Shown here piece after piece: positions 1-64,000 of a stretch of DNA of 64,000 nt. The stretch's first letter is position 1. The number at the start of each line of letters is the position of its first letter. This stretch comes from Agrobacterium vitis. Lineage in GTDB: Bacteria > Pseudomonadota > Alphaproteobacteria > Rhizobiales > Rhizobiaceae. The stretch covers positions 930,001 through 994,000 of the forward strand of contig NZ_CP146242.1 of NCBI RefSeq assembly GCF_037039395.1. The letters run 5' to 3'. The notes under the pieces are model-generated. The model had not been told where the DNA came from, did no database searches, and worked only from the letters and a program-made list of their open reading frames with translations. A program made the translations under genes and the position numbers.

Positions 1-143
1 CAATGTGAACCTGACGGCCCGCCAGGGGTATGCAGTAAATCACGGGTAAAAATCCACAGTGCCGGCTGGCCAAACGATAGAATTTTATTAATTTTTAATG
101 CGCATGGTAGTCCTGTGAAGTGTGACTTTTTTTGGGATAATGA

Positions 144-1511
144 ATGGGTGCGGCCAACACCATAGTGCCAGACATCGATCAGGGAGAGGCCAAGGCTTTT
201 ACCGATCCGCTGACGGGGCTTGGCAATCGCCACAGACTGCAGGAGAGAATCCGCAGCCTATCGGCGGAGCGTGCCGCCGATCCCGCACCATTTACCGTGG
301 CTTTGGTCAATCTGGATGGTTTCAAGCCGATCAACGACCTGTTCGGGTCGCTGGCGGGCGATGAAATCCTGTGCCAGGTCGCACATCGCCTCAAGGCCTG
401 CATTCCCGATGGCGCCATTGTCACCCGTCACGATGGCGACGAGTTTGCCGTGGTCCTGCCGCTGATTTTCGAACAGATCAGCGCCGAGCGGATCGGCAAT
501 CTGATTAAGGACGTGCTATCGGCGCCCTATGACCTCGGCGACCGCAATGTCCGGCTTTCAGCCTCACTGGGCTTTGCAATCTTTCCCTTTGCCGGAGACG
601 ATGTCGACACGCTGATGAAGAGCGCCGAAACGGCGCTTTATCGCTCGAAACGGCGCGGACGCGGCCAGATAACCATCTATTCACGAGAAATTGCCCAGGA
701 AATGCGCCGCTCCACCCAGTTGGAGCAAGCCCTGCGCAATGCGATCATCAACGATGCCGTCGATACGCATTTCCAGCCGATCGTCTCGCTTGCCGATGGC
801 AAGGTTCTGGGCTTCGAGGCGCTGGCCCGCTGGATCGACCCCGATCTCGGCTTCGTCTCGCCAGCAATCTTCGTGCCGCTGGCCGAGGACCGGGGCTTTA
901 TCGATACGCTGTCGGAAACCCTGCTGCGCAAGGCTGCGGAAGCGGCGCTGACCTGGCCGCGAGAACTGTTCTTGTCCTTCAACCTTTCCTCGGTGCAATT
1001 GACGGACTCCGGCACGGCCTCCCGCACGCTGTCCATCGTCAACAGCGTCGGCCTTGATCCGTCGCGGCTGGAACTGGAAATTACCGAGACCGCGGTGATG
1101 AGTTCCGCCGACATGGCCGGGCGGATCATTGCCGAACTGCGTGCGGCAGGCGTGCGCATCTCGCTTGACGATTTCGGCACCGGCCAATCCAGCCTTGGAC
1201 GCTTAAGGGAATTCACCTTCGACAAGGTCAAGATCGATCGGGCCTTCGTCTCGGCGATCACCACCGACACCACTTCCGAACATATCGTCCGGGCGATCAT
1301 TACCATGTGCGAAGGTCTGAAGCTGCAAGTGGTGGCAGAAGGCATCGAAACTCTCAGTGAAGCCACCCGGCTCCTGGCCTTGGGCTGCACCATGGGCCAG
1401 GGCTATTATTTTGGCAGGCCCGCCGATGCGATGGCAACACTGCGCTATCTGTCACGCCAATATTCCGACTTCGCCGCTCGCAGGCAGACGGGGCCATTTT
1501 CAGGCTATTGA
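144..1511 (+). CDS. GGDEF/EAL cyclic-di-GMP signalling protein
   Basis: A 455-residue cytoplasmic protein with a diguanylate cyclase-like domain (DPLTGLGNR near residue 21, LDGFKPIND near 57) followed by an EAL phosphodiesterase domain. The cyclase signature reads RHDGDEF (residues 95-101), so the first glycine of GGDEF is Asp; cyclase activity is doubtful. The EAL half looks complete: EAL at about 225-227, EITE, DDFGTG, KIDRAF and EGIE are all present. Net activity is therefore probably c-di-GMP hydrolysis, with the GGDEF half regulatory (inference). No membrane segment or sensor domain precedes it, which is short for the family. It is a single gene, convergent with the VOC gene, with a 12-base overlap of the two 3' ends. 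Confidence 0.93.
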   Translation: MGAANTIVPDIDQGEAKAFTDPLTGLGNRHRLQERIRSLSAERAADPAPFTVALVNLDGFKPINDLFGSLAGDEILCQVAHRLKACIPDGAIVTRHDGDEFAVVLPLIFEQISAERIGNLIKDVLSAPYDLGDRNVRLSASLGFAIFPFAGDDVDTLMKSAETALYRSKRRGRGQITIYSREIAQEMRRSTQLEQALRNAIINDAVDTHFQPIVSLADGKVLGFEALARWIDPDLGFVSPAIFVPLAEDRGFIDTLSETLLRKAAEAALTWPRELFLSFNLSSVQLTDSGTASRTLSIVNSVGLDPSRLELEITETAVMSSADMAGRIIAELRAAGVRISLDDFGTGQSSLGRLREFTFDKVKIDRAFVSAITTDTTSEHIVRAIITMCEGLKLQVVAEGIETLSEATRLLALGCTMGQGYYFGRPADAMATLRYLSRQYSDFAARRQTGPFSGY

Positions 1512-1922
1512 GTCGATGGGATTATAATCAGCCGCCAATTCCTCTGGCCGCTCGCAGACCGCCGATAATTTATTGCCATCGGGATCACGGACATAACAGG
1601 CATAGAAATGCGCATGAAAAGGCCGCAGACCCGGCGCACCTTCATCTGAACCGCCATTAGCCAATGCTGCCGCGTAAAAAGCCTCGACATCCGACCGGCT
1701 ACCAGCATTGAGCGTCACCATGGAACCATTGCCGAAGCTGGCGGCCTTGCCATCATAAGGGCTTACGAGCCAGAACCGGCATCGTACATCTGAAGACGCG
1801 CCATAGCCGATTTCGTCTTCTTCCGTCACCCGGCGGATGAAGCCAAGCGCGCCGAGGCAGGCATCGTAAAACCGTCCGGATCGCTCCAGGTCGTTGGAGC
1901 CGAGCGTGATATAGAGGAGCAT
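1500..1922 (-). CDS. VOC (glyoxalase/bleomycin-resistance) family protein
   Basis: About 140 residues with the vicinal-oxygen-chelate pattern: LYITLGSNDLERSGRFYD at the start and FYACYVRDPDGNKLSAVCE near the end, as in lactoylglutathione-lyase-like proteins. The substrate is not inferable. The ATG at 1922 starts directly at the conserved first strand. A TTG at 1940 in the same frame would add six residues and overlap the rlmE stop as TTGA, so translational coupling to rlmE is likely either way. Last gene of the minus-strand Ppx-RlmE-VOC run. Confidence 0.85.
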   Translation of the reverse strand: MLLYITLGSNDLERSGRFYDACLGALGFIRRVTEEDEIGYGASSDVRCRFWLVSPYDGKAASFGNGSMVTLNAGSRSDVEAFYAAALANGGSDEGAPGLRPFHAHFYACYVRDPDGNKLSAVCERPEELAADYNPIDSIA

Positions 1923-1936
1923 GGACCCGTTCTCGC

Positions 1937-2722
1937 TCAATCCTGATCCTCGTCAGCCGTGGCATCCTCGCGCGGATCATACGGCATGGGACCATCGTCT
2001 TCCACTTCATGACCCAGCGCATTGCCGGAGCGCCTGCCTTTGAAGCCCTTGGCGAGCAGGAACATTTCAACCGATTCCTGACGTGATGACGCCGGCTTGA
2101 TATGGATGACCTGCTTGAAATTCTGCTTGAGCATGTTGAGCAGGTCTTTTTCCGTACCGCCCTGGAAGGTTTTCGCCAGGAAATGCCCGCCTTCGGCCAG
2201 CACTTCCACAGCGAAATAGGCAGCCACTTCGCAGAGATGCATGGTGCGAATATGATCGGTCTTCTGGTGGCCGGTGGTGGGTGCCGCCATATCGGAAATC
2301 ACCACATCCGGCACACCGCCGACCGCTTCCATCAACAGGGCGGGCGCCTCCGGATCGAGAAAGTCGAGTTGCAGGATCTTCACGCCCGGCAATTGCGTCA
2401 TTTCCAGGAAGTCGATGGCCGCGACCCGGATATCCTCATCGGTGGAACCGGTGACATTGGCGGCAATCTGCGACCAGCTGCCCGGTGCCGCCCCCAGATC
2501 GATAATACGTCGGGCGCCTTTGAGAATATTGTGCTTCTCATCGATCTCCAGCAGCTTGAACGCTGCGCGCGCGCGGTAGCCCTCCAGCTTGGCCCGCTGC
2601 ACATAGGGATCGTTGATATGCCGCTCCAGCCAGCGCCGCGAAGACGCCTTCAGCTTGCCCTTCTTGACCTTCTGGCCCAGTTTTCGTCCGGTGCGGTTGC
2701 CGCCGACAGGTGGTTTGGTCAT
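1937..2722 (-). CDS. rlmE: 23S rRNA uridine-2'-O-methyltransferase RlmE (FtsJ/RrmJ)
   Basis: SAM-dependent methyltransferase of the RlmE family, which modifies a uridine of the 23S rRNA A-loop late in 50S assembly. The 261-residue protein has the SAM-binding motif [12 protein letters not shown] and the family's K-D-K-E tetrad: Lys in RAAFKLLE, Asp in [12 protein letters not shown], Lys in FLAKTFQGG and Glu in [10 protein letters not shown]. It is about 50 residues longer than the E. coli enzyme because of a basic N-terminal tail rich in Lys/Arg/Gly, common in alphaproteobacteria. It lies 133 bases downstream of the Ppx/GppA gene on the same strand, a pairing that suggests co-transcription. 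Confidence 0.95.
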
Positions 2723-2855
2723 GCTTGCTGCTCAACTCCTGACAGCGCCCTGTGCAAATCCTGCACGCCGGTTCGCTGTAAAACTCTTTTGTGCCCTATG
2801 GGATCGTGCAGAAAATTGGAACCCGCACCATCCCATAGGTTTTGTTTGTTTCCGT

Positions 2856-4676
2856 TTACAAATGCGGGCCACGGTCCCGGCTGCCCGGCGGGCGGCGGCC
2901 GCGATTGCGCCGCCAGACCCCGTCATCGGCCATCATGTCGGTCAACAGCCCTTCCCTCAAGCCCCGATCCGCCACCCGCATGCGGCTGGAGGGCCAACGC
3001 CTGCGGATTGCTTCCAGAATGGCGCAGCCAGCCAGAACCAGATCCGCCCGGTCCGGGCCGATACAGGGATTGGCGGCGCGGCTCTGGTAATCCCAGGAAA
3101 GCAGCTTGGCCTGCATGGCCGAGACCTCGTCATCGCTCAGCCATAGCCCATCCACCCGGCGACGGTCATAGCGCGGCAGATCGAGATGTACGCCAGCCAG
3201 TGTCGTCACCGTGCCGGACGTGCCGATCAGGTGGAAATCGACATCGGCAGCAGAATGGCCAAGCGCCTCGACCGAGGGGCAATCGAACTGATCGAGCATG
3301 CCCGCCACTTCGGTAATCATCGCTTCGAAAACCGTGGGCGAAACATCGCGCCCACCATGGCGCTCCGACAGCGTGACCACGCCGACCGGCAGCGACGTCC
3401 AGTGAGTGATGTGATTGGCGAGACGGCTGGAGCGATTATCCCCGATGCGGATCACCGCGATTTCCGAGGACCCGCCACCGATATCAAACAGCACGACCGA
3501 ACGGGTTTCGCGTCCGACCAGCGAGGAGCAACCGGACACCGCCAGCCGCGCCTCCGTCTCGCGGTTGATGATTTCCAGCTCAAGCCCGGTCTCCGCCCGC
3601 ACCCGCTCCAGAAATGCCTCGCCATTCTCCGCAGCCCGGCAGGCCTCCGTGGCGATCAGCCGCTTGCCGCGCAGCTCCACCCCATGCAGTTTGGAGGCGC
3701 AAACCTTCAAGGCCTCGATGGCGCGGTCCATCGCCTCCTGCGAGAGCCGCCCCGTTGCAGCCAGCCCCTCGCCCAGACGCACGATGCGCGAAAAGGCATC
3801 CACCACCCGGAATTGGCCGGGCCGAGTTGGCTGGGCAATCAGCAACCGGCAATTATTGGTGCCGAGATCAAGCGCCGCGTAGAAATCAACGGGATGGTCG
3901 TCGGAAGGCCCATGGCTGGAATGATGACCATGATGCTGTCCGTGATGCGGATGATGGCCCTGTCCTCCCTGGCCCTGTCCACCTTGACCGTGCCCACCAT
4001 GTCCATGTCCGCCATGGCGGCTTCGGCCATGCTGGGCCTCGCCGGAGGCCGCACCCGGCTTCTGACCCGCGACGGCTGGTGGGCAATAGCTTGCAGAGGC
4101 AGGCTTGGCTTCCACGCTGCGGCCAGGCTGCAAGGGACGCACCTGGGCGTTCTGCCGGCCCCGGTTCTTGCGTCGCTTCCGGGGGGATTTTTTGGCAGCA
4201 CCGCCGGTTTCGCCAGCAAGCGCATTTCCCTGAATATGGGATTCTTTGGTATGAGGCCCCTGCGGATTAGTCCGTTGAATGTTGGATAAGCTCACCTCGC
4301 GGGGCGCATACCCGGCAGAGCCTTGATCACGATGATGGTGTTCTGCCTGCCGTTCAGCCGGGGCCGCTGTGCCTTGCGTTTCCACGCCCTGATGCGGAGC
4401 AGCATGGCCCTGCCCCGGCAAGGTGTTGCCACGGCCTTTCCTGCGACGCTTACGCTTTCGGCCCGGCGCCTGCTGGGCTGCCTGCTGATCTTGTTGTATG
4501 GGACGTCGATCCGGCTCGGCCAAAGCCGTCCGGTCCTGCGTCACGGGGTTAGCTGGCGGCCCGGATTTCCGGCCTTTCCGCTTACCCCTACCGCGTCTCG
4601 AAGGCTTACCCTCGGTACGGTTTGACGTTGACGCCCCGTTTTCTGGCGGAAATCCGCCATTGCCAGGGTCTACCAC
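2856..4676 (-). CDS. Ppx/GppA family phosphatase with long basic, His/Gly-rich N-terminus
   Basis: Residues from about 263 on form an exopolyphosphatase/guanosine-pentaphosphate phosphatase domain of the actin-like ATPase fold: ALDLGTNNCRLL (phosphate-binding), ATEACRAAENGEAFL and LFDIGGGSSEIAVI. The family hydrolyses polyphosphate or pppGpp; which one is not decided here. The first 260 residues are low-complexity: Arg/Lys/Gly-rich blocks such as RRGRGKRKGRK, then a His/Gly/Gln tract (about residues 215-262). Start is a GTG at 4676; there is no ATG before the catalytic domain, so the exact start is uncertain. The next gene downstream on the same strand is rlmE. Confidence 0.88.
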   Translation of the reverse strand: MVDPGNGGFPPENGASTSNRTEGKPSRRGRGKRKGRKSGPPANPVTQDRTALAEPDRRPIQQDQQAAQQAPGRKRKRRRKGRGNTLPGQGHAAPHQGVETQGTAAPAERQAEHHHRDQGSAGYAPREVSLSNIQRTNPQGPHTKESHIQGNALAGETGGAAKKSPRKRRKNRGRQNAQVRPLQPGRSVEAKPASASYCPPAVAGQKPGAASGEAQHGRSRHGGHGHGGHGQGGQGQGGQGHHPHHGQHHGHHSSHGPSDDHPVDFYAALDLGTNNCRLLIAQPTRPGQFRVVDAFSRIVRLGEGLAATGRLSQEAMDRAIEALKVCASKLHGVELRGKRLIATEACRAAENGEAFLERVRAETGLELEIINRETEARLAVSGCSSLVGRETRSVVLFDIGGGSSEIAVIRIGDNRSSRLANHITHWTSLPVGVVTLSERHGGRDVSPTVFEAMITEVAGMLDQFDCPSVEALGHSAADVDFHLIGTSGTVTTLAGVHLDLPRYDRRRVDGLWLSDDEVSAMQAKLLSWDYQSRAANPCIGPDRADLVLAGCAILEAIRRRWPSSRMRVADRGLREGLLTDMMADDGVWRRNRGRRPPGSRDRGPHL

Positions 4677-4983
4677 TGATGTCTTCCATAGCGCCGCGCA
4701 AAGTCTGATGGGAAAACCTGAGAGGAAAGTCCGTTTCAGATATGCCGCTGGCGATCATTTGATTTTCGTTGGTAAAATTGTAGCAGGCCCGGCAAGCTTC
4801 TCCAAACGCTTTTTAAACCCCACCCTCTCCGATCAAAGAAGGCCGAAACCAACGCCACCCAAGGGGCGAAACCGCTACAAAACCGATTTGTTTGAACAGG
4901 TTCACTTTTTTGCAAAAAGACAGTTGCAATCAACCAGCTTTTGTTTATAAGCCGCATCCATCAGACGGCAACGCCGCCCCTGC
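4677..4983. other. Intergenic region between ppx/gppA-like gene and tRNA-Gln
   Basis: About 300 bases without a supportable gene. It must hold the promoter for the minus-strand phosphatase operon and for the plus-strand tRNA. No terminator or riboswitch was recognised. Confidence 0.5.
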
Positions 4984-5054
4984 TGGGGAATAGTTCAACG
5001 GTAGAACGACGGACTCTGACTCCGTTAATCTTGGTTCGAATCCAGGTTCCCCAG
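4984..5054 (+). tRNA. tRNA-Gln (CUG anticodon)
   Basis: Full cloverleaf: acceptor TGGGGAA pairs with TTCCCCA, D-arm GTTC/GAAC, anticodon stem ACGGA/TCCGT around loop CTCTGAC (anticodon CTG), and T-arm with GGTTCGAATCC. The discriminator G is followed by a genome-encoded CCA at 5055-5057. The 3' end is the integration site of the island that follows, so the repeat at 5044-5060 is both tRNA and attL. Confidence 0.97.
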
Positions 5055-5060
5055 CCAATT
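5044..5060 (+). repeat. attL: tRNA-Gln 3' end, left direct repeat of the island
   Basis: AGGTTCCCCAGCCAATT occurs here and again, identical over 17 bp, at 30163-30179. Left of the core the T-loop sequence GAAT is also kept in the right copy. A tyrosine-recombinase remnant begins about 140 bases further on, the usual arrangement at a tRNA attachment site. Confidence 0.9.
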
Positions 5061-5202
5061 CTCCCTAAAAGCCCTTAATTCCTTGATTTTCAAGTCGTGC
5101 CGGATATCGTTTTGGCATCATAGGCGACCTGGTGCCCAAAGGTGATGCCCAGCCGAATTCGGCGCGGGCGAACCTTCAGGCTTGATACAGGGTCTGTTCG
5201 TC

Positions 5203-5448
5203 ATGGCTGTGCGCCACGAGGTTGAGAACCTCATCCGCCGCGGAAACATCTTCTACTGGCGCCCCCGGGTTCCGGCCGCTTTCACTCAATGCCAGCCCGG
5301 CAGCCGGCTTTCACTTAGCCTTCATTGTTCCGACCATAAAAAGGCTCAGATCATTGGCCGAAAGCTCAATACGCGGCTGGCCGAATTGAAGACGCATTCG
5401 AAGGAATGCGATGTCCAAGCAGCAGCTCCAGAAACAGTGGACTTGTAA
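5203..5448 (+). pseudogene. Truncated tyrosine integrase (N-terminal part only)
   Basis: About 80 residues resembling the N-terminal arm-binding/DUF6538-type region of phage-like integrases: NIFYWRPRVPAAF followed by a Ser/Leu-rich strand and KKAQIIGRKLNTRLAELK. The core-binding and catalytic domains (R-H-R-Y) are absent because the reading frame runs into the IS3-family inverted repeat at 5438, which supplies the last three codons and the stop. ATG 5203 is chosen; a TTG at 5182 is possible. Its position next to tRNA-Gln fits an island integrase. The assignment rests on the short pattern and context. Confidence 0.65.
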
Positions 5449-5474
5449 CGGATTTGTGCCGGTCACCTATCTCA

Positions 5475-6343
5475 CTATGCCACCTTTGCTTCGAAAGCGA
5501 TGGGGCTGATGCCGCCCAGATATGAATGGCGCCTACGTGGATTGTAGAAGCCGTTGATGTACTGGAAGATGGCGGTTTCTGCGTGCCGTCTGGTTGGCCA
5601 AGTCTGACGCCAGAGCACCTCTGCCTTCAGGCTTTTGAAGAAGGTCTCGACCGCAGCATTATCATAGCAGTTGCCCTTGCCTGACATCGATGGCCGCACG
5701 CCGTGGACCTGCAGCTTTTTCTGGAAGTCGTAGGAGCAATATTGGCTGCCGCGATTGGAATGGAAAATACATCCTTTGGGTGGCTGACGCAGGTTTATGC
5801 CATTTCCAAGGCTCGGATCGCCAGGTCCTTCTTCATCCGGTCGCTGACAGCCCAACCAACCACGCGCCGACTGAACAGATCGATGACGACCGCAAGGTAG
5901 AGCCAGCCCTCAGTGGTCCAGATATAGCTGATGTCGCCAGCCCATTTCTGGTTAGGCGCAGCAGCCAGAAAATCCCCGTCCAGCAGATTGGGAGCAACGC
6001 CAAGGTGGTGCTGGCTATCGGTGGTGACCTTGTGGCGGCGTGTGCGAATAGGCCGTATCCCATTGATCTTCATCAACCGTCCCACACGACGCTCGCTCAC
6101 TTCAAGCCCCACCTCTTTGAGCTCCATGGTCATCCGAGGCCTGCCATAGGTGCCACGGCTCAAGGTATATTGCTCGCGGATGTGCGCCAGCAGCTTCAGA
6201 TCTGTGCGAACACGCTGGCAGGTGGGGCGCGACGCCCAGGCCCGATAGCCGCGCGTGGACACCTGCAAGACGCGGCATAGTCCTTCGACAGGCCAGCGAT
6301 CGCGGTGCTCATGAGCGAAGGCAAATCTCACGATTTTTGATGA
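5475..6343 (-). pseudogene. IS3-family transposase OrfB, frameshifted
   Basis: DDE integrase-core transposase. The upstream part (EHRDRWPVEGLCRVL, then KWAGDISYIWTTEGWLYLAV with the first catalytic Asp) lies in one frame. The end (GSQYCSYDFQ, GNCYDNAAVETFFKSLKAE, NPRRRHSYLGG) lies in another, so a one-base indel sits near 5797-5800. The normal HSDRGSQY motif reads HSNRGSQY, replacing the second catalytic Asp with Asn. With the IS110 insertion separating it from OrfA, the gene is dead three ways. Confidence 0.88.
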
Positions 6344-6412
6344 TGTGGACACCCCCACCACTACCGCCGAGAATATCGGCAGGGACCAATCAAACGTTGG
6401 AAAGGAAACGGG

Positions 6413-7441
6413 ATGTCCAGGCTGACAATCGGAATCGACCTTGCAAAGAATGTCTTCCAGGTTCACGGCATTGATGACAGCAGTCGTGTCGTGATCGCTC
6501 AGAAACTCCGGCGCACACACCTTCTTGCATTCTTTGCCAAGCTGGAGCCGAGTCTGATCGGCATGGAGGCGTGCGGCTCCGCGCATCACTGGGCTCGCGA
6601 ACTGACAGGCATGGGCCATGAGGTCAAGCTGATGGCGCCGGCTTATGTGAAGCCGTACGTGAAGCGGGGGAAGAACGACATGGTGGATGCCGAGGCGATC
6701 TGCGAGGCTGTGACCCGGCCGACCATGCGGTTCGTTCCAATCAAAACCGCGTCGCAGCAGTCGATCCTGATGGTGCACAAGTCGCGTGCTCTCCTCATCC
6801 GGCAGAGGACCATGCTGGTGAACGCCTTACGAGGCCATCTCACCGAGATCGGCATCGTGGCGCCGGTCGGGATCGAAAGAACGGCAGAGCTCGTCGAGCG
6901 GGTGCTCGCACACGAGCCGACAGAGCTGGACGTTCCGCCGCTCGTGACTGACATTGTCGTATCCTTGGCCAGGCAAATCGACTCCCTGACCGCCGAGGTC
7001 AGGACACTTGAAGCCAAGATACGCGAATGGCAACGAACGAGCGAAGCAGGCCGCAGGCTTGCGACGATCCCGGGCGTCGGCGTCATCACTGCCACAGCAC
7101 TGGCGGCGACGGTGCCTGATGCGTCAGTCTTCAGGTCGGGGCGAGAATTTGCCGCATGGCTCGGGCTGACGCCACGATCGAATTCGTCTGGAGGAAAAGA
7201 GCGCCTCGGCAGGATCACGAAGGCCGGGAACCGATATCTGCGAACGCTGCTGATCGTCGGCGCGACAGCCGTCCTCAGGCATGTCAGGCATAAGATGCAC
7301 GGGCCGCTCATCGAGTGGGTCAGGAAATTGTTGTTAACGAAGCCCCCGCGCCTGACGACCGTGGCGCTGGCGAACAAGATGGCGCGGATCGCATGGGCCG
7401 TGATGACTCGGCAGACGGTATACACAAACGCCATCGCATAG
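6413..7441 (+). CDS. IS110-family transposase
   Basis: 342 residues. The N-terminal DEDD (RuvC-like) domain shows IGIDLAKNVFQVHG, GMEACGSAHHWAREL and DMVDAEAICEAV. The C-terminal Transposase_20 domain shows IPGVGVITATALAA and FAAWLGLTPRSNSSGGKER with the conserved Ser, then AGNRYLRTLLIVGA. Length and motifs are complete, so it may be active. It is the only intact transposase in the window and lies in the opposite direction to the host IS3 genes. Confidence 0.95.
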   Translation: MSRLTIGIDLAKNVFQVHGIDDSSRVVIAQKLRRTHLLAFFAKLEPSLIGMEACGSAHHWARELTGMGHEVKLMAPAYVKPYVKRGKNDMVDAEAICEAVTRPTMRFVPIKTASQQSILMVHKSRALLIRQRTMLVNALRGHLTEIGIVAPVGIERTAELVERVLAHEPTELDVPPLVTDIVVSLARQIDSLTAEVRTLEAKIREWQRTSEAGRRLATIPGVGVITATALAATVPDASVFRSGREFAAWLGLTPRSNSSGGKERLGRITKAGNRYLRTLLIVGATAVLRHVRHKMHGPLIEWVRKLLLTKPPRLTTVALANKMARIAWAVMTRQTVYTNAIA

Positions 7442-7697
7442 AAACCGACGCACCAGCGTCACCGAGTTCGGAGGGCCTGCCAGACGATCGTGATGAATAC
7501 CGGTTCCGCCGGGGATCAGGACAACCCGTTCGCGAGACTGCATCTGCAGAATGCGCTTTTTTGATTGGGACCATGATCCGCGGATTTCATCAAGGCCCGC
7601 GGCCGTTCGGCCGATCATCAGAGAGGCCGGACATATGCGAGCAGCCAGCCGGGTTCAAAAAGATCAGAAGAAAGGCTTGACCGAGGGGGTGTCCACA
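7442..7697 (+). ncRNA. Candidate guide-RNA region (right end of the IS110/IS1111 element)
   Basis: About 256 bases between the transposase stop and the right inverted repeat hold no credible protein. In IS110 relatives a structured bridge/seek RNA that guides target choice is encoded in the longer non-coding end, on the downstream side in the IS1111 subgroup (known for the family). That an RNA is made here is inferred from position only; no fold was computed. Confidence 0.4.
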
Positions 7698-7962
7698 TAT
7701 GGCTCGCGAAGAACTGCGTAGCTTTTTTTAGAATGTCCCTCTCCTCCTTGAGGATACGGTTTTCCAGGCGCAGCCGCTCATTCTCACGGGCCAGATCGGC
7801 CTGTGGCTCCGTTACCAGATCTGTCGGGCGATAGTGAGAAATCCACTTGCCAAGCGTCGACTTGGCCTCACCCAAATCCGCTGCAATCCGTTCCCGTGAC
7901 AGCCCGATGGTCAGCGCAATCCGAACAGCCTCTCGCTTAAAATCTTCAGTATGTTTCATCAT
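7698..7962 (-). pseudogene. IS3-family transposase OrfA, interrupted
   Basis: Helix-turn-helix OrfA: KHTEDFKREAVRIAL, GLSRERIAADLGEAKSTLGKW, then the leucine-zipper region ENERLRLENRILKEERDILKKAT. The frame is cut at 7697 by the IS110-type insertion after FFASH. Removing the insertion restores an OrfA end overlapping OrfB in the -1 frame, as expected for programmed frameshifting in this family. A TTG at 7983 would add seven residues. Confidence 0.88.
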
Positions 7963-8053
7963 CTCGCTGGTCTCATGATCCAAGCTTAAAACGATCAGGT
8001 CACCGGCACAATTCCGTTACAAGTCCAAGGCTTAGCCGATTGCAAAACTGATG

Positions 8054-11000
8054 TCAGACGGCAGTTTGCCGGTGAATCGGCAGCAAAAATGCAAACGTTG
8101 TTCCAACGCTCTCCCCGGTAACGCTTAGCACGCCCTCATGAGCGTCGATGATCGACTTGCAGATCGCCAGGCCCATGCCCATGCCCGTAGCCTTGGTCGT
8201 AAACATGGGCTCGAAGATCTGTGATGCGATCTCCGGAGATATTCCACTGCCGAAGTCTCGCACCGTCACCACGATCTCGACTTCGGTCCGTGTCGAGACA
8301 ATCTCGATCTTGCGGCTTTGGGCAGGAAGATCGTTCATCGCCTCCATACCGTTGTGTACGAGATTCAACACCACCTGCTTGAGCTGAGTCGCATCGCCAA
8401 GCACTGTGGCTCCCGCAGCAGACAGTTCGAGGAGGACGTCGGTACCATGGCGCTCGACCTCGGATCTTGCGATGCGCAAAACCTCCAGAATGACTTCATT
8501 GACGTCAACGACCTGCTCGACCTTCGGGGCCTGCTTCGAGAGCGCCCGCAAAGCGCGGATGATCTCATGGGCGCGCGAGACGCTGGTCTCGATTTCGGTC
8601 AGGACGCTCAGCGTTTCCGCGATGTCCGGTTCGGCGCGGCTAAGCCAGCGAAGGCCGGCACCTGCGTTTGTCGCAATGGCAGACAAGGGTTGGCCGAGCT
8701 CGTGCGTGACGGACGCGGCGATACCACCGAGGAGGGTCAGACGCGCGTTCTTTTCGAGTTCAGCTCTGGCGCCTGCAAGCGCCTGCTCACTGCGGGAGCG
8801 CAGTTCGTTTTCCTGCAGCAACTTGGTATAAAGCCTGGCGTTTTCCAGCGAAATTGCCGCCTGTGAGGCGAGAAGCTTGAGCAGGGCAACAGTATCAGAA
8901 GCGAAGACGCCTTCAAGATAGTCGTTCTGGAGGCAGAGCAGACCAGTCAGTTCGCCACGGCGAAGCAGCGGCACGCAGAGGATGGAGCGGCCGGTCGCGG
9001 ATACCTTGTCGGCGGCCCAGGCTCCGAAGTCGGACCCGGAGATGACGAAGGGGGTGCGGGTCTGCAGCGCCCGGTCAATCACCGAATAGGGTGGGCTGAT
9101 GCCATAACGATCCGGATCGAGGGTGCTGACGCGAACGCTGTCGCCTTCAGTCCAAGCGGAAGCCTCCGCCTCCAACCTGCCATCGGAGATCTTGAGCAGC
9201 AGCCCGCGATTGGCGCCTGCATGAATGAGCAATCGTGTCATCAAAGTTTCGATGACCCGGTCGAGGACGATCTCCTCCGACAGCGCGAGCGAGGTTCCGA
9301 GCACGGTTTCCAGTTCGCCGGTTGCAGAGGCGAGCCCGAGCGTTGGAGAGGGCGGCCGCGCATTGTCGGGCGCACGTGTGGCTAGAAGGGTTTTTGCCTT
9401 GCTGATCGCGCCCCAGCGTTCATAGGCCTCGGCCGCAAACGTCAGGTAGGCACTGGCACTGATACGATTGCCCATTTCTACACAGCAGACCGAAGCGCGT
9501 TCAAGGGCGAGCGCATGCTCATGCTCGAAGCGTGACGAACTGGCCGCGGTTGCCGCCTTCTCATAGAGGGTCAGGGCGCCAGCATAGTTCTTTTCAAGAC
9601 GGGCGATCTCTGCTTCAAGCAGCAGCAACTTATTGTTGAAGTTCAATGGATTGAGCTCTGCCCAATAGGCGAAGCGATTGCGAAGCTCGTCCAACCGGGC
9701 GCGGTCGCCAGATCCGGTTACCAGATCTCTGCCGCGGGCTGCGATAGCGAGACCAAGGAAAAACTTGCAGTAGGCGGTGTCGATGTGGGCAAGAAGAAAG
9801 GGGGTGAGGGCATCGGCCATCATAAGCTTCTCGACCGCGGCGTCATAAGCGCCGTTGAAATAGAGCAAGGTGCCTTCGTAATAAGTCACCCAGAAGGTCG
9901 TTGTGGGCGAAACAATCGGCGGGATTTCCGACTTTGGACCTGTTTCAGATCCAGGTTGGCCCGTGCCTTCGGCGAGATCGACGACCAACCGAAGTTGCGC
10001 CGCGAGGATGTGCTCAATGTCGGTATAGCCAAAGCGCCGGGTGACAAGGATCGAGTCTTCGGCCTCCCGTCGAATGTTGGGTATCTCGTCGCCCATGACA
10101 ATGAGATCCGACACGAGATGGTTTCGCGCATAGCACACCCAGCCAACGTCGCCGGCGGTATGGGCGGCATGGATCGCTTCACGCACCAGTTCCAGAGCGT
10201 AGGGCATGGATTGGGTCCAGGGCGCGATCTGATCGACCCCCACCAGCACGGAGGTGCGAAGGTGTTCGAACCCGTACTTATCCACCAGCGCCCGGGCCGC
10301 GAGGCCGAAGCTCAGGCCATCGTGATAGGCACCGTATTTGTCGGCAATAATTACGCCGAACCAGCCGAGACCATAGGTCGACTCCGGGCAGGCACCGTGC
10401 TCCAGCGTCAGCTCAACCATCTTCGCCAAATGAAGAAAGCGGAGGCCGTCTGTGGTGAACACAGAGGAAATCAGTGGTGCGAGCAGCGACATGGCCGCCC
10501 GAATTTTCGGATCCTCCATGGTGGGAAGATGTTCGAGATCTGAAATCTGCCTGCCTGCGAGCCGTCGCCGGATGTCGCGATAGGCCTGGTCCTGTTCCTC
10601 TTCGCTTGACCCGCGTGCCAGTTTGACGCCGAGTTCGTCGAGACCCAGCAGCGACTCGTCTATGGCGCCGTCATAGTCGGATTTCAGCGTCAGCAAGTTG
10701 GCGCGAAGCCGGAAGACAGCGCTTCTGTCCAGGGCCGATCGCGCATACTGGAGGAGATCCTTCAGCCTGGCCTCTGCGGCTTCGAGCGACGCTGCGCCCA
10801 ACAGCGCCTCACACAGTAGGGTATGCGCACTGAACGATAGCGCATAGTGGTCTGCCCAAAGGTCGTCCTGGACCAAGCTGACTGCAGTCTCTCCGTAACG
10901 GACCGCCTGACTGAAGGCCGCAGAGCGCCTTGCATGCACAAGCGCTGCCAGAAGGGCTTCAATAAACAGCTTTCGCTTCTCAATCGGCAGATGTTCGGCC

Positions 11001-12871
11001 CGACATTGCTCAATCTGATTGGCGATTGCGAAGGCTGCAGCGTTCGTTCCGCAGTCCCATAAAGACATCATCACGTCGACCAGATGGAGGTGGCGCCCGC
11101 GCCTTGTCGGCCCGTCCATAAGCCAATAGGCCGCCTCCTGAATACGGTCATGGGCGAAACTCAGTCTTGTCGGCGACAGCAAGACGAAGCCGGAGCGCGC
11201 CAGCGGTGCAGCAAGCTGCAGGAGGCTGTCTTCCGATTGGCCCAGAGCGCTGGCGAGAACTGACTTTTCCGCTTCGGGACCGATGCAGGCCATTGTCTGC
11301 AAGAGACGAAGTGCCTCCTGCCCCTCCTTTTCCAGGCGGGCTGTCACGAAGGAAATGATGTTTTCGCTCGCCGGGTAGCGAGCCACGTCTTCGACCCTGC
11401 ACAGCCACGCTTGTTCGCCGGGGGAGAAATAGACGACACCATCCTGTACCAGTGCCTGCAGCAGTCTTCGCAGATAGAAGGGGTTCCCCCCTGTCTTTTC
11501 CTGAAGCGTCGCGGCCAGATCCAGAAGGCCCTGCGGTGCATCTGAGAAAATCGCCTCGAGCATCTGGCGTGTGGACTGCAGAGACAGCGGATGCAGGTAA
11601 AGCTCGGCCAGTTCCGCCATGGAGACACGTGCATCCGCCATGAGTCGGTCTGAAAGGGCCTGCGCCTCTCCCGACTGATCGCGCCGGGCGACGATCAGGA
11701 GAAGTCCCGTGACCGGCTCGCTCACCAAGACCGAGAGGAAGGAGCGAGTGGCTTCGTCGGCCCATTGCACGTCGTCGAGAAAGAGGATCAAGGGGCTAAG
11801 CGTCGTTGCCGCGACCGACAGGACCGTGCGCAATGCCCGCTGCAACCGGAGCTGGACCATGGGGCCAGACACCTCGATCCGGGTGGCCTGAGGTCCGGTC
11901 AGGACTTCCATTGAAGGCAGGAGGTCAAGCAGCAGCGGCGCGTTACCCTGCAGCTCGCGGGCCAGCGCCTTGCGAAGGGATGCAAGGGTCGAATGGTCGG
12001 CTCGCATCGCCTCATCGATGAAGGCGCTGATCGCCTGCACGACCGGGCCGTAGGGGACTTCAGACTGATGCTGGTCACTCTTGCCCTGAATGAACAGGGC
12101 CTTTTCGGCTGCCTCCTTGCCGAGGCTGTGAATGAGGCTCGACTTTCCAACGCCGGGCTGGCCATGCACCGATATCATCGACGGCTTGCCGTGATCCAGA
12201 AAGCCCTCCAGCACGTCGGCGAGGATCTCTTCCTCTTCCCCACGACCGAAAAGCGCAGAGGTCCCGAGCTGAGCGAAGGGCGTATCGACGCGACCGATTT
12301 CGAAGTCGGTGATGGAGCGTTTCTCGCGCCATTCCTGCTCGCAGCGCGCAAGATCGACCTCCAGCGCGAGGGCAGTCTGGTAACGCGCGGCAGGCTCCTT
12401 CGCGAGCAGACGCTTGAGGATCTGCCCAATCACCGCCGGCAGGCCAGCCAAGATGCTGGTTGCATTCATCGGTTCAAGTGCAAGATGGGCATGGCGCCAT
12501 TCGACCGGAGAGTTGGCCGCCAGCGGAAAGATCCCGGTTAGATGCCTGAAGAGGATCATGCCAAGTGCGTAAAGGTCGCTTCGACTGTCGGAGTGTGGGG
12601 CGACATGCCTCAATTGCTCCGGTGCGCGATAGACGATCTCATCGATCACGCCGATCGTCTGCGCTGAGGTCGTTATGGGCAGTGTCCTCAGACGGAGGCC
12701 GCCATGGCGATCGATCGCAAAGTCTATCGGATGCAAGGATCCAAGAGGAGCACAATCGACATGGGCTGCCGAAAGCGCCCGGACCATGGAAAGAGCCAAG
12801 GGTAGAAAGTCGTCCAGAGGCGCTGGCGAAGGCGATAGCAATTTCAGGATGATGCTCACGGTGTCGAACAC
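8054..12871 (-). CDS. Giant kinase-like/AAA/GAF/sensor histidine kinase
   Basis: About 1605 residues matching the large trifunctional Ser/Thr kinase-AAA-histidine kinase family. Visible in order: C-lobe of a protein-kinase fold (YRAPEQ at 81-86, SDSRSDLYALGM); AAA/STAND ATPase with Walker A GQPGVGKSS near 237-245 and Walker B LILFLDDVQWAD; a long helical repeat region; a GAF domain near 1190-1330; HisKA with His in SVTHELGQPLSAIA; HATPase with LNLVHNGMEAM, DFGSGIS and GMGMGLAI. The kinase N-lobe is missing from this frame: upstream, an in-frame TGA (12911-12913) separates a further 66 codons. The GTG at 12871 is only the first start after that stop. Likely phosphodonor to the two receiver proteins at 15.2-16.3 kb (inference). 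Confidence 0.85.
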   Translation of the reverse strand: MFDTVSIILKLLSPSPAPLDDFLPLALSMVRALSAAHVDCAPLGSLHPIDFAIDRHGGLRLRTLPITTSAQTIGVIDEIVYRAPEQLRHVAPHSDSRSDLYALGMILFRHLTGIFPLAANSPVEWRHAHLALEPMNATSILAGLPAVIGQILKRLLAKEPAARYQTALALEVDLARCEQEWREKRSITDFEIGRVDTPFAQLGTSALFGRGEEEEILADVLEGFLDHGKPSMISVHGQPGVGKSSLIHSLGKEAAEKALFIQGKSDQHQSEVPYGPVVQAISAFIDEAMRADHSTLASLRKALARELQGNAPLLLDLLPSMEVLTGPQATRIEVSGPMVQLRLQRALRTVLSVAATTLSPLILFLDDVQWADEATRSFLSVLVSEPVTGLLLIVARRDQSGEAQALSDRLMADARVSMAELAELYLHPLSLQSTRQMLEAIFSDAPQGLLDLAATLQEKTGGNPFYLRRLLQALVQDGVVYFSPGEQAWLCRVEDVARYPASENIISFVTARLEKEGQEALRLLQTMACIGPEAEKSVLASALGQSEDSLLQLAAPLARSGFVLLSPTRLSFAHDRIQEAAYWLMDGPTRRGRHLHLVDVMMSLWDCGTNAAAFAIANQIEQCRAEHLPIEKRKLFIEALLAALVHARRSAAFSQAVRYGETAVSLVQDDLWADHYALSFSAHTLLCEALLGAASLEAAEARLKDLLQYARSALDRSAVFRLRANLLTLKSDYDGAIDESLLGLDELGVKLARGSSEEEQDQAYRDIRRRLAGRQISDLEHLPTMEDPKIRAAMSLLAPLISSVFTTDGLRFLHLAKMVELTLEHGACPESTYGLGWFGVIIADKYGAYHDGLSFGLAARALVDKYGFEHLRTSVLVGVDQIAPWTQSMPYALELVREAIHAAHTAGDVGWVCYARNHLVSDLIVMGDEIPNIRREAEDSILVTRRFGYTDIEHILAAQLRLVVDLAEGTGQPGSETGPKSEIPPIVSPTTTFWVTYYEGTLLYFNGAYDAAVEKLMMADALTPFLLAHIDTAYCKFFLGLAIAARGRDLVTGSGDRARLDELRNRFAYWAELNPLNFNNKLLLLEAEIARLEKNYAGALTLYEKAATAASSSRFEHEHALALERASVCCVEMGNRISASAYLTFAAEAYERWGAISKAKTLLATRAPDNARPPSPTLGLASATGELETVLGTSLALSEEIVLDRVIETLMTRLLIHAGANRGLLLKISDGRLEAEASAWTEGDSVRVSTLDPDRYGISPPYSVIDRALQTRTPFVISGSDFGAWAADKVSATGRSILCVPLLRRGELTGLLCLQNDYLEGVFASDTVALLKLLASQAAISLENARLYTKLLQENELRSRSEQALAGARAELEKNARLTLLGGIAASVTHELGQPLSAIATNAGAGLRWLSRAEPDIAETLSVLTEIETSVSRAHEIIRALRALSKQAPKVEQVVDVNEVILEVLRIARSEVERHGTDVLLELSAAGATVLGDATQLKQVVLNLVHNGMEAMNDLPAQSRKIEIVSTRTEVEIVVTVRDFGSGISPEIASQIFEPMFTTKATGMGMGLAICKSIIDAHEGVLSVTGESVGTTFAFLLPIHRQTAV

Positions 12872-12910
12872 CAGAACGTGATGCTCGGGTTCCTCAACAA
12901 TTGCGACAGG

Positions 12911-13108
12911 TCAGTCGAGCCAGGCGTCGGCATTCGGGTGGCGACGCAAGTGCGGGTCGATCTGTTGCGATCGCGATCCTTCGCGCGCGCGCGGGAGGAT
13001 GAGCGCGTCCCACACGCCATCACCCTGTGACAAATGACAGAGGCTGGCACCCACGGACTGCCAGACAAGTGTTTGGTTACTGGCTCGAAGCCATGCTTGA
13101 TCGAACAT
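12911..13108 (-). pseudogene. Probable N-terminal piece of the giant kinase, cut off by an in-frame TGA
   Basis: Same frame as the kinase gene. From an ATG at 13108 it reads MFDQAWLRASNQTLVWQ to HPNADAWLD and stops at TGA 12911-12913. Beyond the stop the frame continues as PVAIVEEPEHHVLVFD, which fits the family pattern of a short strand followed by xxLVLED in the kinase N-lobe. The simplest reading is one gene of about 1684 codons with a nonsense mutation; a separate small gene is less likely. Confidence 0.5.
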
Positions 13109-13302
13109 TCCGCTGTCTCTGGCTAACTGCAGCATGGTCTTTACCCGAAGATGCACCTTACTCCGGAATAGCACTGAAGCCGAGTGCTGTCTTTGCCGCA
13201 CGTGCTGTCATTCGGGCCGAACTTGCTGCGAATGCGAATTCTCGGCATTGCAGACGACCTATCGGACTTTTATGATGAATGCTTATAGAGAGGCCAAGGG
13301 GC

Positions 13303-14199
13303 ATGTCGTCACTCCACGACCATGGTATATTCAAATTCCCTCAGGCGGGTGTCATCAACTCTTCTGCGGGCCGGCGGTGGCAAAACCTGGGTGCGGAAGT
13401 GCGTGCGCATCCGGCTTGCGAACTGCCCGCCATCTGCAGCACCCAGATGGAGATCACGCTCGCGCTCCAGGGAACGCCCTCCGGCATCGTTCATCGTCGC
13501 GGTGACGGGCGATTTCAGTCGACCGCGGTCCGCAGCGGCACCCTCTGGTTCTGCCCTATCGGGGTCCAGGAAGACTGCATCCGCATAACCGAGCCTCTGC
13601 CCGAGATCCTGCATCTCTATCTCCCCGAGCATCAGTTTGACTCGATCGGCGAATTGACATCACGGCCTGTGGTTTCAGGCAACATCGCCTACCTCGCTGA
13701 AGTGCCCGATGAATTCGTTCGGCAATTGTGTTTCCGAGTCCTACAAGAGATGCGATACGAAACGGCAGCCGGAGACCTGCTTGTCGAGCAACTGTCCATG
13801 GCGCTCGCACTCCATCTTCTCTCAAGCTACTCGGGAAACAGCATCACAACACCGCCGACCGAGGTGAACGGCGCCCTGAGCCCAGCCAGGCGCAACCGGG
13901 TTATCGACTATGTCGAGGAGAACCTGGAAGATGATTTGACCGTTGCAGAGCTCGCCGAGGTGGCATGCCTCAGCCGCTATCATTTTGCCCGGTCGTTCAA
14001 GGCGGCGCTCGGACAGTCGCCATCGGATTATGTGGCCACTCGTCGGCTTGCTCACGGACAAAAGCTTCTCGATGACCCTAGGCTATTGCTTTCGGAGGTC
14101 GCCTTCCGTTGCCGTTTTTCCTCGCAGGCTGCTTTCGGGCGCGCGTTCCGACGACACACAGGGATGTCTCCCGGTGACTATCGTCGACACCGGGTGTGA
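13303..14199 (+). CDS. AraC family transcriptional regulator
   Basis: About 298 residues. The C-terminal 100 carry the two AraC helix-turn-helix motifs: DLTVAELAEVACLSRYHFARSF and LLLSEVAFRCRFSSQAAFGRAF, ending TGMSPGDYRR. The N-terminal part is an effector/dimer region without recognisable ligand. ATG 13303 follows an AAGGGG ribosome site; an ATG at 13279 would add eight residues. It is transcribed divergently from the giant kinase and sits between it and the YcaC remnant, so it may regulate either (inference). Confidence 0.9.
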   Translation: MSSLHDHGIFKFPQAGVINSSAGRRWQNLGAEVRAHPACELPAICSTQMEITLALQGTPSGIVHRRGDGRFQSTAVRSGTLWFCPIGVQEDCIRITEPLPEILHLYLPEHQFDSIGELTSRPVVSGNIAYLAEVPDEFVRQLCFRVLQEMRYETAAGDLLVEQLSMALALHLLSSYSGNSITTPPTEVNGALSPARRNRVIDYVEENLEDDLTVAELAEVACLSRYHFARSFKAALGQSPSDYVATRRLAHGQKLLDDPRLLLSEVAFRCRFSSQAAFGRAFRRHTGMSPGDYRRHRV

Positions 14200-14277
14200 A
14201 CGCCCTGCCTTCATCGCGTGCAAAACAGTGAAACGTCCAAATCGGCTGTATAACCGACAAGAGACTGACGGTGCCGG

Positions 14278-14795
14278 ATGGCATTGGCTCCTCGTCGTTG
14301 CTTCTCCATGACCGACTTCCAGTCCCAGATGGCATTTGCCACCAAGAGCATCAATGCCGTGAACCTGCGCACCAATGCAGCGCTGGTCGCCAATGCCGTG
14401 AAGGCCTTCAACGTCTCGACGATCCTGACCACCGTTGCAGAAAAGAGCTTTTCCGGTCCGATGTGCGACGAGATCACAGCACCTTTCCCGGTCAGCCGAT
14501 GCTCGACCGCACGTCGATGAACACATGGGAAGACGCGGCCGTGATTGCAGACGTCAACCGCATCGCCAAGAGGCGGATCGTGCTTTGCGGCCTTTGGACG
14601 AGTGTGTGCATCGTCGGCCCTGCCCTTACGGCGATAGACCAGGGTTTCGAGGTCTGTGTGATTGCCGATGCCTGTGGCGACGTCAGCACGGAAGCGTATG
14701 ACCGCGCCATGGAACGCATGGTGCAGGCCGGCGCAAGCATATTCTCGATCGGCGGGAACTTACGATCGCCATCGAGGCGGAGTTGGTCGCGGTGA
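14278..14795 (+). pseudogene. YcaC-like isochorismatase-fold hydrolase, frameshifted and truncated
   Basis: Two frames together match the intact YcaC-like protein at 19695: QSQMAFATKSINAVNLRTN and TILTTVAEKSFSG in the first, then MLDRTSMNTWED, RIVLCGLWTSVC and AYDRAMERMVQAGAS in the second. The frame change lies near 14480-14490. The last 80 residues of the family are missing; sequence after GGNLRSP is unrelated and runs into an MFS fragment. A degraded, diverged paralogue rather than a recent copy. Confidence 0.85.
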
Positions 14796-14974
14796 GCTTC
14801 GTTCTAGGACTGCTCGTCTGGCACGGGCTTCTCACCGTAGAGATCCTCCTTGGCCTGACGCTCGCCTGTGGTAAGGCTGCCGCCAATGCCGGGCCGACTT
14901 GGCCGGCCATACTCCCCGATCCCGTTCCAAGAGCGCAACTGCGCAACGCAGTGGCGCTCACCTCTGAGGCGTGA
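14783..14974 (+). pseudogene. MFS transporter fragment
   Basis: About 60 residues (GLLTVEILLGLTLACG, GPTWPAILPDPVPRAQLRNAV) align with residues 105-150 of the intact MFS exporter at 23326, where the text is GLLSVSALIGLTFMGG and GPTWQAIVPELVKREDVKNAV. No start region and no remainder of the transporter is present. It abuts the YcaC remnant, so the XapX, amidohydrolase and DoxX genes that separate the two in the intact set have been deleted here. Confidence 0.8.
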
Positions 14975-15134
14975 GCGAGGGTGCAGCCGCGCCGGAAGAG
15001 ATGTCGAATAGTTTTTCGTTGAATCCTGGGCGGCGCATCTGCGCCAGCATGAAAGCGCTTCCCATGCGAATGCCTAGCACCACGGCAAGCTCCTCAGCCA
15101 CCATCATGGCATAGACCGTCCCGTGGTGCGGCAT
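14958..15134 (-). CDS. Possible 58-codon ORF, function unknown
   Basis: An uninterrupted frame from ATG 15134: MPHHGTVYAMMVAEEL, then an amphipathic stretch and RRPGFNEKLFDISSG. It overlaps the end of the MFS fragment on the other strand. No family is recognised and no good ribosome site is seen. It may be the tail of another decayed gene. Confidence 0.2.
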   Translation of the reverse strand: MPHHGTVYAMMVAEELAVVLGIRMGSAFMLAQMRRPGFNEKLFDISSGAAAPSLTPQR

Positions 15135-15197
15135 TTAATGGCCATTTCGGCAAAGTCGTAAGATATACGGCGGGCCGACGCCTAGCTGGCTGACCGG

Positions 15198-15620
15198 TTA
15201 AGCCTGCGGCTGCATGCTAATGGCCCGTTCTATGCAGGCGATCAGTGCTTCCGCTTGATAGGGCTTCTGCAGGACGCAGACCGGCGCATCGATGTTCGCA
15301 CACACCGGCGTCTCGGGAAAGGCCGTGATGAAGATCATCGGCACGGGATCCTTGCACTCCCTCAGGAAAGCATAGAGCTCGACACCACTCATACCGGGCA
15401 TCTGCACGTCCGAGACGAGACAGGCCGAGCGACCATTATTCTGCGATTGAAGAAAATCTTCGGCGGAAGAATAGGTCGCAACGTCGAAACCGCAGGATCT
15501 CAAAAGGCTGCTGGTGGCACGCAGAACCTCGACTTCGTCGTCGATTACGGAAATGAGCCTGGGAGCATGCACCTTGATCTGCCAATCTCCGGTCGGGGAC
15601 CGGGTTCGTCTGCATGCCAT
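15198..15620 (-). CDS. Stand-alone response-regulator receiver domain
   Basis: About 120 residues of CheY-like receiver with no output domain: acidic pocket ISVIDDE, phospho-acceptor Asp in CLVSDVQMPGMSG, Thr in FITAFPE and Lys in LQKPY. The best start is probably the GTG that begins VHAPRLISVIDDE, shortening the 140-residue frame by about 16. It lies 38 bases after the FixJ-type regulator on the same strand. A lone receiver beside a giant hybrid-like kinase often serves as a phosphate sink or shuttle; that role is inferred. Confidence 0.85.
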   Translation of the reverse strand: MACRRTRSPTGDWQIKVHAPRLISVIDDEVEVLRATSSLLRSCGFDVATYSSAEDFLQSQNNGRSACLVSDVQMPGMSGVELYAFLRECKDPVPMIFITAFPETPVCANIDAPVCVLQKPYQAEALIACIERAISMQPQA

Positions 15621-15658
15621 GATAGCGGAATTTCACAACTTTTCGACTATACTAGAGT

Positions 15659-16294
15659 TTATCGACTGGCCGACGTGCCCTGATTTCGCGCAATGGCCTC
15701 GGACATCTTAACGAGATCGGCAAAGGTCTTGGCCATCATCTTGCGCATGATCTTGCCCCGATGGATCTTCACGGTAATCTCGCTTAACTCAAGTTCGCCG
15801 GCGATTTGCTTGTTCATCAATCCGCTGGTCGCCATTTCCATGATCTGCCGTTCGCGCGGGGTCAACGACGAGAAACGCTCCTGCAGCTCCGCTTCAATCT
15901 TCGTCTCTCCCTTGACCACGGCCCGCGTCAGACAGGCGGCAGCGACCGCGTCGAGCATGTCCTGATCGCGAAACGGTTTTGGCAGGAAGTCCACTGCACC
16001 TGCCTTCATCGCGCGAACCGACATCGGGATATCACCGTGGCCGGTGACGAAGACGATCGGTATCTCGCTGCCCATCTCCGAAAGTTTCTTTTGAAAATCG
16101 AGGCCGCTGGTGAACGGAAGCCTGACGTCCAGGATCAAGCAGTCGGCTTCTTCCAAGCCTTCCTTGTCCCGGCAAAGATCCAGCGGCGTCGCATAACATT
16201 TCACGCGGTAGCCAACCGAACGCAGAAGGCTATCGACGGAAGTGCGGACGATGTGCTCGTCATCCACAACGAGAACGAGAGGGCTCACGGACAT
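15659..16294 (-). CDS. FixJ/NarL-type response regulator
   Basis: 211 residues. The receiver (VLVVDDEHIVRTSV, Asp in CLILDVRLPFTSG, VTGHGDIPMSVRAMKAGAVDF, Lys in LPKPF) is joined to a LuxR-type helix-turn-helix (LTPRERQIMEMATSG, MNKQIAGELELSEITVKIHR). It is FixJ-like in length and signature. First gene of a two-receiver operon; the giant kinase is the only histidine kinase nearby and is the likely partner. Probable DNA-binding output of the island's signalling system (inference). Confidence 0.92.
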   Translation of the reverse strand: MSVSPLVLVVDDEHIVRTSVDSLLRSVGYRVKCYATPLDLCRDKEGLEEADCLILDVRLPFTSGLDFQKKLSEMGSEIPIVFVTGHGDIPMSVRAMKAGAVDFLPKPFRDQDMLDAVAAACLTRAVVKGETKIEAELQERFSSLTPRERQIMEMATSGLMNKQIAGELELSEITVKIHRGKIMRKMMAKTFADLVKMSEAIARNQGTSASR

Positions 16295-16439
16295 CCTTCG
16301 ACTTTCAGGGATCGAGACGATCCTCTTTCCTTAGACCCAGCCACAACCATACGGCAACTATACATGTGTATGCGAGGCTAGCACTGCAGTTTAACGTCTA
16401 TCAATTCCTGTACAATTTCCCCGCAGCGTCATTCGTCCG

Positions 16440-17039
16440 ATGATCCCCATAAAGCAGAGACAAATGGGGCTTGTCATGTCAGCACATCCGTTTCAGATCG
16501 ACGATCGTATTCACCGAACGCAGCACGGCGCTGCTTCCATGGCTTCACAACACATCCAGGTCACACAGCTACTGGCTCACGCCGTATCGCTTGTCGAGAA
16601 GGACGAAGAAGGCGCCATAGACCTCATCAAGAGAGCCTCGGCACTTTTTGGCAACCTCTTTGGCGACCTGGACATCTCGAACGAGCCTGAGCCATCGGCG
16701 CGAGGCAGCTTGGCCCCGTGGCAGGCGGAGCGGGTGAAGCAGCATATCGACAAAGAGTGTGCCCGACGGATCAACAATGACGATCTCGCCCGGATCACAC
16801 GCCTGAGCACAGGCTATTTCTCCGCCGCCTTTCGCGCCAGTTTCGGAACCACGCCGCACGACTATATATCACGGAGGCGCATCGATCATGCAAAGCAGTT
16901 GATGCTCACCACCGACACGCCGCTTTGCGAAATCGCGATCGCTTGCGGCTTTGCCGACCAGTCGCATTTCTGCCGCGTCTTCCGCCGCATCACGGGCCAG
17001 ACACCAGCCGCCTGGCGGCGGAACAGTCGGGTCGCGTGA
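16440..17039 (+). CDS. AraC family transcriptional regulator (short)
   Basis: 199 residues. The C-terminal half holds both AraC helix-turn-helix units: NDDLARITRLSTGYFSAAF and PLCEIAIACGFADQSHFCRVF, then TGQTPAAWRR. The N-terminal 90 residues are too short for a cupin sensor domain. The ATG at 16440 is used; an ATG at 16476 (MSAHPF) is equally plausible. Divergent from the FixJ-type regulator, with 145 bases between them. Confidence 0.88.
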   Translation: MIPIKQRQMGLVMSAHPFQIDDRIHRTQHGAASMASQHIQVTQLLAHAVSLVEKDEEGAIDLIKRASALFGNLFGDLDISNEPEPSARGSLAPWQAERVKQHIDKECARRINNDDLARITRLSTGYFSAAFRASFGTTPHDYISRRRIDHAKQLMLTTDTPLCEIAIACGFADQSHFCRVFRRITGQTPAAWRRNSRVA

Positions 17040-17410
17040 AGACAGCCGCTGCCCTGCCCACCGCTTACCCAATTCTACGCCGATGTGCGTGCACAGATGA
17101 CGTGATCGGGCGGCGCATCGGTGCCGTGCGCCCAGCCTTACGCTTCAGAGCAGCCTAGCGGCACGCGACATTCCGACCTTTCAAGTTCCTACGCCATTTT
17201 TGACCGCAGTGGAGGCTACATCCGCGTCTCGCTGCGGCTTCATCGTCATGCTCCACACAGAGGCTATGCGTCTGGCGTGCGAAGGACATGAAGCGGACAT
17301 CTCAAATTCAGAAACGTAGACGTCCGCGTCTCGACTTTAACGACCTCGGCCTAATCCACGAGGAACATAGCTCACGAGCTCTTCCTTCCCGCCGCAGGGG
17401 AAGCGCTTCA
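17040..17410. other. Intergenic, no gene seen
   Basis: About 370 bases between the short AraC gene and the LysR remnant. No coding pattern, terminator or repeat could be supported. Confidence 0.4.
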
Positions 17411-18183
17411 TCAAGAAATCGTGGTCATGAGCGAAGGGATCTGCTGTTCGAAAAACTTCGAGAACGCAGCAATTCGGGGCGGCAATGCCTGATACGGAGG
17501 ATAATAGAGGGTCAGCCATAGATCGGGTGGCGCCCAGTTGCGCAGGACGTAAACCAAGCGCCCAGTTCGCAAATGCTCGGTGATATGAAAGCCTGGCAGC
17601 ATGGCAATGCCTGCACCATCGACAGCCATATCAGCGAGAACTTCCCCGCTATTGGCACTGAAAACGCGTCCTGCAGAAATCGTAACACTTGTTCCGCCAT
17701 CTGACAGAACCCAGTTCTCGCGTCGACTTTCTCCACTATAGGCCAGACAATCATCGGGCGATGAGCTGATCGGGATTTGACATATCGACAAACCGGCTTC
17801 CCGGTGCGGCCACTAGAATGCGCGGCACGACCCTGATCTTGCGCCAGATGGTGAACTTGTCGGAAGGCTGCGCCGAAATGCGGATCGTCAGATCAAAATC
17901 GTCCTCCATGATGTTGACCAGCCCGTCCGACAGCGAAACCTCAAAACTGATCCTCGGATAAAGCTCTCGAAACCCTGAAGAATTGGGGGAAGAACCGCCT
18001 TTCCGAACCAGGTGGGCGCGCTGATCCGCAGACGGCCCTGATCTACTTTGTTCGTATCGCGAATATCTTTTCGAGCGGTTTCAAGAGTTTCGAGCGCTGG
18101 TTGGATCTGGGCCGCGAAGATTGCACCATCGGTCGTCAGGGAGACCTGCCGCGTGGTGCGGACAAAGAGTTGCAGCGCCGAAG
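17411..18183 (-). pseudogene. LysR family regulator, frameshifted and lacking its HTH
   Basis: Pieces in three frames reconstruct a LysR regulator: LQLFVRTTRQVSLTTDG (end of the HTH domain) and GRLRISAPTWFGKAVLPP; then FEVSLSDGLVNIMEDDFDLTIRIS in another frame; then VLADMAVDGAGIAMLPGF to the C-terminus. At least two frameshifts are needed. The first 50 or so residues, including the recognition helix, are gone: the sequence switches at about 18180 to a plus-strand dioxygenase fragment. Confidence 0.85.
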
Positions 18184-18671
18184 TCGCAATTCGTGGCTTC
18201 GCCGGCGCCAGTTTCAACCTGCATGATACGGCCGCTACGTCCGAACTGCTCAGCTTCATGGGCTACCAAAAGAGCGAACAGCAAGGCGATACCACCCGCT
18301 TCATCATTCCCGGCGGCAATGGCGCCGATACAATTGACCTAAAGGTAATGCCGGGGACGGCTTTTAATCGCCAAGGTGCCGGCTCGGTCCATCACATCGC
18401 CTTTGCAGTCGAAAATCGGCAAAAGCAGCTCGGTGTGCGAAACGCATTGGTGGACACCGGTTACCATGTGACCCCAGTGATTGACCGCGATTACTTCTGG
18501 GCCATCTACTTTCGGACACCAGGCGGCATATTGTTCGAAATCGCCACAAACGAGCCGGGCTTCGACCGGGACGAGGATGGTGCACATCTGGGCGAGATGC
18601 TCAAACTTCCAGCCCAGTATGAGCCCTTTCGCGGGCAGATCGAGGCAGGTCTCACCCCCCTCGCCGCCTAG
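18184..18671 (+). pseudogene. C-terminal half of a MhqO-type ring-cleaving dioxygenase (VOC fold)
   Basis: About 160 residues from RGFAGASFNLHD to GLTPLAA resemble the second half of ring-cleaving dioxygenases of the glyoxalase superfamily: HHIAFAV with metal-ligand His, DRDYFWAIYFRTPGGILFEIAT with the metal-ligand Glu, then DEDGAHLGEMLKLP. The N-terminal half is missing, fused at about 18184 to the truncated LysR gene on the other strand. In intact loci this family is usually next to a LysR or MarR regulator, so one deletion probably removed both 5' ends. Confidence 0.75.
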
Positions 18672-18775
18672 AGCCTCAACACCTCACGAACAGACAAATC
18701 TGCAGCGCGGCGTCCAAGACGTTCCGCATCGCCACAGCGTATCCAAGCACCATCCAATCCGAAGGGAAATCTGTC

Positions 18776-19464
18776 ATGGAAATGTCTTCATCGCACAAAC
18801 CTACCGTTGTGCTCGTCCACGGAGCATGGGCCGACGGCTCTAGCTGGCGCCGTGTCATCAGGTTGCTGCTGGAAAAGGGGATCGATGTCGTCGCGGTGCA
18901 GAATCCGACGACGTCGTCGCGACGCGGCGGGTCCTCGACTCCATCAAGGGGCCGGTCGTACTGGTCGGACATAGCTGGGGTGGGACCGTTATCACCGAAG
19001 CAGGTAACGATCCGAATGTAAGAGCCCTGGTTTACGTCGCTGCCTTCGCCCCGGATGCTGGACAATCAACCGGTGATCAGGTGGGCGCGCATGAAGCCCC
19101 TCCCGGCCTGACTGGCGTGACTGACATCGGCAATGGAAAGCTCATGATGAGTGTCGAAAGCTGGATCAGCAACGTCGCTCAGGATCTTCCGGAAGGCGAG
19201 GCAAGACTTCTCGCCGCTGTGCAGACACCGCTTGGCCTTCCGACGTTCAATGACAAGGTCACCCAAACGGCCTGGTCAGACAGATCCACGTTCTATGTCG
19301 TTTCCACCGAAGATCGCGCGGTGAGCGTTGAGTTGCAACGTGAGCTGGCTATCAAAATGACGGCTAAGACAACGGAGCTTCACGCAAGCCACATGTCGTT
19401 GCTGTCGGCGCCAGCAGCATTGGCGGAGGTCATCTACGGGGCGGTGATGGACGTTTCCATCTAG
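18776..19464 (+). pseudogene. Alpha/beta hydrolase (SalR/EstC-like), frameshifted
   Basis: Starts well: KPTVVLVHGAWADGSSW with the oxyanion strand. The frame is lost near 18905 after VQNP; it resumes in another frame as DDVVATRRVLDS, GPVVLVGHSWGG (nucleophile Ser), RALVYVAAFAPDAG, then the tail ending at VMDVSI. A small deletion of the usual LTSLA-type segment explains both the frame change and the missing residues. All other parts of a 230-residue enzyme are present, so the loss is recent. Confidence 0.85.
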
Positions 19465-19505
19465 GCCATCGAGATCCAATCGTTGCAAAAATCGCAACAG
19501 ATTCC

Positions 19506-19520
19506 CAACTATTATTGCAA
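19506..19520 (+). promoter_or_regulatory. Shared 15-bp motif, copy A (upstream of the YcaC gene)
   Basis: CAACTATTATTGCAA, one of three 15-mers upstream of three island transcription units; 11 positions are invariant, consensus CAAYWATTRTYGCAA. A small inverted repeat GTTGC/GCAAC lies just before it (19482-19498). Operator role is inferred. Confidence 0.4.
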
Positions 19521-19694
19521 TTTCGCACTGTGCGGCGATGGCCTACTTTTGATTTCAGCAGCCAAGGCAACGTGTGGACGAAAACACCGAGGTCGAACCT
19601 GCCACACGAAGCCCTTCACGAGCGCCGCGACAGGATGTCTGGCTGCTCACCAACCTGCCGCATCAGCGGTCCAACAACCAAAAAGGAACTGACA

Positions 19695-20384
19695 ATGTCC
19701 AAGCTCGAAGTCCTGACCCCCGCCAACAGCCAGCTCATTTTCATCGACCAGCAGCCGCAGATGGCGTTCGGCGTGCAGTCGATCGACCGGCAGGTTCTGA
19801 AAAACAATGTCGTTGGCCTGGCCAAGGCCGGAAAGATCTTCAATATTCCGACCACGATTACGACTGTTGAAACACAATCTTTTTCCGGCCACACATTCCC
19901 AGAACTGCTGGCCGTCTTCCCGGAAAACGACATTCTCGAGCGCACCTCGATGAACTCCTGGGATGACCAGAATGTCCGCGATGCGCTCGACCGCAACGCC
20001 GCCCAGGGTCGCAAGAAGATCGTCGTTTCCGGCCTTTGGACGGAAGTCTGCAACACCACCTTCGCATTGTCGGCACTAAACGACCGCCCGGACTTTGAGA
20101 TCTACATGGTCGCGGATGCCTCGGGCGGCACCACCGCAGACGGCCACAAATATGCCATGGACCGCATGGTGCAGGCCGGTATCGTTCCGGTCACCTGGCA
20201 GCAGGTTCTGCTCGAATGGCAGCGCGACTGGGCCCGCAAGGAAACCTATGACGCCGTCACCACGCTGGTGAAGGAGCATTCCGGCGCCTACGGGATGGGC
20301 GTGGACTACGCCTATACCATGGTCCACGGCGCAACCGAGCGCGTCACCCATGGCAAGCGCATCGGCCCGAACCCCGCAAAGTAA
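19695..20384 (+). CDS. YcaC-type isochorismatase-fold hydrolase
   Basis: 229 residues of the cysteine-hydrolase superfamily: FIDQQPQMAFGVQ with the catalytic Asp, ERTSMNSWDD, and VVSGLWTEVC with the nucleophile Cys. Homologues with this text are often annotated YcaC; true substrates are mostly unknown. The ATG at 19695 follows AAAAGGAACT. First intact gene of the plus-strand set with XapX, amidohydrolase, DoxX and MFS. Usual length, no lesions. Confidence 0.92.
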   Translation: MSKLEVLTPANSQLIFIDQQPQMAFGVQSIDRQVLKNNVVGLAKAGKIFNIPTTITTVETQSFSGHTFPELLAVFPENDILERTSMNSWDDQNVRDALDRNAAQGRKKIVVSGLWTEVCNTTFALSALNDRPDFEIYMVADASGGTTADGHKYAMDRMVQAGIVPVTWQQVLLEWQRDWARKETYDAVTTLVKEHSGAYGMGVDYAYTMVHGATERVTHGKRIGPNPAK

Positions 20385-20452
20385 AAGGCGCACGGCCGCT
20401 CCCCTCAGTGAGCTTTGGGGAGCGGTCCGTCCAACCCGAAGAGGAGAACCCC

Positions 20453-20740
20453 ATGAAACTCTATCTAATGTCTCTCGGTGCAGGCCTGCTGGTCGGGATT
20501 GTCTACAGCCTGCTGCAGGTGCGCTCCCCCGCGCCACCAATCATTGCCCTTGTCGGTCTTTTCGGCATTCTACTGGGCGAACAGGTCGTGCCCTTCGCGA
20601 AAATTCTCTGGGCCAAGGAACCGGCAGCCGTCTCCTGGCTGAACCATATCAAGCCGCATATGTTCGGACACCTGCCTACAGGCAAGATCGCTGCCGTAAA
20701 AGCTGCAGATCGACAGCCGTCTCAAGAACAGCAGAGCTAA
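20453..20740 (+). CDS. XapX domain (DUF1427) small membrane protein
   Basis: 95 residues with two hydrophobic segments: KLYLMSLGAGLLVGIVYSLL and IIALVGLFGILLGEQVVPF, as in XapX/DUF1427 proteins, whose function is undefined. A polar C-terminal tail of about 40 residues follows, with HIKPHMFGHLP. Good ribosome site AGAGGAGAACCCC before ATG 20453. It lies 69 bases after the YcaC gene. XapX genes recur beside YcaC and amidohydrolase genes, which suggests a common role. Confidence 0.88.
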   Translation: MKLYLMSLGAGLLVGIVYSLLQVRSPAPPIIALVGLFGILLGEQVVPFAKILWAKEPAAVSWLNHIKPHMFGHLPTGKIAAVKAADRQPSQEQQS

Positions 20741-20820
20741 TTTACGCTGCAGGGAGAGAGGCCGGACCGGTTTTCTCATCCTGGCCCATCCTCCAAATCC
20801 ATATGACCAGGAGCGCCACC

Positions 20821-22698
20821 ATGTTTGCCGATCTCATTCTTCTCAATGGCCGCATCACCACTCTCGACCGCACCAAACCCACCGCCACTGCCGTTGCCAT
20901 CAAGGACGGAATGTTCATGCGGGTGGGCGATGACAAGGAGATTGCCGCCCTTGGCGGGCCGGAGACGAAGATTGTCGATCTCAAGGGCAAGCGCGTCCTA
21001 CCCGGCCTGATCGATAACCACACCCATGTCGTCCGGGGTGGTTTGAACTTCAACATGGAACTGCGCTGGGATGGCGTGCGCAGTCTGGCCGACGCCATGG
21101 ACATACTGAAGCGGCAGGTGGCAATCACACCTGCACCGCAATGGGTGCGCGTCGTTGGGGGCTTTACCGAGCATCAATTCGTCGAAAAGCGCCTGCCCAC
21201 GATTGAAGAGATCAATACGGTTGCGCCGGAGACGCCCGTCTTCCTGCTCCATCTCTATGACCGCGCGCTGCTGAACGGAGCCGCCCTTCGTGCAGTCGGT
21301 TATACGCGAGACACACCGAACCCGCCGGGTGGCGAAATCACGCGCGACGCCCAGGGCAATCCCACCGGCATGCTGCTGGCCAAGCCCAATGCAGGTATTC
21401 TTTATTCGACCTTGGCCAAGGGGCCAAAGCTGCCTTTCGATTACCAGGTCAACTCCACCCGCCATTTCATGCGCGAACTGAACCGTCTTGGCATCACCGG
21501 CGTCATAGATGCGGGCGGCGGCTTCCAGAACTATCCCGACGATTACGAAGTTATCCAGAAACTGGCCGATGAGGGCCAGATGACGGTGCGTCTTGCCTAT
21601 AACCTCTTCACGCAGAAGCCGAAGCAGGAAAAAGAAGACTTCCTCAACTGGACCGCTTCGGTCAAATACAAGCAGGGCACCGATTATTTTCGCCACAACG
21701 GAGCCGGCGAGATGCTGGTGTTTTCCGCCGCCGATTTTGAGGATTTCCGCCAGCCGCGGCCGGAGATGGCACCGGAGATGGAAGGCGAGCTGGAAGAGGT
21801 CGTGCGCGTCCTTGCCGAGAACCGCTGGCCCTGGCGTCTGCACGCGACCTATGACGAGACCATCACCCGAGCGCTTGACGTCTTCGAGAAGGTCAACAGG
21901 GACATTCCGCTGGAGGGGCTGAACTGGTTCTTCGACCATGCAGAAACGATTTCCGAACGCTCCATCGACCGCATTGCCGCGCTCGGCGGCGGCATCGCGA
22001 CCCAGCACCGTATGGCCTATCAGGGGGAGTATTTCGTAGAGCGCTATGGCCATGGCGTGGCGGAAGCCACCCCGCCCATCCGCCGCATGCTGGAGAAAGG
22101 TGTCAATGTTTCTGCCGGAACGGATGCAACACGCGTCGCCTCCTATAATCCGTGGGTGTCACTGTCCTGGATGGTGACCGGCAAGACAGTCGGCGGCATG
22201 CAGCTTTATCCCCGCGCCAATTGCCTGGATCGCGAAACGGCGCTGCGCATGTGGACGGAAAAGGTAACGTGGTTCTCCAACGAAGAGGGCAAGAAAGGCC
22301 GGATCGAGAAGGGACAGTTTGCCGACTTGATCGTCCCGGACAAGGACTTCTTCTCTTGCGCGGAAGACGAAATCTCTTTCCTCACCTCCGAACTGACCAT
22401 GGTTGGCGGCAAGGTCGTCTACGGCGCCGGTGATTTTGCGAAACTCGATGAGAACCCTGTCCCGCCGGCCATGCCGGACTGGTCGCCGGTGCGCAAATTC
22501 GGCGGTTACGCCGCCTGGGGCGAGCCGGACGGCGCTGGACGCCATTCCCTGCGCCGCAAGGCTATCGTTTCCTGCGGCTGCGCCAGTGACTGTAATGTCC
22601 ATGGACACGATCATGCCGGTGCCTGGACCTCGAAGCTCCCAATCAAGGATCTCCAAGGCTTCTTCGGCGCCCTCGGCTGCTCGTGCTGGGCGGTTTGA
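20821..22698 (+). CDS. YtcJ-type metal-dependent amidohydrolase
   Basis: 625 residues. Amidohydrolase signatures: MFADLILLNGRITTLDR at the N-terminus, VLPGLIDNHTHVVRGG with the metal-binding His-x-His, WRLHATYDETI and WFFDHAE in the barrel, and VSAGTDATRVASYNPW near the end with the catalytic Asp. The family hydrolyses C-N bonds of amides or cyclic ureas; substrate unknown. The last 60 residues (CGCASDCNVHGHDHAG) are Cys/His-rich and not part of the usual barrel; they may bind metal. ATG 20821 follows CCAGGAGCGCC. Confidence 0.92.
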   Translation: MFADLILLNGRITTLDRTKPTATAVAIKDGMFMRVGDDKEIAALGGPETKIVDLKGKRVLPGLIDNHTHVVRGGLNFNMELRWDGVRSLADAMDILKRQVAITPAPQWVRVVGGFTEHQFVEKRLPTIEEINTVAPETPVFLLHLYDRALLNGAALRAVGYTRDTPNPPGGEITRDAQGNPTGMLLAKPNAGILYSTLAKGPKLPFDYQVNSTRHFMRELNRLGITGVIDAGGGFQNYPDDYEVIQKLADEGQMTVRLAYNLFTQKPKQEKEDFLNWTASVKYKQGTDYFRHNGAGEMLVFSAADFEDFRQPRPEMAPEMEGELEEVVRVLAENRWPWRLHATYDETITRALDVFEKVNRDIPLEGLNWFFDHAETISERSIDRIAALGGGIATQHRMAYQGEYFVERYGHGVAEATPPIRRMLEKGVNVSAGTDATRVASYNPWVSLSWMVTGKTVGGMQLYPRANCLDRETALRMWTEKVTWFSNEEGKKGRIEKGQFADLIVPDKDFFSCAEDEISFLTSELTMVGGKVVYGAGDFAKLDENPVPPAMPDWSPVRKFGGYAAWGEPDGAGRHSLRRKAIVSCGCASDCNVHGHDHAGAWTSKLPIKDLQGFFGALGCSCWAV

Positions 22699-22797
22699 GT
22701 TTCGCGAGTGTATCGGAAAATCCCGGCGGCAGAGAGTCTCTGCCGCCATGCATTGATTGAGCCCGACCGAACTATTTCATTCAACGCAATAAACTCG

Positions 22798-22812
22798 CAA
22801 TTATTGTTGCAA
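22798..22812 (+). promoter_or_regulatory. Shared 15-bp motif, copy B (upstream of doxX)
   Basis: CAATTATTGTTGCAA, 77 bases before the DoxX ATG and in a 190-bp gap after the amidohydrolase gene, where a new promoter is expected. Matches copies A and C at the invariant positions. Confidence 0.4.
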
Positions 22813-22888
22813 TTGTTGTTCGCCCATCGCGCCCGCACACTCCTCACATCAGAACCCTTCAAGTTTCTCAAGATCAGAGGAAATAGTG

Positions 22889-23329
22889 ATGTCTTCCCCT
22901 ACCCTTTCCAATCGGCATGGCGGTGTTTTCCGGAACTTGCTGACCCGGCCCCCATTGAAGACCCTGGCCCTCGTGGCCCTTTGCGCCGCTTACATTCAGG
23001 GCCCAATCACCAAGATTGCTGATTTTCAGGGTGCGATTGCTGAAATGGAACATTTCGGCCTGACCCCGCCGGCAGCATTTGCAGTGGTGGTCATCCTGTT
23101 CGAACTCACCGCTTCGGCCATGGTCATCACCGGCTACTTCCGCTGGCTGGCCGCGCTCGCCCTTGCGGGCTTCACCCTGCAGGCCACGCTGATTGCCCTG
23201 CGCTTCTGGGAGCTCGCTCCTGGGATGGACCGGATGATGGCGACCAACGCCTTTTTTGAACATCTCGGACTGGCCGGTGCATTCGTGCTCGTTGCCATCT
23301 CCGATCTTGCGAAAGGATCCAAGCCATGA
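22889..23329 (+). CDS. DoxX family membrane protein
   Basis: 146 residues with four hydrophobic segments (PLKTLALVALCAAYIQGP, AFAVVVILFELTASAMVITG, WLAALALAGFTLQATLIAL, HLGLAGAFVLVAISDLA) and the GPITKIADF motif typical of DoxX/SURF4-like proteins. Relatives take part in quinone or thiol redox in the membrane; function here is unknown. A GTG directly before ATG 22889 is an alternative. Its stop overlaps the MFS start (ATGA), so the two are translationally coupled. Confidence 0.9.
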   Translation: MSSPTLSNRHGGVFRNLLTRPPLKTLALVALCAAYIQGPITKIADFQGAIAEMEHFGLTPPAAFAVVVILFELTASAMVITGYFRWLAALALAGFTLQATLIALRFWELAPGMDRMMATNAFFEHLGLAGAFVLVAISDLAKGSKP

Positions 23330-24924
23330 GCGGCGCCAAATCCTCAACAGGCACATTCGCCCCGCTTTATCAGCCGGTTTTCGCGGTGCTCTGGGCGGCA
23401 ACCGTGCTCGGCAATACCGGCAGCTTCATGCGCGATGTCGCAAGCTCATGGCTGATGACCGATCTTTCCGCCTCGCCGGCTGCGGTCGCCATGGTGCAGG
23501 CCGCCGGGACTTTGCCGATCTTTTTGCTCGCCATTCCTGCCGGTGTGCTCACCGATATCCTGGACCGCCGCAAATTCCTGATCGCGGTGCAAGTGCTGCT
23601 AGCCTCTGTCAGTGCGACCTTAATGGTTCTCGCCAATACCGGTTTGCTCTCAGTGAGCGCCCTGATCGGCCTCACTTTCATGGGTGGCATAGGTGCTGCT
23701 TTGATGGGTCCGACCTGGCAGGCCATCGTGCCGGAATTGGTGAAGCGCGAGGATGTGAAAAACGCGGTTGCGCTGAACTCGCTGGGTATCAATATTGCCC
23801 GCTCCATCGGCCCCGCAGCGGGCGGCCTGTTGCTGGCTGCCTTCGGGGCGGGCGTCACCTATGGTGTGGATGTCGCCAGCTACCTTATCGTCATTGCCGC
23901 CCTTGTCTGGTGGCCGCGCGCCAGAAATGCCGATGATGCGCTGGCGGAGGGCTTCCTTGGGGCGTTCCGGGCCGGTCTTCGCTATACCCGCGCCAGCCGT
24001 CCGCTCCATGTGGTGCTGTTGCGCGCCGCCATTTTCTTCGCCTTTGCCAGCGCTGTCTGGGCCCTTCTCCCGCTCGTTGCTCGGCAAATGCTCGGCGGGG
24101 ATGCTGGCTTTTATGGCATCTTGCTCGGTTCGGTCGGTGCCGGTGCCATTGCCGGCGCCCTGGCCATGCCACGCCTTCGCACTCGCTTCGATGCGGATGC
24201 GCTGTTGCTCGGCTCTGCCGTTGTTACCGCACTTGTCATGGGTGCTCTGTCGCTGGCGCCACCGAAGTGGATGGCCATACTCGTCCTTCTCTTTCTCGGA
24301 GGAGCCTGGATTACTGCGCTCACGACGTTGAATGGCGCGGCACAGGCCATCTTGCCAAACTGGGTACGAGGCCGGGGACTTGCCGTCTATCTAACCGTAT
24401 TCAACGGCGCGATGACGGCGGGAAGTCTCGGTTGGGGTGCGTTCGGCGAAGCTGCGGGCGTGCCCGCCACGCTTCTGGTCGGGGCCGTCGGATTGCTGGC
24501 GGCAGGCCTCATCATGCATCGCGTCAAGCTGCCTTCAGGCGATATGGACATGGTGCCATCCAACCATTGGCCGGAACCTCTGGTCGCAGAACCCGTCGCC
24601 CATGATCGCGGTCCCGTATTGATCCTCATCGAGTACCGTGTCGAGAAACATCATCGTACGGCGTTCCTTCACGCCATCGACAAGCTCTCGGAGGAGCGCC
24701 GCCGCGATGGTGCCTATGGATGGGGTGTTACGGAAGATTCCGCCGATCCGGAGAAGATTGTCGAATGGTTCATGGTCGAATCCTGGGCGGAACATCTGCG
24801 ACAGCACAAGCGCGTGTCCAATGCCGATGCCGATATACAGGGCAAGGTGCTTGCCTATCACATTGGTCCGGAAAAGCCGGTCGTACGCCACTTCCTTACG
24901 ATCAGGCGGCCGGGCATGGTCTGA
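23326..24924 (+). CDS. MFS exporter (DUF894/EntS-like) with an extra C-terminal domain
   Basis: 532 residues. About 400 form a 12-helix MFS transporter: FAVLWAATVLGNTGSFMRD, the loop-2 motif GVLTDILDRRKFL, GPTWQAIVPELVKREDV, then six more helices to HRVKLP. Similar proteins export siderophores or drugs. The last 125 residues are soluble: PVLILIEYRVEKHHRTAFL, DPEKIVEWFMVESWAEHLRQH, an antibiotic-biosynthesis-monooxygenase-like ferredoxin fold. This fusion is known in a subset of MFS_3 proteins. The fragment at 14783 is a relic of a related gene. Confidence 0.92.
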   Translation: MSGAKSSTGTFAPLYQPVFAVLWAATVLGNTGSFMRDVASSWLMTDLSASPAAVAMVQAAGTLPIFLLAIPAGVLTDILDRRKFLIAVQVLLASVSATLMVLANTGLLSVSALIGLTFMGGIGAALMGPTWQAIVPELVKREDVKNAVALNSLGINIARSIGPAAGGLLLAAFGAGVTYGVDVASYLIVIAALVWWPRARNADDALAEGFLGAFRAGLRYTRASRPLHVVLLRAAIFFAFASAVWALLPLVARQMLGGDAGFYGILLGSVGAGAIAGALAMPRLRTRFDADALLLGSAVVTALVMGALSLAPPKWMAILVLLFLGGAWITALTTLNGAAQAILPNWVRGRGLAVYLTVFNGAMTAGSLGWGAFGEAAGVPATLLVGAVGLLAAGLIMHRVKLPSGDMDMVPSNHWPEPLVAEPVAHDRGPVLILIEYRVEKHHRTAFLHAIDKLSEERRRDGAYGWGVTEDSADPEKIVEWFMVESWAEHLRQHKRVSNADADIQGKVLAYHIGPEKPVVRHFLTIRRPGMV

Positions 24925-25012
24925 AGCCGTTCCGTCTCGACCACTGAGAGGGCCGAAGACGCGACTTCGGCCCCTGATTATTGCGAAAATGACAATCAAA
25001 TCGGAACCATTC

Positions 25013-25027
25013 CAACAATTGTCGCAA
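25013..25027 (+). promoter_or_regulatory. Shared 15-bp motif, copy C (upstream of the chloroperoxidase-like gene)
   Basis: CAACAATTGTCGCAA, 83 bases before the ATG at 25110 and downstream of the MFS stop. The distance to the start is close to that of copy B. Confidence 0.4.
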
Positions 25028-25109
25028 CGCATTCACTTCGGCATGATCTCCTCATTAGACGAAGACGCCTCGCCTGATGAGATCAAAGACAACTCAAAGG
25101 GCCGCGCTG

Positions 25110-26090
25110 ATGACCTCTGAATTTTTTCCCATGACCCGTCGCAACGTTCTCACCACGACAGCCACGATGGCGGCGGCAAACGCGCTTCTTCCCGTATTTC
25201 CCTCTGCAGCACTTGCTGCTTCAACCACCACATTAACCGACGGAGACAAGACAATGGCATATGTTACCACCAAGGACGGCGTTGACATCTTCTACAAGGA
25301 TTGGGGCCCGAAGGACGCCCAGCCAATCATGTTCCACCACGGCTGGCCGCTGTCCTCTGATGATTGGGATGCTCAGATGCTGTTCTTCCTCTCCAAGGGC
25401 TTCCGCGTCATCGCCCATGACCGCCGCGGCCACGGCCGCTCTGCCCAGGTGTCTGACGGCCACGATATGGACCACTACGCCTCCGACGCCTTCGCCGTGG
25501 TCGAGGCACTCGACCTTAGGAATGTCGTGCACATCGGCCATTCCACCGGTGGTGGCGAGGTGGCCCGCTACGTGGCAAACCATGGTCAACCGTCTGGTCG
25601 CACCGCGAAAGCCGTTCTGGTTTCCGCTGTTCCGCCGATCATGGTGAAGACAGCATCCAATCCGGAAGGTCTGCCGATGGAAGTGTTCGACGGCTTCCGC
25701 TCCGCCCTCGCCGCGAGCCGCGCCCAATTCTTCCGTGACGTTCCGGCAGGCCCCTTCTACGGCTTCAACCGTGATGGCGCGAATGTGCAGGAAGGCGTGA
25801 TCCAGAATTGGTGGCGTCAGGGCATGATGGGCAGCGCCAAGGCCCACTATGATGGCATCAAGGCTTTTTCTGAGACCGATCAGACCGAAGACCTGAAGAC
25901 CATCACGCTGCCGACGCTGGTCCTGCATGGCGAAGACGATCAGATCGTTCCGATTGCCGACTCTGCCCACAAGGCTATCAAGCTTCTGAAGAACGGGACG
26001 CTCAAGACTTATCCCGGCTTCTCGCATGGCATGTTGACCGTCAATGCCGATGTGCTGAACGCCGATCTCCTGGCCTTCATTCAGTCGTGA
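25110..26090 (+). CDS. Tat-exported alpha/beta hydrolase, non-heme chloroperoxidase-like
   Basis: 326 residues. Signal with twin-arginine motif (MTRRNVLTTTATM, hydrophobic stretch, SAALAA) then a haloperoxidase-type hydrolase: TTKDGVDIFYKDWG, FHHGWPLSSDDWD, HDRRGHGRS, nucleophile GHSTGGGE, acid in LHGEDDQIVP and His in GFSHGM. The catalytic triad is complete. Such enzymes are esterases that can make peracids in vitro. The mature region is very like cytoplasmic homologues that begin MAYVTTKDG; a second ATG at that point (25254) could yield a cytosolic form. Confidence 0.9.
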   Translation: MTSEFFPMTRRNVLTTTATMAAANALLPVFPSAALAASTTTLTDGDKTMAYVTTKDGVDIFYKDWGPKDAQPIMFHHGWPLSSDDWDAQMLFFLSKGFRVIAHDRRGHGRSAQVSDGHDMDHYASDAFAVVEALDLRNVVHIGHSTGGGEVARYVANHGQPSGRTAKAVLVSAVPPIMVKTASNPEGLPMEVFDGFRSALAASRAQFFRDVPAGPFYGFNRDGANVQEGVIQNWWRQGMMGSAKAHYDGIKAFSETDQTEDLKTITLPTLVLHGEDDQIVPIADSAHKAIKLLKNGTLKTYPGFSHGMLTVNADVLNADLLAFIQS

Positions 26091-26925
26091 CAGTCTGAAT
26101 ATTCGCCAATTGAGGCCGCAGCATCATCGTGCCGCGGCCTCACGCACGCGGCTCACCCAGAAGGGCGAGCCTTGAGCTACTGCCAGGGCGCTAGCAATGA
26201 ATGCCCTGTATTTGCTTCCCATTCATGTATCAGCCAGTCTTCCATCCAGTCGCCACGGATCGTCCTGCTATTCGTCAAGCACACGTCGATCTTAATCGCC
26301 GCTACATCCGCTGAGCGTGGATGCGTCTGACCAAGCGCGATATGGAAGCTGTCCGCTTAGATTCCCCTTGTCGCATGCCATTTCTTTCCGGGGTTTGTGC
26401 CAGCCTGAGGTTCCATTTTACGACCAGCTACTCCCTCCTCACCGGGGGATGTTAAGCGAAAAGCGGGCGGACAGGCGCCGTGAAGCCCGCCGCCGGGGCC
26501 TATGTCCGCTTCCAGGCAAGCGCGATGACGCACCTCTATGACCGACATGAAGGCACAATGCTGCCACGCGAAAATGCTTGCCTCACCTCCGGTTTGGCGC
26601 TGCCGAACGGAAATTATTACCGCTGTTCCGCCATATTGACGTCAGCCCAAAGCCGGGGCACAAAGATGGCATCCACGGTCGCTCGCGGCGGGAAAACATC
26701 GGGAAAACAAAGAGAACAGCTCTAAGTCTTAGAAATAATGCGATTATCTAGGCTCGCCAGCCATTTCTCCGAGACTACCCTGATTTCCTCGTTTCCGATA
26801 TGGGGCCGGGAGCCGACTGTCCGATGCTAGGGTGCCGAAAGGCGATAGCGGACATCCAACCATGTATTGGTACTGCTGTCCGAGTTTGACCCAAAGGCGG
26901 CCTCTTGTCAGAGGCAGCGATCCGA
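26091..26925. other. Gene-free stretch holding the right arm of element A
   Basis: No gene supported over about 830 bases. The part from about 26490 to 26770 is an imperfect copy of 29829-30182; the core 26646-26687 matches 30059-30100 at 41 of 42 positions. A degenerate att site follows at 26750. The remainder (26100-26480) shows nothing recognisable. Confidence 0.7.
26750..26770 (+). repeat. Internal att-like site (attM), degenerate
   Basis: AGGCTCGCCAGCCATTTCTCC matches the tRNA-Gln end plus flank (5044-5064) at 18 of 21 positions. It lies exactly 63 bases after the conserved arm block, as does the outer attR. This marks the junction of two tandem elements. Confidence 0.75.
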
Positions 26926-27315
26926 CTACTTGCCGATCTGGTTCAACTGCCGGTCGAAGTCTGCCGGATCGAAATAATCACGCCAGACCGTGATCACGCC
27001 GTTCTCGACGGTCACTGTCCCCATGACGGGCAGCGTGATCCGTCCGCCGTTTTCGTGGAGGAAGATGTCGATCCGCTCGTTCAGCACGACGTTTCCCGCC
27101 GCCGCGATTTGCACCACCTTCCAGTCGACAGTAAACTTGTTGCCGATGCCGAAATCGCGGTGGAATTTTCGAACGTTCTCGCGGCCGGTGATATCGGGAA
27201 AGGGCACGTTGTCGTAGAGGACGTCTTCGGCGAGCATGGCGATGGCCTCATCGATCCGATTGGCGCTCCAGTGGTCGAAAAACGTCTGTGCTATTTCGAT
27301 GGCTGTGGTGGACAT
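26926..27315 (-). CDS. SnoaL/limonene-epoxide-hydrolase-like protein
   Basis: 129 residues of the NTF2-like fold. The Arg-Asp pair in LNERIDIF and the Asp in WRDYFDPADF match the catalytic Asp-Arg-Asp triad of limonene-1,2-epoxide hydrolase, and the length is close. The substrate is not inferable. ATG 27315 has a clear AGGAG site. Last gene of a three-gene minus-strand operon with the SDR and NADP-binding genes; 51 bases separate it from the previous one. Confidence 0.82.
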   Translation of the reverse strand: MSTTAIEIAQTFFDHWSANRIDEAIAMLAEDVLYDNVPFPDITGRENVRKFHRDFGIGNKFTVDWKVVQIAAAGNVVLNERIDIFLHENGGRITLPVMGTVTVENGVITVWRDYFDPADFDRQLNQIGK

Positions 27316-27365
27316 AGCGGGCTCCTGAATTGTTGAATATTGGCGGCGCGGAAGGTTAAAAGACC

Positions 27366-27968
27366 TCAGTCGAATTTCACGAGGTTGTGCGCTGGCAAAG
27401 GACCGCCCGGAAACTGGACGAGGCGACTCCCAACGGCGAGGTCACCGAGATCGATGCCGAAGAAGCCAAGACGGTCGATCAGCGCGCCGATCTGCGCCTT
27501 GGCAGCGGCGTCGTCTCCGGAATAGAACAGCACGCGCTTGCCGCCTTCGCTGGTCGGGTCACCGGCGAGCACAGCGGCTGACAGATGGTTGAACGCCTTT
27601 ACGACCCGAGCACCAGGAACCATCTCGACGAACACATCCGATGACGTCCGACCGCCGAGGTCTGCGGGCTGGAACAGTGGCGCTTCGATCGGGTTGTTGG
27701 TGTCGACGACGATCCCACCGTTCCAGTTGGGCAGACCGGCCATCGCCGCAGGAAGCTTCGACCAATTGACGGCGATGAAGACGATGTCTTTCGATGCGGC
27801 TTCCTCGCGCGAGCCGGCGGTAATCGATGGGCCGAGCGAGGCGACGAGTTCGGCAAGCGTTTCAGGGCCGCGGCTGTTGGAAAGCGTGGCTGCGATGCCC
27901 TTCCGTGCGAGAGTTGTCGCGATGGCGCGACCAATGTTTCCAGCGCCGATGATTCCGATGGATGTCAT
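27366..27968 (-). CDS. NADP-binding oxidoreductase (F420H2:NADP-like, NpdG fold)
   Basis: 200 residues. Rossmann start SIGIIGAGNIGRAIATTLA with NADP-preferring SNSRGPETL, then DIVFIAVNW, VVDTNNPIE and VVKAFNHL. This resembles coenzyme-F420-dependent NADP reductase-like proteins, but rhizobia generally lack F420 (known), so another acceptor is likely. Ribosome site AAGGAGAC before ATG. 30 bases downstream of the SDR gene, with which it is surely co-transcribed. Confidence 0.85.
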   Translation of the reverse strand: MTSIGIIGAGNIGRAIATTLARKGIAATLSNSRGPETLAELVASLGPSITAGSREEAASKDIVFIAVNWSKLPAAMAGLPNWNGGIVVDTNNPIEAPLFQPADLGGRTSSDVFVEMVPGARVVKAFNHLSAAVLAGDPTSEGGKRVLFYSGDDAAAKAQIGALIDRLGFFGIDLGDLAVGSRLVQFPGGPLPAHNLVKFD

Positions 27969-27997
27969 GGATTTGTCTCCTTGTTGAGAATGGTCGA

Positions 27998-28756
27998 TTA
28001 GGCTGCCTGTCCGCCGTCGACGTTGAGTGTTGCTCCGGTGATGTAGCTGGCGTCCGGGCCGGCGAGGAATGCGACCGCTGCGGCAATGTCTTCCGGCTTG
28101 CCGTAGCGCCCAAGCGCCGCAAGTCCCTTCAAAGTGTCTGCAAAGGGGCCGTTTGCCGGGTTCATGTCGGTGTCGATCGCACCGGGCTGAATCAGGTTGA
28201 CGGTAATGTTGCGCGGGCCGAGATCACGGGACCAGCCGCGCGTATAGGCGCCCACTGCAGCTTTTGTTGCGATGTAGTCGGCCGCACCCGGAAAGGGAAT
28301 GTGAACCGCGCCCGTTGTCCCGATCGAGACGATCCGTCCGCCGTCTGACATCAGAGGAACAGCAGCGCGGACTGCGGCTGCGACACCCTTGACGTTGATG
28401 TCGATCTGTCGATCGAACGCCGTGATATCTGCATTCACGTCGCCGACGCCGCCGGTGATGAACACGCCTGCCGAATTGACCAGGATATCCAGCCGGCCGA
28501 ACGCGTCATGCGCCTGTCGCACAAGGTCCGCAACCTCTGACGCCTTCGCCTGATCCGCCTTGATTGCCAGAGACCGACGCCCAAGGGCTTCGACCGCGCG
28601 CACGATCTCCTCTGCCTTGTCGCCAGAGGTTGAATAGCTGAATACCACATCCGCTCCGTCATGGGCCAGGCGCTTGACGATGGCTGCGCCGATGCCCCGC
28701 GATCCGCCGGTCACGAGAGCCGCCTTGCCCAGGAGAGGCTGAGAATTCCGTGTCAT
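27998..28756 (-). CDS. Short-chain dehydrogenase/reductase (SDR)
   Basis: 252 residues, classical SDR: ALVTGGSRGIGAAI cofactor motif, LVNSAGVF, catalytic Ser in SIGTTG, YIATK catalytic Tyr/Lys, and PGAIDTDMNP near the end. The substrate is unknown. First gene of the operon; divergent from the LysR gene at 28866 with 109 bases between, the standard layout for LysR control. No lesions. Confidence 0.92.
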   Translation of the reverse strand: MTRNSQPLLGKAALVTGGSRGIGAAIVKRLAHDGADVVFSYSTSGDKAEEIVRAVEALGRRSLAIKADQAKASEVADLVRQAHDAFGRLDILVNSAGVFITGGVGDVNADITAFDRQIDINVKGVAAAVRAAVPLMSDGGRIVSIGTTGAVHIPFPGAADYIATKAAVGAYTRGWSRDLGPRNITVNLIQPGAIDTDMNPANGPFADTLKGLAALGRYGKPEDIAAAVAFLAGPDASYITGATLNVDGGQAA

Positions 28757-28865
28757 CTGTTTGCTCCTTACGATCTTTGATGACGCAGATATGCACGATC
28801 TATTTCTCTTTGATTAGCTGGAATTGGCTTGTTATATCTTCAACGATCACTTGAAAGGAGCGACG

Positions 28866-29792
28866 ATGGAAACACTGGCGAATCTTGAATCCTTTGTCCG
28901 CAGCGCGGAGCATGGCAGTTTCTCCGAAGCGGCCAGACGCATGTCGCTCACTCCGGCCGCCGTCAGCCGCAACGTCGCCATGCTGGAGCGCAACCTCGGT
29001 ATCCGACTGTTCCATCGCTCGACGCGGAAGCTCGTTCTCACCGAGGCGGGCGAGAGCTTCAGATTGGCGGTCTCCGATAGCCTCGACATCATACAGGCAG
29101 CGATCGGAGGTGCGGCTGTGCAGGGTGAGCCGAAGGGTGTGCTCAAGGTCAGCCTGCCGCCCACCCTCGGCGTGCTGCATATCCTTCCCCATCTGCCGGA
29201 GTTTCTGAGGCTCTATCCGGGTGTGAAGCCGGAATGTCATTTCGATGCCAGACCCGTCGACCTTGTGGCCGATGGCTATGATGCAGCGATCGGCGGAGGC
29301 TTCGATCTGAACCCGGGCATTGTCGCCCGAACGCTGGCTCCGGTTCACATCATTGCGGTGGCATCACCGGGCTATATCGCAGGTCGCGTGCCGCCGTTCG
29401 ACCCGGCGGGGTTGAAGGCCCTGGACAGCGTCGTGATGCGTTTGAGGCAGAGCGGACGCATCCGCCAATGGACGATGCGCGATGCGGCTGGCCGTGAGGC
29501 GGCTGCGGAGTTATCCGAAACTCTGGTCGTCAACGATCCCGCCGCCATGCTCAGTGCTGCCGTTCTAGGAGTGGGCGTCGCCCTAGTTCCGAAAGCAGAC
29601 GCCCAGCCTCATCTCAAGGCCGGGCGTCTGGTCCGGCTGTTGCCGCGGTGGTATTCCGATGCAGGCGCGATTTCGGTGTACTTCGCAAGCCGATCACAGC
29701 TCCCTGCAAAGACCCGTGTCTTTATCGATTTTGTGACGGCTCTGGCAGAGCGCAATCAGTGGTCAGAGCAGTTTGCCGGCAGTCTCGGGTAA
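28866..29792 (+). CDS. LysR family transcriptional regulator
   Basis: 308 residues. Winged HTH ETLANLESFVRSAEHGSF, SEAARRMSLTPAAVSRNVAML and LGIRLFHRSTRKLVLTEAG, followed by a periplasmic-binding-type effector domain with GVALVPKADAQPHL. Similar to the DsdC/AaeR-type group that controls a divergent oxidoreductase. The gene has a GAAAGGAG ribosome site. Likely regulator of the SDR operon (inference from orientation). Confidence 0.93.
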   Translation: METLANLESFVRSAEHGSFSEAARRMSLTPAAVSRNVAMLERNLGIRLFHRSTRKLVLTEAGESFRLAVSDSLDIIQAAIGGAAVQGEPKGVLKVSLPPTLGVLHILPHLPEFLRLYPGVKPECHFDARPVDLVADGYDAAIGGGFDLNPGIVARTLAPVHIIAVASPGYIAGRVPPFDPAGLKALDSVVMRLRQSGRIRQWTMRDAAGREAAAELSETLVVNDPAAMLSAAVLGVGVALVPKADAQPHLKAGRLVRLLPRWYSDAGAISVYFASRSQLPAKTRVFIDFVTALAERNQWSEQFAGSLG

Positions 29793-30162
29793 CCGCATTT
29801 GGCGCACTGGGGACACGATGCCGCCGCCGGGACGATGTCTGCTTCTGGGCAAGTACGGCACGACCTCTATGGCCGACAATGAGGCGCGAAGCGGGCGTGA
29901 CCACTAGCGAAGCAGACTGAAAGCTCTCAGGAACTCATGCCAGTGCTGCGGATGACAGAAATGAAGGCGTGAAGCGGCCAGCCGCGCAGCGACCGCACGA
30001 CGGTGAACTCGACCCAGAAGCGGAAATTATTTCCGCTCCACACTCATATTGACTGATGCCCAAAGCCAGGGCACAAAGATGGCATCCACGGTCGCTCGCG
30101 ATGGGAAAACAGAGAGAATTTCAAGGCTTATCGTCTAAGACATTGAAATCATGTGAGAATAT
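29793..30162. repeat. Right arm of element B (copy of the 26.5-26.75 kb arm)
   Basis: Two blocks match the arm before attM: 29829-29880 with 26492-26545, and 30027-30162 with 26617-26749. The interval between the blocks differs (about 147 against 72 bases). The 42-bp core at 30059-30100 is nearly identical. No gene is seen. Taken as the right end of an integrative element that ends at attR. Confidence 0.75.
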
Positions 30163-30179
30163 AGGTTCCCCAGCCAATT
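30163..30179 (+). repeat. attR: right direct repeat of the island
   Basis: AGGTTCCCCAGCCAATT, identical to the tRNA-Gln 3' end at 5044-5060. No tRNA surrounds it here, only the last part of the T-arm, so it is the displaced copy left by integration. Confidence 0.9.
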
Positions 30180-30329
30180 TTCTACAGCGTATTTCCTCGT
30201 TTTTATCCAGAACATACACAGTCAGTTGGGAACTTTGTTCTCGCTTGTAGAGCAATTCCGCTGGGGAGCACACGCGATCAGTAAATGCTGAAATAATTGA
30301 AAACTTGACGTATGCCCACAGCGACGAGG

Positions 30330-30720
30330 CAAAAGAGACAAAGATTTAATTGACGACTTGCTGCATGATTATTTTTCCATCAGAGAAAACTCGATGAAGC
30401 TCTTCAGAGCGAAAATATCATGATCGATTTAGCTGCATCCCTTGAAAAAATCAGACATTTAAATCTAAATAACCTCATACTTTCAATAACACACAAATAA
30501 TAATTTTACGCGACAACATTCCGGAAAATGTTGCTGATTATTGCGATGGTGTTTTGAAAAAACATGAAGGTGAACTTCAAAATCTTGATTCCGACAATCA
30601 ACCAATTAAGCATATTTTGACATAGGCTATGGAACTCGAAACTTTTACGTCTTCTAACGAAGATGCTGAAAAAATCGGATCTAAACCAAAGAATCAAAGA
30701 AAATCCTAATCATCGACAAT
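30330..30720 (+). pseudogene. Decayed AT-rich gene of unknown function
   Basis: Four consecutive short coding-like stretches in different frames: IDDLLHDYFSIREN, then IMIDLAASLEKIRHLNL, then ENVADYCDGVLKKHEGELQ, and last ELETFTSSNEDAEKIGSK followed by a stop. Each has sensible residue use but is broken by stops or frame changes. Base composition is much richer in AT than the neighbours. No family was recognised. Confidence 0.5.
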
Positions 30721-30785
30721 TCTGAGTTGACACTTCCGGCACAGCAAGCCAATCAAATGACATCTAAGGGAGGCCGGGGGCGTCT

Positions 30786-31085
30786 GTGGAACTAATAGGA
30801 TTATGGATTATTTGCGGAGCTGTGACCGCAATCATTGCCACGTCGAAGGGCCGTAGTGGCGTAGGCTGGTTTTTTGTCGGCTTGCTCATCTCCATATTTG
30901 GTATCATTCTTGTTGCCTGCCTTCCATCACTGAAGGAGACAGAAACACCATCTGTCCCAGAGGCAACTCGCATCCAGCCGACCAAGGCTTGTCCGGATTG
31001 CGGTGAAACCATCCTCCACATTGCCAATGTCTGCAAACATTGCGGCTTCCGCTTTGACGGAAGGCAACAAAGACATCCTGCCTGA
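30786..31085 (+). CDS. Small membrane protein with a C-terminal zinc ribbon
   Basis: 99 residues from a GTG start behind AAGGGAGG. Two hydrophobic helices (IGLWIICGAVTAIIAT, VGWFFVGLLISIFGIILVAC) are followed by a linker and a four-Cys zinc ribbon CPDCGETILHIANVCKHCGF (two CxxC pairs). Resembles small UPF0547/zinc-ribbon membrane proteins; function unknown. Next gene follows after 15 bases, so the two are probably one operon. Confidence 0.75.
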   Translation: MELIGLWIICGAVTAIIATSKGRSGVGWFFVGLLISIFGIILVACLPSLKETETPSVPEATRIQPTKACPDCGETILHIANVCKHCGFRFDGRQQRHPA

Positions 31086-31100
31086 TTCGAGGCTCCGCAC

Positions 31101-31415
31101 ATGAAGTACATATGGATTTCTATTGCCGTCGCTCTTGCCTGCGTTGCGGCTATCTATGTCGCAGGCATCCGCATTGTCGTCATACAGCCAATTGGGGCTA
31201 TACCCAAAGGCGTGACAGCAGTTGTCGCCGGAATTGAAAACGTCAATTTTGTTGATAGTCCAGACGCAATATGTATGCGTCGAATGGGAGGCGTCAGTCT
31301 TTTATGCCGAGGAATGACCGCAGCCGCTATCGCGAATAACAGTAAGATCCTCCTTAGACTTCCCTACAGCAGCATCCTGTTTAAGCTCTCCGGCGCACCA
31401 GACCTAGACAGTTAG
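31101..31415 (+). CDS. Small exported or membrane-anchored protein, unknown
   Basis: 104 residues. One N-terminal hydrophobic helix (IWISIAVALACVAAIYVAG) and then a soluble part with two cysteines (AICMRRMGG, SLLCRGM). Not recognised. It sits 15 bases after the zinc-ribbon gene; a role together with that protein is inferred only from spacing. Confidence 0.6.
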   Translation: MKYIWISIAVALACVAAIYVAGIRIVVIQPIGAIPKGVTAVVAGIENVNFVDSPDAICMRRMGGVSLLCRGMTAAAIANNSKILLRLPYSSILFKLSGAPDLDS

Positions 31416-31449
31416 TAGCTTCGCAACTTTGCGGACTGATTACCTCTGC

Positions 31450-31638
31450 CTAAAAACGGTCCGAAACGAGGACCGTTAAAGGTCCCAACTTGGATATTTC
31501 AGGCCGCCCGCTTACACCATCCGTCGAAGATTTCCGCCGTGAGATAGATGGCGTTGTATTTCGTTCTCGCAGCCTCCTATGTTCGGCGGCTCTGCTGCAT
31601 TTCTTGCTGCAATATTTCTGCGGTTTGACGTTCCTCAC
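31450..31638 (-). CDS. Possible small Cys-motif protein or gene remnant
   Basis: 62 codons with PQKYCSKKCSRAAEHRRLRE, a pattern seen in short zinc-finger-like segments of phage and HNH-associated proteins. The first pair of cysteines expected upstream is not evident. The C-terminal codons run into an intrinsic terminator. Probably a 3' remnant. Confidence 0.25.
   Translation of the reverse strand: MRNVKPQKYCSKKCSRAAEHRRLRERNTTPSISRRKSSTDGVSGRPEISKLGPLTVLVSDRF
31452..31477 (-). terminator. Intrinsic terminator (minus strand)
   Basis: Inverted repeat AACGGTCC/GGACCGTT with a short loop; read on the minus strand it is followed by a T-run. It could end transcription of the NDH-2 gene or of the small remnant above. 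Confidence 0.6.
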
Positions 31639-31693
31639 CTGAACACCACGGCAATGCTAGCATGCGTAACACAATGATATTACTTACATAATT

Positions 31694-32968
31694 CTAATTT
31701 CTCGCCTGCCCATCCCTCATGGTTTCTTTTTGAGTAATCAATCGGGCGCTATGCTGGCCGCTCAGGTAAATCCACAGCCAGCTCCATGCGACAGCAAGTC
31801 TTGAGCGCGTGCCGATGAGAAAATAGATATGCGCGAGACCCCATATCCACCATGCGAGACTTCCCGTTAACTTCACCTTGCCAAAGTCAACGATGGCCGC
31901 GCTCTGGCCGATGGTGGCAAGGCTACCTTGATGCCGGTAATGGAATGGCGCGGGAGCGGGTTTGCCTTTCAGTCTTGCCTTGATCACTTTGGCGACATAG
32001 GCGCCCTGTTGTTTGGCTGCGGGCGCAATACCGGGCACGGGCGTGTTATTGTCTTGGATGACCGACGCCGTGTCTCCGATCACAAAGACATCGGGCATTC
32101 CCGGAGAGGTCAGATCTTTTTCAACAACGACGCGACCCGCCCTGTCGGCGGGAACACTGAGCCAACGCGCCGCAGCTGATGCCTGAACGCCAGCCGCCCA
32201 GACGATGGTCCGGCTTGGAGTGAACTGTTCACCAATCTGAACGCCCTCGCTTGAGCACTGTGTAACGGGCTGCCCAAGACGAACCTCAACGCCGAGTTTT
32301 TCCAACACGCCTTGCGCATAGGCAGACAGTTCCGGCGCAAAGCTTGGCAGCACGCGCTGGCCCGCCTCGACCAGGATCACCTTTGTCCTGCGGGTATCGA
32401 TGGCGCGAAATTCCTTGGGGAGAGTCTTGTGCGCCAGCTCGGCGATAATACCGGCAAGCTCGACGCCTGTCGGGCCAGCCCCAACAATGGTAAAGGTCAA
32501 AAGCGCCTCACGCATCGCCGGGCCAGGGGTGGTTTCTGCCTGCTCGAAGGCCAGAAGGAGGCGGCGGCGAATTGTCGTGGCATCCTCAAGCGTCTTGAGG
32601 CCCGGCGCCACAGGCTCCCATTCATCGCGTCCGAAATAGGCATGGGTCGCTCCGGTGGCCAGAACAAGCGTGTCGTAGGATATGGATGCACCACTGCGTA
32701 ACATGACCTGCTTTGCAGCGACATCGACGCCGCCGACTTCACCCAGCAATGTCGAAACCTCCTGCCGGTCGCTATAGAGATGGCGAATGGGCCAGGCGAT
32801 TTCCGAGGTGGAGAGAATGGTTGTTGCAACCTGATAAAGAAGAGGTTGGAAAAGATGATGGTTTCGCCGATCGATCAGCGTTATCCGTGCTCCGCTGCCT
32901 TTGAGATCATGGACCAGCTGAAGCCCGCCAAAGCCACCGCCAACAACCACGACGTGATGATCACTCAT
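31694..32968 (-). CDS. ndh: Type II NADH:quinone oxidoreductase (NDH-2)
   Basis: 424 residues, single-subunit non-proton-pumping NADH dehydrogenase. FAD-binding VVVVGGGFGGLQLVHDL, quinone-side HHLFQPLLYQVAT, NADH-binding FTIVGAGPTGVELAG, and second FAD motif VFVIGDTASV followed by APAAKQQGAYVAK. The C-terminus (WWIWGLAHIYFLIG, WSWLWIYLSGQ) is the membrane-attachment part. Complete. The malate:quinone oxidoreductase gene is next upstream on the same strand; both feed electrons to quinone. Confidence 0.92.
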   Translation of the reverse strand: MSDHHVVVVGGGFGGLQLVHDLKGSGARITLIDRRNHHLFQPLLYQVATTILSTSEIAWPIRHLYSDRQEVSTLLGEVGGVDVAAKQVMLRSGASISYDTLVLATGATHAYFGRDEWEPVAPGLKTLEDATTIRRRLLLAFEQAETTPGPAMREALLTFTIVGAGPTGVELAGIIAELAHKTLPKEFRAIDTRRTKVILVEAGQRVLPSFAPELSAYAQGVLEKLGVEVRLGQPVTQCSSEGVQIGEQFTPSRTIVWAAGVQASAAARWLSVPADRAGRVVVEKDLTSPGMPDVFVIGDTASVIQDNNTPVPGIAPAAKQQGAYVAKVIKARLKGKPAPAPFHYRHQGSLATIGQSAAIVDFGKVKLTGSLAWWIWGLAHIYFLIGTRSRLAVAWSWLWIYLSGQHSARLITQKETMRDGQARN

Positions 32969-33096
32969 GATCGATCTTTCTCTTTTTAAACCGGGTGAAA
33001 TTCAGCTCAATCTAATCGCAGACCATGTGCAGAACATTACAGTTGAATTCTGGCCTATGATCTGGCCCACAACTTACGGCTATCGCACTGATGCTA

Positions 33097-33130
33097 CAGT
33101 ATTGTGTGCTTCACAAAACACACAATACTG
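33097..33130. promoter_or_regulatory. Perfect 12-bp inverted repeat upstream of ndh
   Basis: CAGTATTGTGTG (33097-33108) and its exact complement (33119-33130), 10 bases apart. It lies between the mqo stop and the ndh start, 129 bases before ndh. No T-run follows on either strand, so an operator is more likely than a terminator. Confidence 0.55.
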
Positions 33131-33209
33131 CATTCAAGGGCATATATTTATGTCAGCATCCGTCGAATGCACGCCACAGCGCGCATTCATTCTGGCGTAA
33201 TCCCAGAAT

Positions 33210-34922
33210 TTACAGCGCCATGTCCGGCACACGCTTGATGTCTCCCGCCGGTGCGCTGACGCCTGGCTTTGTTATTGCGGACATGTCGATTGCCGGTGGT
33301 GCGAGCGTCAGTTGAAGGCGCTCTGCTGTCGCCGCCCATTCCTTGGCCAGCATGTCGGGGTTTTCATTGAGGTTGACGCCATAGCTTGGCACCATGGTGC
33401 GCACCTTCTCCTGCCATTCCGGTGTCGCCAATTTCTCGGCAAACACTTTCTGAAGCAGATCCAGCATGATCGGGGCAGCCGTTGACGCCCCCGGAGAAGC
33501 GCCGAGCAGGGCGGCAATGCTGCCATCCTTGGCCGCCACAATTTCTGTTCCGAGCTTGAGAATGCCGCCCTTTTTGGCGTCTCTCTTGATGATTTGAACG
33601 CGCTGGCCTGCCTGCCAAAGGCGCCAATCCTCGGCCTTGGCATTGGGAAAATAGGCACGCAGAGCCTCATGCCGATCTGCGTCTGACAGCAAAAGCTGCC
33701 CGGCCAGATATTCGACCAGATCAAACTCATCATAGCCAACCTTCAGCATGGGCCAGATGTTTTCGAGCGTGATTGTCGCTGGCAGATCGAACAGCGATCC
33801 TTCCTTCAGGAACTTTGTCGAGAAGGTTGCGAAGGGGCCAAACAACAGGTGGCGCTTGCCTTCAAACACGCGGGTGTCGAGATGCGGAACCGACATCGGA
33901 GGCGCACCGGTGGAGGCCTGACCATAGGCCTTGGCAAAATGCTGGTTTGCAATCTCCGGCTTGTCGCAGACCAGGAAAGAACCGCCGACGGGGAAGCCCG
34001 CGTAATCATCGCCTTCCGGAATGCCGGCCATCTGCAGAAGGTGCAACGCACCACCGCCCGCACCGATGAACACGAACTTCGCCTTGACCGTGCTTGACGA
34101 TCCATCCTTGCGATTGGAGGTGCTGACGTTCCACGATCCGTCGCTGTTCTTTTCGATAGCCTCCACTTCGCTGGAGGTGTGCAGCGTAAAGTTTGGATGG
34201 CTCTTCAGATGCGTGACGTACTGGCGGGTCACTTCGCCCCAATCGGCGTCTGTGCCAAGGGGGCTCCAGGTGGCGGCGAGCTTCTGGGCGCGGTCACGCC
34301 CGTCCATCATCAGCGGCACCCATTCGGCAATCTTGTCATGATCGGTCGAAAACTGCATGCCGGAAAACAGCGGGCTTGCTTTCAACGCGTCAAACCGCTT
34401 GGCAAGAAACGCCGTGTTCTCATCGCCCCAGACGAAACTCATATGCGGGGTCGAGTTGAGGAACGAGCGCGGATTTTTCAGCACGCCAACGTCGACCTGA
34501 TGGGCAAGGAACTGGCGGGTGATCTGGAAGGCTGAATTGATCTCAATCGCCTTTTCGATATGCACATTGCCTTTCGCATCCATCGGCGAATAATTCAGCT
34601 CGGCCAGTGCAGAATGGCCCGTGCCGGCATTGTTCCAGCCGTTTGAGCTTTCCATGGCCACGGTGTCGAGCCGCTCGAGCATTTCAATCGTCCAGTTCGG
34701 CTCAAGTTGGCTGAGCAAAACACCCAGCGTCGCACTCATGATGCCGCCGCCGATCAACAGGACATCCACGGTTTTTTCCGGCGCTTGCGCCCAGCTGGGT
34801 ACAGAGGTCGCACCGAGAACGACAGCCCCTGTGGCCGCCGATCCCAAAAGCTGACGGCGGCTTAAAACCGGGCCTTGGACGCCTGCGGCAATGGATGGGT
34901 TGTCTTTACGATGAACGGGCAT
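33210..34922 (-). CDS. mqo: Malate:quinone oxidoreductase with a Tat signal
   Basis: 570 residues from ATG 34922 (a longer frame to 34991 has no better start). Mqo oxidises malate to oxaloacetate and reduces quinone. FAD motif [62 protein letters not shown] and [15 protein letters not shown] are all characteristic. Unlike the usual cytoplasmic-face enzyme it begins with a typical twin-arginine signal ([18 protein letters not shown], then SWAQAPE), predicting export to the periplasm. Divergent from the two-component system at 35270. Confidence 0.92.
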
Positions 34923-35269
34923 CTGGCACCTAATTGAGTTTAAGGGCGACTGCGATTGCCGTGGGCTTTGACGATCGCACCATATAGTCACAAGTCAGCA
35001 CGCGACTTTCTGTCGCGCAGGTACTGGGGTTTGACGCAGTGAAATGACAAAAGCCATTAAATAGAAATTTAAGAACGGCCATCCCGGTCCCGGACGTCAA
35101 GCCTGGCTATGTGCATCCGCGCGTTGAATCACACACCGCACAATTGCGCTATTTTTTGAAAAACCGTAGGAGTGAAACAGCAAACCGGTATTTGAAACGC
35201 GCGTGTGCTCTGGCAATAATGGATGACCTGCAACATCTATGGAGGTACCGACGCATCAAGGAATAGGCC

Positions 35270-35947
35270 ATGGCGAAAGTTATCCTTATCGAGGATGATG
35301 AAGATACGGCACACGATATCTGCGCTGAGCTGAAAGATTACGGATACGCCGTTGACTGGGAATCCGATGGTGCCAGGGGCCTTGAACGCGCAAGGAATGG
35401 CGGGGCTGATATCCTGATCGTTGACCGTATGCTGCCTGGTATGGATGGCCTTGCTGTGATTGATACATTGCGGCGCGAACAGGTTCGCACGCCTGTGCTT
35501 GTCATCAGCGCCCTCAGTGCCGTCAACGACCGTGTGCGCGGCCTGCGGGCCGGTGGCGACGACTATCTCACCAAGCCCTTTGCGATCCTCGAACTTGTAG
35601 CCCGCGTGGAAGCTCTCCTTCGCCGCCCCGCTGACATGTCGGCAAAAGTGCTGCGGGTTGGACCGCTTGAGCTGGATCTTCTGGAGCGCAGCGCTTGCCG
35701 CGGCGAAAGGGAGATTGAGCTTCTTCCCCGTGAATTCAAGCTGCTCGAATATATGATGCGCCATTGCGAACAGCTGCTCACACGAGGAATGCTGTTTGAG
35801 GAAGTCTGGAAATATAAATTCGTTCCCGATTCAAACCTCATCGATGTGCATATGGGTCGGCTCAGGCGAAAAATTGATCATCCGGGAGATCACCCCATGA
35901 TTTCCAATGTTCGTGGAGAAGGTTTTGTACTTCGCGCGCCCGATTGA
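35270..35947 (+). CDS. OmpR/PhoB-type response regulator
   Basis: 225 residues. Receiver: VILIEDDEDTAHDI, Asp in ILIVDRMLPGMDG, Lys in YLTKPF. Winged HTH: RGEREIELLPREFKLLEYMM, LIDVHMGRLRRKID, ISNVRGEGFVL. The expected Asp context VDRMLPGMDG is normal for the TctD/QseB-like group. Its 3' end overlaps the kinase gene by 41 bases, so they are co-translated. Divergent from mqo with 347 bases between the starts; regulation of mqo is plausible but not shown. Confidence 0.93.
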   Translation: MAKVILIEDDEDTAHDICAELKDYGYAVDWESDGARGLERARNGGADILIVDRMLPGMDGLAVIDTLRREQVRTPVLVISALSAVNDRVRGLRAGGDDYLTKPFAILELVARVEALLRRPADMSAKVLRVGPLELDLLERSACRGEREIELLPREFKLLEYMMRHCEQLLTRGMLFEEVWKYKFVPDSNLIDVHMGRLRRKIDHPGDHPMISNVRGEGFVLRAPD

Positions 35948-37313
35948 ATGGGTCCGGCAATCCCGTTTCCGCTATGTGGTGGCGCTGGTGGCGGCAATAA
36001 CGGTCACCATGGTGCTGAGCTTTTGCTTTGCTTATTTTCAAACCACTGGCCGTGAGTTGATCAATCAACTGGATGAGCTGGTTTTGCAAGAAGCAAGCGT
36101 CATCACGCAAGGTGCTCTTCTGGGGCGGATGGATGCCTATGAGGAACGCGTGCGGCAAGACCCGCGACGGGTGAAACCAACGGGTATTTTCACAGCCGAT
36201 GGTCACCGTGTGTCGGGAAATGTCCAGCATTTTCCGGCAAGCCTGGTGCTGGATATGCCGCCCAGACAGGTTTCCATTGTGCGCACCGACCAAACACCAC
36301 CGCGTCAACAGCGGGCGCGCGCGGTTGCGCGGCGCCTGCCGGATGGTAATATTCTGTTGGTTGGTTGGAGTACGGCCGATAATGAGCAGGCCGCCTCCAT
36401 GGTGGAGAGAGGTCTGCTATTTGGCTTGGTTCCGGTGCTGACGTTTGGCTTGGCGGCAGCGGTGTTTTTCGGTTTGAACGCCCATAGGCGCGTCAACGAA
36501 ATGCAAATCCGGATCGCACAGATTGTTGCGGGCGATTTGAAACAGCGCCTGCCCTACCGCAATGTGCAGGACCCGCTCGACAACCTTGCACAAATCGTCA
36601 ACGGCATGCTCGACGAAATGCAAACCTTCATCGAAGACCTCACCGCCGTCGGTGACGATATAGCCCATGATTTGAGAACACCTCTGGCCCGAGTTCGCCT
36701 CGGCCTGGAAAGGGCGCGGCGCAATGCGACCTCCGTTGAGGACATGCAGCTCGCCACGGATCGGGCGATTTCAGGAATTGACCACGCGATCTCCATTGTC
36801 ACGGCCATTTTGCGTGTTCGAGAGATTGAACAAGCGCGCCGACTTCAGGCATTTGACAAAGTGGAACTCGCGGATCTCGTTCTGGAAGTCGGGGACCTCT
36901 ACGAGCCCATTGCCGAAGAGAAGCAGTTGACACTGACGGTGAGGGCGGATGTCAATATTGTCGTTCACGGAGATCGGGATCTGATTTTCGAGGCAGTCGC
37001 CAATCTCGTTGATAACGCTATAAAATTCACGCCCGAAGGCGGCAGGATCGATGTTTGCCTTATCGTGGAAGACGAGCGAAAAGCGCTCCGCGTGAGCGAC
37101 ACCGGTCCAGGTGTGCCAGAGAGCGAGAGAAATCTGCTTATTCAGCGCTTTTACCGATCAGACCGAAGCCGCCACACAAGAGGGTTGGGGTTGGGATTAA
37201 CCTTGGTGGCGGCAATTACCAAATTGCATGGCTTCCGGTTCGACGTGCTGCCAACCAAGGGCTTCACGACGGAGATCACGTTTCCACAAAATGTACGCGA
37301 CAAGGACGAATGA
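35907..37313 (+). CDS. Membrane sensor histidine kinase
   Basis: 468 residues. Two membrane helices (YVVALVAAITVTMVLSFCFA near 25-45 and LLFGLVPVLTFGLAAAVFFG near 170-190) enclose a periplasmic sensor of about 120 residues; a HAMP segment is followed by HisKA with DDIAHDLRTPLARVR (phospho-acceptor His), N-box NLVDNAIKFTPEGG, G1 SDTGPGVP and G2 RGLGLGLTLV. All catalytic boxes are intact. Pairs with the overlapping OmpR-type regulator. Confidence 0.93.
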   Translation: MFVEKVLYFARPIEWVRQSRFRYVVALVAAITVTMVLSFCFAYFQTTGRELINQLDELVLQEASVITQGALLGRMDAYEERVRQDPRRVKPTGIFTADGHRVSGNVQHFPASLVLDMPPRQVSIVRTDQTPPRQQRARAVARRLPDGNILLVGWSTADNEQAASMVERGLLFGLVPVLTFGLAAAVFFGLNAHRRVNEMQIRIAQIVAGDLKQRLPYRNVQDPLDNLAQIVNGMLDEMQTFIEDLTAVGDDIAHDLRTPLARVRLGLERARRNATSVEDMQLATDRAISGIDHAISIVTAILRVREIEQARRLQAFDKVELADLVLEVGDLYEPIAEEKQLTLTVRADVNIVVHGDRDLIFEAVANLVDNAIKFTPEGGRIDVCLIVEDERKALRVSDTGPGVPESERNLLIQRFYRSDRSRHTRGLGLGLTLVAAITKLHGFRFDVLPTKGFTTEITFPQNVRDKDE

Positions 37314-37419
37314 CGTCGCCGTCACAAGCATGCGGTCTGGCGCAGGTAGGAGACCTGGCACAGGTGTGCGCCCGGGCGTCTCGAATGCAGCGCATTGTTG
37401 TGGCGGAGCGTAAACCCGA

Positions 37420-37818
37420 TCACACGGATCGATACTGCTCGTCCGTCACCTGCTCCAGCCAGTCGACCACCTTTCCATCCAATTGCTCCTGAATGGCGAT
37501 ATGGGTCATGGCTGTGGCGGCGGAAGCGCCGTGCCAGTGCTTTTCGCCGGGTTCGAACCAGACGACGTCACCGGGATTGATGGTTTCGATCGGGCCACCC
37601 TCGCGCTGCACGAGGCCGAGGCCGGTGGTGACGATCAGCGTCTGGCCGAGGGGATGCGTATGCCACGCAGTGCGTGCGCCGGGCTCGAATGTCACGCAGG
37701 CTGCGGCGGCGCGGCGGGCATCGTTGGGCGAAAACAACGGATCGATGCGGACCGTGCCGGAAAACCAGTCCGATGGACCTTTGGTGGAAGGTTGGGTGCC
37801 GTTTCTCTTGATGTCCAT
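37420..37818 (-). CDS. Cupin domain protein
   Basis: 132 residues from ATG 37818 ([11 protein letters not shown]). Cupin motif 1: [17 protein letters not shown]; motif 2: [18 protein letters not shown], with the metal-ligand His residues. Resembles the small quercetin-dioxygenase-like/carboxymuconolactone-associated cupins. An upstream extension of the frame lacks a ribosome site. Stands alone between the sensor kinase gene and the divergent GH105 gene. Confidence 0.88.
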
Positions 37819-38047
37819 GGGCTTGGCCCCTTTTCTTTTGAGAGATTCTGCCAAATAGATGGTGTCCACATGCCGTATGGCAATGATCATCTTTCGGCAG
37901 ATCATCCCACCCAAAAGATAAAATCAATGTCGAAAGCGTGTTCACCGCCCCCCCGAATTCCTCCTATCGTGCCTCCTGCTTGCAATCCCCTTCCGTCTAT
38001 GCTCCCTTCACGCCGACGCTGTGGAGGGCGTCGCAGGAGGAGATACC

Positions 38048-39172
38048 ATGACCATGCATCCTTTGCTGGCGCAGCCGGAGCGTTTTGTGACGCGCAACGA
38101 GGTTGTCGGGCTGATTGGCCGGTTGACGGACAATCTGATCAATATCACGGACACGACAGGGGAATTCCTGCTGCGGCTGGATGATGGGCGGGTGATCGAC
38201 ACCAAGGGCTGGGCCGGGTGGGAATGGACCCATGGCATCGGACTTTACGGCCTGTTCAAATACTGGCAGCAGACCGGCGATGCCAAGGCGATGGCTGTTA
38301 TCACCGACTGGTTTTCGGCGCGGCTTGCCGAGGGCACGCCGACCAAGAATATCAACACGGTCTGCCCGTTTCTGACGCTCGCCTGCCTCAATGAACATGC
38401 GCCCAACCCAGCCTTTGTGCCCTATCTGGAGACCTGGGCCGAGTGGGTGATGCATGAGATGCCGCGCACGCGCGAAGGCGGTTTGCAGCATATCGTCTAT
38501 AACAGCGTCAACGACCAGCAGATGTGGGACGATACATTGATGATGAGCGTCATGCCGCTCGCCAAGATCGGTCTGCTGTTGAACCGCCCGGACTATGTGG
38601 AGGAAGCGAAGTATCAGTTTTTGATCCACAGCCAATATCTCGCCGATCGCGCCTCCGGCCTGTGGTTTCATGGCTGGACCTTCGATGGCAATCATAATTT
38701 TGCCAGCGCACTCTGGGCGCGCGGCAATTCCTGGGTGACCATCGCCATTCCCGAATTTATCGATCTCCTGCAATTGCCGGAAGGGGACGCCCTACGGCGT
38801 CATCTCCTCTCGACCCTGGACCGTCAGGCCGCAGCCCTTGCCAGATATCAGGACCCTTCCGGCCTCTGGCACACGCTGGTCGATGATGAGGGCAGCTATC
38901 TGGAAGCCTCGGCCACCGCCGGTTTTGCCTATGGGCTGATGAAGGCAGTGCGCAAGCGGTATATCAGCGCGAACTATCGGCCCGTGGCGGAGCGGGCGGT
39001 GCGCGGCGTCATTGCCAATATCGACGCCAAGGGCGAATTGAACCAGGTGTCCTTCGGCACCGCCATGGGTTCGGATCTGGATTTCTATCGCAATATCAAG
39101 CTAACCTCGATGCCCTATGGGCAGGCGATGGCCATTCTCTGCCTTTCGGAATATCTGCGCAGCTATATTTGA
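38048..39172 (+). CDS. GH105/GH88 unsaturated glucuronyl/rhamnogalacturonyl hydrolase
   Basis: 374 residues, (alpha/alpha)6 barrel family acting on unsaturated oligosaccharides released by polysaccharide lyases from pectin (rhamnogalacturonan). Seen: GWAGWEWTHGIGLYGLFKYW, VNDQQMWDDTLMMSVMPLA with the catalytic Asp, HGWTFDGNHNFASALWARGN and ASATAGFAYGL. No signal peptide, so intracellular. ATG 38048 is preceded by GGAGGAGATACC. Fits a plant-associated lifestyle; no transporter or lyase is adjacent. Confidence 0.9.
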   Translation: MTMHPLLAQPERFVTRNEVVGLIGRLTDNLINITDTTGEFLLRLDDGRVIDTKGWAGWEWTHGIGLYGLFKYWQQTGDAKAMAVITDWFSARLAEGTPTKNINTVCPFLTLACLNEHAPNPAFVPYLETWAEWVMHEMPRTREGGLQHIVYNSVNDQQMWDDTLMMSVMPLAKIGLLLNRPDYVEEAKYQFLIHSQYLADRASGLWFHGWTFDGNHNFASALWARGNSWVTIAIPEFIDLLQLPEGDALRRHLLSTLDRQAAALARYQDPSGLWHTLVDDEGSYLEASATAGFAYGLMKAVRKRYISANYRPVAERAVRGVIANIDAKGELNQVSFGTAMGSDLDFYRNIKLTSMPYGQAMAILCLSEYLRSYI

Positions 39173-39292
39173 CAGACGTAGATCTAAAAGCATTCAGGAT
39201 AAGAATCCTGTCGGTTCAGAAAGTTTTCATTTGCGCGGCGCCACGCGCTTTTGCATGGTCATGACAGCAGTTCCTTACCCACGGGTCTTTTC

Positions 39293-40541
39293 ATGTCTGT
39301 CGATGCAATTGTTCTTGGCGCCGGTATCATCGGCGTGTCCACCGCTGTTCAAGCTGGCGCGGCGCGGCAAATCGGTGGTGCTGGTGGACAGACGCGGCGC
39401 GGGCGAGGAAACCTCCTACGGCAATGCCGGGCTGATCCAGCGCGAAGGCGTCGTGCCCTATGCCTTTCCGCAGGAACTGAACCTGATCCTGCGCTACGGT
39501 CTCAACAATCGGATCGATGCGCATTACCACCTGAAAGCCCTGCCGAAGCTGGCCGCCTTTCTCTCCTCCTATTGGTGGAATTCCAACCGGCCGCGCCATG
39601 AGGTCATCGCCAGGGCCTATGCGCCGCTGATCGAACATTCGATCACCGAACACAAAGAGCTGATCGAGGCATCGGGGGCCGAAGCCCTGATCCGCAAGGA
39701 CGGCTGGGTCGAGGCGTTTCGAACCCAGGCCGTACGCGACAAGGAAGTGGCGGAGGCCGAGCGGCTGGGGCGTGAATATGGCATCCAGTTTCAAACCCTG
39801 ACGGCTGCCGATCTCGCCCGCGAAGAGCCGCATCTGAGTCAGGATTTCATCGGTGGGCTGAAATGGACCGACCCCTGGTCGGTGCTTGATCCGCACGGGC
39901 TGACCAAGGCCTATCTTGCCTATTTCGAAAGCCTTGGCGGACGCTTCGTGCATGGCGATGCCATGAGCCTGAAGCAGGTGGGTGGTGGCTGGCAGGTCAC
40001 CACCGACGACGGCGTGATCGACGGCAAACAGGTCGTGGTGGCCCTCGGCCCCTGGTCGGATGAGGTGATGGCCACGCTCGGCTACCGCTTCCTGCTCGGA
40101 GTCAAGCGCGGCTACCACATGCATTATGCCAGCACTGGCAATGCGGTGCTGAACAACTGGATGATGGACAAGGAGCGCGGCTATTTCCTGGCACCCATGA
40201 CCCAGGGCATCCGGCTGACGACCGGGGCGGAATTTGCCTTTCGCGATGCGCCGAAAACGCCGGTGCAATTGGCCCGGGCCGAAAAAGTCGCCCGCACGGT
40301 GTTTCCGCTGGCCGAACGCCTCGACGCTGAGCCCTGGATGGGCGCACGGCCCTGCACGCCAGACATGATGCCGGTGATCGGCCAGGCGCCGCGCCACAAA
40401 GGGCTGTGGCTGGCGTTTGGCCATGCCCATCACGGCCTGACACTGGGGCCGGTCACGGGACGGCTGCTGGCGGAGGCGATGAACGGCGAAACGCCGTTTC
40501 TGGATATCTCGGCTTTTCGCCCGGAGCGGTTTCGGGCCTAA
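39293..40541 (+). pseudogene. D-amino-acid dehydrogenase-like FAD oxidoreductase, frameshifted
   Basis: About 415 residues of the DadA family: the start MSVDAIVLGAGIIGVSTAVQ is in one frame, the rest (LARRGKSVVLVDRR, GEETSYGNAGLIQREGV) in the next. One extra A at 39351-39352 (CAAGCTGG where CAGCTGG is expected) explains it. The rest is complete, with GLKWTDPWSVLDPHGL, VKRGYHMHYA, GARPCTPDMMPVIGQAP and FGHAHHGLTLGPVTGRL. Either a very recent pseudogene or a sequence error. Product would oxidise D-amino acids at the inner membrane. Confidence 0.88.
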
Positions 40542-40603
40542 ACGGGATTCAAGCTGGCGGCAACTGGCAAGGCGGCAAGGCCCTGCCAGAGGGAACCTTT
40601 GCT

Positions 40604-41602
40604 TCAGGGACCAGGTTTAGGAACATAAAGCGGCACGTTGAACGACAACCGCACGGCATCGGATTTGGTGGCGTTCTCGGCATGGACGGAGAACTGATAG
40701 CTCAGCGTCGCATCGATAGGACCCATGGCATAAGTGATTGAGGGGCCGAGATTAATCGCTTTGAACCGGCTGTCGGCCAGACTGACGGACCCAGCCTTGT
40801 CATCTTCGATCTGGGCCAGATAGCCACCATAGCCGCCGATTCTGATCTTGTCACTCAAGGCATAGGTCAGCTTGAAATCCAGGGCGAACAGGTCGCCTGA
40901 CCGGTAATCGGTGGTCGGATTTCGGTTATTGTAGTGATAGCCCGCCATGACGCCGAAATCGAGACCGGTAGGATCGAAGTAGTTGTAGTGTGCGCCCGCA
41001 CTCAATGTGGAATAGCCATTTTGAGTATTGATCGACCGCGAGCTATCGTAATTCGAGGTGCGTCCTGTAAAGGATACCGACGCGCCAACATTATGAAACC
41101 GGGCAAAATTATAGTTGGTCAACTGCACGACAGACATATTCCCGAGGCCGCCAGCATGGCCTTGAACCGGAATATTGTCGAAATCGGTATCGCTATAGAC
41201 AACGGGAATGATCACCTGGGTGGCAAACCGCCAGCCATCGAGATCGACAGGCCAGACGCCCATGATCCTTGAGACCGAGACCACCCCTTTCTGGTCGAGA
41301 TCGAGAACCGAATTGCGCTTGCCATTGGCGCCATGGAATTCACTGCTGGAAAAATAGGCCGTCGTGTTGGAGAAAAACAGGCCCGGAACCGGCGGCAGGG
41401 CACCGAAGGTCAGACCGGGCGCTCCCGGCCCCCAGTTCAAGGCCCCAGCTTCCGCCGCCACGGCATGGCCAGCCGCGCTAACGGCGACGGCAAGGCAGCA
41501 GAAAAGGCCTGCAGCAAGTCGACGGATGCCGGAAACAGGTCGGGCGCCCCGCCCCGTGCCTCTGGCTGCGTGTATCGATTGAATTGATGGATCTTGTTCC
41601 AT
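40604..41602 (-). CDS. SphA/MetA-pathway phenol-degradation-type outer-membrane protein
   Basis: 332 residues from ATG 41602. Signal peptide (RRLAAGLFCCLAVAVSAAG, then AVAAEAG), then an aromatic, Asn/Gly-rich beta-barrel with repeated strands (WRFATQVIIPVVYSDTDFD, YSTLSAGAHYNYFDPTGLDF, DATLSYQFSVHAENATKSD) ending in VRLSFNVPLYVPK. This is the pattern of PF13557-type proteins, probably outer-membrane channels for hydrophobic substrates. Substrate unknown. Convergent with the oxidoreductase gene. Confidence 0.82.
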   Translation of the reverse strand: MEQDPSIQSIHAARGTGRGARPVSGIRRLAAGLFCCLAVAVSAAGHAVAAEAGALNWGPGAPGLTFGALPPVPGLFFSNTTAYFSSSEFHGANGKRNSVLDLDQKGVVSVSRIMGVWPVDLDGWRFATQVIIPVVYSDTDFDNIPVQGHAGGLGNMSVVQLTNYNFARFHNVGASVSFTGRTSNYDSSRSINTQNGYSTLSAGAHYNYFDPTGLDFGVMAGYHYNNRNPTTDYRSGDLFALDFKLTYALSDKIRIGGYGGYLAQIEDDKAGSVSLADSRFKAINLGPSITYAMGPIDATLSYQFSVHAENATKSDAVRLSFNVPLYVPKPGP

Positions 41603-42309
41603 GAAACACCTTGAAAGAGTTATGGCGATGGATGCGGGCACGCCAAGACGGACGAGGACGGCAACGTCATCGCAATCCATCTGGTTTTGAGGAGAACCGA
41701 GGCCAGCATCAGGAAAACAGTCAGTTACAGACGGTTTGAAGCGTGGCAGCGGACGGGCGACCCCAAGACTTTCCGCCCTCTTTATCCCGAGACAGGTCCA
41801 TGACAGTTACCCCGGCTTCATACCCAGGGCAAAAATAAGTGGCGAAACTTGCGCAAAACTATCTAATTTAAGATTTTCTAATTCACTTTAAAGTTTATTT
41901 AAATGATAGCGCTCGCAAACGGTGTTTCTCTTTCGTCCGTGGTATCTCTCCCTTCTGGACATAATCCCTGATCTCCTCCACCGATCACGCAATGGTGAGC
42001 TGGATGGTGGCGGACTGTCATGCGCGTGAAATCGGCGGCGACGACAGTATGGTGTAGAAAGCTGGAGCTGGCACAATGCTGTGGGCTTGTTCTCGGATCG
42101 GATTTTCCGAGGACCGGTCTCTACGCTTGCGCCCAACGGGTCGCGTCTGCCGGGCCACATTGAAACCATTTTGGGGCACCGCGCAGAGCATGAAGACATA
42201 ATATCAAGTCTCGAAGATGCGTCAGAAGCTTGAGATTTTTTCGAAGGGAATACGAGGAGTCATTTTCAATTTATCATCGCAGAAGGCCCTTCATTTTCCA
42301 GAGGTTTAC
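41603..42309. other. Intergenic, about 700 bases, no gene seen
   Basis: Long gap between the outer-membrane protein gene and the divergent pyrophosphatase gene. The middle (41820-41905) is AT-rich. Possible short reading frames have no coding character or ribosome site. Promoters for both neighbours are expected here. Confidence 0.5.
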
Positions 42310-43119
42310 ATGACGCCAGAATTCACCAGACTGTTTTTGCCCTCAACTCCATCCTTTTCCGGTTCGTCGTTCTGGCGTGCAAAAACCCGGCACCGGATGG
42401 CCTGCCTGGCGCTTGGCCTGATCGGCTTTATCGCCACGACATCGCTCGCCCATGCCGATCCCGACGCGCTGTGGAAAATCGTTCATGGCAAATGTGTCGT
42501 CGCGGCCGCCCCTTGCGTCCATGTCAATACCGGCGAACATTATGCGCTGCTGAAAGACCAGCGCGGCGTGGCGCAGCATCTGCTGATCCCGACCGACAAG
42601 ATCACCGGCATCGAAAGCCCTGCCCTGCTGGATGCCAAGACGCCGAATTTCTTTGCCGATGCCTGGAACGAACGGGCCGCCGTCGATGCCAAGCTGCCGC
42701 ATCCCTTAACACGCGATGCGCTCAGCCTGGCGGTTAACGCGCAGGATGCCCGTTCCCAGAATCAGCTGCATATCCATATCGATTGCCTCAGCGCGGATGC
42801 CCATGCGGTTTTGACCAAGATGGCCAATGACATCGGCACCGACTGGGCACCCTTGCCGGCTGAGGTGGCCGGGCACCAATTCATTGCCATGAAGGTCGAG
42901 GGCGATACGCTGGCTGATTACAATCCGTTTCTGGCACTGGCGAAGACCCTGAAAGACCCGTCAACGGAGATGGCCCAGCACAATCTGGTTGTGGTTGGCG
43001 CCAATTTCGCCAGCGGCCCAGGCTTCATCATTCTCACGGATATCGCGCCTGCCGCGATCGTCGGTTTTTCTGGCGGTGAAGATGTGCAGGATCACAGCTG
43101 CCGGATCGATGCGGTCTGA
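42310..43119 (+). CDS. cdh: CDP-diacylglycerol pyrophosphatase
   Basis: 269 residues. Hydrolyses CDP-diacylglycerol to phosphatidate and CMP. Secretory/anchor helix (MACLALGLIGFIATTSLA), then Cys-containing WKIVHGKCV and CVHVNTGEHYALLKD, and the HIT-like active site NQLHIHIDCLS with conserved His pair. The family is usually 250 residues and membrane-anchored on the periplasmic side. ATG 42310 is chosen over an upstream in-frame start because it places the hydrophobic segment near the N-terminus. Confidence 0.9.
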   Translation: MTPEFTRLFLPSTPSFSGSSFWRAKTRHRMACLALGLIGFIATTSLAHADPDALWKIVHGKCVVAAAPCVHVNTGEHYALLKDQRGVAQHLLIPTDKITGIESPALLDAKTPNFFADAWNERAAVDAKLPHPLTRDALSLAVNAQDARSQNQLHIHIDCLSADAHAVLTKMANDIGTDWAPLPAEVAGHQFIAMKVEGDTLADYNPFLALAKTLKDPSTEMAQHNLVVVGANFASGPGFIILTDIAPAAIVGFSGGEDVQDHSCRIDAV

Positions 43120-43179
43120 GGGGACGTTCAATCGCCGGGGCCTACAAGTCTTGGCTGACCGCGTGTCGGAGAGCCGGGT

Positions 43180-43725
43180 CTATTTAAGCTCGGCAAGCCC
43201 GGCTGCGGCGGCCTCGACAATGGCCTCGATGCTGCGATCTATATCGACCGTCACCACACAAGGCTCACCGGTCGGGCTTTCCAGTGTCGCAAGCTGGCTT
43301 TCCAGCAGGCTGACCGGCATGAAATGCCCGGTGCGTTCACCCATGCGGCGGGTCAATAGCTCTTTCGAGCCTTCCAGATAAATGAAGGCGGTGCGGTTGC
43401 CCGTCGCCTCACGCAGCAGGTCGCGATAGCTTTTCTTCAGCGACGAGCAGGACACGATGATGGTCTGGCCTTCCTGCAAGGCAGCGGCCATTTTATCGCC
43501 GATCGCTTGCAACCAGGGCCAACGGTCTTCATCGGTCAGCGGCGTGCCCCTGGCCATTTTCTCGACATTGGCGGCGGGATGCAGGCTGTCTCCTTCCAGG
43601 AAGGGGACACCAAGCTTTTTCGCCAGGCCCTCGCCAATCGAGCTTTTGCCGCAGCCGCTGACACCCATGACGATGGTCGCCCAAGGTCTGGTAGGAACGG
43701 TGTCGGCTGTCTGATTGACGGTCAT
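43180..43725 (-). CDS. gntK: Gluconokinase
   Basis: 181 residues from ATG 43725. Phosphorylates gluconate to 6-phosphogluconate. P-loop VMGVSGCGKSSIGEGLA, substrate loop EGDSLHPAANVEKMARGTPLTDEDRWPWL, CSSLKKSYRDLLR and GHFMPVSLLESQLATLE, all diagnostic. A frame extending to 43764 has no convincing start. Isolated; rirA is next upstream on the same strand but ends in its own terminator. Confidence 0.94.
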   Translation of the reverse strand: MTVNQTADTVPTRPWATIVMGVSGCGKSSIGEGLAKKLGVPFLEGDSLHPAANVEKMARGTPLTDEDRWPWLQAIGDKMAAALQEGQTIIVSCSSLKKSYRDLLREATGNRTAFIYLEGSKELLTRRMGERTGHFMPVSLLESQLATLESPTGEPCVVTVDIDRSIEAIVEAAAAGLAELK

Positions 43726-43816
43726 GCTGATCTCTCTCCCGGCGGATACATCAATTACCTTCAAGTAGCGTATTGCCGTCTCTGGTCAACCGCTTCGTCC
43801 AAGCCTCTCCCCAAAC

Positions 43817-43845
43817 GAAAAACGCCCGGACCGGAGGTCAGGGCG
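43817..43845 (-). terminator. Intrinsic terminator after rirA
   Basis: Stem CGCCCGGACC/GGTCAGGGCG (one mismatch) with a three-base loop; on the minus strand it is followed by TTTTTCG. Placed 48 bases after the rirA stop. Confidence 0.75.
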
Positions 43846-43892
43846 CTTACATCATCACTCTTACAAACAACAGGCTCAGGCAATCAACACGC

Positions 43893-44363
43893 TCAGGCAG
43901 CCGGTGCTGCCGCCAGACGGGGCAGATCCTCGATACCCAGCAGAAAGTTGATCTGCGGGCGAGCCTTGACCAGATCGTCGATGGAATATTCCGCCAGCAC
44001 CGCGAAGAAAGCATTGAGCGCCTTGCGCAGCGCCGAATTCAGGCCGCAGCTGTCAATCAACGGGCAATCGACCTCGCCATCGTCCTCGAAGCATTCGGCC
44101 ATGGCAAAACTGTCTTCCGTGACCTTGACCACATCGAACAGGCTGATCTTTTCAGGCGCACGGCCCAGACGCACGCCACCATTGCGGCCACGCACGGTCT
44201 CCACCAGACCCGCCTTGTTGAGCGGCTGGAGGATCTTGAACAGGAACAGTTCGGAGACACCATAGGCCTTGGCAATTTCCGGGATACGGCTCAAGTGGTC
44301 CTTGTTTGCCGCGCAATACATCAGAATGCGTACCGCGTAATTGGTCTGCTTCGTCAAGCGCAT
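43893..44363 (-). CDS. rirA: Rrf2-type iron-responsive regulator RirA
   Basis: 156 residues from ATG 44363. N-terminal winged HTH MRLTKQTNYAVRILMYCA, IPEIAKAYGVSELFLFKIL and GRNGGVRLGR; then the three cysteines that bind the Fe-S cluster in AECFEDDGEVDCPLIDSCG. RirA represses iron-uptake genes in rhizobia when iron is sufficient. Length and cysteine spacing agree with the family, against IscR or NsrR. Own promoter and terminator. Confidence 0.94.
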   Translation of the reverse strand: MRLTKQTNYAVRILMYCAANKDHLSRIPEIAKAYGVSELFLFKILQPLNKAGLVETVRGRNGGVRLGRAPEKISLFDVVKVTEDSFAMAECFEDDGEVDCPLIDSCGLNSALRKALNAFFAVLAEYSIDDLVKARPQINFLLGIEDLPRLAAAPAA

Positions 44364-44553
44364 GCGCCACTCCTTAAGCTGGTCCAGCGAACCATAGCCG
44401 CTTGGCGGTCCTTGGCAAAGCGCCAATTTTGTCCGTCCATATCGGCATATATAATGGATTTTGTACTTTTGAACAATTCCAAATTAACATTTTCTGAGCG
44501 TGTTTCTCAAGAAAAGATTTTCATGCTTGGAGTGTCGATTTTGGCTTTTTATC

Positions 44554-44586
44554 ACAAAAAAAGGCGGGCCTCTGGAGACCCGCCTT
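44554..44586 (-). terminator. Intrinsic terminator after mmsA
   Basis: Stem AAGGCGGG/CCCGCCTT (44561-44568 and 44579-44586); on the minus strand it is followed by a run of T. It lies 33 bases beyond the mmsA stop. Confidence 0.85.
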
Positions 44587-44618
44587 GGTGATAATTTTTG
44601 GTGCGACGTCTTACGTCA

Positions 44619-46115
44619 TCACTTCATCGTTGGCATCACAAACTCAGCGCCATCTTTAATGCCGGAGGGCCAGCGGCTGGTGACAGTCTTGGTGCGGGTC
44701 CAGAACTTGATGGAGTCGGTACCATGCTGGTTGAGGTCGCCGAAGGAAGAAGCCTTCCAGCCGCCGAAGGAGTGATAGGCCAGCGGCACCGGAATGGGAA
44801 CGTTGATGCCGACCATGCCGATATTGATGCGGCTGGCGAAATCGCGGGCCGCATCGCCGTCGCGGGTATAGATGGCAACGCCATTGCCATATTCATGCTT
44901 CATCGGCAGATCGAGGGCTTCCTCATAGTTCTTGGCGCGTACCACCGAGAGAACCGGTCCGAAGATTTCGGTCTTGTAGATGTCCATATCAGGGGTAACG
45001 TTGTCGAACAGGCAGCCGCCGACGAAATTACCGTTTTCATAGCCCTGAAGCTTGAAGTCACGGCCATCGACAACCAGCTTGGCACCGGCTTCGACCCCAC
45101 TGTCGATCAGGCCCAGAATGCGGTCGCGGGCTTCCTTGGTAATGACAGGCCCCATATCGGCCTTGTCATCGGTATAAGGGCCAATACGCAGGCTCTCGAT
45201 CATCGGTGTCAGCTTGGCGATCAACCGGTCGGCGGTTTCATCACCAACAGGAACGGCCACCGAAATCGCCATGCAGCGCTCCCCGGCTGAACCGTAGCCC
45301 GCACCCATCAGCGCATTGGCGGCCTGATCCAGATCGGCATCGGGCATGATGATCATATGGTTCTTGGCGCCGCCGAAGCACTGGGCGCGCTTGCCGTTGG
45401 CCGCAGCCGTGCCATAGACATAACGGGCAATCGGCGTTGAGCCGACGAAGGAGATTGCGCCGATATCGGGATGGGTCAGCAGGCCATCGACAGCTGATTT
45501 GTCGCCATTGACGACGTTGAGAATGCCAGCAGGCAGGCCAGCTTCAATCATCAGTTCGGCAAGGCGCATCGGCACGGACGGATCGCGCTCGGAAGGCTTG
45601 AGGATAAAGGCATTGCCGCAGGCAATCGCCGGGGCAAACATCCACATCGGGATCATCGCTGGGAAATTGAACGGCGTAATGCCAGCGCCAATGCCGACAG
45701 CCTGACGGATGGAATACATATCAATATTCGGGCCGGCGCCTTCGGTAAATTCACTCTTCGACAGATGCGGAATGCCGATGACGAATTCGCAGACTTCCAG
45801 TCCGCGGACGATATCGCCCTTGGCGTCTTCAATGGTCTTGCCATGCTCGCGCGACAGCATTTCGGCCAGCTCATCCATATGGGTGTTGAGCAGTTCCACG
45901 AACTTCATGAACACGCGGGCGCGGCGCTGCGGATTGGTGGCAGCCCATTTCGGCTGGGCGGCCTTGGCGTTTTCCACCGCTGCGTTCAGCTCGTCTGCGC
46001 TGGCCAGCGCGATTTCGCCCTGCACTTCACCCGTGGCAGGGTTGAAAATCGGCTGCTTGCGTCCGGATGTGCCAGCCACGGCCTTGCCGCCGATGAAATG
46101 CCCGATCTGATACAT
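44619..46115 (-). CDS. mmsA: CoA-acylating methylmalonate-semialdehyde dehydrogenase
   Basis: 498 residues. Converts methylmalonate or malonate semialdehyde to propionyl- or acetyl-CoA in valine and inositol catabolism. Aldehyde dehydrogenase fold with FNFPAMIPMWMFAPAIACGN, LKPSERDPSVP, GAKNHMIIMPDAD and the catalytic Cys in GSAGERCMAISVAV, which with the lack of the usual general-base Glu is typical of MmsA. Divergent from the LysR gene at 46226. Usual length. Confidence 0.94.
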   Translation of the reverse strand: MYQIGHFIGGKAVAGTSGRKQPIFNPATGEVQGEIALASADELNAAVENAKAAQPKWAATNPQRRARVFMKFVELLNTHMDELAEMLSREHGKTIEDAKGDIVRGLEVCEFVIGIPHLSKSEFTEGAGPNIDMYSIRQAVGIGAGITPFNFPAMIPMWMFAPAIACGNAFILKPSERDPSVPMRLAELMIEAGLPAGILNVVNGDKSAVDGLLTHPDIGAISFVGSTPIARYVYGTAAANGKRAQCFGGAKNHMIIMPDADLDQAANALMGAGYGSAGERCMAISVAVPVGDETADRLIAKLTPMIESLRIGPYTDDKADMGPVITKEARDRILGLIDSGVEAGAKLVVDGRDFKLQGYENGNFVGGCLFDNVTPDMDIYKTEIFGPVLSVVRAKNYEEALDLPMKHEYGNGVAIYTRDGDAARDFASRINIGMVGINVPIPVPLAYHSFGGWKASSFGDLNQHGTDSIKFWTRTKTVTSRWPSGIKDGAEFVMPTMK

Positions 46116-46163
46116 GGGTGATCCTCCAGAATGTTTTTTGATGCCCCACTATTGCGCTTTAAA

Positions 46164-46204
46164 TTGCACAACGCAACGCGATGCTTTACGCATCCGTTGT
46201 GCAA
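46164..46204. promoter_or_regulatory. Nested inverted repeat in the mmsA-lysR gap
   Basis: Outer arms TTGCACAACG (46164-46173) and CGTTGTGCAA (46195-46204) are exact complements; inner GATGC/GCATC arms add symmetry. It fills the gap between two divergent starts and is a good operator candidate for the LysR protein. Confidence 0.6.
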
Positions 46205-46225
46205 AAATAGAGTAAAGGTCTGCCC

Positions 46226-47107
46226 ATGAACTGGGATGATGTGCGCATTTTTCTGGCTATCGCCCGCACCGGCCAGATACTCGCCGCCTCCCGCAGGCTG
46301 GGGCTGAACCATGCCACCCTGTCACGTCGGTTGACGGCGCTGGAGGATGCGCTGAAAACCCGGCTGTTCGTGCGCCGCACCAATGGCTGCGAGCTGACGG
46401 CGGAAGGCGAGACCTTCCTGACCTCCGCCGAGCGGATGGAAACCGAGATGCTGGAAGTACAGGCCCGCCTTGGCCGCACCGATGCCAAAGTGGCAGGCAC
46501 GGTACGGATTGGCGCGCCGGATGGGTTTGGGGTGTTCTTTCTGGCCTCCCGCCTTGGCGGATTGATCGAGCGACACCCGGAGCTGAAAATCCAGTTGGTG
46601 CCCGTGCCGCGCTCGTTTTCGCTCTCACAGCGCGAGGCCGATATTGCCGTAACGCTGGAGCGGCCCGATCAGGGCCGCCTCGTCTCGGCCCATCTGACCG
46701 ATTATACCTTGGCGCTTTACGCCTCGCGCAGCTACATCGCTGGCCATGGCCTGCCACAGACGGTGGAGGCGCTGAAAGACCATCTCCGCATTGGCTATGT
46801 GGAAGACCTGATCTTCACGCCATCGTTGAATTTTACCGGCGAAATCATGCGCAACTGGAACGCCAGCTTTGAGATTTCCTCCGCCATCGGCCAGACGGAA
46901 GCGGTGTTGGCGGGCGCTGGCATTGGTATTTTGCACAGCTACATCGCGCGACAGCATGATGACCTGGTCCGCATTCTGCCTGACATCACCTTGCACCGCG
47001 CCTATTGGACCACCTATCATGAGAGCCTGCGCGATCTGGCCCGTATTCGCACCGTCGTGGATTACCTCAGCGAGCGGGTCGATCAGGAGCGCGGTATCTT
47101 TTTATAG
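46226..47107 (+). CDS. LysR family transcriptional regulator
   Basis: 293 residues. HTH: MNWDDVRIFLAIARTGQILAAS start, SRRLGLNHATLSRRLTALED, KTRLFVRRTNGCELTAEGE; effector domain with IGAPDGFGVFFLASRLGGL. Divergent from mmsA, which it probably controls (inference from layout and the palindrome between them). The OsmC gene follows after 14 bases on the same strand and may share the transcript. Confidence 0.93.
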   Translation: MNWDDVRIFLAIARTGQILAASRRLGLNHATLSRRLTALEDALKTRLFVRRTNGCELTAEGETFLTSAERMETEMLEVQARLGRTDAKVAGTVRIGAPDGFGVFFLASRLGGLIERHPELKIQLVPVPRSFSLSQREADIAVTLERPDQGRLVSAHLTDYTLALYASRSYIAGHGLPQTVEALKDHLRIGYVEDLIFTPSLNFTGEIMRNWNASFEISSAIGQTEAVLAGAGIGILHSYIARQHDDLVRILPDITLHRAYWTTYHESLRDLARIRTVVDYLSERVDQERGIFL

Positions 47108-47121
47108 GTAGGATAAGCACC

Positions 47122-47550
47122 ATGGCCGAGATCAAGATGAAAGCCCGCCCGGTGGGCGCCACCGCTGTGATTGGCCGCACCGGTTTTCCGCAGATCACCT
47201 CGGCCACCGGCGGCGAACTGGCCATCGTTACCGGACCGTCGCAGCCGGGCTTCAACCCACTCGACCTGCTCTACGCCTCGCTGGCCGGTTGCCTGACAAT
47301 CAGTGCGCGCCTTGCCGCCAGCGAGATGGGGGTGATGGACAAGATCACCAGCATTACCGCCTCCGTTACCGGCGAAAAGGCAAAAGACGGCCTGTCTCGG
47401 GTCGCAAGGTTCGACATCACCCTGACCATCCAGGGCGATATTGGCGCCGAGATCCGCAAGGCGATTGCCGACCGGGCCGAGCACGAGATATGCACCGTCA
47501 GCAACACCCTTTCCAGCAGCCCGGAATTTGTGACCACAGTGCTGGATTAA
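47122..47550 (+). CDS. OsmC family protein
   Basis: 142 residues, OsmC/Ohr fold: GELAIVTGPSQPGFNPLDLLYASLAGCLTISARL carries the first conserved Cys after the LYASLAG helix, and EHEICTVSNTL carries the second. This suggests thiol-dependent peroxide reduction, though many OsmC-like members lack proven activity. ATG 47122 has weak ribosome site TAGGATAAG. Convergent with the DUF1007 gene, 9 bases apart. Confidence 0.88.
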   Translation: MAEIKMKARPVGATAVIGRTGFPQITSATGGELAIVTGPSQPGFNPLDLLYASLAGCLTISARLAASEMGVMDKITSITASVTGEKAKDGLSRVARFDITLTIQGDIGAEIRKAIADRAEHEICTVSNTLSSSPEFVTTVLD

Positions 47551-47559
47551 ACTGGTTCT

Positions 47560-48180
47560 TTATAAGGGAGAATCGCAGGTCAGGGTTATCCGCTCCGGCA
47601 CGACCAGACCGGCGAAATAGGCATGGGCGGGGTTTGGCGCGCGGCTGGTCCGGCATTGGCCACCATCGCCGCGAATTTGAAGCCCACCGGCCTCGGCCAA
47701 GCGGAACGCGGCGACATAATCCTTGTCCTTGACCTCCAGATCGAGGCTTTTACCGCGCAGGTCGACTGGTCCCGCCAGGCTGAAAGCAAAGGTGACAGTC
47801 ACGACATTCCCATGGATTTCAGCGGTAAAGCCCACCGGCTGCACGCGCGCCGCCTGCCTGCCATCCACCGACAATTCCGTGAAAAACCGCTTGCGGCCAA
47901 GATCGGCAATCAGCTTGTCGCGCAGGGCCGAGGCCTCTTCGGCGGTAAACTGGCTGTTGCGGTCTCGGTCATAGCGATCCAGCAGAACGCGGCTGTAATT
48001 GGCATCGAAGGACCAGCTTTCGCCGAGCCCCGTCAACACGCCACGGCGCATATCGAACAGAACCCTCAGCGTGATGGCGATATCGGGATGCGCCAGCACC
48101 GCAGAGGCGGGAAGCAGACCAAAAGCCAGCATGGCTGCAAGAGCGATCTTCCGGCGAAAGGCAGGTGGTAAACGGCTCAT
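47560..48180 (-). CDS. DUF1007 family exported protein
   Basis: 206 residues. Signal peptide (KIALAAMLAFGLLPASAVLA) then HPDIAITLRVLFD, GVLTGLGESWSFDANYSRVLLDRYDRDRN, an EF-hand-like acidic loop, and SLDLEVKDKDYVAAF. DUF1007 proteins accompany nickel/cobalt or zinc transport genes and are thought to handle periplasmic metal. The ATG overlaps the stop of the preceding membrane protein gene (ATGA). Third gene of the hupE operon. Confidence 0.85.
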   Translation of the reverse strand: MSRLPPAFRRKIALAAMLAFGLLPASAVLAHPDIAITLRVLFDMRRGVLTGLGESWSFDANYSRVLLDRYDRDRNSQFTAEEASALRDKLIADLGRKRFFTELSVDGRQAARVQPVGFTAEIHGNVVTVTFAFSLAGPVDLRGKSLDLEVKDKDYVAAFRLAEAGGLQIRGDGGQCRTSRAPNPAHAYFAGLVVPERITLTCDSPL

Positions 48181-48983
48181 GGCCCTCTCCCCTCGCCCAA
48201 ATCCGGCCCCAGCACCGGTCTTTGCGGACCATAGCGATCCAGTGATTTGAACAGGGGCTGAAAACCTGAAAAATCATCGCTGGCAGCCGGAGGCTCCGCG
48301 AAGGGCGGCGGGGTGAGTGTGGTCTGTTTCGAGGCCATGTAAGCGCCGCCATACAGCATGCCGATGGCAAGCAACCAGCTGCCATAAACCCGCGAGGCAA
48401 TTCTGGTCCAGGTGGCGGTGACGATACCGGCAACAAGAGCGGACACCAGCAACAGCCAAAGCGCGGCAGACAGCGCCAGGGGCAGATAGAGCCGGTCATG
48501 CAGGCTTGGATCGGAAAAAGAGATCGCCAGCGAAAGAGCCATCCCAAGCGCGGGCAACAACACCAGACCGGGCCAGAACCGCAGCGGCAATGGCAAAACC
48601 AGCATTACCCCCGCCAACAGGCAGGCCAAGGGGCCAACCAGAAAGAAATGGCTGGGCGCGGCCGGCAAAGGCGCCAGAAGCTGCATCCAGATATCGCGCC
48701 AGACAAAACCGGCGATAAGGCCTGCCACCAGCACCAGCAGAGCCAGCGGCAATCGCCGTCTCGGCAATTGTCCCAGGATGAAGCCGGTGCCGATCAAGGG
48801 CAGCAGACGTTCAATGGTAAACGTGGTCGATAGCAGCCAATGGTCCAGCGTCTCCTGGTCCAGCCAGGTCCACACTGCCGACGCGCATATCCCGATTGCT
48901 CCGAGCAGCGCCACTCCGATCAGCGCCACAGGGACGAGACCCGCCGTCAGATGACCAGCAAGGGGCATGCCCGGCTTTGCCAT
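48177..48983 (-). CDS. Multi-pass membrane protein, unknown, in hupE operon
   Basis: 268 residues from ATG 48983, which overlaps the hupE stop by one base (TGATG). At least six hydrophobic segments, for example LVPVALIGVALLGAIGICA, LPLALLVLVAGLIAGFVW, LACLLAGVMLVLPLPL and LWLLLVSALVAGIVTA. A single acidic, Pro-rich tail is cytoplasmic or periplasmic. No family recognised. Sandwiched between HupE and DUF1007 by overlapping frames, so very likely acts with them in metal transport (inference). Confidence 0.75.
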   Translation of the reverse strand: MAKPGMPLAGHLTAGLVPVALIGVALLGAIGICASAVWTWLDQETLDHWLLSTTFTIERLLPLIGTGFILGQLPRRRLPLALLVLVAGLIAGFVWRDIWMQLLAPLPAAPSHFFLVGPLACLLAGVMLVLPLPLRFWPGLVLLPALGMALSLAISFSDPSLHDRLYLPLALSAALWLLLVSALVAGIVTATWTRIASRVYGSWLLAIGMLYGGAYMASKQTTLTPPPFAEPPAASDDFSGFQPLFKSLDRYGPQRPVLGPDLGEGRGP

Positions 48984-49591
48984 CACGTCACAAGGAAATA
49001 AAGGCCGCCGATGGCAATCAGCCCGCCGGGAATACGGATCATCCGCTCGCCCAAGGCCCGCGACACACCAAGCCCAACGGCAATACCGGCCAGATGAATC
49101 AGGCCGGTGGCAATCACGAAGCCGATGGCAAAATCGGCGGGATCGGCGGCAATTGGCAATTCCGCGCCATGGGCATAGCCGTGGCAGATGGCAAACAGGC
49201 CGATGACCGTCAGCGCCAGCCATTCCGGCGGACGCCAGACGAGCGCAATCGCTGCGCCCAGCACGACGATGGAGAGCGCGATGCCGGTTTCAATCGCCGG
49301 CAACGGCACGCCGGCAATGCCGAGAATGCCACCCAGGACCATGATCAGCGGAAAGGTGATTGGCAGCGCCCAGACATTGCGGCCACCCAGTTGCGCGCCC
49401 CAGAGACCGACGGAAAACATCGCCAGAAGATGATCGGCACCCGACAGTGGATGCTCGAAGCCTTGCAGGAACCCACCGGAACCGCCCTGGACGATATGCG
49501 CCTCGGCCATGCCCGGCATCAAGGCGACAAGCAATGCGACAGAGGCAAGCCGCCCCGCACCGACGATCTGACGTTTAAAGTTTTCCCGCAT
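48983..49591 (-). CDS. HupE/UreJ family metal transporter (copy 1)
   Basis: 202 residues. Signal-like first helix (LASVALLVALMPGMAEAH), then family motif EHPLSGADHLLAMFSVGLWGAQLGG with metal-binding His-x4-Asp-His, WALPITFPLIMVLGG, and ICHGYAHGAELP with the second His pair. HupE/UreJ proteins carry nickel or cobalt. First gene of the three-gene minus-strand operon, divergent from a second HupE copy at 49842. No hydrogenase or urease genes are in the window. Confidence 0.92.
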   Translation of the reverse strand: MRENFKRQIVGAGRLASVALLVALMPGMAEAHIVQGGSGGFLQGFEHPLSGADHLLAMFSVGLWGAQLGGRNVWALPITFPLIMVLGGILGIAGVPLPAIETGIALSIVVLGAAIALVWRPPEWLALTVIGLFAICHGYAHGAELPIAADPADFAIGFVIATGLIHLAGIAVGLGVSRALGERMIRIPGGLIAIGGLYFLVT

Positions 49592-49671
49592 GTCCGATCT
49601 CCCGAATTGAATGCCTGCCCTGCTTCTCTGTCCTGCTCTAGCTTGGCTGCCACCTTATGCAGACTGTTTCT

Positions 49672-49690
49672 GCGACCAAATTGTGGTCGC
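49672..49690. promoter_or_regulatory. Inverted repeat in the divergent hupE-hupE gap
   Basis: GCGACC (49672-49677) and GGTCGC (49685-49690) with a seven-base loop, extended imperfectly by TTTC/GAAA. It lies between the two divergent HupE promoters and could bind a metal-responsive regulator. No cobalamin-riboswitch features were found. Confidence 0.35.
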
Positions 49691-49841
49691 GAAATGCATG
49701 GGACCCTGTTTGCACCTGATCAAACCAGAAAGAAAGCTTCGACGATAACAGCCAAACGTTGTCAGCGCTCTGACGGTCACTTATACCCCATATTTTCCAG
49801 CTACAGGCCAATCTTCCAAAAACGGCAAGGGCAAAGCGACA

Positions 49842-50510
49842 ATGACCCCATTTCGTCCAGGAAAAATCCCGGGCCATTTCCAAAAGCATTTTCTGAGACG
49901 TCTCAGGGCAATCAACGCATTACCCTTGCGCCTATCTATCGCCTTGCTGGGCTTTGCAGGCAGCGCCGCCCCAGCCTTTGCCCATGTTCTGGGCGGTCCG
50001 ATGGGCGGCTTCGGCAGCGGGTTCGAGCATCCATTGCTGGGCGCCGATCACTTCCTGGCCATGCTGGCGGTTGGTCTGTGGGGCGCGCAGATGGGTGGCC
50101 GCTCCGTCTGGACCCTGCCCGCCACCTTCCCGCTGATCATGTGCATCGGCGGCGTGATTGGCATGCTGGCCGACATTCCTGATCTGGTGATTTCCGGCGG
50201 CATAGCGCTGTCGCTACTGGCACTGGGCGCTGCCATCGCTGCCAACTGGAAAGCCCCCGAATTCGCCTCCCTGGCGATCATCGCGCTGTTTGCGCTGTTC
50301 CATGGCTATCCCCATGGCAAAATGGCCCCCAACGCCACCGACCCCGCCGCCTACACTGTCGGCTTCGTCGTCGCCACCGGCATGATCCACATCCTCGGCA
50401 TCGCCATCGGCTACGGCCTGGGGCGGCTCTATAACGGCATTGTGGTCCGCGCGCTGGGCGGGCTGATCGTGATTGCGGGGGTGTATTATCTCGTCACGGG
50501 ACAGATGTAG
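49842..50510 (+). CDS. HupE/UreJ family metal transporter (copy 2)
   Basis: 222 residues, same family and motifs: FEHPLLGADHFLAMLAVGLW, WTLPATFPLIMCIGG, LFHGYPHGKMAP and ATGMIHILGIAIGYGLG. Its N-terminus is longer and more basic than that of copy 1 (PGHFQKHFLRRLRAINALPL) before a signal-like helix ending APAFAHVLGG. The two copies are moderately diverged, not a recent duplicate. No partner gene on its own strand. Confidence 0.92.
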   Translation: MTPFRPGKIPGHFQKHFLRRLRAINALPLRLSIALLGFAGSAAPAFAHVLGGPMGGFGSGFEHPLLGADHFLAMLAVGLWGAQMGGRSVWTLPATFPLIMCIGGVIGMLADIPDLVISGGIALSLLALGAAIAANWKAPEFASLAIIALFALFHGYPHGKMAPNATDPAAYTVGFVVATGMIHILGIAIGYGLGRLYNGIVVRALGGLIVIAGVYYLVTGQM

Positions 50511-50664
50511 TGCTTTTGAAATTCTGTCGTTGAGGGCGGGCATCACGTCAGTGATGAGCTTGTTAATTACAGGTTAGAGTATGAATGAATTCTTTTCAGC
50601 TTACATGGTGCCGCCGATCTCTCCTCACATCAAGCTCATCTTAAGCTAATGCTGATGAATTTGG

Positions 50665-51039
50665 ATGGATGAAAGCGTAAACGTGTACAAATTCAAAAAG
50701 GTGATAAATGCGGCTGTTTTTTTCGTGGTACTGACTGCCTTAACAGGGACACCTGCATCAGCGTTAACCAGTGCAGAGCTTTTACAGTCCGATCAAAACT
50801 ACGCCAGAGGATATCTGTGGGGTGCACTGAATTCTTACTTACTTTTGGTTTCCCCTGAGGCTAACGGCGATAACGAGAAAACGCGTGCTAGCCGCCTCGA
50901 ATGCCTTCAAAACGCGAAGATCAACGACCGCACCTTCCATCAAGCGGTAATCGGTTACATCAACCTAAATCCGCGTGCCTTGACGGAAGACGCCGTGGGG
51001 CCAATGATTCGAACTCTCATTGAAATCTGTGAGAGATGA
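50665..51039 (+). CDS. Rap1a/Tai-like exported protein (orphan)
   Basis: 124 residues. Signal peptide (FKKVINAAVFFVVLTALTG, then PASA), then LTSAELLQSDQNYARGYLWG and the C-terminal half TFHQAVIGYINLNPRALTED ending LIEICER. Spacing and two cysteines fit the Rap1a/Tai fold, whose founding members protect against type VI peptidoglycan amidases; many relatives have no such link. No secretion or effector gene lies nearby. Base composition is lower in GC than the neighbours. Confidence 0.55.
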   Translation: MDESVNVYKFKKVINAAVFFVVLTALTGTPASALTSAELLQSDQNYARGYLWGALNSYLLLVSPEANGDNEKTRASRLECLQNAKINDRTFHQAVIGYINLNPRALTEDAVGPMIRTLIEICER

Positions 51040-51149
51040 CGGACTAACCTGCACCGATTATTTCGCAAAGACCGATATAGCCTCAACTCAGAAAGTCATG
51101 CCAATTTTCCGGCACGCACTAAGTGACTGATTCCCTAAAAGGAAAATGG

Positions 51150-51223
51150 TACGGTTGGGGGGTCTCGAACCTCCGACCTCAGGTGCCACAAACCTGCGCT
51201 CTAACCAACTGAGCTACAACCGC
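51150..51223 (-). tRNA. tRNA-His (GUG anticodon)
   Basis: On the minus strand: acceptor GCGGTTG with CAACCGT (first pair G-U), D-arm GCTC/GAGC, anticodon loop TTGTGGC with GTG, T-arm GGAGGTTCGAACCCCC. CCA is encoded (51147-51149). The base before G1 is T, so no G-1 is encoded, and position 73 is A. That combination is known for one branch of alphaproteobacteria. Confidence 0.96.
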
Positions 51224-51335
51224 ACATCAAGCGCTAGCGCTTTCGAGGGGTCACATACGGGGCATGGGAGAATTTTTCAAGCCCCTTTTTGCGCTTCCCC
51301 CGTTATTTACACATCACCGGCGGCGACGACAATAA

Positions 51336-51360
51336 AAAGGGCCGGACGAACCGACCCTTT
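51336..51360 (-). terminator. Intrinsic terminator after the phasin gene
   Basis: Stem AAAGGGCCGG/CCGACCCTTT (one G-U) with five-base loop, followed on the minus strand by a T-rich run. 29 bases after the phasin stop. Confidence 0.75.
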
Positions 51361-51388
51361 CATCTTCATCGATATGTGACCGAAAAGA

Positions 51389-51838
51389 TCAGGAGACCTT
51401 GAAGGTGGACATTGCCTTTTCAGCGGCTTCCTTGCCGGGCTTGGCCACGGTTTCGGCAACCTTCTTGACGGTTTCCTGCATGGTCTTGGCCTGCTCGACG
51501 GTGACTTCAGCCTGCTTGCGGATGAAGGCGGTCTGCAATTCGACCAGCTCGGCAACAGACTTGACGCCCATCAGGGCTTCCATGTGCGACAGGGACAGTT
51601 CGGCATTGGTGCGCAGGGCGTCGATAGCCTTGAGGCCAAGTTCCATGCTGCCGCTCTGGGCGCTCTGTAACGTGGCTTCAACCGTCTTGGTGGCGTCTTC
51701 GGCAGCGGCCTTCATCTTGGTATAGGCTTCCTTGGACTGGGCAGCGCCCTTTTCAGTGAAGTCGCGCAGGCTGTCGGAAATCTTTGCAGGGTCGAAAGCA
51801 GCGGCGGAGAAAGGGGTGGATTTCGAATTGGTAGCCAT
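51389..51838 (-). CDS. Phasin family protein
   Basis: 149 residues from ATG 51838 after an AAGGAG site. Phasins coat polyhydroxybutyrate granules and control their size. Entirely helical, Ala/Lys/Glu-rich: DSLRDFTEKGAAQSKEAYTK, ATLQSAQSGSMELGLKAID and SLSHMEALMGVKSVAELVEL are the family signature. No signal peptide. A perfect inverted repeat lies 71 bases upstream. No other PHB gene is in the window. Confidence 0.92.
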   Translation of the reverse strand: MATNSKSTPFSAAAFDPAKISDSLRDFTEKGAAQSKEAYTKMKAAAEDATKTVEATLQSAQSGSMELGLKAIDALRTNAELSLSHMEALMGVKSVAELVELQTAFIRKQAEVTVEQAKTMQETVKKVAETVAKPGKEAAEKAMSTFKVS

Positions 51839-51908
51839 GATGAACTCCTTGGGAGGGGCTGATCGTTGCAGCCCGGTTTTTTTCGATAGAGGGTATATAG
51901 CAGAACCT

Positions 51909-51943
51909 ATTGTGCGTTGCAATATTATGTTGCAACGCACAAT
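51909..51943. promoter_or_regulatory. Perfect 14-bp inverted repeat upstream of the phasin gene
   Basis: ATTGTGCGTTGCAA (51909-51922) and its exact complement (51930-51943), seven bases apart, upstream of the phasin start. Phasin promoters are commonly controlled by PhaR, and GC-TTGCA-type half sites are reported for it, so this is a plausible PhaR operator (inference). Confidence 0.6.
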
Positions 51944-52071
51944 AAAATAATTGCTCACATTAACCCTGTTTGGCGATAGAGGCGCTCTCCGCTGGACCCG
52001 GAGGGGGTGCGAAGTTATTAAAAATCTGTTAATTCAGAACAGTGCCGGCGAAAAAGCTCGACAGGTTGACC

Positions 52072-55000
52072 ATGCCCGCTATCCAATACCCTTTCATCGA
52101 TATCGCCGTGCACAGCGCGGTCAGGGCCCGGTTTGCGCGTGGAGATGCTCTGGCATTGTTTTCGCTGGATCTGGAACGAGTGCTTTGGGCGAATGGCGCC
52201 GGAGCGGGTTTCTTCGGAACGGCCTCGGTTTACGATTTCCTCGACCAAGGGCCACCGCGCCAGGATGTCACCTTCCGGCAGATCGCCGCCATGGCCCGGC
52301 AGTTGAAAACGACGGGCGAAGCGCGCCGTCTGGTGGTGCGGGCCGGTTCGGGCTTTCGCCTTGTGCCTGTTGAAGCTCAGCTGGAACGGCTGGAGATCCG
52401 CCCCGGCGAAGTGGTCATTCTGTTTTCCATGCCGGTCAGCTACCGCGACGCCTCGGCCCGCAGCGAAGCACTGCTGCGTGGCTTCGAAGATCCCGACACC
52501 CATATGGCCCTTCTGGACAGCAAGGGCGCGGTGATCCGGGCATCCGGCAATTTCGACCGGCTCGGCATTACCCCACGCACCATCGAAACCATCGTGCAGA
52601 TGGCGCAAGTCCAACCCGGCGGCCTGATGAAGCGGCCTATTCCGACAGCACGCGGCAACCTGCCCGCTGCGCTGGGCAGAATTGCTGACGACCCTGCAAT
52701 GTTCCTGCTATTTGCAGTGGAAACCCTGCTGGGAACGCTGGATACCTCGGATGGGTTTACTGAGGAGCAGCCCGCCCCGGCTTCCGTAACGGCGCCACAG
52801 GTCCACGAACCGCAGGTTTCGATAGAGCCCGCCGTGGCCGCTGCTGAGACCCATCTTTCTGAGCCTCCCGCGTCCGAGACTTTTCCAGCCGCAGATACAA
52901 TCGCTGTCGAGGTTGAAGAGGGCAAGCCTGAGGAAGCCAAGTCCGAAGAGGCAAGACCCGAGGAAGCCAGGCCTGTAGAGACTTTTGAAGCAGTCGTCGA
53001 AGCCCTGGGCAGCATCCACGAGTTGGAACCTGAGCCGGAAGACCTGTCTCAGGCGGATGCGCTGAGCCCGCAGCCGGATGATCATGCTGGTGGCGAGCCC
53101 GTGCCTGAAGACAAGCTCCTGCCTGACGACATGCACGTACCTGAAGACCAGCCCGCGCCTGAAGAACTGTCAGTTCCTGAGGAAAGCCCCGCTGAAGCGG
53201 AACAGCCTGCCACGTTCGACGCGACGTTGACCGAGGACAGTCAAGCCAGCACGGATCTGCCGGATTCCGATCTACACGCCGATGCTGAACAGGATGAGAT
53301 CGAAGCCGAGACAGAGGCACCCACCGCGGACGCTGTTGAGCAGGACGAAGAGGGCGAGACGGAGCCCGCGCCACATTCTGCGGAAGAGACGCCAGAACTG
53401 CCGGAAACCGTCAGCGAACAGGCTGCGCGGCAACAAGAGAACACCCAGGAGGATTTCGCCTTCACTCCCACCATGCGGGCGGCGCGGTTCGTGTGGAAGG
53501 TCGATGCACTCGGCTGTTTCAGTGAAGTCTCACCGGAATTTGCCAAGGCGGTCGGCCCGCGGTCGGCGGCCATCGAAGGTCAGACCTTCGCCGATCTGGC
53601 GGCCCTGTTCAATCTCGATCCCGATGGCAAGATCGGTGAATTGCTGAAAAAGCGCGATACCTGGTCTGGCAAGACGATCTATTGGCCGATTGAAGGCACC
53701 AGCTTGAAAGTGCCGGTCGATCTGGCCGCCTTGCCGACCTATACCCGCAGTCGCGATTTTGATGGCTTCCGAGGCTTTGGCGTCGTGCGGCTGGCCGATT
53801 GCATCGAAGATATCGACAAGGTCGGACTGACCTTAAGCGCTCCGCTCGAGCAGAGCCGCACGACCGAGCAAGCGGCACTAGCCGATCCCCAGCAAGACAT
53901 GCGGGATGATGCCGCCACTCCGGCAGAGGTCGAAAAGGCTGATACCATCCCTGTGCCAGAACGGGTGGAAGAACAGGCGTCGGAACGGGAAGAGGTGCCG
54001 GCCTTGGTCATCAGCGCACCAGCCCCCCTTCCCCAGGCGGAAAACATCGTTCAACTCAAGCCCCGCCATTTCGGCCGCGAAGGTTTGAGCCCCGCCGAAC
54101 ATGCGACCTTTCAGGAAATTGCCCGCAGACTGGACGCGCTCGGTGCAAAATCCGCTGACGGCAGCCGCGATCTATCGCCCAAGAAGAGACATAACGACAC
54201 TGGGCGTGACGACAAAGCTGCCGCAGAAGTCCAAAAACCATCCCCTGTTGACGCAGCAGATGCCGAAAAGCAGAAGCCTGATGCCGCCGCCGCCGACCAT
54301 GCGACACCCGAAGCGGAGGATACAACAGTGCCTTCGCCGCGTGCCGAGCGCGACAGCCTGCCTGAGAATGACAACACAAAACCAGATCCGGCCACCGATC
54401 TACCGGCATCGCAGGCCAGTGAAGAGGTCGATGACGAGGCCAATACCGCGGTAAGCGACGAGGCAACAGGTGCCGAAGATGGCGACGAGCCAGCTGACGT
54501 CGTTTCTGATCAGGAAGAGGAGTTTCCAGCCGACACCGTCGTCGAATTCCCCTCCACTGGTGACGAAGTTTCCGCCAATACGAACGATGTCGCCGAGGAT
54601 GGAAAAAGCGCTGCGGACGAGATGATCCTGCCGGTCGCATCCGTGCCTGGCGCTCTCCTGCCACGTCCGCCGCGCGATGTGGTGTTTTCGCCTGATGTGC
54701 TGGACATGCTGCCCGTGGCATTGCTCGCTCATCGCGGCGATACCTTGATCCATGCCAATCCGGAATTTCTGGCGCTGACCGGCTATGCCGATCTCGACGC
54801 ATTGGCTCAGTCCGGTGGGCTGGACGCGCTTTTACAGCGTGACGACGTGGTGCAAGGCGACAATCCGCAAGACGATCAGCCTGGAACGGACGACGCGCGC
54901 CGGGATGGCAGGCTTGTCGTGGTCAGGGCCGATGATGCGCTGGTGCCCGTCTCGGCGCGGTTGCAATCGATCCGCTGGGAAGAGGCCAGCGCCTTGCTGC

Positions 55001-56265
55001 TGGCGCTGGTGCCGCAGGCTCCGGCAAAGCCTGCCGAGACGCCCGTTGCAGACCATACGCCTCTTCCGGTTTCCGATGCCGGTGACGGTTCACAGCCTGG
55101 ATTGGACCATCCGACCCGGCTCGATGCAGTGGAGCATACCGGCCTGCGCATCGAGGTGGAGGAGCTGCGCTCCATCCTGGAAACGGCAACCGACGGCGTG
55201 GTGACCATCAGCACCGACGGCGAAATCCGCTCGGTGAACGGCGCGGCCAGCGCACTGTTCAACTATGACGAAGACGATATTCGCGGTAAGCCGTTCGTTA
55301 CGCTGTTTGCCCATGAGAGCCAGAGGGCGATCCTCGATTATCTCGGCGGGCTGACCGGCCATGGCGTTGCCAGCGTGCTCAACGACGGACGCGAAGTGAT
55401 CGGCCGGGAATCCTCCGGTGGCTTCATTCCGCTGTTCATGACCATTGGTCGCCTCTCCTCTTCCAACGGCTTTTGCGCTGTCATCCGCGACATTACCCAA
55501 TGGAAGCGCACCGAAGAGGAATTGCGCAGCGCCAAACGCGCCGCAGAAACAGCCAATGCCCATAAGACCGACTTCCTGGCACGGGTCAGCCATGAAATCC
55601 GCACGCCGCTGAATGCGATTATCGGCTTTGCCGATATCATGGCGGATGAGCGCTTCGGGCCGATCGGCCATGGACGCTACGCTGAATATGCCGCCGATAT
55701 CGGCCGTTCCGGCCGGCATGTGCTAGATATCGTCAACGATCTCCTGGATATTTCCAAGATCGAGGCGGGCGAAATGGATCTCGACTTCATCGCGGTCGGC
55801 TTGAATGAAACGGTGTCGGAAGCCGTGGCCATCGTCCAGCCGCAGGCAAACGGCCAACGGGTGATTATCCGCACGGCGCTGTCGCAATCGGTGCCGAATG
55901 TTGTGGCTGACATGCGGTCGATCAAGCAGATCGTGCTCAATATCCTGTCGAACGCCATCCGGTTCACCCCGTCAGGTGGACAGATCATCGTTTCCACCAA
56001 TTACGAGCCGAATGGCTGCGTAACCCTGCGTATCCGCGACACCGGCATCGGCATGACGCGGGCAGAACTGGAACAGGCCATGAAGCCGTTCCGGCAAGTA
56101 TCTCCGGGCGGCGCCCGGTTGCGCGGCGACGGCACCGGTCTTGGACTGCCGCTGACCAAGGCGATGGTGGATGCCAACCGCGCCAGCTTTGCCATTCAAT
56201 CGACACCGAACGAAGGTACGCTGGTGGAAATCACCTTCCCTTCTCCAAGGGTTCTGGCGGGCTGA
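52072..56265 (+). CDS. Large PAS-domain sensor histidine kinase (PdhS-like)
   Basis: 1397 residues from ATG 52072 (a GTG at 52042 would add ten). Order: N-terminal domain about 1-150; acidic Pro/Glu/Ala linker about 215-470; PAS-like domain (FVWKVDALGCFSEVSPEF) about 475-590; second acidic linker to about 870; PAS (LIHANPEFLALTGY); PAS (TATDGVVTISTDGEIRSVNG); HisKA with ARVSHEIRTPLNAIIGFAD; HATPase with NILSNAIRFTPSGG, RDTGIGMT and GTGLGLPL. No membrane helix. The core resembles PdhS/DivJ/PleC kinases of the DivK cell-cycle pathway; that partner is inferred. Followed after 124 bases by an AsmA gene. Confidence 0.85.
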   Translation: MPAIQYPFIDIAVHSAVRARFARGDALALFSLDLERVLWANGAGAGFFGTASVYDFLDQGPPRQDVTFRQIAAMARQLKTTGEARRLVVRAGSGFRLVPVEAQLERLEIRPGEVVILFSMPVSYRDASARSEALLRGFEDPDTHMALLDSKGAVIRASGNFDRLGITPRTIETIVQMAQVQPGGLMKRPIPTARGNLPAALGRIADDPAMFLLFAVETLLGTLDTSDGFTEEQPAPASVTAPQVHEPQVSIEPAVAAAETHLSEPPASETFPAADTIAVEVEEGKPEEAKSEEARPEEARPVETFEAVVEALGSIHELEPEPEDLSQADALSPQPDDHAGGEPVPEDKLLPDDMHVPEDQPAPEELSVPEESPAEAEQPATFDATLTEDSQASTDLPDSDLHADAEQDEIEAETEAPTADAVEQDEEGETEPAPHSAEETPELPETVSEQAARQQENTQEDFAFTPTMRAARFVWKVDALGCFSEVSPEFAKAVGPRSAAIEGQTFADLAALFNLDPDGKIGELLKKRDTWSGKTIYWPIEGTSLKVPVDLAALPTYTRSRDFDGFRGFGVVRLADCIEDIDKVGLTLSAPLEQSRTTEQAALADPQQDMRDDAATPAEVEKADTIPVPERVEEQASEREEVPALVISAPAPLPQAENIVQLKPRHFGREGLSPAEHATFQEIARRLDALGAKSADGSRDLSPKKRHNDTGRDDKAAAEVQKPSPVDAADAEKQKPDAAAADHATPEAEDTTVPSPRAERDSLPENDNTKPDPATDLPASQASEEVDDEANTAVSDEATGAEDGDEPADVVSDQEEEFPADTVVEFPSTGDEVSANTNDVAEDGKSAADEMILPVASVPGALLPRPPRDVVFSPDVLDMLPVALLAHRGDTLIHANPEFLALTGYADLDALAQSGGLDALLQRDDVVQGDNPQDDQPGTDDARRDGRLVVVRADDALVPVSARLQSIRWEEASALLLALVPQAPAKPAETPVADHTPLPVSDAGDGSQPGLDHPTRLDAVEHTGLRIEVEELRSILETATDGVVTISTDGEIRSVNGAASALFNYDEDDIRGKPFVTLFAHESQRAILDYLGGLTGHGVASVLNDGREVIGRESSGGFIPLFMTIGRLSSSNGFCAVIRDITQWKRTEEELRSAKRAAETANAHKTDFLARVSHEIRTPLNAIIGFADIMADERFGPIGHGRYAEYAADIGRSGRHVLDIVNDLLDISKIEAGEMDLDFIAVGLNETVSEAVAIVQPQANGQRVIIRTALSQSVPNVVADMRSIKQIVLNILSNAIRFTPSGGQIIVSTNYEPNGCVTLRIRDTGIGMTRAELEQAMKPFRQVSPGGARLRGDGTGLGLPLTKAMVDANRASFAIQSTPNEGTLVEITFPSPRVLAG

Positions 56266-56389
56266 CCGACAACAGCAGGACGATAGAGAGCTTGCGGCGC
56301 GCCTGTTGAAATTGCAAGGAAAAGCGCTTTGCTCTATCGAAACGATCGGCGTTGATATATGTCTTCGCACCAGATCTGAAAGGCCTCCT

Positions 56390-58330
56390 GTGACGTTGGG
56401 TTCAAAACGCAAATGGTCGGCATCGCGGCGCTGGCGCGGACGCAGGCTGGCGCGGACGGTGATCGTCATCGCAGTGGCGATGCTTTGCATTTTCGTCGCG
56501 TCCCGGCTGGCGGCACCCTATATCGTGTCCAGCAGCCTAGTGCGCGGCAGCATCGAAAAGGCCATCAGCCGCTGGAGCGGCCATGACGTGGAGATTGCCG
56601 GCACGCCCAGCCTGCAATTCTGGCCAGAGCCACGCATTACCCTGCCCGATGTCACCATTACTGCCCATGAGCCTGGCATCAGCCCCAGCTCTGGAAAATC
56701 CGCCGATGCAAATGGCGCAAAAAAGCGGGTGCTTGCTCATATCGACGTACTCTCGGCCTCGTTCGGCCTGATCAAGGCGGCAATGGGCAATCCGGCATTC
56801 GACGATTTCTATCTGGTAAGGCCGCATATCTCCATGCGCCGCGACGCTCGGGGCCATCTCGATTGGGCTGGAAAAGGCCTGCTCTCGGATGCGATCAACC
56901 ATGCCCAGGAAAATGCCGGGGGCGGCCAGACCCTCGACAAGAACTATGATGCCAGGATCGGTTCGATTACCGTCGAAAATGGCCGGATCGACATCGAAGA
57001 CCAGTCGCTGCGGCGAACGGTGGTGATCGATAGCATTTTTTCCCACCTGTTCTGGCCGGTCATGTCGGCGCCGGTTGACGGCACCGCCAATATGATGATC
57101 GGCGGGGTGGCCACCCGGCTGGATTTTTCCTCGCGCCAACCCCTGCTGCTGCTCGGCGGCGGCATCGCGCAGGCGGAATTTTCGCTGACCGCCCCCGCCC
57201 TCAAAGGCACATTCAAGGGCAAGACCGGACTGGCGCCGGCCCGGTTCGCCTCCGGCGATCTATCGCTTGCGATTTCCGACGTTCCAGGGCTTCTTGCCTG
57301 GACAGGGGCGACGCTGCCCGGCACCGAAGCCCTGCACACCGTCTCGGTCCAGGCGACCGTGACGGCGGAAGCCGACAAGATCCGGCTGGACAGCCTGTCC
57401 TTTACCGCCAACGATACCAGCGCCACAGGCCTGATGGAAATGGCCCAGGCGAAAAGCGGCAAACCGAAGCTCAGCGGTACGCTGGCCTTCGAGCAGATGG
57501 ACATCCCGACCGTGCTCGGTGCCTTTTCGCTTTCGGCCCCTGACGCCGATACAACTGAGGGAAAAAGTGGTCTGCTGGACTGGCTGGAATTCGACCTGAC
57601 ACTGTCAGCCCGCAAGGCCACGTATGCGCCCTTCACCCTTTCCGACCTGGGTGCCAGCATTCTCGCCACCGATGGCACTGCCGTGTTCGACATTGCCGAC
57701 AGCACCCTTGCCGATGGCACGCTTGTCGCGCATCTGGAGGGCAAGAACCGCAATTTCGACGAGGGCGGTCACCTGGATCTCGCGCTGACCAATGCCGATC
57801 TATCCGATATTGAAAGTAAATTGGCATTAAATGGGCCTCTGCCGCTTGGCCCCGGCACATTGACGCTGTCGGCAACGACCAACCGGGCGCTGTGGGAAAC
57901 CCGTCCTGACGATGTTACCGGCACGCTGGACATGACCGCCGGACCGGGGAGAATTACCGGCGTCAACCCGGACGGTGTCCGGCAAAAGGCGGCAGAGCAG
58001 CGGTTTTTCCGCCTGCAGGATGCAGGAAAAGGGGAACTGCCGTTTGACAGCCTGACGCTGTCGGCCACGCTTGGCAATGGTGGCATCAATATCGGCAAGG
58101 GCGAATTGCAGGGCAGTGTCCACTCCACATCCTTTACCGGCGTGGTCCCCTACGGCTTCAAAGGTCTGGCGCTATCGGCAGAGGTTCGCCCCGGCACGTC
58201 CTATGTCGGCGCATTCGCTCCGCTGCAATTGTTTATAGGCGGTTCGTGGCCGGATCTGATCGTTTCGCCAGCCAGTTCGCCTGCCGGTTCTTCGGCCAGT
58301 TCTCCAGCCAATCCAGTTGCCAATCCCTGA
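56390..58330 (+). CDS. AsmA family envelope protein
   Basis: 646 residues from GTG 56390. One N-terminal helix (RTVIVIAVAMLCIFVASRLA), then AsmA N-terminal domain APYIVSSSLVRGSIEKAIS, VEIAGTPSLQFWPEPRITLPDVTI, and the C-terminal AsmA_2 region LDMTAGPGRITGVNPDGVRQ with FDSLTLSATLGNGGINIGKG. AsmA-like proteins reside in the inner membrane, project into the periplasm and help lipid or outer-membrane homeostasis. The last 20 residues are a Ser/Pro/Ala-rich tail (SPASSPAGSSASSPANP), perhaps repeats. No ATG gives the full N-terminal helix, hence the GTG. Confidence 0.85.
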   Translation: MTLGSKRKWSASRRWRGRRLARTVIVIAVAMLCIFVASRLAAPYIVSSSLVRGSIEKAISRWSGHDVEIAGTPSLQFWPEPRITLPDVTITAHEPGISPSSGKSADANGAKKRVLAHIDVLSASFGLIKAAMGNPAFDDFYLVRPHISMRRDARGHLDWAGKGLLSDAINHAQENAGGGQTLDKNYDARIGSITVENGRIDIEDQSLRRTVVIDSIFSHLFWPVMSAPVDGTANMMIGGVATRLDFSSRQPLLLLGGGIAQAEFSLTAPALKGTFKGKTGLAPARFASGDLSLAISDVPGLLAWTGATLPGTEALHTVSVQATVTAEADKIRLDSLSFTANDTSATGLMEMAQAKSGKPKLSGTLAFEQMDIPTVLGAFSLSAPDADTTEGKSGLLDWLEFDLTLSARKATYAPFTLSDLGASILATDGTAVFDIADSTLADGTLVAHLEGKNRNFDEGGHLDLALTNADLSDIESKLALNGPLPLGPGTLTLSATTNRALWETRPDDVTGTLDMTAGPGRITGVNPDGVRQKAAEQRFFRLQDAGKGELPFDSLTLSATLGNGGINIGKGELQGSVHSTSFTGVVPYGFKGLALSAEVRPGTSYVGAFAPLQLFIGGSWPDLIVSPASSPAGSSASSPANPVANP

Positions 58331-58339
58331 CCTTTTTGA

Positions 58340-59158
58340 TCACCGCCCAGCGGCGGCAATGTGCTCATCGCGCTGGCGCTGCAACTCCCGGCGCTTGGTG
58401 CCGATGGATGCGATAATGACACCGAGCGTCACGACAGCAATCAATATGGTGCAAACCGCGTTGATTTCCGGCGTCACACCCAACCGCACCTGCGAGTAGA
58501 TCTTGATCGGCAGGGTGGTCGCTCCCGGCCCGGTGGTGAAGCTGGCAATGACCAGATCGTCCAGCGACAGGGTAAAGGCCAGCATCCAGCCGGAGACCAC
58601 GGCGGGCAGGATCAGCGGCAGGGTGATGCGGAAAAACGTCTTGACCGGCGGGCAACCGAGATCGAGCGCCGCCTCTTCCAGGCTGCGATCAAACGTCACC
58701 AGCCGCGATTGCACGACGATCGCCACATAGCACATGGTGAAGCTGGTATGGGCAAGGGTGATGGTCATCAAGCCGCGATCGACATTCAGCGCAACGAACA
58801 GCAAAAGCAGCGACAGGCCGGTGATAACGTCAGGCATGACCAGCGGCGCATAGACCATGCCGGAAAACAGCATGCGGCCGCGAAACCGCCCGAAGCGCAC
58901 CAGTGCCAGCGCCGCCATGGTGCCAAGCACGGTGCCGAGACTGGCCGAAATGACGCCAACCCGGAGCGTCACCCAGGCGGCATCCATCAGGCTGTCATTC
59001 TGCCAGATCTCCTGGTACCAGCGCAGCGAAAACCCGCCCCAGACCGTCACCAGCTTCGACGCGTTGAACGAGAAGATCACCAGAATCAGGATCGGCACAT
59101 AGAGAAAAGCGAAACCGAAGGTGAGAAAAACGGGATCGAAACGGCCAGATTTCATCAC
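58340..59158 (-). CDS. potI: Putrescine/spermidine ABC transporter permease PotI
   Basis: 272 residues, six membrane helices, and the ABC-permease EAA loop EEAALDLGCPPVKTFFRITLPL. Starts FDPVFLTFGFAFLYVPILIL. Complete. The gene is the last of the four; its ATG lies 6 bases after the potH stop. The potFGHI set imports putrescine-type polyamines. Confidence 0.92.
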   Translation of the reverse strand: MMKSGRFDPVFLTFGFAFLYVPILILVIFSFNASKLVTVWGGFSLRWYQEIWQNDSLMDAAWVTLRVGVISASLGTVLGTMAALALVRFGRFRGRMLFSGMVYAPLVMPDVITGLSLLLLFVALNVDRGLMTITLAHTSFTMCYVAIVVQSRLVTFDRSLEEAALDLGCPPVKTFFRITLPLILPAVVSGWMLAFTLSLDDLVIASFTTGPGATTLPIKIYSQVRLGVTPEINAVCTILIAVVTLGVIIASIGTKRRELQRQRDEHIAAAGR

Positions 59159-59164
59159 GGTCCC

Positions 59165-60106
59165 TCACACTTTGCTTTGCTGGTTCTGGAAAATCATGAT
59201 CGGAACCACCAGCAAAAGCAGCAGCACGATGGCGACGGCAGAGGCGACGGGCCAGTCCCGATTGCCGAAAAACTCCGTCCACATGGTCTTGCCGATCATC
59301 AGCGTATCGGCGCCGCCCAGCAGGTCGGGAATGACGAATTCGCCTGTGATCGGAATGAAGCAGATCATCGATCCGGCAATCACCCCCGGCAGGGAGAGCG
59401 GAAAGGTAATCCGCCAGAAGGCCGTCATCGGCGGGCAACCGAGATCGCTTGCCGCTTCCAGCAGGCTGCCATCCATCTTCTCCAGAGCCGAATAGAGCGG
59501 CAGGACCATGAAGGGCAGGTAGGAATAGACGATGCCGATGAATACGGCGATGTCGGTCTGGTAGATATGCACCTGCTGGTCTGGACCGTAGATATGCAGG
59601 CTTTGCAACAGCAGCGTCAAAAGCCCTTCCGGCTTCAGAATGCCGATCCACGCATAGACGCGGATCAGGAACGAGGTCCAGAACGGCAGGATGACCATCA
59701 TCACAAGGGTTGGGCGCAGTTCCGCCTTGGCGCGCGCCATGGCCAGCGCCATCGGGTAGCCGATCAACAACAGCAGCAGGGTGGAGATCGCCGCGATCCT
59801 CAGCGACGACAGATAGGATTCAATATAGAGCGGATCTTCACCGAGGATCTGGAAATTCTCGAAATCCAGCTGCGACAGGAAATCACCCAGTTGCGAAAAG
59901 CCCTGGAAGACCGGCGTATAGGGCGGCATGGCGATGGCCGTATCCGACAGCGAGATCTTCACGATGATGAAGAACGGCGCCAGGAAAAACAAACCCAGCC
60001 ACAGATAAGGGAGGACAACAATCAGCCAGCGGGCCCGGCTTGCCTTGGAAAGCGCTGGGGGAAGCGCCGGAGGAACGGCTTGTGGAAGGGTTGCGGGCTC
60101 GGCCAT
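59165..60106 (-). CDS. potH: Putrescine/spermidine ABC transporter permease PotH
   Basis: 313 residues, six helices: WLIVVLPYLWLGLFFLAPFF first, EAA motif EAASDLGCPPMTAFWRITFPL, last helix VALLLLLVVPIMIF-like. The N-terminus has a short Pro/Ala-rich leader. Ends 6 bases before potI and starts 4 bases after the potG stop, so the three genes are translationally tight. Confidence 0.92.
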   Translation of the reverse strand: MAEPATLPQAVPPALPPALSKASRARWLIVVLPYLWLGLFFLAPFFIIVKISLSDTAIAMPPYTPVFQGFSQLGDFLSQLDFENFQILGEDPLYIESYLSSLRIAAISTLLLLLIGYPMALAMARAKAELRPTLVMMVILPFWTSFLIRVYAWIGILKPEGLLTLLLQSLHIYGPDQQVHIYQTDIAVFIGIVYSYLPFMVLPLYSALEKMDGSLLEAASDLGCPPMTAFWRITFPLSLPGVIAGSMICFIPITGEFVIPDLLGGADTLMIGKTMWTEFFGNRDWPVASAVAIVLLLLLVVPIMIFQNQQSKV

Positions 60107-60110
60107 GGCG

Positions 60111-61259
60111 CTACCTCGTCAACAACAGGCCGGCATCCGGCGTCCAGGAAAACCAGACCTGATCGCCGAATGTAATCGGCCGGTCTACCAGACGTGCGAC
60201 ATTGGCCTGCGCCGCGCGGAAGGTAAAGCCATCCTCGCGCCGGATGATGAACACCGAAAAATCGCCGAGATAGCCGATATCCCAGACCTCACCGGAAAGC
60301 GCATTGACGCTGGTATCGGCGGGCGGGTCGATGGAGATACGAACCTTTTCCGGGCGGATGGCAAAGGCAACCTCGGCACCGTCAGCGAGATCGCAGGGCT
60401 GATCGACCAGGCAGGTGAAGCCGTCACAGGCAATGGCCACAGGGCCGCCATCACTATCGCTTCGCAGCAACCGCCCCTCGACAATATTGATATCGCCAAT
60501 GAAATCCGCCACGTAACGACAATTCGGCGCCTCATAGATTTCGGCGGGCGTCGCCACCTGGACGATTTCGCCCTTGTCCATGACAGCGATCCGGTCAGAC
60601 ACCGTCATCGCCTCTTCCTGGTCATGGGTGACGATCAGGAAGGTCAGGCCAAGCTCGGTCTGGATATCCATCAGCTCAAACTGGGTTTCCTCGCGCAGCT
60701 TGCGGTCGAGCGCGCCGAGCGGCTCGTCCAGCAGCAGCACTTTCGGGCGTTTGGCCAGCGAACGGGCCAGGGCGACACGCTGACGCTGGCCGCCGGAAAG
60801 CTGACCTGGCTTGCGTTTGGCAAACTCCTCCAGCTTGACCAGTTTCAGCATTTCCTCGACCCGCGCCTTGATTTCACCCTTGGGCAGATTGTCCTGTTCC
60901 AGGCCGAAGGCGATGTTCTTTTCCACCGACATATGCGGAAACAGCGCGTAGGACTGGAACATCATATTGGTCGGACGACGATAGGGCGGCACGCCGGCGA
61001 GATCGCGGCCCTGCAACAGGATGCGACCCTCGGTCGGCTCCTCGAAGCCAGCCAGCATCCGCATCAGCGTGGTCTTGCCGCAGCCAGATGGCCCAAGCAG
61101 CGAGAAAAACTCCCGCTCGTAGATGTTCAGGGTAAGGTTATCGACTGCCGTGAACGGCCCAAAGCGTTTAGTGACATTTTCAAACCGGATGAAGGGCATT
61201 TGCCCCCGCTCCGTCCAAGGTGCGAATTTGCGTTTTACCGGCCCCAGAGTCTTCGCCAT
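60111..61259 (-). CDS. potG: Putrescine ABC transporter ATP-binding protein PotG
   Basis: 382 residues from ATG 61259. Walker A GPSGCGKTT, Q-loop MMFQSYALFPHMSV, signature LSGGQRQRVALARSL, Walker B VLLLDEPLGALD, switch His in LIVTHDQEEAM; then a C-terminal TOBE domain (FAIRPEKVRISIDPP). The upstream frame to 61337 lies in the terminator region and is not expected to be translated. Follows potF with a hairpin between them. Confidence 0.94.
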   Translation of the reverse strand: MAKTLGPVKRKFAPWTERGQMPFIRFENVTKRFGPFTAVDNLTLNIYEREFFSLLGPSGCGKTTLMRMLAGFEEPTEGRILLQGRDLAGVPPYRRPTNMMFQSYALFPHMSVEKNIAFGLEQDNLPKGEIKARVEEMLKLVKLEEFAKRKPGQLSGGQRQRVALARSLAKRPKVLLLDEPLGALDRKLREETQFELMDIQTELGLTFLIVTHDQEEAMTVSDRIAVMDKGEIVQVATPAEIYEAPNCRYVADFIGDINIVEGRLLRSDSDGGPVAIACDGFTCLVDQPCDLADGAEVAFAIRPEKVRISIDPPADTSVNALSGEVWDIGYLGDFSVFIIRREDGFTFRAAQANVARLVDRPITFGDQVWFSWTPDAGLLLTR

Positions 61260-61329
61260 CGGTCCCCTTCCCCGCCTGCCTTGTTTGCCAAGGCCTGTAC
61301 GGTCTGTTGTGCGCGTCTCAAATAGAAAA

Positions 61330-61347
61330 CGGGGCATTTCTGCCCCG
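61330..61347 (-). terminator. Hairpin terminator between potF and potG
   Basis: Stem CGGGGCA/TGCCCCG with four-base loop, followed on the minus strand by TTTTCTATTTG. Lies 12 bases after the potF stop and upstream of potG. Partial read-through would give more binding protein than transporter. Confidence 0.8.
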
Positions 61348-61358
61348 CTTCATCTCGT

Positions 61359-62477
61359 TTACTTGCCGGTCTTGACCTGGGTCCAGAGCCGGTTCAGGAC
61401 GCGCTGCGATTTGGGATCGTAAGGCGAGATGGTGAACAACCGCTTCATAGTCGCCTCGTCGGGATAGACGGAGGGATTGTTGAGCACATCGGCGCTGACC
61501 ATTTTTTGCGAGGCCAGATTGCCATTGGCATAGGAGACGAAATCAGATGCCTTGGCGATTACCTCAGGCTTCATCAGGTAATTGATGAAGGCATGGGCTT
61601 CCTCGACATTCTTGGCATCAGCCGGGATCGCCAGGTTGTCGAACCACATATAGGTTCCTTCCTTGGGGATCACATAGGCGATTTCCACGCCGTTCTTGGC
61701 CTCTTCCGCCCGCTTCTTGGCCTGGATCACATCGCCGGACCAGCCGATGGTGGCGCAGATATCGCCATTGGCGAGATCATTCAGGTAGGAGGAGGAGTTG
61801 AAGGTCTTGGCACTGGGCCGGATCGCCTGGTAGACCTTGGCGCCTGCTTCCAGATCGGCTGTTTTCTTGCTGTCGGCAGGCTTGCCGATGTAGTTCATGG
61901 CAATCGCGAAGGTTTCATCCGAGGCATCGAGGATGTTCAAGCCGCATTGCTTGAGCTTCTTGGCGTTTTCCGGCTTGAAGATGAAGTCCCAGCTATCGAC
62001 CTTGACGTCATCGCCGAAGATCGCCTTGATCTTCTTGACATTGTAGCCAATGCCGGTCGTGCCCCACATATAGTTGACAGCATATTGGTTGCCGGGGTCG
62101 TAATTGGCCAGCCGCTCCATGACCATCGGCCACATATTGGCAAGATTCGGCAGTTTCGACTTGTCGAGCTTCTGGAACACGCCCGCCTGGATCTGCCGCG
62201 CCAGGAACGGACCGGTCGGCACCACCACATCATAGCCGGAGCCACCGGCCAAAAGCTTGGTCTCCAACAGGTCGTTGTTGTCGAAGACGTCATAGACGAC
62301 CTTGATGCCGGTTTCCTTGGTGAAATCCTCGAGGATCTGCGGATCGATATAATCCGACCAATTGTACACATGCACTTCCCGGTCGGCAGCACCGGCAGGC
62401 AGCGCGCCCGCCGATAAGGTGATGGACATGGCCGCAAAGGCGGCGGCGGCAAAGCGAATCCCGGTGGATGTCATCAC
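61359..62477 (-). CDS. potF: Polyamine-binding periplasmic protein PotF
   Basis: 372 residues. Signal peptide (IRFAAAAFAAMSITLSAGAL, then AGAADREV), then HVYNWSDYIDPQILEDF, VPTGPFLARQIQAGVFQKLDKSKLPN, NMWGTTGIGYNVKKI-type region and ATIGWSGDVIQAKKRAEEA. Type I solute-binding fold for putrescine or spermidine; SDYID and WSGD contact the ligand. Complete. First gene of the operon. Confidence 0.93.
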   Translation of the reverse strand: MMTSTGIRFAAAAFAAMSITLSAGALPAGAADREVHVYNWSDYIDPQILEDFTKETGIKVVYDVFDNNDLLETKLLAGGSGYDVVVPTGPFLARQIQAGVFQKLDKSKLPNLANMWPMVMERLANYDPGNQYAVNYMWGTTGIGYNVKKIKAIFGDDVKVDSWDFIFKPENAKKLKQCGLNILDASDETFAIAMNYIGKPADSKKTADLEAGAKVYQAIRPSAKTFNSSSYLNDLANGDICATIGWSGDVIQAKKRAEEAKNGVEIAYVIPKEGTYMWFDNLAIPADAKNVEEAHAFINYLMKPEVIAKASDFVSYANGNLASQKMVSADVLNNPSVYPDEATMKRLFTISPYDPKSQRVLNRLWTQVKTGK

Positions 62478-62749
62478 GTCTCCTGTATCCAGGCCATTGG
62501 GGGATAAGGCCCGTCGTTCCCATTATTTTTCGCCAGACTAGAAAGGAAATATGCGCTCGACAAGCGTAATTTTCCGCATCACAGCAAAGCAGCGCACAAT
62601 GTACCGGCGGGGCACCGACAGGTTGAAGCGACAGAACCATCTTCCTGATGGCATGCGGTCCGGCAAGCTCCCCCTCACCAACCATCCGTCAATCTTTTTG
62701 AAACACCTTATGGTTATGTTATTTTAAATTTCAATCAAAGGTAGCGATC

Positions 62750-63740
62750 ATGAGCAACGCCAATGTAACATACGAGACCATTCTTTCCCCGAACCAATTC
62801 GTGACCGGCGTACGCCAAGATGCCGGCACCAACCAGCCGGTCGTGCTGACCGGAAATTACCAGCCGACCCAAAGGTGCGCAACAGCAGGCGCTTCTCTAT
62901 CGCGGGCCGCTGCTTTCCACCGACAGCTCCGGCTATGCCTATCTGACCCCCGTTTTCAAAGGCCAGACGGTGACGACATCGACCTTTTACGGTCCGAATA
63001 CACCTTTGTTCAATCCTGACATCGGCAAGGGAAATGTGCGCGCCGTCGGCAGCTATAAATATGCTGAGGCCACCGATCCGACTGCCGACCATGGCATGAT
63101 GTATGAAGGCGCCTTCGACGGTTCTGGCAAATGGACGGCGCTCGACATACCCAAGGATGTTGCCGGTGGGATAGTGTTTTATACCATTGCCCATTCCACC
63201 ATGGGCGACCTGGTGGTCGGCAATTTCGATCTTGCCGGGCAGGCTGCCTCGGCTGCGGCCTTCATTTACGATATCCGCACGCAAAGCTTCTCCAGGCTCA
63301 GCCTCGGACCGCTCACCACCGCCTATGGCATCTGGCAAAATGGCGGCGACGGCAGCAATGCCTATACGATCGTCGGCGGCTACAAGGGCGCAACCGGAAT
63401 CAATGTCGGTTTCGTGCTGGATTACGATGCCGCGACGAAAAAGATCAGCAACGTCACGAATTACAGCTATCAGGGCAAGCCAGGGATTGTGACCCATTTC
63501 GAAGGTATCAGCGCCATAGAGAGTGGCTATTGCCTGGCTGCGATGTCGGACCAGGACACCGCTTTCGTTACCATCGGCCGCAATAGCGACGGAACCTTTA
63601 CCGACGCCAAATGGGTTCCGGTCGCCTATCCGACCAGCGATGGACCGTCAACCGGCAATACGGTGATCGACAACAATCTGATGGGCATCATGACCACGGG
63701 AGGCCACGTGCAATCCTATCTGGCGGTGATTAAAGCCTAG
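62750..63740 (+). pseudogene. Unknown beta-rich protein, frameshifted
   Basis: Two frames join into one 330-residue protein: MSNANVTYETILSPNQFV to GNYQPT, then KGAQQQALLYRGPLLSTDSS and on to the end. One extra C in the run at 62868-62870 separates them. The remainder is intact: repeats of AYGIW, AYTIVGGYKG and LDYDAATKK suggest a beta-propeller or sandwich. No signal peptide or known family. Either a recent pseudogene or a base error. The stop of frame two is at 63740. Confidence 0.7.
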
Positions 63741-63767
63741 AGTTTGTTCGCCCCTCACTGGGAGCCG

Positions 63768-64000
63768 TCACTGGAAATCGAAGGCGCTTAATCCCGCCGT
63801 CATTTCATCCAGTCCGAGTGGCCGTGTCATTGGCAGCTCGGCCCTGGAAAGACAGGCCTGTCGCTCGCAGATTCGGCAGGCCTGGCCGATCTCCACTGGC
63901 GCCATCCGCGCCTCGCCATAGACGGTGTCCTGCGCGTGAGCGAGATCGCAGCCGATCAGCAGGGCCGTGCGGCGGACCCGCTGCTGAAAGCCCGCCTGTG
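63768..64000 (-). CDS. ScfR-type (DUF2083) HTH regulator, C-terminal part only
   Basis: About 77 residues, running off the window. TALLIGCDLAHAQDTVYGEAR, IGQACRICERQACLSRAELP and LGLDEMTAGL match the C-terminal DUF2083 domain of short-chain-fatty-acyl regulators; the CxxC-x4-C cluster may bind metal. The HTH domain lies beyond base 64000. These regulators commonly control acyl-CoA metabolism. Truncation here is due to the window edge. Confidence 0.8.
   Translation of the reverse strand, partial: QAGFQQRVRRTALLIGCDLAHAQDTVYGEARMAPVEIGQACRICERQACLSRAELPMTRPLGLDEMTAGLSAFDFQ

Follow-up and report, generated by a model that had tools for sequence, protein, structure and literature searches.

The tRNA-Gln locus and its islands

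The window, meaning the whole 64,000-nucleotide stretch analyzed here, carries a tRNA-Gln gene with anticodon CTG (4984..5057, forward strand; ARAGORN). The 3′ end of this gene is the primary attachment site, with its att core at 5044..5064 on the forward strand, identified by sequence comparison. A T-type left end follows directly (5058..5202, +; match to the T profile at 5038–5198, E 1e-46, the window being among the 11 sequences from which that profile was built) and contains TGRTGCCC-type motifs at 5130 and 5143. Next is the N-terminal remnant of a head recombinase, a DUF6538-type tyrosine integrase (5203..5437, +; amino acids 1–69 of P0001 at 87%), whose full-length relatives occupy the equivalent place in other genomes. 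It is cut by an insertion sequence at 5438..8027 with 31-bp inverted ends (5438–5468 and 7997–8027), presumably IS3-like, which is itself interrupted by an IS110-family element (transposase at 6413–7441, by Pfam). From 8036 onward the window aligns with the beginning of a C-type cassette (see below) in genome G025 (from 436901, 78%); therefore the insertion sequence or a deletion has probably removed the remainder of int, one right end and one left end before this point.

The cargo of the tRNA-proximal unit (8036..26599) encodes a sensor kinase, AraC regulators, response regulators, an isochorismatase, an amidohydrolase, an MFS transporter and an alpha/beta hydrolase. It ends in a right end, or R-end (26600..26749, +; R profile E 2e-46), and a core at 26750..26770 (+) that agrees with the tRNA end at 18 of 21 positions, as counted in the sequence-only reading. 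The 3.4-kb unit beyond it (26771..30012) has four genes: LEH/SnoaL-like (26926–27315, −), F420-type NADP oxidoreductase (27366–27968, −), SDR (27998–28756, −) and LysR (28824–29792, +). Its own R-end (30013..30162, +; E 3e-58, this copy being one of the 30 seeds of the R profile) includes the palindrome GCGGAAATTATTTCCGC at 30020–30036 and is followed by the outer core (30163..30183, +; 19 of 21 identical to 5044–5064). A third island, the rest of which is lost, has left its W-type left end at 30157..30263 (+; W profile E 4e-29, from three seeds that include the window, whose likeness to G039 had been found beforehand by BLAST). The W type in G012 adjoins tRNA-Gln and comes with a 362-aa integrase frame. 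A low-GC remnant (30264..31666) has no counterpart in the compared stretches of G033 and G015, and the chromosome common to relatives starts again near 31667.

Initial inspection had picked out a 42-bp block, 26646–26687, recurring at 30059–30100 with a single mismatch, each copy ending 63 bases before a core (26687 to 26750; 30100 to 30163). These figures were reproduced, and the proposed alignment of the two arm stretches extended the likeness beyond 42 bp, to 98 bp ungapped at 83%, with a match of 75% over 187 query bases (E 4e-25) and a second matching piece further left (79% over 61 bases). The block is part of the ∼150-bp R-end. Being intergenic and partly palindromic, it might have been a dispersed repeat or a small RNA gene unrelated to attachment, a reading to which we now give almost no credence. 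Across the 6.04-Mb genome there was no third arm copy; the only significant matches were those of the two stretches to each other, so the pair is neither chance nor a dispersed repeat there. The remaining matches had E-values of 0.1 or worse, the best being the tRNA-Gln end itself. In both the seed and the C-type alignments the block is followed by a core, and 52 of the 53 same-genus copies on the tRNA-Gln(CTG) contig lie downstream of that gene, on the same strand and within 135 kb. The dispersed repeat is thereby refuted for this genome and the sampled relatives. A small RNA gene was rejected for lack of any Rfam match in 26400–30400, and a phage origin of the arm for lack of any match of 26600–26800 among 50,697 phage records.

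The comparisons support reading both repeats as right ends of islands that target the 3′ end of tRNA-Gln, with tRNA-end repeats bounding the units at 5044, 26750 and 30163. The LysR-SDR unit had been proposed to be a separate element outside a 21.7-kb one, and a search for genomes holding one segment bore this out: G033 has the 3.4-kb unit with an identical 3413-bp spacing (98.1% identity to window 25398–30177), while window 5151–25398 is missing from its compared stretch. G015 has neither segment between matching chromosomal flanks. Window, G033 and G015 represent different species rather than strains of one species. This supports tandem accretion, with a third remnant: the suggestion of two accreted elements stands as to accretion but not as to number, as foreign DNA runs past 30163 into the W-type left end and then the remnant. 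The inner site had also been thought more decayed and hence of different age, which we do not uphold. The cores differ only by 18 versus 19 of 21 matches, and the 26750 variant also occurs in G033, with one difference across the whole site. Since it is common to both genomes, this variant came along with the unit and cannot serve as a clock.

Arrays of sites in other genomes

Right end plus core was matched in 45 of 150 genomes (own genome, weak and core-only matches included), in 34 of 394 family genomes from 18 of 109 genera (own genome included), and in 24 plasmid records. Copy numbers per genome are lower bounds, at most five candidates having been scored in the 150-genome search and at most two in the 394-genome search; a further candidate search scored its best 7993 candidates. 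Before positions were counted, 23 of the 112 rows of the 150-genome search were dropped (2 from the own genome, 9 from other genera, 12 short, weak or core-only). Of 63 same-genus genomes, 59 had the exact tRNA-Gln 3′ end a single time, two had it twice and two lacked it. Sites form arrays of 2–9, about 10 kb apart; in 13 mapped arrays with 53 sites, the 40 intervals had a median of 9.7 kb and a range of 3.4–35.8 kb. Site copies are roughly 75–97% alike and in direct orientation.

We compared what follows each right end in a set of 107 sites, from which seed loci of genomes already included had been left out; one S. terangae record was doubled, leaving 106 distinct sites. After 45 of these 106 right ends comes the C-type left end, of ∼175 bp, which begins many recombinase-less cassettes and closes with an inverted core copy that we call J (present in 42 of the 45 C-type sites). 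C-type ends were counted by an identity rule; the T, C and W calls at tRNAs used profiles built from those very loci. By these profiles the C type adjoined the tRNA in none of 63 flanks, and the T type did so in 34, with matches spanning 150 positions or more in 24 of these. Integron attC sites have two inverted cores each, and the junctions here likewise carry two cores in inverted orientation. A hairpin-folded junction found no convincing support: no clear consensus fold emerged among 34 C-type sites, and fold z-scores were only −1.5 and −1.3 (20 of the 45 sites, 30 shuffles each). J as a coding remnant (LKRVSQNWLGT in its commonest form) was dropped after inspection by eye, because some joins put it out of frame or interrupt it with a stop.

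J is joined to several unrelated left partners. One of these is the recombinase gene, with the join near codon 4 (G003, G014, G022), 27 (G042) or 192 (G040:C12).

The head recombinase

The recombinase of which the window keeps only the IS-cut N-terminus is a ∼700-aa DUF6538 tyrosine recombinase that often adjoins tRNA-Gln. The tRNA directly precedes the gene in 7 of the 9 recombinase loci found, and 6 of 8 mapped full-length recombinases are directly behind tRNA-Gln. Relic and sites occur together in 19 of 33 site-bearing genomes compared with 3 of 30 others of the genus (Fisher p 7e-5, uncorrected for kinship), the site-bearing ones being the 33 of 63 same-genus genomes with an arm match of E 1e-10 or better. 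Residues R509, K540, H613, R616 and Y650, which we take to be the catalytic set of tyrosine recombinases, are kept in at least 90% of 48 sequences, and the catalytic R, K, HxxR and Y are invariant in nine recombinase sequences.

Its best Pfam matches were DUF6538 (25.0 bits) and PF00589 (21.0 bits), both below cut-off, and on these scores the enzyme is assigned to a DUF6538 type, as opposed to the IntI-type integrase beside attI of an integron. A first structure model was poor (pLDDT 47) and a second moderate to weak (pLDDT 66); with the latter, the best Foldseek match in the PDB was Cre, at an E-value of only 0.037. A PDB sequence search returned nothing relevant. No PF00589 or PF00239 recombinase was detected within the cassettes searched: PF00589 scored above cut-off in the mapped stretches of 10 genomes only in the W-type integrase of G012 and a remnant in G039, and PF00239 had no match in those of 12 genomes.

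In G057 and G076 the int unit has a right end of the family also found on the cassettes, and TGATGCCC-type motifs flank the unit on both sides.

Array assembly, cassette exchange and related systems

As judged from sequence comparison, these arrays look like tandem tRNA-island accretion with an integron-like layout, for which we can propose a mechanism. We consider it fairly probable that the repeated arm and core are the right end of tandem islands specific for tRNA-Gln(CTG), and that the head recombinase serves the cassettes. An array head comprises the tRNA gene, then a T-type left end, and also the ∼700-aa DUF6538-type recombinase gene wherever that gene is intact; multi-gene cassettes follow, about 3–36 kb apart, each ending in a ∼150-bp right end and core. 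The recombinase would bind core and arms and insert the int unit at the tRNA, which would be rebuilt, and circular recombinase-less cassettes would be joined at cores behind right ends. The action on cassettes, the circular intermediates and the crossover point are what we infer; the presence, order and orientation of sites, the recombinase at the head and the exchange of whole cassettes between genomes are observed. Because its head gene is broken, the array in the window has probably become immobile unless a recombinase is supplied in trans.

Several findings go against service by a head recombinase. Fourteen of the 33 site-bearing genomes lack the recombinase; with an N-terminal query only, none was detectable in two genomes with long arrays, G032 (nine sites) and G010. 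The full-length recombinases of G079 and G001 are 11–13 kb from the tRNA, behind another element. One site copy is 1.8 Mb away from tRNA-Gln, 31 of the 89 counted copies are on other contigs, some of them plasmids, J stands behind a T-type start at 5 of 63 tRNA flanks, and no excision was seen.

Alternatively, accretion may have been plainly serial, every unit once an autonomous integrase-bearing island, the older ones decayed to cis-mobilizable elements (CIMEs) that retain just their ends, and no enzyme serving the array. We hold this possible, if somewhat doubtful. Decay is plain, with head recombinases broken in the window, G057, G042, G040:C12, G017 and G015; in G025, G032 and G033, T-type relics occur within arrays or terminate them; and other island types use tRNA-Gln too (W in G012, more in G010 and G025). 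Random decay, however, would be expected to leave relics of mixed kinds and to place C-type ends beside the tRNA in some cases, whereas the 45 C-type ends are one conserved left end, never seen at the 63 tRNA flanks and with no recombinase relic.

Cassettes are shuffled between genomes. In the 107-site set, with its one doubled record, the upstream cassette alone is shared by 17 pairs and the downstream cassette alone by 5; a further 2 pairs share both, one of these being the doubled record. A crossover exactly at the core was rejected as a general rule: only one pair, G033/window, pins the breakpoint there; G040 and G057 diverge already 109 bp upstream of the core, and in 3 of the 5 downstream-sharing pairs likeness returns only near +140. 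For the downstream-sharing pairs a jump at +5 mostly vanishes once the background is limited to C-type pairs. Breakpoints thus spread over about −110 to +140 around the core, and because they are not sharp, homologous recombination between sites also fits. RecA-type exchange between the ∼150-bp ends might even dominate, site-specific recombination having just founded the array. The likeness and direct orientation of the site copies would suit it, as would three sites at which an internal deletion has fused R with a more distal portion of a left end (G010 2323781, G032 1958886, T136 25104). It leaves unexplained the one-way orientation from the tRNA, the placement of C and T types and the J boundary with its unrelated left partners, and we consider its dominance unlikely.

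Going beyond service of cassettes by the head recombinase, we offer as speculation, itself rather improbable, that this is a second, independently evolved integron-like system, in which a tRNA-docked DUF6538 unit acts as a landing pad and captures and shuffles operon-sized recombinase-less cassettes across junctions with two inverted cores. If so, J, which is the inverted core where the cargo begins, would act as another point of crossover, as its several kinds of left partner suggest, and self-inflicted deletions between J and secondary sites would explain the frequent breakage of head recombinases.

Known systems share parts of this organization. Integrons are described as having a tyrosine recombinase at one end, an adjacent primary site, tandem recombinase-less cassettes and integrase-less clusters (PMC8618304), all with counterparts here. 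Compared with that description, the tRNA-Gln cassettes are several kb long with many genes, the junction is about 330 bp, a conserved folded site is unsupported, and the ∼700-aa DUF6538-type recombinase is docked at a tRNA gene. In the account of Dehalococcoides ssrA islands, tandem units with direct repeats of the RNA-gene 3′ end lie within 100 kb downstream of a single-copy gene, some with an integration module beside attL and others discussed as cis-mobilizable or fixed (PMC3146451). The tRNA-Gln arrays are similarly tandem behind one RNA gene with 3′-end repeats. Where that account has the CcrB-like serine recombinase DsiB in a six-gene module, these arrays are headed by a single tyrosine recombinase gene. 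Their recombinase-less units have a left-end class of their own, and the conserved ends are long, at about 150 and 175 bp.

CIMEs, as described with ICE and IME accretion, have lost integration genes, kept attL and attR and become stacked by site-specific recombination (PMC5704250). The tRNA-Gln arrays resemble this in their stacked units with att ends and apparently no integration genes; set against that description, they have up to nine sites in a row and cassettes that share an apparently specialized C-type left end, and in the annotated stretches no conjugation module was noticed. Transfer genes were judged from these stretches together with the top 25 Pfam families found among 134 cargo ORFs. 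Tycheposons, as described in PMC10872708, also combine a tRNA border, rich cargo and a tyrosine recombinase; that description, by which we set them apart, mentions neither a ∼150-bp right end that recurs nor an array of cassettes.

If it operates across Rhizobiaceae, the proposed mechanism could explain how blocks of metabolic, regulatory and restriction genes are gained and swapped at a single fixed locus, and such swapping by tRNA-Gln-type sites could extend to large plasmids. The conserved ends would allow a simple recombination assay in which a non-integron enzyme could be tested as the driver of an integron-like array, and their conservation is enough for automatic cassette mapping in public genomes.

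Right ends and element remnants in the window

The sequence-only reading had a 42-bp block (26646-26687) recurring at 30059-30100, at the same 63-bp spacing from an att core, and took this as the trace of two accreted elements. Block, spacing and cores were all borne out on rechecking the sequence. The similarity extends to a right end of ~150 bp. Besides the block it comprises a palindrome at 30020 (GCGGAAATTATTTCCGC) and an inverted TTTCAA...TTGAAA pair, and its terminus is the core resembling the tRNA-Gln 3' end. Within this genome it is not a dispersed repeat: the only significant matches of either stretch in the 6.04-Mb genome were each other, with no significant third copy. More than one element is indeed present, but two is too few; the W-type left end beyond the core of the second right end brings the window to traces of at least three.

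Behind tRNA-Gln(CTG) (4984-5057) come a T-type left end and then the first codons of a recombinase, truncated at about 5437 by an IS (5438-8027) with an IS110-family transposase nested inside. The 31-bp outer inverted ends of the IS are near-perfect (94% over 31 nt), and no matching target duplication was found by eye; it may mark an IS-mediated deletion in which the remainder of the recombinase was lost together with one right end and one left end. Cargo occupies the stretch from 8036 until 26600, where the first right end begins. A 3.4-kb unit (LEH-like, F420-type oxidoreductase, SDR, LysR) separates this right end from the second one, at 30013. Beyond the second core stands the W-type left end, a type that in genome G012 immediately follows tRNA-Gln and is accompanied by a 362-aa PF00589 integrase frame. 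Chromosome common to the near relative G033 (94%) resumes at 31667.

G033 shares 1-5151 and 31667-47319 with the window, except for a gap at about 40.5-42.4 kb. It also has 25398-30177 (98.1%), and its fetched stretch is without 5151-25398. Further outward G033 has an extra C-type cassette, the recombinase-less kind, and a T relic. In a second near relative, G015, the same flanks enclose no right end, only the tRNA, a T end, residues 1-239 of the recombinase and some IS-like sequence. These comparisons correspond to the check proposed in the sequence-only reading, except that they are between species representatives and not strains.

Arrays behind tRNA-Gln

With the outer right end as query, 45 of 150 genomes gave matches, the own genome among them; in many, one contig carries several copies, all oriented alike. 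A second query matched 34 of 394 family genomes in 18 of 109 genera, and a plasmid search gave 24 records (Rhizobium, Sinorhizobium, Peteryoungia, Agrobacterium, Neorhizobium). Position was counted for 89 same-genus copies (112 rows minus 23 dropped). Of these, 53 are on the tRNA-Gln contig, and all but one of the 53 (52) lie within 135 kb downstream of the tRNA on the same strand. A further 31 sit on different contigs, through draft breaks or on plasmids, and 5 are in genomes without a tRNA hit.

Arrays from nine genomes and further stretches were mapped using profiles for right ends, the T, C and W left ends, recombinase and tRNA. The usual order is tRNA-Gln, T, recombinase, right end, C, cargo, right end, C, cargo, right end. 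Thirteen mapped arrays hold 53 right ends, spaced at a median of 9.7 kb over 40 intervals; G032 has nine across about 109 kb and G054 has seven. At three places (G010 2323781, G032 1958886, L145 25104) an internal deletion has removed the core, fusing a right end to sequence from further inside a left end.

Neighboring cassettes were compared at 107 sites (106 distinct, one record being doubled), with pairs partly non-independent. In 17 pairs the upstream cassette end is common (87–99.6%) and the next cassette different; in 5 the next is common and the previous different. Both sides are common in only 2 pairs, G033/window and the doubled record. The start of an iolG-to-purU cassette lies behind a right end in R. 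rosettiformans and P. desertarenae plasmids (93%), in each case following an unrelated neighbor. The C-block subtypes at this cassette differ (GAGCAAT vs GAAGAAT; L050 24615, L146 19994).

The cargo scan covered 134 of 190 ORFs of at least 200 aa in six arrays; these were ORFs of up to 700 aa, with part of G032 and all of G057 and G042 outside the scan. The most frequent families (top 25 of 117 considered) were response regulators, LysR, solute-binding proteins, histidine kinases and MFS/ABC transporters; PADLOC matches were few (five families). Titles and abstracts of the open-licence literature gave no account of such an array, leaving novelty unproven, and 0 papers on DUF6538 with integrase. 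A word search of PMC11476347 found none of tRNA-Gln, Gln, DUF6538 or array; the nearest published case found was the Dehalococcoides ssrA islands (PMC3146451).

The head recombinase

Eight mapped copies cover the reference recombinase, P0001, end to end. Six are directly behind tRNA-Gln (G054, G039, G049, G035, G005, G040:C34), and two (G079, G001) are behind another core, 11–13 kb from the tRNA. At 7 of 9 loci in the genome collection, the tRNA immediately precedes the gene, with the gene starting 146–159 bases past the tRNA end. Named full-length carriers include Rhizobium sp. AQ_MP and Rhizobium sp. GN54; partial copies occur in Peteryoungia aggregata LMG 23059, Agrobacterium albertimagni AOL15 and Xaviernesmea rhizosphaerae MH17 (the last at a contig end). 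At least 122 relatives were found, and the named organisms among 120 listed belong to Rhizobiaceae genera, plus one Pseudochelatococcus. P0001 scores under the Pfam cut-offs (DUF6538 25.0 bits, PF00589 21.0 bits); precomputed annotation gives both domains in some family members, and R509, K540, H613, R616 and Y650 are conserved. On plasmid pRL11 (R. johnstonii 3841, L051), a T-type left end and recombinase residues 2-141 accompany a cassette with a type I restriction system; the 30 kb examined there contain no tRNA.

Across array stretches of ten genomes, PF00589 exceeded its cut-off only in the W-type integrase (G012) and a remnant (G039); the head enzyme gave a below-cut-off signal in G054 and G039, and another such match lies just beyond the array in G017. 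PF00239 was absent from mapped stretches of twelve genomes.

As the most likely mechanism, we propose that an element carrying the recombinase gene would insert at tRNA-Gln, restoring the tRNA, and that its right end would then supply the core for later cassettes, which need not encode the enzyme. Candidate arm sites are the 42-bp block and the motifs of TGATGCCC type at 5130, 5143 and 30054, near both ends. From the common right ends and co-occurrence, we infer that the head enzyme acts on C-type cassettes: a recombinase relic is present in 19 of 33 site-bearing vs 3 of 30 other same-genus genomes. Counting against this, no relic was detected in 14 of the 33, including the genome with the longest array.

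Left ends and the inverted core

Among 63 tRNA-Gln 3' flanks from 61 same-genus genomes, 34 have a T-type left end (at least 150 positions in 24, partial in the remainder), 3 a W-type, none a C-type, and 26 none of these. By contrast, a C-type left end stands behind 45 of 106 distinct right ends (Fisher p 2e-11 vs the tRNA flanks, kinship ignored). The C-type core is CCAGGTTCTCCAGGC; such a core would fail to restore the acceptor end of the tRNA, possibly keeping C-type units from the tRNA.

An inverted core, J, closes the C-type left end in 42 of 45 cases, nearly always at +148 to +155; shuffles expect 0.002 per sequence. Of the other sites, 10 of 62 have it as well, or 9 of 61 once the doubled record is removed, and it lies on 5 of 63 tRNA flanks. 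The left partners of J are C-blocks, T ends at recombinase codon ~4 (G003, G014, G022), codon ~27 (G042) or residue ~192 (G040:C12), and shorter T pieces (G009, G017). That the right side stays constant while the left partner varies points to J as either a second crossover point or a deletion hot spot.

Several of the 26 flanks without T, C or W resemble further island left ends (e.g. G010, G025, G031), and tRNA-Gln seems to be a hot spot for several integrase families. In G062:C6 and G053:C44 the tRNA-Gln 3' end is present in two exact copies, 17–18 kb apart. Behind one copy in each genome stands a W-type left end, which would fit a W island that brought a whole tRNA end with it.
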